From: Bolinopsis microptera
Lineage: Eukaryota > Ctenophora > Tentaculata > Lobata > Bolinopsidae
Length of the DNA stretch: 55,500 nucleotides
Assembly: GCF_026151205.1 (NCBI RefSeq)
Contig: NC_087083.1
Location: forward strand, 1,738,001 to 1,793,500
Direction of reading: 5' to 3'
The notes below the pieces were generated by a model. That model was not told the DNA's origin, made no database searches, and worked only from the letters and a program-made list of their open reading frames with translations. The position numbers and the translations under genes are program-made. Shown one piece after another: positions 1 through 55,500 of the stretch; the first letter of the stretch is position 1, and each line of letters opens with the position of its first letter.

Positions 1-208
1 ACTTGCCCCACGAAAAACCTCACTGAACTTCCACGCGGTGTGGGCCGGGGTGGATGGCTCGAACAGGAGGTGCATGGGTGTTTCTAACCTAAGGAAGGGA
101 CTAGCCATATCTACAACAAAGGAAAGGCCTTAATAGCCTCTACTAATTTTAGAACCTCAGCATAATTGATTTGTCCACATGCAAATAACACCTTCCGCAG
201 GAAACTAA

Positions 209-611
209 CACGCTCACAGGCTCCCATAATCCATATCTTGTTTAACCCAAGGATTTTATTTTGGAGCGGACACTCAAAACAACGATAGAGGAGCAGTCTA
301 CACGCTCACAGGCTACCATTTCTCGTGTACCCTAGGAAATGATTTTGGATCGGACGCTCAAAACAACGATAGAGGAGTGGTTTACACGCTCACAGGCTAC
401 CATTTCTCGTGTAATTACCTCAATATTTGAAACGTTCACAGGCTACCACTGACCACGTCTTGTGTAACCTCAGGATTTAACACGCTCACAGACTACCACG
501 TCTCGTGTAACCCCAGGATTTGACCTGCTCACAGGCTTCCATGTTTCGTGTAACTTCAAGATTTGGTTTTGGATTGGTCACTGAAAAAAACCGATGGAAG
601 AGCGGTCTACA
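209..611. repeat. Tandem repeat with CGCTCACAGGCTACCA core
   Basis: About six degenerate units each begin with a form of CACGCTCACAGGCTACCA followed by TCTCGTGTAA. Two spacings alternate. Longer units of about 84-90 bp carry an extra piece with CGGACGCTCAAAACAACG and GATAGAGGAG; shorter units are about 45 bp. The last unit again carries the long-type tail. This looks like a decaying minisatellite with a higher-order unit. No reading frame is maintained. Confidence 0.75.
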
Positions 612-1101
612 GTGATGTTACAGGAAGTAGGAACATTGCATACATTGCATACTCTTTGTTTTATATTATTAAATATTTGTTTTATTAAAATTATCTATCA
701 AATAATTGCAAAAATGAATCTTCATTCGAAAAAATTAACATGAATTTTCTTTGATTGGATATATTCCACGAATGAGTGATAATAGCAAGTCATAACAATA
801 TAATCTTAATCAGGCACTCACTGACTGAGCTATAAAGGCCAATGTATGTTGACTGACCTTTGGTGTTCATTTTAATGTCCGTTCAAAATTATTAATAACT
901 TCCAATGAAGTAGCTAGGACTAGCTACACAAACTGTGGCCGTAAGTGATTTGAGTTATCAATAACTTATTACAAGTTAGAATAACTTATTTAACTCGATT
1001 CAATTGCAAAAAACCTTGTGCAAAAAAGTGCACACGCCACAGTTCCCTACTATAATACAAGTAATAAATTGGACCTTAAAAAATTACAGAACTCACCACA
1101 G
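612..1101. other. No gene seen; AT-rich flank of the kringle gene
   Basis: AT-rich sequence without a recognisable coding exon. From about 896 it is the lower-coordinate edge of the duplicated kringle segment (compare 2090-2262), sharing blocks such as GCCGTAAGTGATTTGAGTTA. If the kringle gene ends at the stop at 1102-1104 this would be its 3' region, but I see no AATAAA close by on the minus strand. Confidence 0.5.
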
Positions 1102-1763
1102 TTAATTACCACATGTAGGTATATCACAGACTTCCCATCGAGGACTAGTTCCATCAGCATTATAACACCAGGCGAATGGTTCACTGAGGAAAATAATGAC
1201 ATCTGTTAAAATGGAAAATTTCAGAAAAGAAATTTCATAGATCATTTATATTTCCAAATCCATCTTCATTGCAATTTTGTGTAGATTTTATTTTATAAAT
1301 GTTTGTGCCCATACCTTGTGGTCGACTTAATGACAATAATTATGGAACACTACCAGATATTGAAAACTTACCCGTCTGGATTTCTGCAATAGTTCTCTTG
1401 CAGTCCTGAATTAGGGTACCTGAAAATGTTTTTATGATGAGGTCTTTTCCTAAAATATTATAATTATACTTATGTGGGTAAACAGAGTGATTATTATCAA
1501 TATACCATCTGCAAAGTTACCATGATGGTCTCAAACATAAAAAAGAATAAATCCAAATAAGAAGCAACAAGAAAAAGTTTGGATAACTTTAGAAGTGTAG
1601 AACGGTTTAAAAAGCAACAAGAAAATTTACTTCGATGGAGTAACACCATGGATGTTAGGTGATTGAGAGTCCCATTTCTGGCATTTGTGTCCTGATTTTG
1701 TGACAGCTACCTTTCCCCTGTACTCTGATCCATCATTGTCTGCACTGTCAACACAATCTGGTT
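1102..1763 (-). other. Exons encoding kringle 2
   Basis: Three exons: 1763-1631 (CTGCAG acceptor, ends TCGAA before GTAAAT), 1419-1372 (TTTTCAG acceptor, GTAAGT donor) and 1183-1110 or 1102 (TTCCTCAG acceptor). The third exon encodes AWCYNADGTSPRWEVC and keeps the Trp and the Arg-Trp pair (R281-W282) that line the lysine-binding groove in plasminogen-type kringles. The acidic pair is D then E (PDGE) rather than D-x-D. Lysine binding is therefore possible but not shown. Confidence 0.85.
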
Positions 1764-4700
1764 CTGCAGGGAGTGGAACAAGAGCTAATCCATTGGTTAT
1801 TCTTTTTGGAAACATTGTTATAGAAAAAACAAGAACAGTTTCTCGCTTACAATAGTGATTAGTGAGGTATATTGGGGTTTGCAGTGAATTGGGACGCATT
1901 AAATCGGGTATCTCAGTATCTGTGTATCAGGTGCGGTAAAGGCGACCAAGTAATCAGTGGACAGTGTTAATATTTAATAACGCAGTAACTGTTTGAGAAT
2001 GTATATTATTTTTCAGTGGCTGTCTGATTTTATCTCAAGAGTCCATGCAGACATTTTCAGACCTCTAGTTCATTTGAGAAGGGCGTGGCCGAGCCTCATA
2101 ATGTTCAAACATATTCTAGTGGCAAAGCTGGGACTAGGTACACAAACTGCAGCCGTAAGTGATTTGAGTTACCAATAACCTATTTAACTCGATTCTGTAT
2201 ACACGTACGCCGCACATCGCTGCTATATGAGTATTTAGTTTGAACATCAAAAGACCGTTTACCAGGGCAAGTAGGTATAGCACAGAGCTCAAATCGAGGA
2301 CTAGTTCCCTCAGCATTATAACACCAGGCGCCTGGTTCACTGAGGAAAATAATGACATCTGTTAAAATGGAAAATTTCAGAAAAGAAATTTCATAGATCA
2401 TTTATATTTCCAAATCCATCTTCATTGCAATTTTGTGTAGATTTTATTTTATAAATGTTTGTGCCCATACCTTGTGGTCGACTTAATGACAATAATTATG
2501 GAACACTACCAGATATTGAAAACTTACCCGTCTGGATTTCTGCAATAGTTCTCTTGCAGTCCTGAATTAGGGTACCTGAAAATGTTTTTATGATGAGGTC
2601 TTTTCCTAAAATATTATAATTATACTTATGTGGGTAAACAGAGTGATTATTATCAATATACCATCTGCAAAGTTACCATGATGGTCTCAAACATAAAAAA
2701 GAATAAATCCAAATAAGAAGCAACAAGAAAAAGTTTGGATAACTTTAGAAGTGTAGAACGGTTTAAAAAGCAACAAGAAAATTTACTTCGATGGTGTTAC
2801 ACCATGTATGTTAGGTGATTGAGAGTCCCATTTCTGGCATTTGTGTCCTGATTCTGTGACAGCTACCTTTCCCCTGTACTCTGATCCATCATTGTCTGCT
2901 CTGTCAACACAATCGTCTGGAAGTGGAGTGGGAGATAATCCATTGGGTATTCTTTTTAGAAACATTGTTATAGCAAAAACAAGAACAGTTTCTCGCTTAC
3001 AATAGTGAATAGTGAGGTATATTGGGGTTTGCAATAAATTGGGGCGCATTAAATCGGGTATTTGTGAATCAGGCGCGGTAAAGGCGACCAAGTGATCAGT
3101 GGACAGTGTTAATAACGCAGTATAACTGTTTGAGAAACTATATGATTTTTCAGTGGCTGAATCCGCTTTATCAACACAATCGTCTCCCGTTGGAGTTTCT
3201 TCAGATAACCTTGTGACGCTTTGAGGCACTGATGCACTCAAGGCACCACTCTGAGGCCCTTGAAGCACAACTTTGAGGCCCTTGAAGCACCAGTTTTGAG
3301 GCAGTGAGGCACCTGAGGCAACAATTTGCAACACTTCATGCATCGTACAGGGTTAGAAACATAACATGATGATTAAATGGCTTGATTTCGTGACTAACAA
3401 GACCACTCAGTTAGATAACAGTTATTATAAATAAGTATGGCAGTTAATTGTCGTCATAAAACCAATATTTGGTCCATGACTGTTGTTTTGCTCAACATGA
3501 ATCACTCGAAAAACTTATTCAACTATTAAGATCGAAAGTTATACTCTTATTCACTCGACAATCACGTGACTTATACTTTAACACGTTCTCTAAGTGTTTC
3601 TTAGTGACTATTCAAAACTTTATCAGCTTATCCCTCTAATCTGACTCCAGCCCTAACCCTAGCCATTAAGCAAGATGCTTCATCTTACTGTATGTCTGCT
3701 TTAAACGAAACTAGAGTTATAGGAGTATATCTGAGGACAAGACATTGATGAGATGATTACTACCAACAAGGGTCATCTTTAAGTATGAAGCTGTTTTAGT
3801 TTACTGTTCTTAGATTTAAAAAATTGTAAATAAAGAAAGTTGAGATGAAATGAAAAGTAAGTTGAGTTTAGTTTATAATAAATCTTCAGCCGTATTAAAT
3901 GAGCGTGCCTTCCATTTTAAAGTAGTGAGACATAAAAAGACTCGAATCGTTTTTATAGACTCAGTTGGTCTGATCAATAATTTTGTTAACTCACTAATTT
4001 CAGTAATAGGAGGCTTAGTTATCCACCAAGGCTCTTCTGAAAATACATTCAATCAAACTTGATTTTTGACAAAACAACAACTTTTCCATTTTCAAATCAA
4101 TTTTACACCATGAAGGAGTAATTTTATTCAAAATCTGAGGAAATTTGTAGGTTAGTATTTATAGATATTTGTTCAAACATTCTGAAAATCTACCGGAAAG
4201 GTTTTCTACCTTGAACCTAGTGCTTTTTTGAAGAATAATTTTATAAAAACACAAAAGTTGTGATTTATTATTCTCTGGTGTTTGGCCATTCCTTGGGTTT
4301 TGGAGCTTAATTTGCTTCCTGAAGGTCTAAACTGTGTAACAGGCTAGTTTTAATGTTGAAAATCGAAAAGTTGCACACGTGAGGACACGCCCGAAGCTTT
4401 TTAAACTATTACAATTGTAAATGAATCGGAAAAGTGAGCGACCGATTTCATTCTCGGTATAATAAATCTGCATTTGCGGACAGTTTTTCAGATTAATATC
4501 ATTTCCTTTTGTTTGATAGAGAGAGAGAGACACTGTTGCGATCCACTCTACCCATGATTATGGGTTTTAGTCAAATAAATTGTGAAAAATATGTATATCT
4601 TACCTGGTGACTGAAGTGAGATACACAAGTCATAGTCGCATGTTTGATATGAACACTTATACTCCGTCATATCGTTCAAAATATGGGCAAATTCAGATTT

Positions 4701-5310
4701 TGATTCCCTACATGTATCCAAGTCTGCCCACACATCTGCCCGGTTCATACATTTATAACTTTTCATATAGCCGAACCTGGCACCCTCATAAAAGGTCACC
4801 TCAAGAGCTGAGCACACTTCACCCTCCGAACACTAAAAAAAGACAATTTTATTATTTATCACCAATTTATCACACAATCTATCAATAAATATACATTCGA
4901 ATAAATAATACCCAACTAAATTTTGGCCCTAGATGCTTAGATGGTAAGATATTAGCGGTCGTTCTCATATTACGCAATCACTTTTTTGACCCCCCTCCCC
5001 CTTCCGTAATCAGTTTTACACATATCTAGTGTATCAAGATTACACTAGCGTAATCATTTGGAAACCACCTCCCCCCTCGGCTGATTACGTAATAATATAT
5101 GTGAACGACCACCTATTATAAATATACTTGAGTGGAATAAATGCATACGCTTATACGCTAGCAGCTAGCTGGTTATACCTGATCAACGCTGTCTGAGTCA
5201 CAGGTATTTGTAGCCCCTGATTCCAAACTTACGTCTCTGCACCCATGGTAACAATCAAGCGATTGAGCTCGTGCCACCATTGCCACTATTATAGCTATTG
5301 CTATATTCAT
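1102..5310 (-). CDS. Secreted Ly6/uPAR-kringle-kringle protein, eight exons
   Basis: Joined by eye from GT-AG exons on the minus strand: 5310-5179, 4832-4604, 2916-2787, 2575-2528, 2339-2263, 1763-1631, 1419-1372 and 1183-1102 (TAA at 1104-1102). The pieces sum to 879 nt, exactly 293 codons, and every junction keeps phase. Residues 1-17 are a signal peptide (MNIAIAIIVAMVARAQS). Residues 19-118 hold ten cysteines (LDCYHGC at the start, YKCSYQTCDYDLC at the end), the Ly6/uPAR three-finger pattern. Residues 123-204 and 209-290 are kringles with six cysteines each, the YRG, GHKCQKW, NYCRNPDG and AWCYNA signatures, and family-typical length. The likely role is extracellular binding; no protease domain is present. 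The last exon may end at the stop or splice on at a GTAATT donor after 1110. Exon calls are inferred without transcript support, but the phase agreement is strong. Confidence 0.85.
2263..2916 (-). other. Exons encoding kringle 1
   Basis: Three exons: 2916-2787 (CTTCCAG acceptor), 2575-2528 and 2339-2263 (donor CCTG before GTAAAC). The first exon starts in phase 1, matching the phase-1 donor of the Ly6 exon at 4604. The third exon donates in phase 1 to the first exon of kringle 2. This kringle reads PRFELC where its partner reads PRWEVC, so one groove aromatic is Phe. The 48-bp middle exon is identical to its partner at 1419-1372. Confidence 0.85.
3140..3215 (-). pseudogene. Remnant of a further kringle exon
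   Basis: On the minus strand the piece GACGATTGTGTTGATAAAGC matches the start of the kringle exon at 2916, including the residues DDCVD. The sequence before it also resembles the intron before that exon. The similarity stops after about 15 codons, the polypyrimidine tract and donor are poor, and the rest of the kringle is missing. It lies in the intron between the Ly6 and kringle 1 exons. I read it as a truncated third copy. Confidence 0.5.
4058..4585. repeat. Partial dispersed repeat with one palindrome arm
   Basis: Matches the repeat unit seen at 12300-12640 and in the array after 42.5 kb (TTGATTTTTGACAAA, then TCTGAAAATCTACCGG). It then joins one arm of the foldback repeat (GCGAGCGACCGATTTC to CCCATGATTATGGGTTTT). 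Only one arm is present, so it cannot fold like the others. It sits inside the intron between the Ly6 and kringle exons. Confidence 0.75.
4604..5310 (-). other. Exons encoding signal peptide and Ly6/uPAR domain
   Basis: Exon 1 (5310-5179) starts at ATG with a hydrophobic leader and then LDCYHGC; it ends GATCAG before GTATAA in phase 0. Exon 2 (4832-4604) follows a TTTTTTTAG acceptor, begins TGTTCG in phase 0 and ends CCAG before GTAAGA in phase 1. The ten cysteines split three and seven between the exons, and an intron within a Ly6 domain is usual for this family. No GPI-anchor-like hydrophobic tail follows; the phase fits splicing into the kringles. Confidence 0.85.
4957..5110. mobile_element. 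Short MITE with GGTCGTTC inverted ends
   Basis: A 154-bp element with imperfect inverted ends. The left begins GGTCGTTCTCATATTACG; the right, reverse-complemented, begins GGTCGTTCACATAT and reaches ATTACGTAATCA. The middle holds two C-rich tracts and the piece CCGTAATCAGTTTTACACAT, shared with the repeats near 27550 and 35950. It lies in intron 1 of the Ly6-kringle gene. No clear target duplication is seen. Confidence 0.65.
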
Positions 5311-5400
5311 TTTAGCTTCTTTGCTTTAGGCTACTGTAGATATATTGTTAATAAATGTCAGTTTTGATATTTAAAAAAACAGGACTCTAAAAATCAGGCG

Positions 5401-5700
5401 TCAAAAATGTTCATCCCGACCTAAAAATAAGATACAGCTGATGAAATGTAACTCAACGTAATGAAAACACAAAATACAAGATACAAGGGCAGGTCTCCCC
5501 CGAACTTTGGGATGGCCTGAGGTGCTTATCTCCTTTTCAGTAACCCTAAGCCACTCTGTGCCAAAGCACAATACTAGCTGTAGGGGGTTAGTCCTACGAG
5601 CCAGAGACTGTGTATCACCAGCCGAAGCTGAAATCACAGCTTCATGGTAACTGGCCGACTTGCATCCGACCGGATTTGAACCCGGGTTTTCTGCTAGGAA
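5401..5700 (-). mobile_element. Probable tRNA-related SINE, 5' end unclear
   Basis: On the minus strand CCCGGGTTCAAATCCGG at about 5686-5671 matches a Pol III B box. A region without coding pattern follows. I cannot find a convincing A box on the 5' side, so the head may be truncated or replaced. A 131-codon open frame across it is accidental. An unrelated tRNA-like fragment is the alternative. Confidence 0.4.
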
Positions 5701-5799
5701 ATGAAAACAACCGATGATAATGAGGAGTAGGATTGTTAAATCTGTGCAGGGATTATTTACAAAATAACGCCGCAACTTATTTTCTATCACGTTCATTAG

Positions 5800-6439
5800 C
5801 AGTATCCCAGAGGGGTTTATACTTATAGCAGCCTAAAAAAGCTACAATCAGACATTAAGCTCAGCTACAACAACAACAAAAACATACCCTTTAATTCAAA
5901 TTTATAAACTGCAGTACGCAGTGAGTAGCCGAGGCGCTTTGCAGCTCTATCCATTATCTTAAATGATTAAAGGAATATAAGATATAACTTGTAAAAATAT
6001 GACAAAATATGACAAAACCTGCCTTATCTTTCCACTACCCACTAACACACAGCAGGTTCGTTCTTATAAGGCAGGTTTTCCGTTAAATAAAAAGTCGAAT
6101 GCTGCAGATTTAGTACAGATCTCATGCGTTCATGACACCCGCTGCAACCCCTTTTGATCGCGTGCACGAGAGGTATACAACGTGTAGCAAATCCTACGTG
6201 AGGTTAGATAATTCGAATCAATTTGTTGCGTGATTTAACTTAAATTGGCAGGTTTTTTAGTAAAGTTTAAGGTGGACAAAAATGTTGATTCTTGCAGGAT
6301 TTGTCAAAATATAGCAGGTTTTTGGTTAATTTGAGTGCAATGTGTAATACTGTAATGATCGTATAACTGTTATTAGTAGAAGTTCAATTAGTCTTACGGG
6401 CATTTATATCTGCTCGATACGCTAGGGACTCAAGATACA
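5800..6439. other. No gene seen
   Basis: AT-rich sequence without recognisable exons. It holds a 14-bp inverted repeat, AAAACCTGCCTTAT at 6014 and ATAAGGCAGGTTTT at 6066, with a 38-bp loop. Single variants of GCAGGTTTT recur at about 6250 and 6316. Confidence 0.4.
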
Positions 6440-8860
6440 CCTTTTTAAACGTTAATTTCATTGGCATATCAGCAAAATTTGCACTCATATAGCTAAACAC
6501 AACCATACGTGATGGTATTAAAATTAAGCCCTTAAAGCCAGGAAAACCTAAGGGCCACTCAAGAGTGTGAGGCCACTCTTGACACTGTCTGTTGAATGGC
6601 ACGAGAAAACTACTTTCCCTGATAACAGTAACACTTATACACAGACCTCAGAGGCAGGTTGCTCAATATATACAGGCCCATGGCGAAATGTCTGTAAAGC
6701 TGGACACAGCAGCTGTGCTAACATCGTATGGACTCGACGTGCTAATAAATATTAATCGACGAAAATTTCCCTTGCTTCACAGCGAACTGCGAAGGTATGT
6801 GTTTTTCGATTTAGGAAAAGATTTGGAACATCATTCAAGAATTCAGGAGACATGTACCTTGCTTACAGTTTTCTGTCTATTCTATTAAGCCATGAATCAG
6901 AATAGACGGATTCCGATTAGTGATTACCGGTCTCATACCATCTTTATGATGACCTGATACAGCTTCTCTGGCTGGATGTAAAGAAAAGGATTGTTCTCAT
7001 AATATTACTGCTGTCTCACAAATAACCGCTAGGAGTAGAATGGGCACCTTATACTTATAAGCTGGACATTTTTAGATATACACACACCATAATCACTCAT
7101 TAAACCATTTTTAAAAACTTTTGAGCAAGTTAATTTCGTTATCAGCAAAATTTGCATAAAGATAGCTAAACACAGTCACACGTGATGGCATTAGAATTAA
7201 GCTCTTAAAGCCAGGAAAACCTAAGGGCCACTCAAGAGTGTGAGGCCACTCTGTCTGTTGAATGGCACGAGAAAACTACTTTCCCTGATAACAGTAACAC
7301 TTATACACAGACCTCAGAGGCAGGTTGCTCAATATATACAGGCCCATGGCGAAATACCTATAAAGCTGGACACAGCAGCTGACAATAAACTAACATCGTA
7401 TGGACGCGACGTATCCTGATTTCTTTTGTAGGTGAAATTCTTAACCCTCTTAATGCAGTTAATAATTATGAATCTACGAAAATTTGCTTTGCGTCAGAGC
7501 GATGGTACGTGTTTTTTGATCAAGGAAAAGATTTGGAACATCATTCAAGAATTCAGGAGACATATTTAACCTTGCTCGGATATTAGATTATGGAAATTTG
7601 TGGAATCCATTTATCAAATAAATGGATTGATGACCAGGAAACTTATACTTTATAGTACGTTGTTTTTTATTAAGCAGTTGGAATGGTTGTTACCTGGACA
7701 ATCAGATTTGCAATCTACATGAGGAGAGAGTTTTGCAACTATTATTAGATTATTCAACCCCCAGAGGTCAGATATTAAAATCTTTCCGTAAATTATCCAG
7801 CAAGTTTTCTGTCTATTCTATAGAATGAATAGACGGATTCCGAATAGTGATTACCGGTCTCATACCTTTTTTATGAATATGATGACCTGATACAGCTTCT
7901 CTGGCTGGATGTAAAGAAAAGCTGTCTCACAAATAACCGCTAGGAGTAGGATGGGCACCTTATACTTATAAGCTGGACATTTTTAGATATACACACACCA
8001 TAATCACTCATTAAACCATGTTTTTAAACTTTTGAGCAAGTTAATTTCGTTGGCATATCAGCAAAATAGCTAAACATAGCCACACGTGATGGCATTTGAA
8101 TTAAGCTATTAAAGCCAGGAAAACCTAAGGGCCACTCAAGAGTGTGAGGCCACTCTGTCTGTTGAATGGCACGAGAAAACTACTTTCCCTGATAATAGTA
8201 ACACTTATATACAGACCTCAGAGGCAGGTTTCTCAATATATACAGGCCCATGGCGAAATACCTATAAAGCTGGACACAGCAGCTGTGCTAACAATGAACT
8301 AATGGACAATGAATCGTATGGACTCGACGTGCTAATAAATATGAATCGACGAAAATTTCCCTTGCTTCACAGCGAACTGCGAAGGTATGTGTTTTTCGAT
8401 TTAGGAAAAGATTTGGAACATCATTCAAGAATTCAGGAGACATGTACCTTGCTCGGATATTAGATTATGGAAATTTGTGGAATCAATTTATCAAAGAAAT
8501 TGATCGATGAGCAGGAAACTTATGCTTTATAGTACGTTGTTTTTTATTAAGTAGAAAGCAGTTGGAATGGTTCTTACCTGGACAATTAGATTTGCAATCT
8601 GTAGGAGAGAGTTTTGCAACTATTATTAGATTATTCAACCCCCGCAGAGGTCAGATATCAAAATCTTTCCTTAAATCATCTAACAAGTTTTTCGTCTATT
8701 CTATTAAGCCATGAATCAGAACAGACGGATTAGTGATTACCGGTCTCATATTATTGATGCTGACCTGATACAGCTTCTCTGGCTGGATGTAAAGAAAATT
8801 ATTGTTCTCATAATACTGCTGCTCTCTCACAAATCATTGTTAGGATGGGCACCTACTTAT
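6440..8860. repeat. Three tandem copies of a 0.67-0.9 kb repeat
   Basis: Three direct copies are anchored by GCCACTCAAGAGTGTGAGGC at about 6553, 7226 and 8131. Each then carries GTTGAATGGCACGAGAAAAC and the stretch around CAGAGGCAGGTTGCTC. Copy 1 lacks a segment of about 200 bp (around GCTCGGATATTAGATTATGG) that copies 2 and 3 have. The copies end with GCTTCTCTGGCTGGATGTAA and GGGCACCT. Frames are short and not conserved between copies, so I see no coding capacity. Confidence 0.8.
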
Positions 8861-8861
8861 A

Positions 8862-9567
8862 AATAGCTTCGTGATACTAAGGAGAATATTTCAACTAATG
8901 TTAAGATTCACTGAGACCAATTGAAGGGGCATGTTTTACATTTTCTTATTGTCCTGCTGGTTTGTTGGCCAGCCTCATAGAGCTAGCTCTGTGAGGCTGG
9001 TCACCATACCCACGTCCAACAATTTATTACATATTTTGTACACGCTAACCTAACCAGCTGATGGTCCTATTGATTATCATGACATTAATGTTATTTATAA
9101 TGAATCTGGTTACTACATTTAAACCCAATTTAACGTGGAATTTGGACGTGTCACAGTTCAAATTTGAGTGAGCCGCCCTGTCAGGCTGTCAATAGCTGTC
9201 TAGGAGATAGTCGGCTCGTAAATGTAAAAACCGCCGGATATGACCAGTGCCGGGGTTTCTCATAATTATCATAGTTCCATACCTCTGTAGATATTCCCAC
9301 GATATAAATCCTATTTTGATTCACAGCCGTGATGAATGGATTTCCAGTAGATTTCATTCGAAATCGAATCACTTCGGGTTTATCTTGATAGCTTTGAGCT
9401 ATTGTAAACCAATTGCTCCTATTCTCACTAACTATCGGACGATTTACGTACTAAAGTTCGTCAACAAACCAGCAGGACAATAAGAAAATGTAATACATGC
9501 CCCGTCAATAGGTCTCAGCGAATCTTAACATTAGTTGAAATATTCTCCTTAGCATCACGAGGCTATT
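8862..9567. mobile_element. Non-autonomous element with 106-bp inverted ends
   Basis: The left end (8862-8967, AATAGCTTCGTGATACTAAG) and right end (9462-9567) are inverted copies of each other over about 106 bp at roughly 90% identity. Both reach CCTGCTGGTTTGTTG inside. A second hairpin, CCAGCCTCATAGAG and its partner CTCTGTGAGGCTGG, lies just inside the left arm. The 490-bp core has no coding pattern. No unambiguous target duplication is visible, so the superfamily is not assigned. Confidence 0.75.
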
Positions 9568-10837
9568 GTTAACAAAGAAGATAAACATTGTGTGTAACAG
9601 AATAACTTGATGAACGTGTGTATAAACTCTTCACACCACTTTATATTTGCCGTACGGATGCCAATTATGGATCGATTCCCCTGGTTTAAAGTTCTGACTG
9701 AAGATTGATTAAAAAAGGAATTTTTTTACTAAAACGATAAATGAGGAAGAAATTTAAACAGGCAACTAAGAATTTGCTTCATGGGTCATGTGCTGACGCC
9801 TGACATGCACCCTGTTAGCGTTCACGTGCACCCTCTCAGTTTCTCATTTGACCTCATGCAGATGCAGAAGAGTTGCCGAACAGAGTAACAGGTCACTATT
9901 AGAACAGTGATTATTGAACGTATGATAGATAACAACAGATACTACAGCGGTGGATTTAAATGTCACCTGGTCAAACCCGGGGTGGACTATTTACATTAAG
10001 CGTCCCAACAGCTCCTGACACATGGTAGAACCTGGTAAGCTCAAGAAATTGGGTCAAACTTAACCCTAAATGTCATGTCCTCCTGTAGGCTTAACCTTGA
10101 CACTTGAAAGCCACGAACTTTAGTTGCTCAAAGCTATCAAAATTAGGGTTAAAATGTTAATTCAAGTATGTGAAATGTGAATGTGACTTGTATTCTGTAC
10201 AAATATTTCTAGTTCATGACATAATCATGGCGTGTGTACCGCGGTACAGATATGAGCACCTTGAAATTGCCGAGCCAAGCTGTGGTAGAGATAACAAATT
10301 GAACAGAGGGTCAAATACAGATAGACACGACACCTCTATTACAATTGGTCGCTCGGTCAGGATCACGGAGTGGCGAGTGCATGGCTGCCCGTCGTTCAGA
10401 AAAAACTTTAATTCAGTTGTTATTATGATTGTTATATCATGGTGTTGGTTACCTACCTTCATTGTGTTTCTTTTGACTGAAAATTGTGATAGTACCTGTT
10501 CGAGTTGTTAACGAAACGATAGCCTTGTTCTTTCGTTGCAGAATCGAAATGTTCTTTGCTTGAGTAAAACATGAATTTTGAGTGTTGTTGGGCTGTGAAA
10601 CCAACTTAAATCGATGTCTCGCACAATGGTAGGTGAGAAACAGTCACAAAAATGAGTTGCTAACATGCTGTGTGTTTTGAGTTTTCGTACTCTGCTCTTC
10701 ACTCAAGTTGCAAAGCTGCAATAAACATATTGCAACAAACATTTCTATCTGAAAATTGTGTTAGTACCTGTTCAATCAGTTAAGGTGAGGATTGCCTCGA
10801 TCTTTCGGTTTCAGCTTAACTCCCTAGGCCCTAGGTC
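9568..10837. other. No recognised gene; one unassigned open frame
   Basis: A 113-codon frame at 10170-10511 (+) contains RYRYEHLEIAEPSC and a hydrophobic end. I recognise no domain and see no support on either side; an AG with a weak pyrimidine tract precedes 10213. A diverged duplicated stretch carrying CTGAAAATTGTG, AGTACCTGTTC and GATTGCCTCGATCTTTCG-like sequence appears near 10480-10530 and 10750-10805. I treat the region as intergenic or intronic. Confidence 0.35.
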
Positions 10838-10924
10838 ATGAGTAGAACAGAAGGATCAAAATATATGTTGCTTGTTGCTCGTATCACAATGCTGGCAAGC
10901 ATGACCGTGCCTCTTATATTCACA

Positions 10925-11098
10925 ATACTATTTACCCTCTTTACTATTTACCCCCTTTACTATTTACCCCCTTTACTATTTACCCCCTTTACTATTTACC
11001 CCCTTTACTATTTACCCCCTTTACTATTTACCCCCTTTACTATTTACCCCCTTTACTATTTAACCCCTTTACTATTTACCCCCTTTACTAGTATACCC
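10925..11098. repeat. 16-bp minisatellite CCCCTTTACTATTTAC
   Basis: About ten consecutive units of CCCCTTTACTATTTAC with few changes. A shorter array in reverse complement is at 45490-45535. The unit is not a multiple of three, so the overlapping open frame with repeated PPLLF and PLYYL is an artefact. Confidence 0.9.
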
Positions 11099-11461
11099 CT
11101 TTATTGTTTTTCAAGCATTAAGACTCATCGAAAGTAGTTCAGCAGGTATATTTAAGTTCAAAACATTCTAATTTAATTTTAAATATGACAGGAATAAGAA
11201 ATAGTTATGTGAAGGTTTTTGAGAAATTTGCGCAAAATACGCGCCAGCATGTTATACGAAATTCGGTAAAAAACCCAAAATCGCCATATTCAGGTGCTTT
11301 AAAAACCATGTTAAAATTGTGTTAGAGATCTGAAATTTTGCAGGGCGTCTAGACGTTGACCAAATCGACTGTAAAAAAAGGTTCAAGTTTCAGGAGCATC
11401 GGGAAATGGGTTTTCTAGAACCCCTGTTTTACAACAGATTGTCGGGACATATACATACAGA

Positions 11462-12105
11462 TATCAACTTAATAACACCAGAATGTGTGTGTGTCTGTGT
11501 GTGTGTCTGTGTGTGTGTCTGTGTGTAATTTCCGAACGGTTATACAAAAAAAACGGTAATAGTTACGGGACTGGTTTTTTCGGTATAGTGCCGACAAAAC
11601 TCTGACGAAGCCAATAAGCAAATTTTATAAAAATCGGCCGGTGGTAAGTGGTTTAATTGATGGTTTTGTACCACAAAATATGTTACATAAAATGGCTTGA
11701 GAAGAACGGCAAGAGTTACGGGGCTAGCTCTCTCTCTCTCTGCATATGTAGCGTATATATTACATGGCGTATATATTACATGGTCATATAATACTATAAA
11801 CTTATTAGGGGAGGGAGTGCTCAAACGGTCTGTTTGGACTGTAGAGAGAGTTCATACTTTCATACGACAATGTAATGCATGTTCACAAATATGATAGGCT
11901 GGTGTGGTGCATGGTGTTAAGGGTTAATTTCTATTGATTATTCATTAAGAATTACTATCTTTTAAGCATACTATTGGATACGTGAGGGCACTCCGAATAG
12001 AATTGCTCGCCTAATCCGGGTTTTGACTCAGCGGGTAATTACTCCTACCCTTTTTAACTGCGGCAGTGAAATCCCGGCCGTAGGCCGGGTTACACTAGTA
12101 CATAT
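11462..12105 (-). repeat. Dispersed repeat X, copy 1
   Basis: Reverse-complement relative of 27590-28165 and 35985-36513. Shared landmarks are the hairpin around GGCCGGGTTACACTAGTA, a block with ACTGCGGCAGTGAAAT, and a block with TTGATGGTTTTGTACCAC. The ends carry inverted forms of TTACACTA. It holds a TG/TGTC microsatellite at 11485-11525. It interrupts the composite repeat, so it arrived later. Confidence 0.7.
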
Positions 12106-12239
12106 ATATTCAGGGATAGACGCTTTGCCAGTAAATTATAGCCTGTATTTAAGTGTCCATAGATTCAAAAGTATAAAAGATATAGCCATTTCCGACCACA
12201 GGTCTTGCGAATAATTATTTACACTTTAGTTTACATTGT

Positions 12240-13145
12240 ATAAAAAAATTATTTGACGTCATAAACACCCCTTGATGACGTCATCAAGTTAACCGTTTTA
12301 AAAACTTGATTTTTGACAAAGTAATCACTTTTAAAATCGATTTTACACCATTAAGAATTAATTTTATTCAAGATTTGAGGACATATTGAAGTTAGATAAT
12401 TGTTTAAGCATTCTGAAAATCTACCGGAACGTTTTTCTACCTTGCTCCTTCATAAAGATATTCGTCATTGAAGTTTGTGCTTTTTTGAAGAATTATTTTA
12501 TAAAAACGTCCATTTTGCGATTTAGTATTCTCTGGTGTTGGGCCAGGCCTTGGGTTGTGGAGCTCAGTTCTGCTTCCTATAGGTATACATTGTGCATTAG
12601 GCTAGTTTTAAAGTTGAAAATCGAAAAGTTGCACACGTGGGGACACGCCCAAATTTATAGAAAATTGCTAAAATCACTGAAAATTGCTGTTTTCGTCATT
12701 TTCTGTCAACTATAGAGTGCCGTTGTGATTACAGTTCTTTTTGAAATACATTGAAACTTTGCAAGCTTATCAAACTATATATAAAACACCAACATGAAAA
12801 CATTTACGGCGATTCAGTATTGGATGCGCACGCAACGACCGCTCAAAGTTTGCACGTGCGAAAGGTGAGAATTTTGCTCATTCGTGATTTCCAACAAATT
12901 CTGCTTTGCCACGACAGTTTAATGTCATTATATATGAATTTAATGCCAACTTGAATGAGTATAAAGTGGCATATTCAGTCAGTGATCGACTGATATGCTT
13001 ACCTAAACACAAGAAAATGTTTTTAAAGGAAAAATTTCGAAATCGTTGAAACTTCTTCCTTATTGATGAAGATATCAGTTTATATTTTGTATTTCAACTA
13101 TATAAAATTAAAGTACCCTGACATTATAATCAAAAATATATGATA
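12240..13145 (-). repeat. CRE-containing repeat unit, inverted copy
   Basis: Reverse complement of the unit found at 42486-43512, 44006-45039, 45915-46936 and 47264-48285. A perfect CRE core lies in GATGACGTCATC near 12276. Other landmarks are GTTGCACACGTGGGGACACG and GTGCGCACGCAACG-like sequence. Open frames in it are short and not kept between copies. Confidence 0.75.
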
Positions 13146-13649
13146 TTTGACCAAAACCCATAATCATGGGTAGAGTGGACCGCTGCCAGTGTCTCTCTTT
13201 CCCAAACAAAAGGAAATGATATTAATTTGATTGACCGTTCTCAAATTCAAAATGATACCGAGAATGAAATCGGTCGCTCGCTTTTCCCATTCATTTACAA
13301 TTGTAATACATTAAAAAGAACTACCCGAAGGCAGCTGTACTCGGCAATAAAGTTTCAATAAACTTCAGCTAATTCAATAAGTAATAACTACCACCCTTAC
13401 CCCGAAATACTAGGTATCGACCCGAACGCAACCCAAAGAGATTTTTACAGCATCTGATTGATGTAATCAATCGAAACTTATTACAATTCGTAAGCCGTGA
13501 ATGAATGGGAAAAGCGAGCGACCGATTTTATTCTCGGTATCATTTTGCATTTGAGAACGGTCAATCAAATTAATATCATTTCCTTTTGTTTGGGAAAGAG
13601 AGACACTGGCAGCGGTCCACTCTACCCATGATTATGGGTTTTGGTCAAA

Positions 13650-16010
13650 TTAACTATATAAAACATCCATTTTGAGGGATGAGGAAGTGTTTATAGGTTC
13701 TGAAACTAAGTTAAATCGATTTTTCGTGCAATTTTAGGTCAGTAATAATCATCAAAATGAGATAATAAGAAGGTCGATTTCTCGGTTATTTTTAAGTTTT
13801 CGTTCAGAAAATAATTAGGGACCTTCGAAGGGGGTAACAAGAAGGAGTTACAAGTGTTACAAGCGTTCTATAACACAAAATTTGCATCACCTCTTCAACC
13901 TGCTGAATAGAGGCGCCTCCTAAAACGTAAACAAACAATTATCACCTCCCCGCCAGTATCCACATCTATACGATGACAATTTAAAAACGAGGAAACAGCT
14001 GATAATAATGAATGACAATTTGCAATTACCCAAGAAAAATTATAAACCAATCTATCGCATCTACAGGCTGAAGACAAAGTGCCGTTCTCCTGTGCTACAG
14101 GCACAGCAGATTCAGAGCTTTGTTTGATAAAGTATTGTAGATACCTCATGCTGTTCGGCTTTGTATTGGAGATTCCTTACGGCAAGTTGATCGAGAATAG
14201 ACGACTTCAAGTCTCCGCCGTACTCCGTTTTATCGATTCGTTAGTTATACGTACATAACTTCACATTTCACAATGTACAAGGTGTAACCAGCTACCTTAC
14301 GAGACATATTTATGTTCGACATACCTTATCGGACCTTATTTGATTTTGAACGGACATTATGTGAACGAACAAAACCATTAAAAATCCCAATTTGTAAATC
14401 AATTTTTCAATACAACAAGTAAGAAATTGAAAAGCAGTCGTTGATGTTAGGCATTAAAAATGTTAAATGCTGTGCAGATGAGGTATGAAGGTACGTCGGC
14501 CACATCCTTCGGAAGATATCCCGGTTTTCGAATTCTAAATCATCGAGATGGCTGGTATGGTAGAAGATATCGTCGTTGACATGAACCACCGAAGGTAGCC
14601 TTTGCCAAGTTGAGGCTAGAGATAAAGCTCAAGTTGTACTTCAGGCATTTTAGTATCTCTGGTAGAGCAGTTGATATCGTTCATTACCCGCTACAACTAC
14701 GAGTTGGATAAACAACCAGTTATAAGAGATCTAGAAGATGTGGAAGTATATTAATTGTAACTCCAAAGAAATGAACGAGGAACCGTAAAGAAAGTGCAAA
14801 AGTGCCATAACATGATATTTAGAATATTTAAATTTTATAATAACTTCTTTTTCATTGATCCAATGATAGAATGATATATAGTCTAGTCCGATGATACTGA
14901 TAGAAATTGAAATTATCTGAAATTAAAAAGTTGTCATATACTGGACAATAAGTTCTCAGTGGAATAATTTTTGAAAAAATTCAACGGACTTTAATTTGAA
15001 CGGACCTGAAACGGACGAACATTATTTGAACGGACATTAAGATGAACGCTAGGCCTAGGGCCTCCAGCATTCAATTAATATCCGTTCAAATAATTAATAA
15101 TAATTTATCATTTATAATTTATAATTTTGAATTTTGAATTTCTGACTTCGTTAATACTAATTTATAGGGTCATTTAAAATTTGGACTGCGCTCAGTACTG
15201 CAATTAAATATGGTTAAAATTTATAATGATACAATCAATTAACATTCAAACCACAAATGTCAAATATTATATCTCTAAAATCAGGATTGAAATACAAAAG
15301 CTAACATTAAAAATCTACAGGTCTAAAAAACTTCTACTGGTTCAATTTTACGTTTGATAAAAAGTGTTTTAAAACTTGGGTCCAAATTTCCCACTGCTGC
15401 TCAAACAAATTGTTATATGGGATAATTGAATGTACTTGAAATATCAATTACTAACTATCGAGCTCTTGAGAAATACTTCCACTGCTCTGACCTCCTCTTG
15501 CTTGAATCTTTTAACCTGATATTGGAGAAGCGAAGAACATTAATAATGAATAAGTTTGACAGATAGGCTTTAAAAAATCAATGAGATGCGCGATTTCACC
15601 AATTTAAAAATTTCACAAGCAATGTATATATATAAATGTGATAATTTATATTCATCCCCGAAGGGCACGCAAATTATGATTGTGATTTTATCTATTAAAA
15701 CTATTCAATTCAAATTCTATTGGTCAATTCTACTGGCCCTGATCTGCAAACATATTTGATATATATAACTTGATGATGCTGCCTGTAAATAACAATTTAA
15801 AAAACACAATTATTAATCACAAAAATATAATTATCAACTATCGAGTATACCTTTTCAGGGATGGAATTAACTTGGGACATAGCTCGAATCAAGTAGACAA
15901 AAAATGCAATGCTCCCCACCAAGGAGAGACTTAAAATCGGCGGATTTTCGAACTGGGACACATATGTGGACCTGTAGGAGGGGGATTAATTAACACTTAG
16001 TAAAAACTAG
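13650..16010. other. No gene recognised
   Basis: About 2.4 kb of AT-rich sequence. Open frames on the minus strand at 13895-14149 and 14407-14589 show no domain I recognise and no matching splice neighbours. Short runs such as TTATAATTTATAATTTTGAA near 15110-15140 are low complexity. I see no RNA gene or complete repeat unit. Confidence 0.4.
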
Positions 16011-17342
16011 GGAAGTTGGTCGTTTAGCTCCGGACAGTCTATGCAACGTCTATGCAACGTCCGTGCAACAACAAAAGAACCGTCTATGCAACGTCTATGC
16101 AACGTCCCTGCACAATGAACACTCTATGCACACTCCCTGCACGGTCAGTCTATGCAACGTCTATGCAACGTCTATGCAACGTCCCTGCACAGTACCATAT
16201 GAACACCGGCTACTAGCCGGCTACTAGCCGGCTAGTAGCCACTTTTGTAATAACAGCTCCTCAACTTCACATTAACAACCGGCTACTAACCGGCACTTGA
16301 AAAGTGGTCACTAGCCGGCTACTAACCGGCTACTAGCCGGCTAGTGACCACAAAGTGGCTACTAACCGGCTACTAAGCGGTCACTAGCCGGCTATTAGCC
16401 GAGCTCTAAAGCAGACCTATTAGTAGCCGGTTCTAAACCGGCTACTAGCCGGCACTTGAAAAGCGGTCACTAGCCGGCTACTAACCGGCTACTAACCGGC
16501 TAGTATAGTAACCACCAAGTGGCTACTAACCGGCTACTAACCGGTCACTAGCCGGCTATTAGCCGAGCTCTAAAGCAGACCTACTAGTAGCCGGTTCCAA
16601 ACCGGCTACTAGCCGGCACTTAGAAAGCGGTCACTAGCCGGCTACTAACCGGCTACTAACCGGCTAGTAACCACCAAGTGGCTACTAACCGGCTACTAAC
16701 CGGTCACTAGCCGGCTCTTAAGCGGACCTACTAGTAGCCGGTTCCAAACCGGCTAGCGACCGCTTTTCGAGTGCCGGCTAGTAGGTCCGCTTAAGAGCCG
16801 GCTAGTTAGTAGCCGGTTAGTAGCCACTTGGTGGTTACTAGCCGGTTAGTAGCCGGTTAGTAGCCGGCTAGTGACCGCTTTCTAAGTGCCGGCTAGTAGC
16901 CGGTTTGGAACCGGCTACTAGTAGGTCTGCTTTAGAGCTCGGCTAATAGCCGGCTAGTGACCGCTTAGTAGCCGGTTCGTAGCCACTTTGTGGTCACTAG
17001 CCGGCTAGTAGCCGGTTAGTAGCCGGCTAGTGACCACTTTTCAAGTGCCGGTTAGTAGCCGGTTGGTAATGTGAAGTTGAGGAGCTGTTATTACAAAAGT
17101 GGCTAGTAGCCGGCTAGTAGCCGGTGTTCATATGGTACTGTGCAGGGACGTTGCATAGACGTTGCATAGACGTTGCATAGACGTTGCATAGACGTTGCAT
17201 AGACTGACCGTGCAGGGAGTGTGCATAGAGTGTTCATTGTGCAGGGACGTTGCATAGACGTTGCATAGACGGTTCTTTTGTTGTTGCATGGACGTTGCAT
17301 AGACGTTGCATAGACTGTCCGGAGCTAAACGACCAAGTTGCC
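16011..17342. mobile_element. Large foldback element, likely non-autonomous Merlin relative
   Basis: A 1.33-kb inverted repeat centred near 16757. Each end has a terminal block (TTGGTCGTTTAGCTCCGGAC), then 11-bp repeats of GTCTATGCAAC, then long runs of CCGGCTACTA-type units. The right end, reverse-complemented, starts GGCAACTTGGTCG; the left starts GGAAGTTGGTCG. The Merlin element at 38543 starts GGCAACTTGTACG and shares GGACAGT at nearly the same distance and CAAC soon after. No 8-bp target duplication survives. The right end abuts the promoter block of the first zinc-finger gene. Confidence 0.7.
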
Positions 17343-17835
17343 TCGGTTACTTATACTATGACCCTGCTATCACATAACGTGTTGACATATTGTGTCACCT
17401 TGGTAACATGAGCTACCTTGGTAACATGATCTGCCTTTGTAACATGAGCTGCCATTATCTAAAACGTATTGTGGGAAGCGAAGCTCAAATTAACAGTTAT
17501 ACTGAAGCTTCAGTTTTCAGATCACTTCTAATAAATGTTAAGGAGATTAAGTTTCGTAGTTTAATAGCTTTTTTGTGTCTTTATAATATCAGCATCCGAA
17601 TACCTTATTAACAATAAGTTGAACCTGTTTCAAATTAAATAACCATATTCGCTTCTTTTCAATTTTCTGGGTTACTACCAACACTTTTAAAAAGCTTGTT
17701 TCTTCCTGATGTCACCAAAGCGAAAAGCTCTTCAAATAATTACACTGAAATTTAGATCTCGAACTTGTATTAATTTTGTTTTCTAGTGACGATTGTTAAG
17801 CGGAACTTCTGTACTGTCGTTAACTTTTTAGTAAA
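17343..17835 (+). promoter_or_regulatory. Shared upstream block of zinc-finger gene 1
   Basis: From TCGGTTACTTATACTATGAC to the ATG this sequence is conserved upstream of all three zinc-finger copies (17343, about 29455, about 32572). Landmarks are GCTACCTTGGTAACATGAGC-type repeats, GTGGGAAGCGAAGCTCAAA and TTTTCTAGTGACGATTGTTA just before the coding frame. It probably holds the promoter and 5' leader, inferred only from conservation and position. Confidence 0.4.
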
Positions 17836-19170
17836 ATGGAGCAGCAAAATGCTCCAGACTTTAAAAATGAGATGAAGATGGAAGAAGAAAGTATTTCACC
17901 GGAATTGATCAAGACAGAGATTAAGAAGGAGGAAGAGAATTTTCTTATTAAATCAGAAGTGTATTCAAATGCAGTGTCTCAGTTGGATTGTCCCAACCAA
18001 GAATCAGCATTGCTTCGCTACCAGTGGGTGCATCCTAATAAAAATGCTTACATTCGCTCTGAATGTTCCTTCAATGCAAGCAAAAAAACAGCTTTATTTT
18101 CACATCAACGGACTCATACCGATGAAAAACCGTATAAATGCTCTGAATGTTCCTACAGTGCAAGCGTAAAATCAAACTTAGTCCGCCATCAGATGACTCA
18201 TACCGGTGAAAAACCATATAAATGCTCCGAATGTTCTTACAGTTCAAGCCGAAAAGGAAACCTAGTCAGTCATCATATATCTGATCATACCAGTGAAAAA
18301 CCGTTTAAATGCTCTGAATGTTCCTACAGTGCAAGCTTAAAACGAAACCTAGTTAAACATCAGAGGACTCATACCGGTGAAAAACCGTATAAATGCTCCA
18401 AATGTTCCTTTAGTACTGGCTGGAAATCAACCCTGGTTGGACATCAGATGACTCATAGCAGTGAAAAACCGTATAAATGCTCTGAATGTTCCTAAAGTTC
18501 AATCCGAAAATCATACCTAGTTAAACATCAGAGGACTCATACCGGTGAAAAACCGTATAAATGCTCCGAATGTTCCTACAGTGCAAGCTTAAAACAATAC
18601 CTAGTTAAACATCAGAGGACCCATACCGGTGAAAAACCGTATAAATGCTCCGAATGTTCCTTTAGTACTGGATGGGACTCAAGCCTGGTTATACATCAGA
18701 TGACTCATACCGGTGAAAAACCGTATAAATGCTCTGAATGTTCCTACAGTGCAAGCTCAAAACAAAACCTAGTTAAACATCAGAGGACTCATACCGGTGA
18801 AAAACCGTATAAATGCTCCGAATGTTCCTACAGTGCAAGCTCAAAACAAAACCTAGTTAAACATCAGAGGACTCATACCGGTAGTGTTGGAGGACCCATT
18901 TTTGTTAAGCCTCTACCTTTCGTGAAGCCACTCACATTTGGAAAGCCTCTGAACTTCTATGACCCCTATCTTTCCAGTTCCAGCTTACCTCCCAGTTCCT
19001 TCTCCAGTCACCTACCAGAATCTCACAAGCCTCACCCTGCAGCTCCTCTCACCTTCTCACCTGGTGAATCTGTTTTCACACCTGCTCCCACTGTCCCACC
19101 TACCTTATACTCTTCAACATTTCCTTCCCCCTCTCATATTTCCTGCCAGTTCAGCGACCATGGGGCGTAA
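17836..19170 (+). pseudogene. C2H2 zinc-finger gene, copy 1, nonsense codon
   Basis: Member of a three-copy family. The ATG has a good context (AAAATGG). The N-terminus is acidic with several psi-K-x-E sumoylation-type motifs (IKTE, IKKE, IKSE). One degenerate finger (first Cys lost) is followed by nine canonical C2H2 fingers with [12 protein letters not shown] linkers. A TAC-to-TAA change at 18493-18495 stops the frame in the fifth canonical finger. The same frame then runs open to 19170, through the proline-rich tail with repeated VKPL-type motifs. A truncated protein of 219 residues with four fingers could still be made. By family the intact protein would bind DNA in the nucleus. One substitution explains the break, so it looks recent. 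Confidence 0.85.
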
Positions 19171-19468
19171 ATCAAAATGTATGTAATATGTTACGATGGA
19201 AAGAGGACGACGTTTCTCGTTCAAATCAAATATCAATTAGCACAATGCTGACTGTATAAATTAAAACTGTCTGGTTTTATAAAGTTAAGTAATTATAATC
19301 AATAATCAGGAAAGATTACAAGATCTATATTAATGTTATTAGAATTTAGTATAATACTTTATACGTTAGTAATTGTATTTTTAGTTTATTAAGTTTACGA
19401 GCAACTACAAAATGCGTTACCTAACCTTCTTCATATTTCAATTTCAATATCATACACTATTGTTTCAG

Positions 19469-19761
19469 TGAATGCTGGCAAGTGTAAGGTTTGCTCTGCT
19501 GCAGGGTTCAGTCGGTTGAACAAGGACCGTTCCAAGCCTTGTTATGAGATTGTCTACCTTTCCCCAAAGGGAAGTCGGTATGAGTTTGCTGACAAAGAGG
19601 AGTACCACACTGTGGCTGCTTCTCTTTTAGGTAGAGTCACCGTTTTACCCAGTGGTAAAAAGCAATTCTCGCTAACCGAGCCCACTCCAGCTGTCCTTAA
19701 CAAGCTGATGCTCGCTAATTCCTTATGTATAGCTGCTTCAAGTTTAACTGCAACTGAATAG
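19469..19761 (+). CDS. Hypothetical 3'-terminal exon, about 97 residues
   Basis: The frame follows a good acceptor (TATTGTTTCAG at 19458-19468) and ends TAG; an AATAAA lies 55 bases beyond. The translation starts NAGKCKVCSAAG and continues with YEIVYLSPKGSRYEF and LLGRVTVLPSG. I recognise no family. Coding-like composition and acceptor plus poly(A) signal suggest a last exon, but the donor exon is not found. The zinc-finger reading frame would need a phase-1 donor; the GTAAAT at its end is phase 2. The segment is absent from the paralogous region after copy 3. Confidence 0.45.
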
Positions 19762-19815
19762 AAATTTTGCATATTATTATTAACTATTTTACAACTTTGA
19801 CAGTTTACCCTGCCT

Positions 19816-19821
19816 AATAAA
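19816..19821 (+). promoter_or_regulatory. Polyadenylation signal AATAAA
   Basis: Canonical hexamer in CCTAATAAATGTGCTCTGC, followed by TG-rich sequence, placed suitably after the stop at 19761. Confidence 0.55.
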
Positions 19822-19829
19822 TGTGCTCT

Positions 19830-21255
19830 GCTTATTGCAACACTTGATTGAATGTATATTTTGCTTGTTTTAAAACCATTTCATTTCATGTATATTGTTT
19901 GAAACTTTAATACCTTAAAAATACAAAAAAATTATGTTAAGTTTAATGTTAAAGTTAGTCATTATATTGTTTGATACCTTAATAGTAAAAAACCCAAAAA
20001 AAGCAAATAATTACTTTAAAATATACAAAAAAATTATGTTTAGTTTAACCTAAGTTTTAAGACTTAAGTTTTGAAATCACAGTTTAGTAGTTGATTTTTA
20101 TAACATGAAGTCGGTTTCTGTCTGTTGATGATATTTGTGAATGCAACAGTTAAAGTTAAAACATTAAAAAGTTATTCCTATTTCAAAAATAATCCATTTC
20201 AAAAACTTGAACTTTGGGCGGGGAAAAAGCGTTTTATTTCGTACAGAGAGCAGAGTTTTAGCTAAAGGACTAGCAAGATTCTGATAAATTTCTGATGAGA
20301 GTACATCGTGTCAGTCTCACCTCACCTCATTACATATTTGTGTTCGTGTGGATTTAAGGAACTCCAAAACATGAAATTTTCTCAAATAATTTGCAGTTTT
20401 GAGAAGGAAACCTACGTTTCTGTTATAAATCACTAAAATCTGTGGGGATTATTGCGCTGCGGCAGGATATCCGCCAAGCAGTTTCAAACAAGCCCTCTTG
20501 CGTATTTGACAGTGTTTCTGGCAATTAAAACCACGTTTAGCCAAATTCCACAGAGAGCTTATAATTTACTTCAAACACGAAATAAACATTGCTAAGGTCA
20601 TGAAGTTACCTAATGGCTACTTTTAACGGAGAATCAAGTCATTCTGTGACATGTAGCGTCCTTTTGTCACTTAAATGGATGACGTTGACTTTAGAACATC
20701 GTGAAACTTTCCATCAGTAAAGCTAAAAGTATTTCCATTCTAAAAAACTTTACTTCAAGATAATTGCACGAAAGATGAATAAGTGTCTAAAGATCCATTT
20801 GATTGAACTTGTCTTCAACTTTTAAGCTGTATTACGTCTCGAAATAAGCGATCGACCGCGCAGGATTACCACCTAGTTTCATTTAAATGTAGTTTTGGTT
20901 TAGAGAGTAAACTTAAAACTTGCCGGTTCAGGATCAGATAACTGGATGTTTAGGCAAGATGTGGATATTGGACACACATACTTACCGTCCCGGCACTGTC
21001 CAGTGGCGTAGCTGTAACGTTATATATGTTGCCCGAGCCACTCCACGCTGGATCAGGATGGCTACTAAACGTTTATAACAACATGCAAGGTATAACCAGT
21101 TAATAACATTTCTTGAGAAATCTGACATTACTTATGCCTTGAATATGGACTATTGCCTAATTGATTCTGTATCCAATCTACCGAGAGTGAAACATTGTGA
21201 AAAATTGAGAAAATTGAGAAATTTGAAACAAATTTATGTAAATCAGGATTAATAT
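19830..21255. other. No gene seen; zinc-finger downstream flank from 20876
   Basis: 19830-20875 shows no exon I can support. From 20876 the sequence (GTTTCATTTAAATGTAGTTT onward, to about 21090) matches the downstream flank of zinc-finger copy 3 at 35046-35250, including GTTGCCCGAGCCACTCCACG. Confidence 0.55.
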
Positions 21256-21261
21256 ATAAGA

Positions 21262-21472
21262 TCAAAAAGAACTGGGTTATAAGCCCTCCTTTAGCTTGCA
21301 ACCTACATCGAATCGGGCTTTTGCAGATGACCTAACACTTATGTCCTCCAGACTAGAGAAGGTAAAGTAGCAGATAGAGTTGATGGAGCAGTTTTTGGAT
21401 TGGAGTAGGAAAATGAAGGCCAAGCCTAGCAAGTGTGTCTCCCTGGGAATGAAACAAGTCCACACTCGATTG
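21262..21472 (+). pseudogene. R2-like RT fragment with FADD motif
   Basis: The frame reads ELGYKPSFSLQPTS and then AFADDLTLMSSRLEK, the catalytic FADD of the RT palm, and later WSRKMKAKPSKC, typical after motif C. A TAG at 21368-21370 interrupts it. It runs to CGATTG at 21472, where the first CR1-like insertion begins. The frame continues at 23339. Confidence 0.8.
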
Positions 21473-23334
21473 TAAAATTGAGCCATTGAAAATTGCAAAC
21501 AGCTGCGAAAATTTTACCAGGGCACTAGCTAATGTCATTAACTGTTCGTTCTCCAGTGGTACCTTCCCAAATGCTCTAAAAACTGCGAAAGTCGTTCCTA
21601 TCCACAAAGGTGGTTCAAAATTAGAAGTAGCTAATTATAGGCCGATTTTTCTTTTGGGATCATTCTCGAAAATTTATGAGAAACTTATGCATGCTCGTGT
21701 TTTAGAATTTTTAGATAAGAACGATTCTCTTTTCGAAAATCAATACGGATTTCGGCCAGGAAGATCGTGCGAACATGCACTGCTCAATGCCCAAAATTCT
21801 ATACTACACTCTCTGAATAAGAAACAAATTTCCCTACTGCTCCTGCTCGATTACAGTAAAGCCTTTGACGTGCTTGATCATGAGACCTTGCTTGAGAAGC
21901 TTGACCATTATGGGATCAGGGGAGTCGCGCACGAATGGTTTAGATCTTACCTCTGTAATCGATCTCAATACGTAACTTTAAACGGAACTTGCTCTTCTAG
22001 CATGCCCATAGTTTACGGCGTACCTCAGGGTAGCATTTTAGGACCTCTCTTATTTGTAATTTATATAAACGACCTACCTGGAATTAGTGATTTTGCAAAG
22101 TTCATCCTTTATGCCGACGACGCAAACATATTAATTAGTGGAACCACCCTAGAAGAAATACAATTAAAAGCTAATCAGCTAATTTCACGTCTTGTAGATT
22201 GGGTAGGTGTTAATGGGCTATCTTTAAATGTAAAAAAGACGTGTTTCATGATTTTCACTAGAAAAAGAATAGACTTCAGCGGCTTTAATTTGTCCATTGA
22301 CAACACTGTAATCGAACGTAAGACTGAAGCAAGATTTTTAGGAGTGATCCTAGACGAAAAGCTCACTTGGCAAAAACACATTACGGCCGTTAGAATAAAG
22401 ATGGGTCGCTACCTCGGAGTTATGTATAAGCTAAAGCACCTTCTACCTATCAAAGCCCGCCTAAACATTTTCCAAAGCCTTATCCAATCCCATCTAAATT
22501 TCTGTTCTTTAGTGTGGGGATTTGCCTCAAAATGTCACATTGAATCTCTGTTCACCAAGCAAAAGCAGGGAATTAGAGCTGTTATGTCAGGATATGTAAA
22601 TTATAGATATAAAGACGGCAATCCCCCGGAGCACACAAAAAGTGCGTTTAGATTGCATAATATCCTAACAGTCCATAGCGTCATTGTAAAAAACGCTCTT
22701 ATTCTACTACACAAAGTAAGGAACATGCCAAGCCTTCTCCCTAAATCCATCAAAGAACTTTTCCCTCACGATATTCCCACCTATAATTCCACATACGAAC
22801 ATAACCTTTCTTGGTTCACAACTTACAACGGCCCAACATTTAGAAATACTCTTTTCTTCAAAGGACCCATGCTCTCTATTACAAAACAAAGTAAGGATAT
22901 AACTATTCCAAGTTCTACCTTTTCAATTGAAATCTTTAAAAATTCAGCTAAGCGCGAACTCCTCAAGCTGCAAAGCTCAGGAGACGATGAAAATTGTCCA
23001 AATTTCTTACTTTATAGTATACCTGGGCTAAGAAAGTCTCAAAGAGAAGGGCGCTCGCAAATAGACTACAGCACCGAGTTAGTAAGCGACAACGCGTAAA
23101 GAAAGATCACTCGCGACAAATGACTATGATCTTTTATCAACAACATATCATTTTAATTTCACTGCCATTATGCAGTAATTAGCATGTTTACAAATTGCGA
23201 CTTCAACCAGTTTTGCAGACCGTTAGTTATATAGTACTTTTAGTAGGGCATTTATTTTAATATATTTATTTTACATTATTATATTTTAGTGTGACTTCTA
23301 TAATTTCATTTATGTAATAACCATTGATCAATAA
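21473..23334 (+). mobile_element. CR1-like LINE, 5'-truncated, inserted in the R2-like element
   Basis: The insertion starts at the linker just before the RT domain, the usual 5' truncation of LINEs. It ends in an AT-rich 3' region. ATTG stands at both borders (21469-21472 and 23335-23338). Removing the insert joins CGA TTG to CGG CAC in the host frame. The protein is close in sequence to that of the LINE at 48967-50811. Confidence 0.8.
21486..23099 (+). CDS. CR1-like reverse transcriptase (truncated ORF2)
   Basis: The frame holds RT motifs in order: KVVPIHKGGS (residues 36-44), NYRPIFLL, YGFRPGRSCEHA, motif A LDYSKAFDVLDH (121-132), motif B YGVPQGSILGP (177-187) and catalytic YADD (209-212). 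A thumb-like region and a C-terminal extension follow. The endonuclease and ORF1 are absent because of 5' truncation; the frame has no true start codon (it opens at TTG). No stop codon breaks it, so insertion was fairly recent. Not expected to be active alone. Confidence 0.88.
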   Translation: MKIANSCENFTRALANVINCSFSSGTFPNALKTAKVVPIHKGGSKLEVANYRPIFLLGSFSKIYEKLMHARVLEFLDKNDSLFENQYGFRPGRSCEHALLNAQNSILHSLNKKQISLLLLLDYSKAFDVLDHETLLEKLDHYGIRGVAHEWFRSYLCNRSQYVTLNGTCSSSMPIVYGVPQGSILGPLLFVIYINDLPGISDFAKFILYADDANILISGTTLEEIQLKANQLISRLVDWVGVNGLSLNVKKTCFMIFTRKRIDFSGFNLSIDNTVIERKTEARFLGVILDEKLTWQKHITAVRIKMGRYLGVMYKLKHLLPIKARLNIFQSLIQSHLNFCSLVWGFASKCHIESLFTKQKQGIRAVMSGYVNYRYKDGNPPEHTKSAFRLHNILTVHSVIVKNALILLHKVRNMPSLLPKSIKELFPHDIPTYNSTYEHNLSWFTTYNGPTFRNTLFFKGPMLSITKQSKDITIPSSTFSIEIFKNSAKRELLKLQSSGDDENCPNFLLYSIPGLRKSQREGRSQIDYSTELVSDNA

Positions 23335-23338
23335 ATTG

Positions 23339-24689
23339 CGGCACACGCCAACCTCCACCGTGGGGTTTCAAAACAAACAAAAGGTGATAGATGGTACGTA
23401 CCAGCCTTATGACCCAGAGATATTGATTGACGGCCAGATAATCAGCTATGTAGGAAACAACCCGATTAAGTTCCTGGGCCACTGGATCTATGTAGATCTA
23501 GGGTTAAATGACACTAAACAAAGGATTGAAGACAAACTAAAAACTCTGTTTCAGACAGTGGATGAGTGTGGTCTCAACGGTGTCATGAAGTGTTGGATCT
23601 ACAATAACATGCTGACTAGCAAGATGTCCTGGGATCTGATGATTTACAACCTTCCTGTAAGTTTTGTGTACGAACTGGATGCTATCTGCACCAGATTATT
23701 GAAGAAGTGGTTGGGTTTTACTAGATCAATTACTGTGACAGTCCTGTACAGGGGCAAGGATTACTTCGGGCTAAACTTGAAGAAGTTGAGTGACTTATAC
23801 AAGTCTCTTCAGGTATCAAAAGGACACGCCCTGAAGAACAGTGATGACACCAAAGTTGTAGAAGCTTATAATAACAAGAGAGAGAAACAGGAGAACAGCC
23901 TGAGATGGTCTTATACAACGGAGCTGACGGCAAGAGAGCGAGATCTTTACTTCCAGGAGTTGGTTGGAGTAGTGACTAAAGACCGAGTAGGACTCGGATG
24001 CAAACCAAAGTTGACTGAGAGGCAGAAGCTAAGACAACTGGTAGAATCGGTGTCAGAGAACGACATGCTAGTCACCCTGGTAAACAAGGGAGTACAGGAC
24101 AAGTTCTTGACATGGGAGAACACGATGCAGTTAGGCTTAGGATGGAACAGCCTTATCTACAACTACAAGATGAGCCCGGCTCTCCTTAAATTCCACCTAA
24201 ACTCGACACACGACGTGGCTAATACCCCTGCAAACATGAAATTGTGGAACTACTCGAGTACAGGAAATTGTACACTTTGTGGTTGGAAGACGTGCAACAT
24301 CAAGCACATCCTAGCCGTCTGCAGTGTAGCAAGAGACTCCAAAAGGTACAACTGGAGACATGACAACGTCCTACGTGTTATAGCCGTAGCCTTGCTTGAC
24401 CAACTCAAGATGTACAATTCCTCAGGTTCCACGACCTCCGACAAAGAATGGATACGGTTCAAGTCAAAGAATGGGAAGTATGAACACCCAAAGCCAAAGT
24501 TGAGGAAGGAGAGGCCCTTTGAGAGAGCGAAAGACTGGAAGCTGATATGGGACGAGCATACACTACCTGCCCAGTTCCCACAGCACATCTACAACACAGC
24601 GGAGAGACCCGACATTGTAGTATGGTCGGATAGTTTGAGAGAAGTAGTTCTGATTGAACTGACTTGTGGTGACGAGAGTAACTTCAGTG
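23339..24689 (+). pseudogene. R2-like element: thumb, CCHC knuckle, RLE start
   Basis: Continues the RT fragment: RHTPTSTVGF, then FLGHWIYVDLGLNDT, KCWIYNNML and LLKKWLGFTRS, which are thumb-region features of R2/NeSL-type elements. A CCHC knuckle follows (CTLCGWKTCNIKHILAVC), then RYNWRHDNVLR. The endonuclease begins with RPDIVVWSD and VVLIELTCGDES, the PD...(D/E) half of the active site. It stops at AGTG (24686-24689), where the second CR1-like element entered. This fragment itself has no internal stop. Confidence 0.85.
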
Positions 24690-27013
24690 TTACTTACTTG
24701 GGTTACTTGGGTTGGGTTCCGAGCTAGAGTGCTACCAGGCCAAGAATGTCTTGCATCTCCACCGCCATGTAGTAGCGTGTCAGAGACACGTGCCACCGGC
24801 CCACTCCAGCATTGAGTTCCTGTTCTGTCCAGTGTACCCAGGTGTTGGTGGAGTGTCAGGGAATTCATTGAGGAAAGCATCAAGAGCGGGTTTGAAAGTG
24901 GTCAAGGTCAGGAGGGACTTGATGGCGGGAGGGACCACGTTGTACAGTGCAGAGGCTCTAGAGGCAAAGGAGTTGAACCTCAGGTTATTGACACTTGTGT
25001 ACTTGGAGGACCCTAGTGGTCGTATACACGTAGTTCCGTATCGTGAGGTCTCGCGGAAGTTGATGTTCATGCTGTTTGGAGCGAGATTGTTATAGATCTT
25101 CCAAACTAGGATGATAGTGTATCTCTCACGCCGCCTTTGAAGGGAGTACATAGACAGGCGACGGAGGCGTTCCCAGTAGTTGAGATTTCCAAGACCCTGG
25201 ATTTTAGCAGTGAAGGATCGTTGAACTGCTTCGAGTTTAATAATTTCGCACTGCATGTGAGGAGACCACAGAGGACAGCAGTATTCAAGATGAGATCGTA
25301 CGTAGGACTTGTACAGGAGCATCATGGTCGCTACATCCCTGGAGATGAAGGTGCGTAGCACCCAACTAGCCATGTTTCTGGCTTTGGCAGACTTCATCGC
25401 TATGTGAGTGCGCCAGTTGAGGTCTGGGTCGATATAGACACCCAGGTCCTTCACGTGGTCAGAGCCCTTAAGAGTCTCTCCAGATGGTAAGATGTAGGGC
25501 TGCTTCAAGTCCGGTAGTTTGCCGTGTTGTAGAAGCTGGAACTTTTCCTCGTTAAGCTCCATGTTGTTAGCATCAGCCCAATTTACAACCGAGAGAAGAT
25601 CTTCTTGGAGAAGGATGCGATCGATATGGGAAGATATATCTTTGTGGAGCTTCGAGTCATCTGCAAACACTTTGATCTTGCTGTGCTTGACTACGGAGAA
25701 GATGTCGTCAATGTAGATGAGGAAGAGAAGGGGACCTAGGACAGTACCCTGAGGAACCCCACTGATGACGTCGATGATCGTGGACATGACCCCATCCACG
25801 ATAACATGCTGCTTTCTGCCAGTAAGAAAGCTGGCTATCCAGTCGTAGAGCTTACCACGGATACCAAAGGCCTGAATCTTCTTGAGGAGTATCTTGTGGT
25901 CAACCTTATCAAAGGCTTTGCTGAAGTCGAGGTAGAGCACGTCAGCATTTTTGTCGAGGTTGAGATCGCAGATTATATCCTCGATGTGATGGAGAAGCTG
26001 GGTGAGGCAGTTCTTGCCTTTTTGGAAACCGTGCTGATCAGGGTTGAACATGTTGTTGCGTTCAAGGAAGCTGACCATCTGGTTGCGCATGATGCGTTCA
26101 CAGAGTTTGATGAGGTGAGAAGTCAGTGAAACCGGCCTGTAGTTAGCGGCTACAGCCTTGCTCCCCTTCTTGAAGATAGGGATGATACTCTGGGAGCGGA
26201 ACATCTCAGCGATGTCCGAAGTATCAAAAGATAGCTGCCAGAGCTTGGCTATAGTGGGAGCTAGAGCGTCCTTGCATTCCCGCAAGATGAGAGCAGGGAA
26301 CTTGTCTGGTCCTGGAGCGGAGAACCTCCCTGTTTCCTTGATAGCACTAAGGACGTCGTCAACCGAGAAGGTGATGTCGGAGAGTTCTTCTGTATGCCCT
26401 TTTTCGTCAGGGGTGTTATCGGGGTTGACGTTTTCAGGGTTACTGAAGGCTTTCTGGTACTGCTTCTGGAGGATGTTGCCCATAACAGTGGGATCGCACT
26501 GCAGGTTGTTAGCATCATCGGCGAGAGGTCCAACAGGCGCCTTGAACTTAGCTGATTTCTTAGCGTAAGAATAAAACGCCTTGGGATTGATCTTCATCTT
26601 AGCTAGCGCAGCAATTTCCTGTCGGAGCCGTTCTTGTTTGATGTCTTCCTTCATAAGAATTTCGATGTTAGCACGTTCGTTGTTGAGGTTATCGAGTTTA
26701 GTGCTGTTCCGTGGAGTTCTAACACCATGCTTTATAGCATTGATCCTGGCATTAAGGCGGCGCTTCTTACGAATAAGTTCCCTTCTGGGCTTGGGAATGG
26801 AGGATTGTGAGGACAATTGGATGTTAGTGCTGTGCGAGGGAGCGTGCTTAGAGCATATGAACGCTACCTTGTCTTCAAACAATGTCCAAGCTGTATCCTG
26901 ATCGTTGCTTGGGTCAGTGATAGAAGCCCAGTCTACTTCTAGCAGTTCTGCATTAATAGCATCCCAGTCTGCAGAGTTTAAGTTAATGTCATCAAGGAGG
27001 CAGGAGGGGGTGA
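24690..27013 (-). mobile_element. Second CR1-like LINE, 5'-truncated, opposite orientation
   Basis: 2324 bp between two copies of AGTG (24686-24689 and 27014-27017). The 3' end, at the low coordinate, is a short tandem tail of CCCAAGTAA-type units, as CR1-related LINEs have. The 5' end is truncated in the linker between endonuclease and RT. It sits within the RLE domain of the host element. Confidence 0.85.
24780..27011 (-). CDS. CR1/jockey-group reverse transcriptase (truncated ORF2)
   Basis: From the truncation point the frame reads TPSCLLDDINLNSADW, a linker typical after an APE-type endonuclease. The RT domain follows: IIPIFKKGSK, NYRPVSLTS, QHGFQKGKNC, motif A LDFSKAFDKVDH, motif B SGVPQGTVLGP and catalytic FADD. 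The C-terminal part reads DLGVYIDPDLNW, HLEYCCPLWSPH and ends near GYTGQNRNSMLEWAGGTCL. No stop codon interrupts about 740 codons. The start is lost by truncation; the open frame to 27041 runs into host-element sequence. It belongs to a different subfamily from the other two CR1-like copies. Confidence 0.88.
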   Translation of the reverse strand, partial: TPSCLLDDINLNSADWDAINAELLEVDWASITDPSNDQDTAWTLFEDKVAFICSKHAPSHSTNIQLSSQSSIPKPRRELIRKKRRLNARINAIKHGVRTPRNSTKLDNLNNERANIEILMKEDIKQERLRQEIAALAKMKINPKAFYSYAKKSAKFKAPVGPLADDANNLQCDPTVMGNILQKQYQKAFSNPENVNPDNTPDEKGHTEELSDITFSVDDVLSAIKETGRFSAPGPDKFPALILRECKDALAPTIAKLWQLSFDTSDIAEMFRSQSIIPIFKKGSKAVAANYRPVSLTSHLIKLCERIMRNQMVSFLERNNMFNPDQHGFQKGKNCLTQLLHHIEDIICDLNLDKNADVLYLDFSKAFDKVDHKILLKKIQAFGIRGKLYDWIASFLTGRKQHVIVDGVMSTIIDVISGVPQGTVLGPLLFLIYIDDIFSVVKHSKIKVFADDSKLHKDISSHIDRILLQEDLLSVVNWADANNMELNEEKFQLLQHGKLPDLKQPYILPSGETLKGSDHVKDLGVYIDPDLNWRTHIAMKSAKARNMASWVLRTFISRDVATMMLLYKSYVRSHLEYCCPLWSPHMQCEIIKLEAVQRSFTAKIQGLGNLNYWERLRRLSMYSLQRRRERYTIILVWKIYNNLAPNSMNINFRETSRYGTTCIRPLGSSKYTSVNNLRFNSFASRASALYNVVPPAIKSLLTLTTFKPALDAFLNEFPDTPPTPGYTGQNRNSMLEWAGGTCL

Positions 27014-27319
27014 AGTGACCAAGTAGTACGTAAAGAAGCACGCTACAACAGAGAGCTGATTCCTGGCATCGACGGGTGCGGTTGGAAAGCTCTGCTCTTT
27101 ACGGTAGAGATTGGGTGTAGGGGCTTCTGGTACCATACTGTACCAGCTCTATTCAACTACTTTGGATTGGCGAAGAGAACGAAGAATAAAGCCCTGAATG
27201 AGGCTGCTTTGGTCGCTCTTCGATGTTCCTATACAATCTGGTTAGCCCGCGACAACAAGAAATGGTATACCTGCTACGACATCGCAAGGAGGCTAGAAGT
27301 CATAAACTGTGAAAGCTGA
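27014..27319 (+). pseudogene. R2-like element: end of RLE endonuclease
   Basis: Resumes as SDQVVRKEARYNRELIPG, then KALLFTVEIGCRGFWYH, ending with a TGA at 27317-27319. The K-x2-RY and VE(I/V)GCRG features complete the restriction-like endonuclease begun before 24689. About 170 bp of probable 3' UTR follows to 27489, without a clear tail. Confidence 0.85.
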
Positions 27320-27489
27320 GTGTTGGGCCCATAAAACATGTTGAAAGCTGCAACCAGGATCACAATTACTGGTGGAATACAGAATGACTTGCTAATCAGA
27401 TTTATAGATGGAGTTGCTATCGAAAGATATAGAACTCAGGTAAACATCTAACCTGTAATAGTTTATTGTTGATTTTTCTCAAATTACCA

Positions 27490-28165
27490 TCCTTACCTAG
27501 ATCAGATAGGGGGCTGCTCACATATTAAGTATTCAATTTTTAACCCACTCCCCCTCCGTAATCAGTTTTACACATAGCTATATATAGTATAATAGTGTAA
27601 CCCGGCCTTCGGCCGGGATTTCACTGCCGCAGTTAAAAAGGGTAGGAGTATTTACCCGCTGAGTCAAAACCCGCATTAGGTGAGCAATTTTATTCGGAGT
27701 GCCCTCGCGTATCCAATAGCATCTTAAACAATAGTATCTTAAACAATAATCAATAGAAATTAATCCTTGTTCACTCCGCACCACACCCACCTATATGAAA
27801 ACATGATTACATTGTCTTATGAAAGTATGAACTCTCTCTACAGTCCAAACAGACCGCTATCAGCGATCCCTCCCCTAATAAGTTTAAATTATTTATGTCA
27901 GTGTAATTATGATATTTGTACCAACACTACTTAATAAGCAGTAATGGGAGAGAGAGCGAGCCCCGTAACTTTTACCGTTTTCTTGATTAATCTGCTCAAG
28001 CCATTTTATGTACATTTGTGGTACAAAACCATCAATTGAACAACTTACCACCGACCGATTTAAAAAACCTTCACCGTTTGACTTCATCAGAGTTTTCTCG
28101 GCACCATACCGAAAAAACCAGTACCGTAACTATTACCGTTTTTTTGATAAAGCCACTCGGAAATT
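27490..28165 (+). repeat. Dispersed repeat X, copy 2, with leader block
   Basis: 27490-27590 (ACCATCCTTACCTAGATCAG) is shared with 35879-35985. The X repeat proper starts at about 27590 with AGTGTAACCCGGCCTTCGGC, a GC hairpin, and ends near TCGGAAATTACACTAAC, so the ends are short inverted forms of AGTGTAA. It has no conserved frame. Confidence 0.7.
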
Positions 28166-28394
28166 ACACTAACTAGCAGGAACCCGTGTCAAGACTCAAG
28201 ATACTAAAATAATTATTACCTATTTATTTGGCATTTTTGACACCACCAGGGGGTCCAAATTTTCGGCTCTAAAATCATTATTCCTTGGCCAATTTTTCAT
28301 TTTTTCATGCTGATTTGGAGGCCATTAAAGCATTTGACCCAGTTAAAAAGGTTTCAGTTGTATATCTTTTACGGTTTTTGCGGAAAGTCGCGTT

Positions 28395-29235
28395 AAAGTT
28401 GATGCCGTGGTGTCAGTAAAATGGAACAGATATGTATCGTCTCGCTTTATATATAGTAAGATGGGACTGACTAATTTATTGCAGGTACGAGATTCAGTCA
28501 AAACTGTAAAATTTCGGCCCTGGAAATTTCAGCTTCAAAAACTGAAAATGGGAGAGAGTATGGGACAGTATTATTTTCCAATTATTTGAGATTTTGACTT
28601 CCAGTACCCCAATTTGGTTTCATACCATCATCAATTAGTTGACTAATTGGTTTGTTGGCAAAATTTTCATCCAATTTGTCAAATGTGTGTTGATCAGAAA
28701 TTTTCATATTTGAAAATGGGACAGGGTTTTGAAAATACAACTTTTCGTTTTGTTAAGATTTCTGCTGTGAGCTTCCTCCGACCCGAATCAAACTTCCAGC
28801 ACCTCAATCGTGTCATTTTCCATCTATAGTTGACTGATTGGTTGCGGGTCAGAAATTCGGCTGAAACTGTAACATTTCGGCCCTGGAAATTTCAGCTTCA
28901 AAAAACTGAAAATGGGACAGAGTATGGGACAGTTTGATTTTCCAATTTTTTGAGATTTTGACTTCCAGTACACCAATTTGGTTTCATACCATCATCAATT
29001 AACTGACTAATTGGTTTCTGGGCAAAAATATCATCCAATCTGTCCAATGTGTGTAAAGAAATTTTCATATCTGAAAATGGGACAGGGTTTTGAAAATACA
29101 ACTTTTCGTTTTGTTAAGATTTCTGCTGTGAGCTTCCTCCGACCCGAATCAAACTTTCAGCACCTCAATCGTGGCATTTTTTATCTATAGTTGACTGACT
29201 AATTGGTTGCGGGTCAGAAATTCGGCCAAAACTGT
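28395..29235 (+). repeat. Repeat Y, two tandem copies of about 0.37 kb
   Basis: Two direct copies carry TTTCGGCCCTGGAAATTTCA (about 28515 and 28878), then TTTTGACTTCCAGTAC, then CTGCTGTGAGCTTCCTCC. A further copy stands at 31900-32345 and a partial one at 36514-36680. Copies lie upstream of zinc-finger copies 2 and 3, so Y appears to have been duplicated with them. Confidence 0.75.
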
Positions 29236-29262
29236 AGATGAATTTCAACAATCGGTAAAGGT

Positions 29263-29405
29263 CTCACTTAGCAACACTTAGCAACGCTTAGCAACACTTA
29301 GCAACACTTAGCAACACTTAGCAACACTTAGCAACACATAGCAACACTTAGCAACACTTATTAACACTTAGCAACACTTATCAACACTTAGCAACACTTA
29401 GCAAC
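29263..29405. repeat. 10-bp minisatellite GCAACACTTA (upstream of copy 2)
   Basis: About 14 consecutive units of GCAACACTTA with scattered changes (for example TTAACACTTA). A matching array is at 32366-32516, in the same position relative to copy 3. It has no spacers and no coding frame. Confidence 0.9.
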
Positions 29406-29971
29406 ACGTGATTACAATATTATAACATAATCACACACTTACACAGATACGCGGTCGGTTACTTAATAAACTATGACCCTGCTATCACATCACGTATTAA
29501 CAGGTGCTACCTTGGTAACAGGTGCTACTTTGGTAACATGAGCTCGACTAACTCTACTTAGGGCGGCTTTAACGTCCGAACAGGTGCTGCCATTATTTAA
29601 GACCTATGGTGGGAAGCGAAGCTCAAACTAACAGTTATATTGAAGCTTTAGTTTTTCGATCACTTCTAATAAATGTTTAGATGATTAAGTTTCGTAGTTT
29701 AATAGTTTTACGTGGCTTTATAATATCAGCATCCGAATACCTTATTAACATTAAGTTAAACCTGTTTCAAATTTGATAACGATATTCGCTTGTTGTAAAT
29801 TTTCTGGGTTACTACCAACACTTTTTAAAAGCTTGTTTCTTCCTGATGTAACCAAACCGAAAAGCTCTTCAAATAAACACTGAAATTTAGATCTCGAACT
29901 TGTATTAATTTTGTTTTCTAGTGACGATTGTTAAACGGAAAATCCTGTACGGTCGTTAACTTTTTAGTAAA

Positions 29972-31471
29972 ATGGAGCAGCAAAATGTTCCAGACTTTAA
30001 AAATGAGATGAAGATGGAAGAAGAAAGTATTTCACCGGAATTGATCAAGACAGATATTAAGAAGGAGGAAGAGAATTTTCTTATTAAATCAGAAGTGTAT
30101 TCAAATGCAGTGTCTCAGTTGGATTGTCCCAACCAAGAATCAGCATTGCTTCGCTACCAGTGGGTTCATCCTAATGAAAATGCTTACATTCGCTCTGAAT
30201 GTTCCTTCAATGCAAGCAAAAAAACAGCTTTAGTTTCACATCAACGGACTCATACCGATGAAAAACCGTATAAATGCTCCGAATGTTCCTTTAGTACTGG
30301 CAGGAAATCAACCCTGGTTAATCACCAGAGGACTCATACCGGTGAAAAACCGTACAAATGCTCCGAATGTTCCTTTAGTACTGGCTGGAAATCAACCCTG
30401 GTTGGACATCAGATGACTCATACCGGTGAAAAACCGTTTAAATGCTCCGAATGTTCCTTTAGTGCAAGCTTAAAACCAAACCTAGTTAAACATCAGAGGA
30501 CTCATACCGGTGAAAAACCGTATAAATGCTCTGAATGTTCCTACAGTGCAAGCTCAAAACAAAACCTAGTTAAACATCAAAGGACTCATACCGGTGAAAA
30601 ACCGTATAAATGCTCCAAATGTTCCTTTAGTACTGGCTGGAAATCAAACCTAGTTAAACATCAGATGACTCATACCGGAGAAAAACCGTATAAATGCTCT
30701 GAATGTTCGCACAGTTCAAGCCATAAATCAGACCTAATTAAACATCAGATGATTCATACCGGTGAAAAACCGTATAAATGCTCCGAATGTTCCTACAGTT
30801 CAAGCCGAAAATCAAACTTAGTTAAACATCAGATGATTCATACCGGTGAAAAACCGTATAAATGCTCTGAATGTTCCCACAGTTCAAGCCATAAATCAGA
30901 CCTAATTAAACATCAGATGATTCATACCGGTGAAAAACCGTATAAATGCTCTGAATGTTCCCACAGTTCAAGCCATAAATCAGACCTAATTAAACATCAG
31001 ATGATTCATACCGGTGAAAAACCGTATAAATGCTCCGAATGTTCCTACAGTTCAATCCGAAAATCAAAACTAAGTAAACATCAGATGAATCATACCGATG
31101 AAAAACCGTATAAATGCTCTAAATGTTCCTACAGTTCAATCCGAAAAACAGACCTAAGTAAACATCAGATGACTCATACCGGTTGTGTTGGAGGACCCAT
31201 TTTTGTTAAGCCTCTACCTTTCGTGAAGCCACTCACATTTGTAAAGCCTCTGAACTTCTATGACCCCTATCTTTCCAGTTCCAGCTTAACTCCCAGTTCC
31301 TTCTCCAGTCACCAACCAGATTCTCACAAGCCTTACCCTGCAGATCCTCTCACCTTCTCACCTGGTAAATATGTTTTCACACCTGCTCCAACTGTCCCAC
31401 CTACCTTATACTCTTCATTATTTACTTCCCCCTATCATATTTCCTGCCAGTTCAGCGAACATCGGGCGTAA
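29972..31471 (+). CDS. C2H2 zinc-finger protein, copy 2 (intact)
   Basis: The only copy of the three without a break: 499 residues from an ATG in good context (AAAATGG). Residues 1-45 are acidic with sumoylation-type sites (IKKE and IKSE; IKTD replaces IKTE), suggesting SUMO-linked repression by analogy. One degenerate finger (RSEC in place of CxxC) is followed by eleven canonical C2H2 fingers with [12 protein letters not shown] spacing. Fingers 6, 8 and 9 are identical in sequence (SHSSSHKSDLIKHQ), showing recent finger duplication. The tail repeats FVKPL three times and is rich in Pro and Ser. By family it is a nuclear sequence-specific DNA-binding protein; no KRAB, BTB or other effector domain is seen. 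Target unknown. Confidence 0.92.
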   Translation: MEQQNVPDFKNEMKMEEESISPELIKTDIKKEEENFLIKSEVYSNAVSQLDCPNQESALLRYQWVHPNENAYIRSECSFNASKKTALVSHQRTHTDEKPYKCSECSFSTGRKSTLVNHQRTHTGEKPYKCSECSFSTGWKSTLVGHQMTHTGEKPFKCSECSFSASLKPNLVKHQRTHTGEKPYKCSECSYSASSKQNLVKHQRTHTGEKPYKCSKCSFSTGWKSNLVKHQMTHTGEKPYKCSECSHSSSHKSDLIKHQMIHTGEKPYKCSECSYSSSRKSNLVKHQMIHTGEKPYKCSECSHSSSHKSDLIKHQMIHTGEKPYKCSECSHSSSHKSDLIKHQMIHTGEKPYKCSECSYSSIRKSKLSKHQMNHTDEKPYKCSKCSYSSIRKTDLSKHQMTHTGCVGGPIFVKPLPFVKPLTFVKPLNFYDPYLSSSSLTPSSFSSHQPDSHKPYPADPLTFSPGKYVFTPAPTVPPTLYSSLFTSPYHISCQFSEHRA

Positions 31472-31899
31472 ATCAAAATGTATGTAATATGTTATGATGG
31501 GAAGAGGACGATGTTTCTCGTTCAAATCAAATATCAATTAGCACAATGCTGAATTAAAGGGTCTAATAAATCCTAGTAGTTTTACTATTACAATGTACAT
31601 TGCGGGGATTTGTGACAAAGTATAAATTAAATCTGTCTGGTTTTATAAAGTTAAGTAATTATAATCAATAATCAGGGAATATTACAAAATCTATATTAAT
31701 GCTGTCACAATTTAGTATAATACTTTATAGTTTTATACGTTAATATTTTTAGTTTATTAAAAGTTTTCGAGCAACTACAAAATGCTTTACTTAACCTTCT
31801 TTGTATTTCAATTTCAAACAAAAATTGTCAGTTAAACAACAATTTCAATTTTATGCCATTTATTACAGAGTAAACAAGTTTACAATAAATCAATTCGTC
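31472..31899. other. Downstream flank of zinc-finger copy 2
   Basis: Matches the flanks after copies 1 and 3 (AATCAAAATGTATGTAATAT onward) to about 31800, then runs into AT-rich sequence before repeat Y. The block CTAATAAATCCTAGTAGTTT is shared with copy 3 (with one change) and missing after copy 1. Confidence 0.6.
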
Positions 31900-32345
31900 A
31901 TGTGGCATCTATAGTTGACTGACTGATTGGTTGCAGGTCAGAAATTCGGCCAAAACGGTAAAATTTCGGCCCTGGAAATTTCAGCTTCAAAAACTGAAAA
32001 TGGGACAGAGTATATTGGGACAGTATGATTTTCCATTTTTTTGGGATTTTGACTTCCAGTACCCCAATTTGGTTTCATGCGCATACCATCATCAATTAAC
32101 TGAATAATTGGTTTGTGGGCAAAAATGTCATCAAATCTGTCAAATGTGTGTTAAGAAATTTTCATATTTGAAAATGGGACATAGCTTTGAAAATACAACT
32201 TTTCGTTTTGATACGATTTCTGCTGTGAGCTTCCTCTGACCCAAATCAAATTTTCAGCACCTCAATCGTGTCATTTTCCATCTATAGTTGACTGACTAAT
32301 TGGTTGCGGGTCTGAAATTCGGCCAAAACTGTAGATGTCGAATTT
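31900..32345 (+). repeat. Repeat Y, third copy
   Basis: Same order as at 28850-29230: TTTCGGCCCTGGAAATTTCA, TTTTGACTTCCAGTAC, CTGCTGTGAGCTTCCTCT, then GAATTTCAACAATCGGTAAA leading into the 10-bp minisatellite. Confidence 0.75.
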
Positions 32346-32365
32346 CAACAATCGGTAAAGGTCTC

Positions 32366-32516
32366 ACTTAGCAACACTTAGCAACACTTAGCAACACTTA
32401 GCAACACATAGCAACACTTAGCAACACTTAGCAACACTTAGCAACACTTAGCAACACTTAGCAACACTTAGCAACACTTAGCAACACTTAGCAACACTTA
32501 GCGACACTTAGCAATA
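32366..32516. repeat. 10-bp minisatellite GCAACACTTA (upstream of copy 3)
   Basis: About 15 units of GCAACACTTA, a slightly longer array than its partner at 29263. Repeat Y, this array and the promoter block were probably duplicated together with the zinc-finger gene. Confidence 0.9.
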
Positions 32517-33023
32517 CGTGATAACAATATTATAACAGTTAACTACATAATTACACACTTACACAGCTACGCAGTCGGTTATTTATACTATGACCCAGTT
32601 ATCACATCACGTGTTAACGTGTGCTACCTTGGTAACATGACCTGCCTTGGTAACATGAGCTGCCATTATCTTAAACGTATTGTGGGAAGCAAAGCTCAAA
32701 CTAACAGTTATACTGAAGCTTCAGTTTTGAGATCACTTCTAATAAATGTTTAGAAGATTAAGTTTCGTAGTTTAATAGCTTTACGTGGCTTTATAATATC
32801 AGCATCCGAATACCTTATTAACATTAAGTTAAACCTGTTTCAAATTTGATAACCATATTCGCTTGTTTTCAATTTTCTGGGTTACTACCAACACTTTTAA
32901 AAACTTGTTTCTTCCTGATGTAACCAAAGCGAAAAGCTCTTCAAATAATTACACTGAAATTTAGATTTTCTAGTGACGATTGTTAAGCGGAAACTTCTGA
33001 ACGGTCGTTAACTTTTTAGTAAA

Positions 33024-34636
33024 ATGGAGCAGCAAAATGTTCCAGACTTTAAAGATGAGATGAAGATGGAACAAGAAAGTATTTCACCGGAATTGATCAA
33101 GACAGAGATTAAGAAGGAGGAAGAGAATTTTTTATCAAATCAGAAGTGTATTCAAATGCAGTATCTCAGTTGGGTTGTCCCAACAAGGAATCAGCATTGC
33201 ATCGCTACCAGTTGGTTCATCCCAATGAAAATGCTTACATTCGCTCTGAATGTTCCTACAATGCAAGCAAAAAAACAGCTTTAGTTTCACATCAACGGAC
33301 TCATACCGATGAAAAACCGTATAAATGCTCTGAATGTTCCTACAGTGCAAACCACAAATCATCTTTGGTTTGTCATCAGATGACTCATACCGGTGAAAAA
33401 CCATATAAATGCTCTGAATGTTCATACAGTTCAAGCCTAAAATCAAACTTAGTTACACATCAGATGACTCATACCGGTGAAAAACTGTATAAATGCTCTG
33501 AATGTTCCTACAGTACAAGCGTAAAACAAAACTTTGCTCGCCATCAGATGACTCATACCGGTGAAAAACCTTATAAATGCTCTGAATGTTCCTACAGTGC
33601 AAACCACAAATCATCTTTGGTTTGTCATCAGATGACTCATACCGGTGAAAAACCGTATAGATGCTCTGAATGTTCCTTCAGTTCAAGCCGAAAATCAAAC
33701 TTAGTTACACATCAGATGACTCATACCGGTGAAAAACTGTATAAATGCTCCAAATGTTCCTACAGTGCAAGCCAAAAATCAAACCTAAATAAACATCAGA
33801 TGACTCATACCGTTGAAAAACTGTTTAAATGCTCCGAATGTTCCTTTAGTACTGGCTGGAAATCAACCCTGGTTGGACATCAGATGACTCATACCGGTGA
33901 AAAACCATTTAAATGCTCCGAATGTTCCTACAGTACAAGCGTAAAACAAAACTTTGCTCGCCATCAAACGACCCATACCGGTGAAAAACCGTACAAATGC
34001 TCCGAATGTTCCTTTAGTACTGGCTGGAAATCAACCCTGGTTGGACATCAGATGACTCATACTGGTGAAAAACAATATAAATGCTCTGAATGTTCCTACA
34101 GTGCAAGCTCAAAACAAAACTTACTTCAACATCAAAGGACTCATTCCGGTGAAAAACCGTATAAATGCTCCAAATGTTGCTACAGTGCAAGCCAAAAATC
34201 AAACCTAAATAAACATCAGATGACTCATACCGTTGAAAAACCGTATAAATGCTTTGAATGTTCCAACAGTGCAAGCTTAAAACAAAACCTAGTTAAACAT
34301 CAGAGGACTCATAGTCATACCAGTGAAAAACCGTTTAAATGCTCCGAATGTTCCTACAGTTCAATCCAAAAATCAGACCTAAGTAAACATCAGATGACTC
34401 ATACCGGTTGTGTTGGAGGACCCATTTTTGTTAAGCCTCTACCTTTCGTGAAGCCACTCACATTTGTAAAGCCTCTGAACTTCTATGACCCCTATCTTTC
34501 CAGTTCCAGCTTACCTCCCAGTCCCTTCTCCAGTCACCTACCAGAATCTCACAAGCCTCACCCTGCAGCTCCTCTCAGCTTCTCACCTGGTGAATCTGTT
34601 TTCACACCTGCTCCCACTGTTCCACCTACTTTATAG
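33024..34636 (+). pseudogene. C2H2 zinc-finger gene, copy 3, frameshifted
   Basis: Starts at the same ATG as the other copies. One base is missing near 33128-33136 (TTTTTTATCAAAT where copies 1 and 2 have TTTTCTTATTAAAT), which shifts the frame just after the IKKE motif. The finger frame is open from 33146 to 34636 with one degenerate and thirteen canonical C2H2 fingers, but its beginning is not an ATG. A protein starting at a later internal Met would keep most fingers. The tail stops about 20 residues early because TAC became TAG at 34634-34636. Two breaks suggest a pseudogene, although the finger array shows no stop. Confidence 0.8.
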
Positions 34637-35250
34637 TCTACAACATTTCCTTCCCCCTTTCATATTTCCTGCCAGTTCAGAGACCATGGGGTGTAAATCA
34701 AAATGTATGTAATATGATATGATGGGAAGAAAACGAATTTTCTCGTTCAAATCAAATATAAATTAGCACAATGCTGACTTAAAGGGTCTAATTAATCCTA
34801 GTAGTTTTACTATTACAATGTATATTGGGGGAATTTGTGACAAAGTATAAATTAAAACTGTCTGATTTTATAAAGTTAAGTAATTATAATCAATAATCAG
34901 GGAATATTACAAAATCTATATTAATGTTATTAGAATTTAGTATAATACTTTATTCGTTTGTATTTTTAGTTTATTAAGTTTTCGAGCAACTACAAATGCT
35001 TTACCTAACCTTCTTCATATTTCAATTTCAATATCATACAGTATTGTTTCATTTAAATGTAGTTTTGGTTTAGAGAGTAGACTTACCTGTCCAGGATCAG
35101 ATAACTGGATGTTTAGGCAAGGTGTTTGGATATTGGACACACATAACTACCGTCCCGGCCCTGTCCAGTGGTGTAATGTTATATATGTTGCCCGAGCCAC
35201 TCCACGCTGGGTGGCTACTAAACGTTCATAGGAACATGCAACATTTGCCG
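34637..35250. repeat. Duplicated downstream flank of zinc-finger copy 3
   Basis: Follows the flank of copy 1 closely, except that sequence matching 19468-20881 is missing: the join is at GTTTCA (35046-35051). After the join it matches 20882-21090. No coding exon is seen. Confidence 0.7.
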
Positions 35251-35878
35251 GGCATTTTTGAGAATGTGGCTGCCAAATTTTTTAAAGACCTAACTCAAAA
35301 TTCCAATACAAAACTTAAGGTCATGAGGCGATTCTGCGTTGATTCTGAAAATTTCATGAAAAAATATTGAAACCCTATTGAGTTTTATTGTTTTGAGCGA
35401 AGTCAGTTTTGCAAATATCGCGAACTGAGATATGGGCAATTTTGTTCATGTTTTGCGATTATTTGAACACAGAATCCACAGTTAGGTAGATATTGAGCTG
35501 ATAATCATATAGAATGTTTAGTTTAGGCTTACCTTTCATAAAAAGTTGGTTTCATTAAAAATATTGATATTTGACCAATTTATGGGCCAAAATCGATCAA
35601 ATTTAGTGCGTATGCCCAAATATGGGTATATAGTTTCTTGCTCATAACTCAGTCATTTTTGTTCAATCTTGATAAAAATTCATATACTAGTTCAGGGGAC
35701 CACTAGCTACAAGTAGAGCACCTATAATCTGGATTTTGGGCATGTTCAGGGTATTTGGCTAAATTGGGCCTAATTTGGACAAAATATGGGCGTGGCTGCC
35801 CCGCGAGCACCTTTTGGCGGTTGGGGTCCGGGACCCCCTCAAAAGTTCGGTCACTGGTCCCCCCCCCCCCCCCTTAAA
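35251..35878. other. No gene seen; ends in a 15-bp poly-C tract
   Basis: AT-rich sequence with GGGCAATTTTG-type and ATATGGGCGTGGC elements. It closes with GGGGTCCGGGACCCCC (palindromic) and an uninterrupted run of 15 C at 35859-35873. No exon supported. Confidence 0.4.
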
Positions 35879-36680
35879 TGACCATCCTTACCTAGATCAG
35901 ATAGGGGGCTGCTCACATATTAAGTATTCAATTTTTAACCCACTCCCCCTCCGTAATCAGTTTTACACATAGCTATAATATAGTATACTAGTGTAACCCG
36001 GCCTTCGGCCGGGATTTCACTGCCGCAGTTAAAAAGGGTAGGAGAATTTACCCGCTGAGTCAAAATCTGCATTAGGTGAGCAATTCTATTCGGAGTGCCC
36101 TCACGCATTTAATAGTATCTTAAACAATAGTATCTTAAACAATTATAATCAATAAAAATTAACCCTTGTTAACTTCGTACAACACCCACATATATGAAAA
36201 CATGATTACATTGTCGTATGAAAGTAAAAACTCTCTCTACAGTCCAAACAGACCGCTATGAGCGATCCCTCCCCTAATAAGATTATAGTATTCATGACAG
36301 TGTAATTATGATATATGTTCCAACGCTACATAATATGCAGTAAGGGGAGAGAGAGCAAGCCCCCTAACTCTTACTGTTTTCTTGATTAAGCTGCTCAAGC
36401 CATTTTATGTAACATTTGTGGTACAAAACCATCAATTAAACAACTTACTACCGACCGATTTAAAAAACCTTCACCATTTGTCTTCGTCAGAGTTTTCTCG
36501 GCACTATACCGAAAGATTTTGACTTCCAGTACCCAATTTGGTTTCATACCATCATCAATTAACTGACTAATTGGTTTCTGGGCACAAATGTCATCCAATC
36601 TGTCAAATGTGTGTTCAGAAATTTTCATATCTGAAAATGGGACAGACTTTTGAAAATACAACTTTTCGTTTTGTTAAGCT
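35879..36680 (+). repeat. Repeat X (copy 3) fused to partial repeat Y
   Basis: 35879-36513 matches 27490-28110: leader block, GC hairpin with GGCCTTCGGCC, and TTGTGGTACAAAACCATCAA. At CTATACCGAAAG (36513) the sequence switches to the middle of repeat Y (ATTTTGACTTCCAGTAC) and runs to about 36680. It is a chimera, made by recombination or a nested truncation. Confidence 0.7.
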
Positions 36681-37244
36681 TTCTACTGATTAGGTTGGCC
36701 TTGTACCCGGCTATCGAGTACCGTCCTCTAACTCTCCAATAAACCCAGGCCAGTTTATTATGTAAAGAGTTACCGTATGATGTAAAAGTTACCGTCTCTG
36801 GATTACATGGGGACCCCAGGCTGATAGTGTTCATAGTTATAATTGATAATGGTATAACGCATGAGACAACAGTTCTGAATTCTCCTAGTAATATGTCAAT
36901 TGAAAATTAAGCTACGACTAGACTGAACACTTTTTTAAGATTTTGAGAAAGATTCAGATGTTCTGTGATGGATTGTCTTAAAAACAATGAATTTAGGCAC
37001 GTATTATGACAAATGAGAGCTTTGGACATTGGATAATGGATATCACTGATGAAATGGCGATGATTTGCAAATGAATGATGCAGATCGACAACAAAATAGA
37101 TATACGATGAGTTGTTGTAGAGAATAAAAATATTATTTTGGCTACTTTTCCATCAACAACTTAATACGAGCTCTAATTTATCACTTTTTACTGATCAAAA
37201 ACTTTAAAAAGCACCAACTACATACTTGGACGTATACTAATACT
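36681..37244. other. No gene recognised
   Basis: A minus-strand open frame over 36700-36834 includes SLGSPCNPETVTFTSYGNS, which I do not recognise and which lacks supporting splice sites. The rest is AT-rich. Confidence 0.35.
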
Positions 37245-37547
37245 AATACTAATAATAATAATAATAATTTGGTCGACCGCAGTCGAGGAGCAGATTTCCC
37301 TGTCTAATTGCATTTCGGCCACGGTCCTTTCGGTACAGATTTCCCTGCAGTATAGTCGGGAAGCAACCCCAGACAAATACACTCGTGTAATATCGCAGCT
37401 CTAATGAAAGCCACTACCATTTACACCATGGTTTGGTGAGTGACGGCTGCCCTTCAGTTTTTGAGATTTTGGGCCAACTGGGATTCGAACTCGCAACGTC
37501 CAGGCCAGTAGACAGGCGGATTAACCAACTGAGCCACTGAGCCACTA
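37245..37547 (-). mobile_element. tRNA-derived SINE, full length
   Basis: On the minus strand the head has a Pol III A box (TGGCTCAGTTGGTTAA, 37536-37521) and B box (GAGTTCGAATCCC, 37492-37480) at tRNA-like spacing. A body of about 200 bp follows, with CCAAACCATGGTGTAAATGG and GGAAATCTGTACCGAAAGGA. The tail is (ATT)n. ATACTAATACTA-like sequence on both sides is a possible target duplication. Confidence 0.85.
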
Positions 37548-37840
37548 AATACTAATAGTAATACTAATAGAACTACAATTAAACTTACTGTGTTATTTCT
37601 TTAAGAACAGCCTCTAGTTTGACTCCATAAGCGCAGATCCCGGCACAGTGGGCTATCACTGCGTTATCCTTCACTCGTCTGGGGCAAATATTCTAATTAC
37701 TAATTTTCTAAATACCAATAGTTAATAGTTAATTGATATTCACAGTAAGTCGCAGTTTTACAGTAGGTGTAATGGGCTGCGCTTGGGTCATATTGAAATC
37801 TTTAATATACCACCATCGACCATAGTTTTAGTATCACACA

Positions 37841-38036
37841 CCAAACCATGGTGTGAATGATAGTGGCTCTCATTAACAGAGCTGCGAAAATAACTCGATT
37901 GCATATGCCTGGGGTTGCGTCCCGACTGTGCTGCGGAGAAATCTGTACTATACCGAAAGGACCGTGGTCGCACCGCAAAAGAAAAAGAGGTCGTCCCCTC
38001 GTTCCTAGCTTGCTAGGTTCGCCATGTTGTTGTTGT
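37841..38036 (+). mobile_element. SINE of the same family, 5'-truncated
   Basis: Matches the body of the SINE at 37245-37547 in the opposite orientation, from CCAAACCATGGTGTGAATGA through GAAATCTGTACTATACCG and GAAAGGACCGTGG. It lacks the tRNA-like head and ends in a (GTT)n tail, a different tail motif from its partner. Confidence 0.75.
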
Positions 38037-38221
38037 TAAACATTGGATGAACATTTTTAAATTCTCCGAATTCGTACTTTTTCTGTCGATTTAAAAAATA
38101 ATAATGTGGATGAAATTATATTTTTCCTGGCCAAGAGCGATCCATATTGATATACCGCCAGGGCAAACAATTCTCTATTTTTAGTTCTACAGCGTTGTTT
38201 CATGATTGTTTGATTATATAA

Positions 38222-38542
38222 TTTGACCAAAACCCATAATCATGGGTAGAGTGAACCGCTGCCAGTGTCTCTCTTTTCCAAACAAAAGGAAATGATATTA
38301 ATTTGAGGAACCGTCCGCAAATGCAAATTGATACCGAGAATGAAATCGGTCGCTCGCTTTTCCCATTCATTCACGGCTTACGAATTGTAATAAAGCTTAT
38401 TGAATGGGAAAAGCGAGCGACCGATTTCATTCTCGGTATCAATTTGCATTTGCGGACGGTTCCTCAAATTAATATCATTTCCTTTTGTTTGGAAAAGAGA
38501 GACACTGGCAGCGGTTCACTCTACCCATGATTATGGGTTTTG
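38222..38542. repeat. Palindromic repeat copy hosting the Merlin insertion
   Basis: Starts TTTGACCAAAACCCATAATC and folds on itself: AACCGTCCGCAAATGCAAAT in the left arm has its exact complement in the right. The final GGGTTTTG (38535-38542) is repeated after the Merlin element at 42478-42485, and the palindrome finishes with GTCAAA at 42486-42491. Confidence 0.85.
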
Positions 38543-38870
38543 GGCAACTTGTACGAACACCGATGGGACAGTAAGACAACATTAAGACACATTAAGACAA
38601 CAATAAGACAACATTAAGACACCAATAAGACACATTAACACAAAAATAAGACAACATTAAGACAACATTAAGACAACATTAACGCAACAAACACCAATAA
38701 GACAACAAACGATAAGACAACATTAAGACAACATTAAGACACCAATAAGACAACATTAAGACAACATTAACGCAACAAACACCAATAAGACAACAAACGA
38801 TAAGACAACATTAAGACAACATTAAGGCATCATTAAGGCAACAAATTCGTTTAAGACAACAAATTATGTA
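38543..38870. repeat. Merlin left end with AAGACAACATT subterminal array
   Basis: Terminal 31 bp, then about 25 degenerate copies of AAGACAACATT with variants such as AAGACACATT and AACGCAACAAACACC. The right end carries the same repeats in reverse complement but the copy numbers differ. Such arrays often serve as transposase binding sites, which is inference here. Confidence 0.85.
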
Positions 38871-39031
38871 TAACAGTATAACACTATTTCTTCGAATATA
38901 TTTTACTTTGTCAAATTATATTTTACTTCATCAACTGAGTTAGAGTAATACGAAATTGTGACTTAAACTCTGAAAATGAAATAATTAGGTCTCATTATTT
39001 ATCAGGTAATACAAATCTACAGAGCAATAAA

Positions 39032-39979
39032 TTAATCAAAAATTCTTCTGAATAGGGCTGGGATATCTTGGTTGAAGGCTTTCCTCACGGAGGCGTTGTC
39101 TCTTGTCAGTCCGTATCGCTTACACCACATAAATTCTGACAAGGCTACAGTCATGGCTGCTGAATCCGTTCGGGTACGACCGGTTCCTCTTCGCATGTGG
39201 TTCTTAGCGTGGAACCACATCCCTTCGCAGCTGTTGGTGTGAACACCAGTGACCGGGTCCACAAATCCTCGACTATGGTTGACAACTTGATGAGGAAATC
39301 CGTGGTGTTGCAGGGCGTTATAACCTTTCCACTTGTCGGTGAGAATAGTTGTACCCGGTAGAACGTGCTCCTTGATGAGTGTGATTAGGGTGTTGTGATC
39401 GCGTCGATTGCCGGTACACTCCACTAAGAAGCATTCGCCAGTAGTCCTACAGAACCCACCCAGCACCCATTTTCCGACTACACGTCGACCTCTGTTATAT
39501 TTTCGTTTACCGAATTTGGATTCGTCAATCTCCACTATACAGCCGACCCCACCAATCTTTCTACGTGCACCGTTGTCGAACAGGTCTTCAAGCATGCAAT
39601 TTCGGATCGAGGAGAAGATGGACCGTACACAGCCGGTGCTGATGGTTATGATCCGTGCTACGTCGCAGACACTCAGTCGGTTGCAGAACAGCCAGATGAT
39701 GTGGAGGAATACGGAGAAGGGTAGCTTGCGTTTGTGGAGGATACTCCCGGTTCTCACTGAGCAGAAGTGGTCGATGTCTGAAGAAGTGTCTGAACACTGC
39801 CAGCAGTAGCCGTCTGTGTACTTGCTCGTTGGGCATTTCTTCAAGGTCATAAAGTTGTTGCACTCTTCACAAGTTTGGAAAGGTCGCAGCATTCCGATAT
39901 CCAAGCAGTACTGTAGACATTCCGTTTCCGATGATAGTGATCCGCGTCTTAGCTCTTCGTAGGAGGGAAGGGAGTTCAT
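39032..39979 (-). CDS. Merlin-type DDE transposase (ISXO2-like)
   Basis: 315 residues from ATG. A zinc ribbon with C37-x2-C40 and C59-x2-C62 is followed by a helix-turn-helix-like stretch (SVCDVARIITISTGCVRSI, 103-121). The ISXO2-like catalytic core holds D152 (VEIDESKFGKRKYNRGR), D215 (ILTDKWKGYNAL) and E252 (HTNSCEGMWFHAKNHMRRG), the DDE triad expected for the IS1595/IS1016/Merlin group. It catalyses cut-and-paste of its own element at the GGCAACTTG ends. Length is typical and no stop or frameshift is seen. The promoter side faces the 79-bp array shared with the divergent second gene. Confidence 0.93.
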   Translation of the reverse strand: MNSLPSYEELRRGSLSSETECLQYCLDIGMLRPFQTCEECNNFMTLKKCPTSKYTDGYCWQCSDTSSDIDHFCSVRTGSILHKRKLPFSVFLHIIWLFCNRLSVCDVARIITISTGCVRSIFSSIRNCMLEDLFDNGARRKIGGVGCIVEIDESKFGKRKYNRGRRVVGKWVLGGFCRTTGECFLVECTGNRRDHNTLITLIKEHVLPGTTILTDKWKGYNALQHHGFPHQVVNHSRGFVDPVTGVHTNSCEGMWFHAKNHMRRGTGRTRTDSAAMTVALSEFMWCKRYGLTRDNASVRKAFNQDIPALFRRIFD

Positions 39980-40042
39980 GTTGTATCGTTAGATAAAGTG
40001 TTGGTTTGATGGCCTCTATTAATACTATTTGTCACGTGAGCA

Positions 40043-40495
40043 GAACACGAACATCGGCCTCATTAATACCAAACGATCTAATCATGACGTGAACTGTTCG
40101 ATTAATACCACATTCCATAAGAACACGAACAACGGCCCTCATTAATACCACACGATCTGGTCATGACGTGAACTGTTCGATTAATACCACATTCCATAAG
40201 AACACGAACAACGGCCCTCATTAATACCACACGATCTGGTCATGACGTGAACTGTTCGATTAATACCACATTCCATAAGAACACGAACAACGGCCCTCAT
40301 TAATACCACACGATCTGGTCATGACGTGAACTGTTCGATTAATACCACATTCCATAAGAACACGAACAACGGCCCTCATTAATACCACACGATCTGGTCA
40401 TGACGTGAACTGTTCGATTAATACCACATTCCATAAGAACACGAACAACGGCCCTCATTAATACCACACGATCTGGTCATGACGTGAACTGTACA
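40043..40495. repeat. 79-bp tandem array between the two Merlin genes
   Basis: Six copies start at GAACACGAAC at 40043, 40121, 40200, 40279, 40358 and 40437; the last five are spaced exactly 79 bp and nearly identical. Each holds ATTAATACCACACGATCTGG-type sequence, a second ATTAATACCAC and CATGACGTGAACTG, a CRE-like TGACGTGA. Position between divergent genes suggests a bidirectional control region (inference). Confidence 0.92.
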
Positions 40496-40682
40496 ATTAC
40501 AAGCTGCGATCTGAGAATCGCTAACAAGATGTTACATTATTATCTGAGGTGATTTGACATGTGATGCATCGTAAAAAGTTGAGTGAGCCAGATGTCATTT
40601 AAAGTCACGTGAGCCATGGTGATGACGCGATCCAGGAGAAGTGATCTCGCTAACAAGATGTGACATAACAGTAGTTATATAG

Positions 40683-40690
40683 TATATAAA
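40683..40690 (+). promoter_or_regulatory. TATA box of the second Merlin gene
   Basis: TATATAAA lies about 80 bp before the ATG at 40767. An initiator-like TATCAGTTAT follows about 28 bp downstream, near 40711, the spacing expected for a core promoter. Confidence 0.55.
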
Positions 40691-40766
40691 CGAATGGAAC
40701 TCACAGTCGATATCAGTTATCTGAATCGTTTACTAATCACATCCATCTGACTTTTGTACAACTGCT

Positions 40767-41807
40767 ATGGTTACTAGACGAGGAACCCGTTACAGCCGAC
40801 CTACTCCTGCACCGAAGTGTGCCCATTGTGCTTCTACTGGACACGTCGCGACCTCCTGTCCTAGGACAAGTTACATCGCTCCTTCTCTTCCTTCACTCAA
40901 ATGCTCCAGTTGCGTCCTTGTTGCCAGAAGTGGCTACTCTGATGAACCTCTTACCCATCAGATTATCCTTACTATCGACCCTTGCCTTGCTCATGCATCC
41001 TCAACATCTCGCCCTTCTAGACCTACTACCTCTCTTTCACGTCGACCTCGACTCAACCTCCCTGGCATTCCTCCCCCAGCTCCTAGACTGTCTTCTGCTC
41101 CATCCACTTCCTCAACTGCATCCAATCCTGCTTCCCCGCCACCTCCTGCAGCTCCAGCAGCTCCAGCAACCCCTCCTCCAGCAGCTCCAGCAACCCCTCC
41201 TCCAGCAGCTCCAGCAACCCCTCCTCCAGCAGCTCCAGCAACCCCTCCTCCAGCAGCTCCAGCAGCTCCGGCGACCCCTCCTCCCGCAGCTCCGGCGACC
41301 CCTCCTCCCGCAGCTCCGGCGACCCCTCCAGCAGCTCCAGCGACCCCTCCTCCAGCAGCTCCAGCGACCCCTCCTCCAGCAGCTCCAGTGACCCCTCCTC
41401 CAGCAGCTCCAGTGACCCCTCCTCCTGCAGCTCCGGCGACCCCTCCTCCCGCAGCCCCAAATACACCACCTCCTCCAGCAGCTCGTCGGACACGAGTGAG
41501 GAACATCAGCATTGACGGAGCTTTGGTTGAATACAGGACAATACTCAACTTGACCATCAACGGGAAATCTCTTTCAACAGTCCTAGAAGAGAGAGGCATT
41601 TGTCGATCGCACTTCTACAGAAAAAGGTGCATTGCAGAAGCAGCACTCGTGGACAGACAATCCCTTGAGAGCTCGTTCCTGCAGCTACGTAAAGTAACGC
41701 TCCAAACCGTATACCCAGCGGCAAAAGATATCTGCAACAGAAAACATAGAGACCTAACACGCCTTTATGCTCAAGGAAACGCCCTAAAGCCTAAAACTCG
41801 TTATTAA
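40767..41807 (+). CDS. Merlin accessory protein: CCHC knuckle, Pro/Ala repeat
   Basis: 346 residues from ATG, divergent from the transposase. A CCHC knuckle lies at C18-x2-C21-x4-H26-x4-C31 (CAHCASTGHVATSC) and a C46-x2-C49 pair follows. Residues about 122-239 are an uncharged tract built on the 8-residue unit AAPATPPP (24-bp DNA repeat). The C-terminal 105 residues are basic and probably helical (NLTINGKSLSTVLEERGICR, then HFYRKRCIAEAAL), resembling a DNA-binding or HTH-like fold without a family I can name. It may help bind the subterminal repeats or target DNA; that is inference. The frame survives a long in-frame repeat, which supports coding. Merlin elements are usually known by the transposase alone. 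Confidence 0.8.
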   Translation: MVTRRGTRYSRPTPAPKCAHCASTGHVATSCPRTSYIAPSLPSLKCSSCVLVARSGYSDEPLTHQIILTIDPCLAHASSTSRPSRPTTSLSRRPRLNLPGIPPPAPRLSSAPSTSSTASNPASPPPPAAPAAPATPPPAAPATPPPAAPATPPPAAPATPPPAAPAAPATPPPAAPATPPPAAPATPPAAPATPPPAAPATPPPAAPVTPPPAAPVTPPPAAPATPPPAAPNTPPPPAARRTRVRNISIDGALVEYRTILNLTINGKSLSTVLEERGICRSHFYRKRCIAEAALVDRQSLESSFLQLRKVTLQTVYPAAKDICNRKHRDLTRLYAQGNALKPKTRY

Positions 41808-42029
41808 GATATTTGTTTTATTCTATATTGTAAACCAGTTATTTCAGTATCAATTTATCATCATTATATTGTAAACCAGTTATTTCATTTAAATCAATTA
41901 AGCATCAATTTAAATTTCCGACTTTTAACTAGCAGTCCAAAGTATCTTAACAGATAATTTCAAAAATCTGTGTACTGCGGCAATGAAATCACGGCCGTAT
42001 ATTACATATTCTAAACATTTTGTTGCATT

Positions 42030-42477
42030 AATGTAGTCTTAAACGAGTTTGTTGTCTTAATGTTGTCTTAAATGAGTTTGTTGTTTTAATGTTGTCTTAA
42101 TGTTGTCTTAATTGAGTTTGTTGTCTTAATGTTGTCTTAATGTTGTCTTAATGTTGTCTTAATATTTTATCCTATTTTGTTGTCTTATCGGTGTTTGTTG
42201 TCTTAATCTTGTCTTATTGTTGTCTTATTGTTGTCTTATTGTTGCCTTAATGTTGTCTTAATGTTGCCTTAATGTTGTCTTAATGTTTGCTTTAATGTTG
42301 CCTTAATGTTGCCTTAATGTTGTCTTAATGTTGTCTTATCGTTTGTTGTCTTATTGGTGTTTGTTGCGTTAACGTTGTCTTATTGTTGTCTTAATGTTGT
42401 CTTAATGTTGTCTTATTGTTGTCTTAATGTTGTCTTAATGTTGTCTTACTGTCCCATCGGTGTTCGTACAAGTTGCC
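42030..42477. repeat. Merlin right end with subterminal array
   Basis: Inverted counterpart of the left end: many copies of TTGTCTTAATG, ending TACTGTCCCATCGGTGTTCG and TACAAGTTGCC. It is longer than the left array (about 450 against 330 bp). A 22-bp direct repeat (around TATTGTAAACCAGTTATTTC) lies just before it at 41827 and 41870. Confidence 0.85.
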
Positions 42478-42485
42478 GGGTTTTG

Positions 42486-43512
42486 GTCAAATATCATCTC
42501 TTTTTGATTATAATGTCAGGATAATTTACACAGTCGAAACTTCATGAATAACTATAGGGAGGTAATTTCAACGATTTCGAAATTTTACCTTTGAAAACAT
42601 TTCCTTGTGTTTAGGTATATCTGTCAATAAAAGACTGAATATGGCACTTTTAACTCATTCAAGTTGGCATTTAATTCATATATAATGCCATTTAAATATC
42701 GTGGGAAAGCAGAATATATTCGAAATCACGAATGAGCAAAACTCTCACCTTTCGCACGTGCAAACTTTGAGCGGACGTTGCGTGCGCATACAATATTGAA
42801 TCACCGTAAATTTTTGCATAGTGGTATTTTATATATAGTTTGATAAGCATGCAAAGTTTCAGAAGATTTCAAAAAGTACTTGGATCACAACGGGACTCCA
42901 AAGTTGATATAAATCGTGAAAATAACAATTTTCAGTGATTTTAGCTATTTTAAATAATTTTGGGCGTGTCCCCACGTGTGCAACTTTTCGATTTTCAACT
43001 TTAAAACTAGCCTATAACACAATTTAGACCTTTAGGAAGCACAATTGAGCTCCACAACCCAAGGGATGGCCCAACAACAGAGAATACTAATTCACAACTT
43101 TTGTGTTTTTATAAAATTATTCTTCAAAAAAGCACTAACTTCAATAGCGAATATCTTTATGAAGGAGCAAGGAAGAAAAATTTTCCGGTTGATTTTCAGA
43201 ATGCTTTAACAATTATCTAAGATAAAAATGTCCTCAGATTTTGAATAAAATTACTCCTTAATGGTTTAAAATCGATTTGAAAAATTGTTATTTTGTCAAA
43301 AATCAAGTTTTAAAAACACTTAACTTGATGACGTCATCAAGTGATGATGATGACGTTAAATTATTTTTCACTATAATGTAAACTAAAGTATAAACAATTA
43401 TCTTTAAAACCTGAGGTTCGAAATGACTGTATCTTTTATACTTTTGAATCTACAGACACTTAAATGTAGGCTACAATTGACTGCCAAAAGCGTCTATACA
43501 TATTATATACTA
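42486..43512 (+). repeat. CRE-containing repeat unit, array copy 1
   Basis: Follows directly on the palindrome split by Merlin. Landmarks in order: GATTATAATGTCAGGATAAT, TTTCCTTGTGTTTAGGTATA, TTTGAGCGGACGTTGCGTGC, GGGCGTGTCCCCACGTGTGC, and CTTGATGACGTCATCAAG with a full CRE palindrome near 43330. No kept frame. Confidence 0.8.
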
Positions 43513-44005
43513 TTTGACCAAAACCCATAATCATGGGTAGAGTGGACCGCTGCCAGTGTCTCTCTTTCCCAAACAAAAGGAAATGATATTAATTTGATTG
43601 ACCGTTCTCAAATGCAAAATGATACCGAGAATGAAATCGGTCGCTCGCTTTTCCCATTCATTCACGGCTTTCGAATTGTAATAAGTTTCGATTGATTACA
43701 TCAATCAGATGCTGTAAAAATCTCTTTGGTTGCGTTCGGGTCGATACCTAGTATTTCGGGGTAAGGGTGGTAGTTACTACTGCTGAAGTTTATTGAATCT
43801 TTATTGCCGAGTACAGCTGCCTTTGGGTAGTTTTTCATAGTCTATTACAATTGTAAATGAATGGGAAAAGCGAGCGACCGATTTCATTCTCGGTATCATT
43901 TTGCATTTGAGAACGGTCAATCAAATTAATATCATTTCCTTTTGTTTGGGAAAGAGAGACACTGGCAGCGGTCCACTCTACCCATGATTATGGGTTTTGG
44001 TCAAA
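43513..44005. repeat. Palindromic repeat with long loop
   Basis: Arms of about 165 bp fold together: left GTGGACCGCTGCCAGTGTCT pairs with right AGACACTGGCAGCGGTCCAC. The loop of about 170 bp holds CGGGTCGATACCTAGTATTT and is shared, in reverse complement, with 13311-13490. The outer ends are TTTGACCAAAACCC and its complement. Confidence 0.88.
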
Positions 44006-45039
44006 TATCATCTATTTTTGATTATAATGTCAGGGTACTTTATAAAGTCGAAATATAAACTGATATCTTCATTAATAAGGAGGAAGTTTCAACGATTTCG
44101 AAATTTTTCCTTGAAAAACATTTCCTTGTGTTTAGGTAAGCATATCGGTGATCACTGACTGGATATTCCACTTAATACTCATTCAAGTTGGCATTAAATT
44201 CATATATAATGACATTAAACTGTCGTGGCAAAGCAGAATTTGTTGGAAATCACGAATGAGCAAAATTCTCACCTTTCGCGCGTGCAAACTTTGAGCGGAC
44301 GTTGCGTGCGCATCCAATATTGAATCGCCGTAAATTTTTGCATGTAATTGTTTTTTATATAGTTTGATAAGCATGCAAAGTTTCAAAGTATTTCAAGAAG
44401 AATTGTAATCACAACGGCACTCTAAAGTTGACAGAAAATGACGAAAACAGCAATTTTCAGTGATTTTAGCGATTTTCTATCAATTTGGGCGTGTCCCCAC
44501 GTGTGCAACTTTTCTATTTTCAACTTTAAAACTAGCCTAATGCACAATTTATACCTATAGGAAGCAGAACTGAGCTCCACATCCCAAGGCATGGCCCAAC
44601 ACCAGAGAATACTAAATCGCAAAATTGACGTTTTTATAAAATAATTCTTCAAAAAAGCACAAACTTCAATGACGAATATCTTTATGAAGGAGCAAGCTAG
44701 AAAAACTTTCCGGTAGATTTTCAGAATGCTTGAACAATTATCTAAGGTAAAAATTTCCTCAGATTTTGAAAACAATTACTTTTTAATGGTGTAAAATCAT
44801 TTTTAAAAGTTATTACTTTGTCAAAAATCAAGTTTTTAAAACGGTTAACTTGATGACGTCATCAAAGGGTGTTCATGACGTCAAATAATTTGTTTGTACA
44901 ATGTAAACTAAAGTGTAAACAATTATTTTCAAGACCTGTGGTCGGAAATGGCTGTATCTTTTATACTTTTGAATCTATGGACAATTAAATACAGGCTACA
45001 ATTGACTGGCAAAGCGTCTATCCCTGAATAATATGTATA
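44006..45039 (+). repeat. CRE-containing repeat unit, array copy 2
   Basis: Same order of landmarks as 42486-43512, but closer in detail to the inverted copy at 12240-13145, including GTTAACTTGATGACGTCATC near 44845. Open frames at 44183-44386 and 44422-44775 (minus) have partial counterparts at 12751 and 12386 but look like chance persistence in young repeats. Confidence 0.8.
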
Positions 45040-45587
45040 TATGTATATATCACGACAATCTGTCATAAAACAGGGGTTCTAGAAAACCCACTTCCCGATG
45101 TTCCTGAAACCTCAAACTTTTTTTGCAGTCGATTTGGTCAACGTCTAAACGCCCTGAAAAATTTCAGATCTCTAACTCAATTTAAACATGGTTTTTAAGG
45201 CACCTGAATATGGCGATTTTGGGTTTTTTACCGAATTTCGTATAACAGTGCTGGCGAGTATTTTATGCAAATTTCTTAAAAATCTCAACATAACTATTTT
45301 TTATTCCTGTCATCTTTGACATCAAATTAGAATGTTTTGAACTAAAATAAATCTGCTGAACGACTTCCGATGAGTCTTAATGTCTGAAAAACTCCTGCCG
45401 GAGGCGGCGGCCTTCGGCCGCCGCCTCCGGACAGAGTGCACGCTTCGTGTGCACGAAAGAGGCTTGTAACGTGTACCAAAGATGGTATAATAGTAAAGGG
45501 GGTATAATAGTAAAGGGGGTATAATAGTAAATGGGGTACATAGTATACCCACAATAAATGCAACGGTCGTGCTTGCCAGCACTGTGA
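45040..45587. repeat. Inverted relative of 10838-11460 with GC hairpins
   Basis: Reverse complement of the block around 11100-11460 (shared CAGGGGTTCTAGAAAACCCA and GGTTTTTAAGGCACCTGAAT). It contains a perfect 15-bp stem, CCGGAGGCGGCGGCC with its complement and a TTC loop, at 45398-45430. A second hairpin, GTGCACGCTTCGTGTGCAC, follows. The hairpins are absent from the 11-kb copy. Confidence 0.75.
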
Positions 45588-46936
45588 TTTGACCAAAACC
45601 CATAATCATGGGTAGAGTGTACCGCTGCCAGTGTCTCTCTTTTCCAAACAAAAGGAAATGATATTAATTTGAGGAACAGTCCGCTAATGCAAATTGATAC
45701 CGAGAATGAAATCGGTCGCTCGCTTTTTCAAATCAATAAGCTTTATTACAATTCGTGAGCCGTGATCGAATGGAAAAAGCGAGCGACCGATTTCATTCTC
45801 GGTATCAATTTGCATTAGCGGACTGTTCCTCAAATTAATATCATTTCCTTTTGTTTGGAAAAGAGAGACACTGGCAGCGGTACACTCTACCCATGATTAT
45901 GGGTTTTGGTCAAATATCATCTCTTTTTGATTATAATGTCAGAATAATTTACACAGCTAGTCGAAACTTCATTAACAAGGAGGTAATTTCGACGATTTCG
46001 AAATTCTGCCTTTGAAAACGTTTCCTTGTGTTTAGTTAGGTATATCTGTCGATAACCGACTGAATATGGCACTTTTTACTCATTCAAGTTGGCATTAAAT
46101 TCATAGATAATGCCATTTAGATATCGTGGGAAGCAGAATATGTTCGAAATCACGAATGAGCAAAATTCTCACCTTTCGCACGTGCAAACTTTGAGCGGAC
46201 GTTGCGTGCGCATACAATATTGAATCATCGTAAATTTTTGCATAGTGGTATTTAATATATAGTTTGATAAGCATGCAATGTTTCAGAAGATTTCAAAAAG
46301 AACTTGGATCACAACGGGACTCCAAAGTTGATAAAAATCGTGAAAATCAAAATTTTTAGTGATTTTAGCTATTTTAAATCAATTTGGGCGTGTCCCCACG
46401 TGTGCAACTTTTCGATTTTTAACTTTAAAACTAGCCTATAACACAATTTAGACCTTTAGGAAGCAAAATTGAGCTCCACAACCCAAGGGATGGCCCAACA
46501 ACAGAGAATACTAATTCACAACTTTTGTGTTTTTATAAAATTATTCTTCAAAAAAGCACTAACTTCAATAGCGAATATCTTTATGAAGGAGCAAGGAAGA
46601 AAAATTTTCCGGTTGATTTTCAGAATGCTTGAACAATTATCTAAGATAAAAATGTCCTCAGATTTTGAATAAAATTACTCCTTAATGGTTTAAAATCGAT
46701 TTGAAAAATTGTTATTTTGTCAAAAATCAAGTTTTAAAAACACTTAACTTGATGACGTCATCAAGTGATGATGCTGACGTTAAATTATTTTTCACTATAA
46801 TGTAAACTAAAGTATAAACAATTATCTTTAAAACCTGAGGTTCGAAATGACTGTATCTTTTATACTTTTGAATCTACGGACACTTAAATGTAGGCTACAA
46901 TTGACTGCCAAAAGCGTCTATACATATTATATACTA
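45588..46936 (+). repeat. 1349-bp palindrome-plus-unit, tandem copy A
   Basis: Palindrome (45588-45914) followed by the CRE-containing unit (45915-46936). The next 1349 bp repeat it almost exactly; differences I can see are single bases, such as ATCATCG against ATCACCG. A very recent tandem duplication. Confidence 0.92.
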
Positions 46937-48285
46937 TTTGACCAAAACCCATAATCATGGGTAGAGTGTACCGCTGCCAGTGTCTCTCTTTTCCAAACAA
47001 AAGGAAATGATATTAATTTGAGGAACAGTCCGCTAATGCAAATTGATACCGAGAATGAAATCGGTCGCTCGCTTTTTCAAATCAATAAGCTTTATTACAA
47101 TTCGTGAGCCGTGATCGAATGGAAAAAGCGAGCGACCGATTTCATTCTCGGTATCAATTTGCATTAGCGGACTGTTCCTCAAATTAATATCATTTCCTTT
47201 TGTTTGGAAAAGAGAGACACTGGCAGCGGTACACTCTACCCATGATTATGGGTTTTGGTCAAATATCATCTCTTTTTGATTATAATGTCAGAATAATTTA
47301 CACAGCTAGTCGAAACTTCATTAACAAGGAGGTAATTTCGACGATTTCGAAATTCTGCCTTTGAAAACGTTTCCTTGTGTTTAGTTAGGTATATCTGTCG
47401 ATAACCGACTGAATATGGCACTTTTTACTCATTCAAGTTGGCATTAAATTCATAGATAATGCCATTTAGATATCGTGGGAAGCAGAATATGTTCGAAATC
47501 ACGAATGAGCAAAATTCTCACCTTTCGCACGTGCAAACTTTGAGCGGACGTTGCGTGCGCATACAATATTGAATCACCGTAAATTTTTGCATAGTGGTAT
47601 TTAATATATAGTTTGATAAGCATGCAATGTTTCAGAAGATTTCAAAAAGAACTTGGATCACAACGGGACTCCAAAGTTGATAAAAATCGTGAAAATCAAA
47701 ATTTTTAGTGATTTTAGCTATTTTAAATCAATTTGGGCGTGTCCCCACGTGTGCAACTTTTCGATTTTTAACTTTAAAACTAGCCTATAACACAATTTAG
47801 ACCTTTAGGAAGCAAAATTGAGCTCCACAACCCAAGGGATGGCCCAACAACAGAGAATACTAATTCACAACTTTTGTGTTTTTATAAAATTATTCTTCAA
47901 AAAAGCACTAACTTCAATAGCGAATATCTTTATGAAGGAGCAAGGAAGAAAAATTTTCCGGTTGATTTTCAGAATGCTTGAACAATTATCTAAGATAAAA
48001 ATGTCCTCAGATTTTGAATAAAATTACTCCTTAATGGTTTAAAATCGATTTGAAAAATTGTTATTTTGTCAAAAATCAAGTTTTAAAAACACTTAACTTG
48101 ATGACGTCATCAAGTGATGATGCTGACGTTAAATTATTTTTCACTATAATGTAAACTAAAGTATAAACAATTATCTTTAAAACCTGAGGTTCGAAATGAC
48201 TGTATCTTTTATACTTTTGAATCTACGGACACTTAAATGTAGGCTACAATTGACTGCCAAAAGCGTCTATACATATTATATACTA
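46937..48285 (+). repeat. 1349-bp palindrome-plus-unit, tandem copy B
   Basis: Second copy: palindrome at 46937-47263, then the unit. A 67-codon open frame (46469 and 47818) is identical in both copies only because the copies are young; its first codon is not ATG, and the older units do not keep it. Confidence 0.92.
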
Positions 48286-48490
48286 TTTGACCAAAACCCA
48301 TAATCATGGGTAGAGTGTACCGCTGCCAGTGTCTCTCTTTTCCAAACAAAAGGAAATGATATTAATTTGAGGAACAGTCCGCTAATGCAAATTGATACCG
48401 AGAATGAAATCGGTCGCTCGCTTTTTCAAATCAATAAGCTTTATTACAATTCGTGAGCCGTGATCGAATGGAAAAAGCGAGCGACCGATT
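48286..48490. repeat. Third palindrome copy, cut by the LINE insertion
   Basis: Begins like its neighbours with TTTGACCAAAACCCATAATC and runs through the left arm and loop into the right arm. It stops at GACCGATTTCATT (about 48490-48494), where the tail of the LINE on the minus strand begins. The rest of the right arm is not found before the window ends. Confidence 0.85.
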
Positions 48491-48515
48491 TCATTAGTAG
48501 TAAAGTAGTAGTAGT

Positions 48516-48966
48516 AAACCCGCGATGGGGTGGCATGTGCCTCAATAAAAATATTACAATCATTTATTATTATATCAATGTATCATTAAATATTTCAAAA
48601 ATATAACGTATGGTTGATCCTTCACACTTGGTAAAATATATAAAAATAAAGTTAATCTACACTAAAGAATAAATAATCTATATTATATAAATCAACAATA
48701 TTAACTCCCCATCTTCATGTAGTCATTTATCAAAGCGGTAGAAATCCAAGTAATTTTAGTACGCGGTGCGCAAGGAATTTCGTTTTTTTTTTTTTTAAAT
48801 GTGTAGGCAAGATAAGCCTAAGTGTGGCAGTGAAAATTGAAAAATAAGTTGCAGAATAAATTGCAGTGACTGACTGTCAAATGCATTATCGCAGTTCATT
48901 TATTTGACTGCACAGTGCACTAACGTTTAGGATTCTTACAGCTGTTATATTTTGCTAATATTTTGT
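48516..48966 (-). other. 3' UTR of the LINE
   Basis: Between the RT stop and the TAC tail lies AT-rich non-coding sequence with a 14-nt A run on the minus strand (about 48798-48785). No gene on either strand. Confidence 0.6.
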
Positions 48967-50811
48967 TTAAAAGTTGTAAAGGACAAAGTTCTTGTCCGTC
49001 CACGAAAGGTTTTCTAGGTCAAGTTTTTGTTTGTCCAGTAAGTAACGTACAATGTTGTCCTTGTATGAATTAATAAACTTATCTTGTAACTTAGGTACGT
49101 TGAAGGGAAGGATTTTGTTTATTTCGTTTATCGTGTTGTTATATAATCGTGGTCCTACGTTAGAGATGCTATAATCGGTGATCCGTAATCTGTTGAACTT
49201 AATTTCAAAATACTTTGGATTTCTCCTTTCCGTTTGTCTAAGCGGTGATTTTTCAAATATACTACAGATACTCGATGGTGCTACTCCCATATAAACCTTG
49301 TGCATCAAAGTTAGACAGCTTTTAGCAATGAGATTAGGAAGAGCCAAAATTCCTATTTTGTTGAAGATGGATTTTGTGTGAGATGGTAGTTTACGTTTTT
49401 CTTTGTCGTAAAAATAGTTATGATATTCTGAATCAGTGGCGCGAATAGCTTTCTTTTGAGCAGAGAATAAAGACTGAATGGAATTTAAAGATTTAGTACC
49501 CCAAACAGTAGCGCAGTAATACAGGTGAGATTGAATTAAACTATTGTATAGCATTTTTTGAGCTTTATTCGGAATGGAACTTTTAAGTTTCATCATTACG
49601 CCTGCATTTCTGGATATTTTAGTCTTTAACTGTTTAATGTGCTGGCTCCAGCTAAGTTTTGAGTCAATAATGACACCTAAAAATCGTTCATGTTCACTTT
49701 TCACTAGTCGCTGTCCTTCTATACTAATATTTATATCCTCTGGTAATCTGTTAGTGAATATCATGTATTTAGTTTTTCCTACATTAAGTTTAAGACCGTT
49801 GTTTTTAACCCATGTCTGTACAGTATTTAATACTCTGTTTGCACGCATGTTCAGTTCAGTGTACGTGTCGGCAGAAACGATGCTGTTTGCATCATCAGCG
49901 AAGAAAATATAATGGGCTATATCGCTTACATTTGCAAGGTCGTTTATGTAAATAATGAACAATATAGGACCAAGAATGGACCCTTGAGGAACTCCATGTT
50001 CCAATCCCATTTTTTCTGAACTGCAACCGTTGACGTGAACATACTGTTTCCGGTTAGTTAGATAAGACTCAAACCAGGATAAGCTAAGGCCTCTTACACC
50101 ATAGTGCTCCAGCTTATGTAGCAGTATCTCACTGTCTACTAGGTCAAACGCCTTGGAGAAGTCAAGAAGCAGTAATGCTGACACTTGCTTCCTTTCTAGA
50201 GCTTTATGTATGTTAAACTGAGCTTCAAGCAACGCATGTTCACAACTGTGACCCGATCTAAAACCAAATTGCGACGCATATAGAATATTACGTGATTTTA
50301 GGTGCTTTACTAAACGTGCATGCATTATTTTTTCGAATATCTTTGAGAAGCAGGACAAAAGTGAGATTGGTCTGTAGTTTGTAATTTCGCTGCGCGATCC
50401 TCCTTTATGGAGTGGGATAACCTTAGCAAGTTTGAGCTTTTCGGGGAATACTCCTTCGTGAAGGGAGTGTGAGATCAGGTGATTAACTACTGGAGACAGC
50501 ACATTGCAAACCTTTTTAAGAGGCTGTATATTCATATCTGAAGTCGATTTGTTCTTAAGATCATGTATGATTTCAGCAATTTCGGAGGGCGAGGAGTCCT
50601 CCAGCTCCATATCAAAATCACATCGACTTGATTGGGGAAGAGAATGTCCTACTGATCCTGCACCGCGAACCAGATTGTTTTCGCTCTTTAGGTTCTCAGC
50701 TATATTAGTAAAATAATCATTAAAACTGTCAGCTATATCTTGTGAGTCGGTTATAACTCTATTTTTATAGTTTTTTATTAAATACTTTTCAAACTTTACA
50801 GAGTACAGCAA
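48967..50811 (-). CDS. CR1-like reverse transcriptase, separate from its endonuclease
   Basis: About 614 codons. RT motifs in order: FNDYFTNIAENL (30-41), KVIPLHKGGS (130-139), NYRPISLLSCFSKIFEKIMH (145-164), FGFRSGHSCEHALLEAQ, motif A LLDFSKAFDLVD (215-226), motif B HGVPQGSILGP (272-282) and catalytic FADD (304-307). It lacks an ATG near the start: the frame opens at a TTG right after a TAA, and the first residues (KYLIKNYKNRVITDSQDIAD) are the usual linker between endonuclease and RT in one ORF2. So it reads as the 3' half of an interrupted ORF2. Close to the truncated copy at 21486-23099. Confidence 0.9.
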   Translation of the reverse strand: MLYSVKFEKYLIKNYKNRVITDSQDIADSFNDYFTNIAENLKSENNLVRGAGSVGHSLPQSSRCDFDMELEDSSPSEIAEIIHDLKNKSTSDMNIQPLKKVCNVLSPVVNHLISHSLHEGVFPEKLKLAKVIPLHKGGSRSEITNYRPISLLSCFSKIFEKIMHARLVKHLKSRNILYASQFGFRSGHSCEHALLEAQFNIHKALERKQVSALLLLDFSKAFDLVDSEILLHKLEHYGVRGLSLSWFESYLTNRKQYVHVNGCSSEKMGLEHGVPQGSILGPILFIIYINDLANVSDIAHYIFFADDANSIVSADTYTELNMRANRVLNTVQTWVKNNGLKLNVGKTKYMIFTNRLPEDINISIEGQRLVKSEHERFLGVIIDSKLSWSQHIKQLKTKISRNAGVMMKLKSSIPNKAQKMLYNSLIQSHLYYCATVWGTKSLNSIQSLFSAQKKAIRATDSEYHNYFYDKEKRKLPSHTKSIFNKIGILALPNLIAKSCLTLMHKVYMGVAPSSICSIFEKSPLRQTERRNPKYFEIKFNRLRITDYSISNVGPRLYNNTINEINKILPFNVPKLQDKFINSYKDNIVRYLLDKQKLDLENLSWTDKNFVLYNF

Positions 50812-50990
50812 TTACAACGAATGAAATAAACTCGAATAAAATATTGCCCCTGTCTGTAAAATCTGTCGGGAGACCAAACACGGTACTGCACAGTAAAACG
50901 TGCCCGCAATTACATGGCCCCGATATGATTTTTTAAAATGTGAAACAAAATTGTGATAAAATAAATGTGTGGTGAAGAATGTGAAACAGT

Positions 50991-51902
50991 TCAAATTTCT
51001 TCAGACGAGGCTGATACACTGTTCTTATCAGAGCTGACAATCTTATTGTTCCTTATGAAATGAACTCTGTTAGGCTCTGCTTTCCTCTTCTCTTTCAATT
51101 CCTCCCAGAGCTTCTTGTAAGCTCTCCTTTCTTCCACTGATCTGTCTGGGCAAATGTAGATACTTTTATAGCCCTCTTTTGTGCGTAGTAGTTTCGCTTT
51201 TCGCAGCACCTGAGTAACCATGTCAGAGCTATTTAGAGATAGTTTAGTTGGTCGTATTAATGTGCCCACTCTCTTCAGACCAACTCTACAACAGTCACGA
51301 AAAGAAGGTTTCTCGTTTATCTCACCAAGAACTTCAGCAACTTTGTTTTCTAACTTCTCGCCGTCGGATTCACTTATTCCGTAGATTACGACGTTTCTGC
51401 TTCTTTCATCCTTTTCAGCTATTGTCTTAACTGCAGTACAGATCTTCTTTGGCGTAAGAGCAGCTGCACAAGTCTTTTTCAGGGCAGAAGAATATGATTT
51501 CATTTCTGTCTGCACAGTTGTTTGAACAGACTTGAGTTCTTCGTCCTTCTTTTCAATGAGCTGCTTCTGCAAATCAATGACAGTTTTCTGCTCCGCGATT
51601 ACTGAAATGTTCTGTTTATCTACTCTCTCCGCAGCCATTTGCAAATGAGGAGCCGCATAACGATTCAAAATGAAACAAACAGTTTGCAGCCAATCACACA
51701 GTTTTTCTTTCGAAACTGATCGCTTGTTCAGGTTTTTCAATACTAGATCTCCGTATTCCTTAACATCCAGTTCATGGCACATTTCATTAAAAACACTGTT
51801 TGTAGCTCTCGCTACCTGATCTGCATGTCTGGCACTAAACAGATCATCATTATCGGGGTCATCGACCAAATGCTTCGTATGTTCATGGTATGAGTACTGC
51901 AT
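50991..51902 (-). CDS. LINE ORF1-type protein: coiled coil and RRM-like domain
   Basis: 303 residues from ATG. The helical N-terminal half leads into a coiled-coil stretch (about 93-135, VIDLQKQLIEKKDEELKS). A fold typical of non-LTR ORF1 proteins follows: RNVVIYGISESDGEKLENKV (169-188), CCRVGLKR (204-211), IRPTKLSLNS and YICPDRSVEERRAY (about 249-262). By family it binds the element RNA as a chaperone. It lies between the endonuclease and RT frames on the same strand, where no ORF1 is expected, with its own ATG and about 200 bp of leader. Confidence 0.8.
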   Translation of the reverse strand: MQYSYHEHTKHLVDDPDNDDLFSARHADQVARATNSVFNEMCHELDVKEYGDLVLKNLNKRSVSKEKLCDWLQTVCFILNRYAAPHLQMAAERVDKQNISVIAEQKTVIDLQKQLIEKKDEELKSVQTTVQTEMKSYSSALKKTCAAALTPKKICTAVKTIAEKDERSRNVVIYGISESDGEKLENKVAEVLGEINEKPSFRDCCRVGLKRVGTLIRPTKLSLNSSDMVTQVLRKAKLLRTKEGYKSIYICPDRSVEERRAYKKLWEELKEKRKAEPNRVHFIRNNKIVSSDKNSVSASSEEI

Positions 51903-52104
51903 CGTGTATATTCCAATGTACAGTTCTTGTATACAGGCTACACAACGATCACACTAAAAGACAAGCACTTCTTATTTATCGCAAGTTACAACAGCTGATA
52001 ACAGAGCTCGCTATTTGCAACCAAATGTAAAACGACTACACACAAAACTTGACTATTTTTAAAAAAAATTGTTTGTTCAGGCCATGACCTTATCTTACTT
52101 ATTT

Positions 52105-53952
52105 TTATTTTTCTTTTGATTTCTTGTTTAATATTTGATTAATCATTTGCCATTGTAATTTGCTATTGCTCGCATGCTTTTTAAAATATGATGCGTAATA
52201 CTTCTTTTTCGCAATATCTACTTGTTTTTCAACAAACTTTTTCATATGCTTATAAGTTTTTTCATTTTTTTCAGTAGGCTCTTTAACAAAGGATTTATAT
52301 AGTTGGTTCTTTCGATTGCATGCACATTGAAGCCAATCTAATATCCACGGTTTAGAGTTTTTTCTGTGGTTTGATTTTTTCTTTTTAACTGGAAAACACT
52401 CATTATAGACTTCTTCATATTTAGTGTGAAAAGCTTCAAATTTTGTATTTGTCCCGACAACGTTGTGTAAAAAATTCCAATCAATAGACGCTATTTTCTC
52501 CTCAAAACGAGCGATTTTCTCTTCATTTATTACTCGGTTTGATGATTCACAAGTTTCATTTTTCAATTTATTTCCTATTCTATTAGTGTCGAGAAGTATG
52601 CCGGTAAATGTGGCAAGGTGATCAGATAGCGATTCGGTTATAATGCCTGACTTTGTTATAGCATGGCATTGGTTTACGAAAATGTGATCAATAAGTGTAG
52701 CACTGTGACAAGTAATACGAGTTGGTCGTGATATCGTTGGTGCGAATCCATACTCTGCAAAAATATCAACATATTTAGTAGTATGGTCATTTACGCCGTA
52801 TTCTAATAGATTAATATTGGTATCACCTAGAAATAATACGTTTTTGTTGCTATGTCGCGCCAAATCTTTTAGGGTGTTTTCCAATTTTTCTAAGTAACTG
52901 GGGACATTACCACTGGGAGACCGATACATATTGCATAGTATGACGTTTTTGTGGCCATTTTGAGCTATCTCTATTAACTGAAATTCGCCAACGTTTGGAT
53001 CATCTCTATAAGATAATTCAGATCGTGCAGTGACATCAGATAATTCACAGAGATTCTTGTTTACATAGGTTACTAGACCACCGCCCTTACCAGAGTCCCT
53101 TGCGGGAGCCTGAATAAAGGGGGGATGAAAGCCTTCTAACTCTAATTCTTTTCCTTGAAATGCCATACTTACAACCGTGCAGTTTGTTTCGTTGAAACAC
53201 AGAACATCAAATTTTAGGTGCTGTTCAATTTCATCACGTATATTAGAGATTGCTTTGCTCAAAGATCGAATATTAAGAGATTGAACTTTAAATTCATAAG
53301 GCCTACTCGTGTTGATTTGCCGTGGTTCGTAGTATTTACAGCTATTTAGTACATCTGAGCAGTTATCCCATGGATTAAAGTTTAAGTCATTGTTTTCTTC
53401 AAAAGTATTACCTATATAATTAGAGTCATGGTTTCTATGGTATGGGTTAAATTTTGCGCTATTCTCGTAATTACCGTGTACGGTGTATAATTGTCTAGGT
53501 GATACCTCGAAACCAGGAAACAATTCACGTGTGCAGCTTTTGCATCCTAACTCGCCCGCTGAGCATTTATTGTGCGAATAAGCGTCGCATATCCAGCAAA
53601 CCGCCATTTTTGATTTGTTTCCTAGCTTTTTACAAGTTTTGCAACTCACCCTGGCAAAACTTACTTTAGATTTAGCTTTTGTTTCTGTACTACAGGGTAT
53701 GTAAGTGTTACACGAATTTTCATTAGTTAGAGTGGTAATATCAGTATTAGTAAACGGAAATATGTCAGTAGTACATGCCAAACAATACCAGTTTATGAAA
53801 CTATTGTCTAATTTCATTCGATTTACGTCATTTGGTTCAAGATTAGCACATTTACGATGAAAAATACCGTTACAAAGGTTGCATTTTAGCGGATCTTTAC
53901 GTTCTAAACATTTTTTAGAACATAATCTACATCTACAAGACTCTTTGCACAT
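52105..53952 (-). CDS. Two PHD-like fingers plus APE-type endonuclease
   Basis: 615 residues from ATG. Finger 1: C8, C11, C24, C27, H32, C35, C57, C60 (C4HC3). Finger 2: C104, C107, C119, C122, H127, C130, C137, C140. The APE-like endonuclease spans about 220-460: SLNIRSLS (N227), CFNET (E255), MYRSPSG, LGDTNIN (D377, N379), TLIDHIF (D422) and SDHLA (D444, H445), so the active site looks complete. It nicks target DNA for target-primed reverse transcription. The frame ends in TAA at the linker (MINQILNKKSKEK), exactly where RT would normally continue. The second PHD-like finger is an addition to the single finger I expect in such ORFs. Confidence 0.9.
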   Translation of the reverse strand: MCKESCRCRLCSKKCLERKDPLKCNLCNGIFHRKCANLEPNDVNRMKLDNSFINWYCLACTTDIFPFTNTDITTLTNENSCNTYIPCSTETKAKSKVSFARVSCKTCKKLGNKSKMAVCWICDAYSHNKCSAGELGCKSCTRELFPGFEVSPRQLYTVHGNYENSAKFNPYHRNHDSNYIGNTFEENNDLNFNPWDNCSDVLNSCKYYEPRQINTSRPYEFKVQSLNIRSLSKAISNIRDEIEQHLKFDVLCFNETNCTVVSMAFQGKELELEGFHPPFIQAPARDSGKGGGLVTYVNKNLCELSDVTARSELSYRDDPNVGEFQLIEIAQNGHKNVILCNMYRSPSGNVPSYLEKLENTLKDLARHSNKNVLFLGDTNINLLEYGVNDHTTKYVDIFAEYGFAPTISRPTRITCHSATLIDHIFVNQCHAITKSGIITESLSDHLATFTGILLDTNRIGNKLKNETCESSNRVINEEKIARFEEKIASIDWNFLHNVVGTNTKFEAFHTKYEEVYNECFPVKKKKSNHRKNSKPWILDWLQCACNRKNQLYKSFVKEPTEKNEKTYKHMKKFVEKQVDIAKKKYYASYFKKHASNSKLQWQMINQILNKKSKEK

Positions 53953-54528
53953 CTTTAATTTGCAAAGTATAACTATAGATTACTGGTTATATGATATACG
54001 ATAGATTACTGATTATCAATATAAAATTAAAGATCTAAAGAGATTTATACAGGAACTGTGGGTCAAGAAAACGGGTTAAGTTTTATGTTTGACTCCTAGT
54101 TCCAAAATCAGTCAAAATCTGTAAAGGTTAAATAATTGATTAAATAGTTAAAATATTTAAATATAAATACACTGAATTTACTCCAGTAATTCTACTCTTG
54201 TGTTGTGTTGAAATTAGTTCGGTCCGGATTTATGTTGTTGTTATCTGCAATTTTGCTTATAACCGGTTCAGATAAGATAAGAAAGAGTAAAAAACCGTTT
54301 AAAATTTACTGTGATACATTTACCATGGTCTATAAGCCATCGCAATAAAAAATAATTTATGATTAGAAAAGAAAAAAGAAGATAAGGGACTTGCTGTTTT
54401 TTGAAAAATTTGAACTTAGGTACTTTCTGTGAACGTTACTATACGTTTAGCTTTGAAAAATTAAATTTGTTCAAAATTGTGTTGTAAACGATTATGTATT
54501 CGCGACGAAAAATTTGATTTAAGAATTT
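53953..54528. other. Spacer between two LINE frames, no gene seen
   Basis: About 576 bp, AT-rich, stops in all frames. It could be an inter-ORF leader or, if two elements are involved, a junction; I see no tail repeat or target duplication in it. Confidence 0.45.
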
Positions 54529-55500
54529 CTACTGCATTGGCAAAAGAGATCGGAACTCATCCCTTAAAGGCCACACCTCTTCGATTACTGTCGGTCTTCG
54601 CCTGGCCAGTTCAATGATGCAGTCCAAGAGACGCGAAACGATCCCTTTCTTGGCTGCTAAGGTTAGATGAATACCGTTCCCATTTGGATCTAGTATAGTG
54701 CACCTTTTCCTCACCAGCTCAAAGCATATTTGATGCGAGTCAAACATCAATAGATTTTCAACCTTCGTGGTTAAAATAAATAAAGACTCGTTAAACCTAC
54801 GAATTTCTGGATTTAGCCAGTGATAAGTGGTTAGTGTTATGGAGTTAAAGATGAATGTGGTGTTTGGGTATCTCTCACAATAAGTACGCAGATCATTCGC
54901 CACGACATCAAACAACGAGTAAGAACGGTGATTATACCTGGACAAATCGTTGATGCCTGCCGAAATCACCACGTAACTCATGTGAGGGAATAGGTGCTCA
55001 AACTTGTGAAGATCAGTGATTTTGTACATTGTCTCCTTGGTGCATGGCAAGTGAGTAGGAAACAAGCTGACGGGTGTGGTTGAATGAATTGAATCCGTCA
55101 ATAGCAGAACACGTTCCGTTGGAATCGGAGTCGGGTCTGTTTCTGGTCTACTAGATTGGCGGATTGATGGTATATGCTGTGGTGTGGTGGGAGCTGAGAG
55201 TCTGCGAAAAGTTAGTGATAGTCTCTCGCCTTGTGCTGTGGGATCTGCTTTAATACCATGTTCCCAAAAGTCCTGGGAGGACCTTGACATGCAATAAGTC
55301 TGCCCGTGTTTGAGGTGTATGGATTGTGTCGTGAGAGGTCCTATTTTGCTGCGGAAGTCAATTGTTCGGGTAGCACCGAGACTGACTGTGATTATGTTAC
55401 TGGGATTGACGATGCAAGCTTCGTTGTCACTGTGCATGGGAATTGAAGATTTACCGTTCTCATAACGAGTAAGAAGGCAAGTTATGTTGTCTGTGGTGAA
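54529..55500 (-). CDS. AlkB-like dioxygenase fused to SGNH esterase (partial)
   Basis: The frame stays open to the window edge: upstream of the Met at 55437 it reads ITCLLTRYENGKSSIPMHSD, an AlkB-type segment, so the start is outside. Counting from that Met, the 2OG-Fe(II) core shows H2-x-D4 (MHSDNE), SLGATRTIDFRS (19-30), HLKHGQTYCM, distal H60 in FWEHGIK, and R72 with LTFRR for 2-oxoglutarate. Residues about 108-275 are an SGNH-type hydrolase: LLLTDSIHS (S116), VVISAGINDLSR (G161, N163) and NGNGIHLT (H257). AlkB enzymes remove alkyl groups from nucleic acids; SGNH esterases occur in ORF1 of CR1-type LINEs. Placement upstream of PHD-endonuclease on the same strand suggests an ORF1. All key residues appear present. 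Confidence 0.85.
   Translation of the reverse strand, partial: FTTDNITCLLTRYENGKSSIPMHSDNEACIVNPSNIITVSLGATRTIDFRSKIGPLTTQSIHLKHGQTYCMSRSSQDFWEHGIKADPTAQGERLSLTFRRLSAPTTPQHIPSIRQSSRPETDPTPIPTERVLLLTDSIHSTTPVSLFPTHLPCTKETMYKITDLHKFEHLFPHMSYVVISAGINDLSRYNHRSYSLFDVVANDLRTYCERYPNTTFIFNSITLTTYHWLNPEIRRFNESLFILTTKVENLLMFDSHQICFELVRKRCTILDPNGNGIHLTLAAKKGIVSRLLDCIIELARRRPTVIEEVWPLRDEFRSLLPMQ

What the first reader, a model, noticed from the sequence alone, without database searches (positions are those of the whole stretch)
1102..5310. Hidden Ly6/uPAR-kringle-kringle secreted protein
Eight short exons join with consistent phases into 293 codons: signal peptide, ten-cysteine Ly6/uPAR domain, then two six-cysteine kringles. 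In vertebrates kringles (urokinase, plasminogen) and Ly6/uPAR domains sit on separate interacting proteins; here they appear in one chain without a protease. I do not recall this architecture as described.
Basis: partly seen in the sequence, partly recalled or inferred. Interest (0 to 1): 0.8.

Follow-up and report, generated by a model that had tools for sequence, protein, structure and literature searches.

The report
Fast-evolving Ly6-like heads fused to kringles
A comb-jelly genome carries a gene whose predicted secreted protein joins a Ly6/uPAR-like domain to two kringle domains, and relatives of it join the same fast-evolving Ly6-like head to other immune-type modules, although this domain is described as rarely mixed with others.

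Summary
Eight GT-AG exons on the minus strand (5310-1102) join in frame into 292 residues: leader, ten-cysteine domain, two kringles. The kringles are certain (Pfam E 2e-49). The ten-cysteine domain is Ly6/uPAR (LU)-like: UPAR_LY6 hits stay below Pfam's cut-off but recur in 8 of 12 paralogs and 0 of 24 shuffled controls; fold search was inconclusive. The genome is very probably a lobate ctenophore, best fit Bolinopsis microptera.

The pairing is not a one-off. Searches found 25 LU-type loci, some weak. One other intact gene is LU-kringle, one LU-kringle-SRCR, two LU-Sushi; two more LU loci precede a kringle, one frameshifted. Each between-module join tested is at a phase-1 intron. A likely recombination switch lies in the window gene's intron 2.

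In many pairs the mature LU part changes faster than introns and synonymous sites (dN/dS up to 3.4), while the leader changes little and the cysteines of seven close copies not at all; the closest pair gives dN/dS 1.0. [quoted passage not shown] here it behaves like one. No transcript evidence was available. Function (variable recognition head on shuffled adaptors) is inferred.

The parts
5179..5310 (-). exon 1: start codon, hydrophobic leader (MNIAIAIIVAMVARAQS), first part of the LU-like domain (C1-C3)
   Evidence: leader little changed in 12 copies
4604..4832 (-). exon 2: rest of the LU-like domain (C4-C10), ends in a phase-1 donor
   Evidence: exon-2 matches on six other contigs (C1, C2, C8, C9, C10, C11)
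2787..2916 (-). kringle 1, exon a
   Evidence: Pfam Kringle
2528..2575 (-). kringle 1, exon b
2263..2339 (-). kringle 1, exon c, ends in a phase-1 donor whose flank resembles the kringle end of L004
1631..1763 (-). kringle 2, exon a
1372..1419 (-). kringle 2, exon b
1102..1183 (-). kringle 2, exon c and stop (Cys-Gly-Asn-stop, same end as L002, L003, L005)
3158..3184 (-). relic of another kringle first exon (DDCVDKADS) inside intron 2, also kept in L002, L003 and L005
3955..4210 (-). zone in intron 2 where similarity to L002 drops from about 98% (kringle side) to about 83-87% (LU side): likely recombination switch
681..686 (-). AATAAA, possible poly(A) signal about 420 bases after the stop
   Evidence: read; not tested

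Best explanation
The locus is a protein-coding gene for a secreted mosaic protein: leader, one Ly6/uPAR-like (three-finger type) domain, two plasminogen-type kringles, stop. It belongs to a ctenophore family in which a rapidly changing LU head follows a little-changed leader, and in several members is joined at a phase-1 intron to other modules: one or two kringles, kringle plus SRCR, or one Sushi domain. Shown from sequence: exon model, in-frame joins, recurrence, excess of amino-acid change in the head in many pairs, a similarity switch between LU and kringle exons. Inferred: the LU head binds a changing partner (prey, microbe, or gamete/self surface protein), while the kringles act as adaptors that dock the protein on lysine-bearing or matrix proteins. 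I think extracellular defence or recognition is the most likely role (about 0.45), then prey capture/toxin-like use (0.25), then reproduction (0.15).
For: Exon model and phases. Kringle Pfam E 2.2e-49. LU-like domain: C1xxC2 and C9x4C10N in most of 12 copies. UPAR_LY6 sub-threshold in 8 of 12 members and QVR in 4 of 12; of six members looked at singly, UPAR_LY6 spans the whole profile in 4 and QVR in 3. Controls: UPAR_LY6 in 0 of 12 full shuffles and 0 of 12 cysteine-fixed shuffles. C7 and C8 are both absent in L010 and L014, the 7-8 bond of LU domains (PMC6600238). Distant copies L028-L030 end in CN plus a hydrophobic tail, as GPI-anchored Ly6 proteins do (no GPI predictor used). Recurrence: spliced models of L003, L004, L010 and L014 are open with GT-AG at every intron. 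SRCR E 5.3e-11. Sushi E 3.6e-8 and 1.3e-8. Rapid change: for WIN against L006, dS 0.107 and dN 0.363. dN>dS with bootstrap <0.05 in 31 of 66 pairs at kappa 2. pN above intron divergence with Fisher p<0.01 in 14 of 21 pairs; cysteine codons pN 0 over the same seven copies. Leader dS is 0 in 6 of 11 pairs with the window gene and at most 0.16. Shuffling: similarity switch in intron 2. Kringle 2 aligns to plasminogen kringle 2, with NPD-x-E, W, an aromatic after the Cys, and RW kept.
Against: There is no transcript or protein evidence. LU assignment: no hit printed with its score passes Pfam's cut-off (15.7 bits at best, cut-off 24.8; the best is E 0.018, bits not printed); two of six single members had no UPAR_LY6 hit; the profile found no LU chain in the PDB; the exon-2 model gave only short, non-significant LU matches among many unrelated ones; C8 and C9 are not adjacent (the usual CC is recalled); the window copy lacks the Asn after C10; the intron is not at the tip of loop 2. 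Selection: WIN-L003, the closest relative in the tree, has dN/dS 1.0; pN exceeds pS with Fisher p<0.05 in only 5 of 21 pairs; exon pS is itself above intron divergence in 14 of 21 pairs, so exchange of exon segments between copies, or intron homogenisation, may explain part of the excess; pooled leader pN (0.054) is low but above its pS (0.021) (all). Pairs are not independent. Several members are frameshifted (L002, L015, L016), so some copies are probably dead. The docking and recognition roles were not tested.
Confidence: 0.75

Rival explanations
1. Two neighbouring genes read as one: a stand-alone LU gene whose exon 2 runs on into its own stop, and a separate kringle gene with its own first exon.
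For: The exon-2 frame stays open for about 18 residues past the donor. Five LU copies have no kringle in the stretch fetched. A 189-residue open frame leads into kringle exon a.
Against: The LU donor and kringle acceptor stay in phase in L003 and L004 although the joint differs in length. In L010 and L014 the same LU donor joins a Sushi exon in phase. I saw no leader-like start in the frame before kringle exon a (read, no predictor).
Confidence: 0.12
2. The ten-cysteine domain is a ctenophore-specific cysteine-rich domain that only resembles Ly6/uPAR.
For: No profile match printed with its score passes a curated cut-off. PDB profile search found no LU chain. Fold search inconclusive.
Against: UPAR_LY6 and QVR recur over whole profiles in paralogs; UPAR_LY6 in none of 24 shuffles. 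C9x4C10N, joint loss of C7 and C8 and GPI-like copies fit LU.
Confidence: 0.15
3. Decaying gene copies: the excess of amino-acid change is relaxed constraint after duplication, and the window gene has no function.
For: L002, L015 and L016 carry frameshifts. The window copy has lost the post-C10 Asn and gained a residue between C1 and C2. WIN-L003 dN/dS is 1.0.
Against: dN/dS well above 1, not near 1, in many pairs. Cysteine codons unchanged over seven copies (pN 0) and little-changed leader. Open frames and splice signals intact in the window gene, L003 and L004.
Confidence: 0.12
4. Function is prey capture or toxin-like secretion from tentacles rather than defence.
For: Little-changed leader with a fast-changing cysteine-framework domain is the pattern of toxin families (recalled). 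Passages of PMC6278862 propose toxin secretion by ctenophore tentacle cells.
Against: Fusion to SRCR, Sushi and kringle modules is usual for recognition and matrix proteins, not for small toxins (recalled). The terms Ly6, kringle and three-finger do not occur in the main text of PMC6278862.
Confidence: 0.25

Closest known systems
Ly6/uPAR (LU) domain proteins (CD59, uPAR, GPIHBP1, Drosophila quiver type)
   Same: ten cysteines, C1xxC2 start in 11 of 12 and CN end in 11 of 12 aligned copies, secreted or GPI-like members, expansion in the genome
   Different: fused to kringle, SRCR or Sushi modules; C8 and C9 not adjacent; intron between C3 and C4, or none, instead of at the tip of loop 2; sub-threshold to Pfam
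Plasminogen / HGF kringles
   Same: kringle sequence (plasminogen kringle 2 is among the best matches in the PDB), lysine-site type residues, phase-1 module, tandem duplication
   Different: no trypsin-like domain, no PAN domain; LU head instead
uPA-uPAR pair
   Same: both contain an LU and a kringle component
   Different: in vertebrates they sit on two interacting proteins; here in one chain, without protease or anchor; common origin not implied
Plethodontid salamander three-finger pheromones (PMF)
   Same: three-finger proteins under positive selection; leader and 5' UTR moved between genes by recombination (PMC8904931, passages)
   Different: vertebrate pheromones; no kringle fusion mentioned in the passages seen

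Membership tests
Kringle domain (PF00051) | profile match over cut-off, six cysteines per domain | tested here: met
   166.1 bits against cut-off 34.3, two stretches; six cysteines each
Ly6/uPAR (LU) domain | Pfam UPAR_LY6 match over curated cut-off | tested here: not met
   window copy no hit; best score printed for a paralog 15.7 of 24.8 bits
Ly6/uPAR (LU) domain | ten cysteines in LU order | tested here: met
   ten in the window copy; L010 and L014 have eight, lacking C7 and C8
Ly6/uPAR (LU) domain | Asn after the tenth cysteine (PMC6600238) | tested here: not met
   window copy has Ile; 11 of 12 aligned copies have Asn
Ly6/uPAR (LU) domain | disulfide pattern 1-5, 2-3, 4-6, 7-8, 9-10 | not testable with these tools
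   only indirect: C7 and C8 missing together in L010 and L014
Ly6/uPAR (LU) domain | three-finger fold | tested here: inconclusive
   exon-2 fragment only: pLDDT 80 in one of five models, Foldseek E>1 to GPIHBP1, uPAR and TEX101 over 30-32 columns
Ly6/uPAR (LU) domain | intron at the tip of loop 2 and phase-1 flanks | tested here: not met
   intron between C3 and C4 (phase 0), none after the leader; the C-terminal flank is phase 1
Plasminogen/HGF family | trypsin-like domain after the kringles | tested here: not met
   gene ends after kringle 2, end shared with three paralogs; next gene separate
uPAR | three LU domains and GPI anchor | tested here: not met
   one LU-like domain, no C-terminal hydrophobic tail

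The most novel reading that the evidence does not exclude
In a lobate ctenophore the LU domain has become a true shuffled module: a hypervariable, positively selected recognition head behind a constant leader, swapped by intron recombination onto kringle, kringle-SRCR and Sushi adaptors. This would be a lineage-specific variable recognition system (immune or self/non-self) in a phylum proposed as sister to all other animals.
Probability: 0.35. Interest if true: 0.85.

Novelty: new variant of a known kind. Interest (0 to 1): 0.7.

Why it matters
[quoted passage not shown] Here one genome shows LU joined to kringle, kringle-SRCR and Sushi modules at phase-1 introns, with a similarity switch between LU and kringle exons. 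That makes the question of LU mobility directly testable. The contrast of a little-changed leader and a fast-changing mature domain marks the family as a candidate for an arms race. It would add a family to the ctenophore recognition repertoire, for which PMC11797021 (section 6, part 1) already reports expanded SRCR genes with unusual domain combinations.

Tried and rejected
A search of the genome with Pfam UPAR_LY6 found nothing; its controls also rang nowhere, so it shows no absence. The profile of 12 LU copies found no LU chain in the PDB (three chance-level hits). Rfam found nothing in the window at gathering scores. AlphaFold of exon 2 alone gave one model at pLDDT 80 and four at 39-53, and its best structural matches are unrelated alpha/beta folds; LU chains appear only as short matches, and I draw nothing from it. 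Kringle dN/dS was mixed (0 to 1.9 over 15 pairs; one pair with bootstrap 0.015), so I claim no positive selection there. L006, L007, L008, L009 and L005a: no kringle, SRCR, hevein-like or PAN or Sushi match in the 2.2-6.7 kb fetched downstream; no Pfam scan of those stretches was run.

Rows dropped before counts: alignment A1 and the selection tests hold 12 of the 19 loci. Left out: L002, L015, L016 (frameshift), L005b (exon 1 at the edge of the stretch), L011b (near copy of L011a), L012 (exon-2 start not intact), and the C3 locus at 3.197 Mb (not fetched). The intron comparison holds 7 of those 12. The shuffle controls used 12 of 24 shuffles of each kind made. Of the six loci added, L030 and L033 are weak (E 0.013 and 0.036) and L031 has a stop inside.
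Full report
OBSERVATION. The minus strand of window 5310-1102 carries eight exons with GT-AG introns that join in frame. The product has 292 residues: a hydrophobic leader, a ten-cysteine domain and two kringles. Pfam recognises both kringles (E 2.2e-49) and nothing significant in the ten-cysteine part. Parts of the two kringle units are recent repeats spaced about 1.15 kb (97% over 300 bases, 89% over 152). The end after kringle 2 (Cys-Gly-Asn-stop) is shared by L002, L003 and L005, and the next gene downstream has its own leader-like start and PAN domains, so the missing protease is not an effect of the window's edge.

ORGANISM. The genome has 264.65 Mb in 232 contigs. Kringle and LU matches fall mostly on contigs C1-C13; the eleven of these whose length was shown have 15-26 Mb. 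An ionotropic glutamate receptor of this genome matches the 256-residue PDB chain ML032222a (Mnemiopsis, recalled) with 212.8 bits; the top-ranked hits are longer vertebrate kainate receptors. PMC11797021 (passages) lists Bolinopsis microptera at 265 Mb, and PMC10232365 (passages) gives 13 chromosome-scale scaffolds. I infer a lobate ctenophore, best fit B. microptera. The scaffold count differs (346 in that table), and the name is not shown by any search.

THE TEN-CYSTEINE DOMAIN. One search found 36 exon matches, which I count as 19 loci. with three paralogs as queries added six more distant ones (25 in all; two weak, one with an internal stop). Twelve intact copies align with C1xxC2 ... C9x4C10N; the window copy deviates at both ends, and L007 has one more residue between C9 and C10. 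UPAR_LY6 appears in 8 of 12 members (best E 0.018) and QVR in 4 of 12, below cut-off where scores were printed. Of six members scanned singly, UPAR_LY6 spans the whole profile in 4 and QVR in 3, and one had no hit at all. UPAR_LY6 was hit by 0 of 12 shuffled sequences and 0 of 12 cysteine-fixed shuffles. L010 and L014 lack C7 and C8 together, which form the 7-8 bond in LU domains (PMC6600238, section 4 read). Distant copies L028, L029 and L030 end in CN, a linker and a hydrophobic C-terminus, as in GPI-anchored Ly6. When such distant copies were scanned with Pfam, two of four gave a weak QVR hit and none UPAR_LY6. Against LU stand also an empty PDB profile search, an inconclusive fold search and a different intron position. 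I call it LU-like.

RECURRENCE AND MODULES. Of the 24 loci fetched, kringle exons follow the LU exons in five: the window gene, L002 (LU frameshifted), L003, L004 and L005b. L004 continues into an SRCR domain (E 5.3e-11) and stops there. L010 and L014 join LU to one Sushi domain (E 3.6e-8 and 1.3e-8); L014 stops right after it, and L010 either stops 10 residues later or splices on. Spliced models of L003, L004, L010 and L014 are open with GT-AG at every intron and phase 1 after the LU domain. L005b was checked exon by exon only, because its first exon lies at the edge of the stretch fetched. In L011a, L011b and L013 a stop follows the LU domain. For L005a, L006, L007, L008 and L009 no partner was found in the stretch fetched.

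RECOMBINATION. Along the window gene, similarity to L002 (about 109 kb away) is mostly 96-100% on the kringle side, with lower values at the tandem-repeat joints and at 3751-4000. It falls to 77-86% over most of the LU side, apart from 94% over 100 bases near the leader. L003, on another chromosome, is mostly 80-95% throughout. The switch lies in intron 2, between LU and kringle exons. In an exon-2 tree the copies with kringles do not form one clade; supports range from 0.05 to 0.999.

SELECTION. Between the window gene and L006, intron and synonymous divergence are about 0.11-0.15 and dN is 0.36. dN exceeds dS with bootstrap below 0.05 in 31 of 66 pairs at kappa 2; by my count of the same table, 22 of 66 at kappa 1. 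The script's heading says 2000 resamples, but 1000 were run. pN exceeds intron divergence (Fisher p<0.01) in 14 of 21 pairs of seven loci with alignable introns. In that call pN exceeds pS with p<0.05 in only 5 of 21 pairs, and exon pS is above intron divergence in 14 of 21, so some of the excess over introns may come from exchange between copies. By region the pooled ratio is 2.2 (finger 1), 1.1 (finger 2), 2.4 (finger 3) and 3.5 (tail). Leader codons show dS 0 to 0.16 and dN 0 to 0.10 against the window gene; pooled over seven loci the leader has pN 0.054 and pS 0.021, with one copy carrying a leader insertion. Cysteine codons show pN 0 over the seven loci. Further results against: WIN-L003 dN/dS is 1.0 and L003-L007 0.66. 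Pairs share history and are not independent. Kringle exons gave mixed ratios.

HOW IT MAY WORK. The kringles keep residues that in plasminogen kringles form the lysine site: NPD-x-E, W, an aromatic after the cysteine, and R followed by W or F. The alignment is; the role of these residues is recalled. I infer that the kringles dock the secreted protein on lysine-bearing extracellular proteins, and that the LU head contacts a partner that keeps changing. Sushi and SRCR partners in sister genes point to recognition or defence. PMC6278862 (passages) proposes toxin secretion in ctenophore tentacles, so prey capture stays open.

LITERATURE. No paper with LU and kringle in one chain was seen in the listings (titles and abstract starts). 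Passages of PMC8409312 list both superfamilies separately, and passages of PMC5993716 name kringle as an interaction partner of UPAR_LY6 proteins. PMC6600238 (passages) states the limited mobility of LU. PMC11797021 section 6, part 1 of 2, was read: its figure key lists an LY module among C-type-lectin proteins of Mnemiopsis, so an LU-type module may already be drawn there in another combination; its main text has no kringle.

Noticed in passing
L004 (G000:C1:19161000-19165500): Paralog predicted as leader-LU-kringle-SRCR, with leader and LU in a single exon.
   Followed up: yes
L010 (G000:C10:13016000-13021900) and L014 (G000:C10:3540000-3545300): Paralogs predicted as leader-LU-Sushi, both lacking C7 and C8 of the LU-like domain.
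   Followed up: partly
window 3184-3158: Relic of a kringle first exon in intron 2, also kept in L002, L003 and L005.
   Followed up: partly
L021 and L022 (G000:C13:2009500-2018500, C3:16869500-16877500): Other genes with the same three-exon kringle lie beside hevein-like cysteine-rich frames (Chitin_bind_1 E 1.7e-4, below cut-off, for L022 only).
   Followed up: partly
G000:C11:16207723-16212048, C9:9853582-9855732, C11:18181998-18185555: Long open frames (1593, 1520 and 1346 residues) with many kringles; 150 kringle matches scored of 345 candidates in the genome.
   Followed up: no
L015 and L016 (G000:C8 near 16.51 and 18.44 Mb): Two LU copies with the same frameshift and the same translated exons, possibly a recent duplication or an assembly duplicate.
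   Followed up: no
L001 (G000:C12:1731001-1738000): Next gene downstream has its own leader-like start and PAN domains (PAN_1 E 3.5e-10).
   Followed up: partly
window 17824-19170, 29960-31471, 33113-34636: Three neighbouring C2H2 zinc-finger reading frames with 84-base repeats.
   Followed up: no
window 39032-39988; 21453-23099, 24780-27098, 48967-50811: A transposase-like frame (IS1595/Merlin type, recalled) and three reverse-transcriptase-like frames.
   Followed up: no
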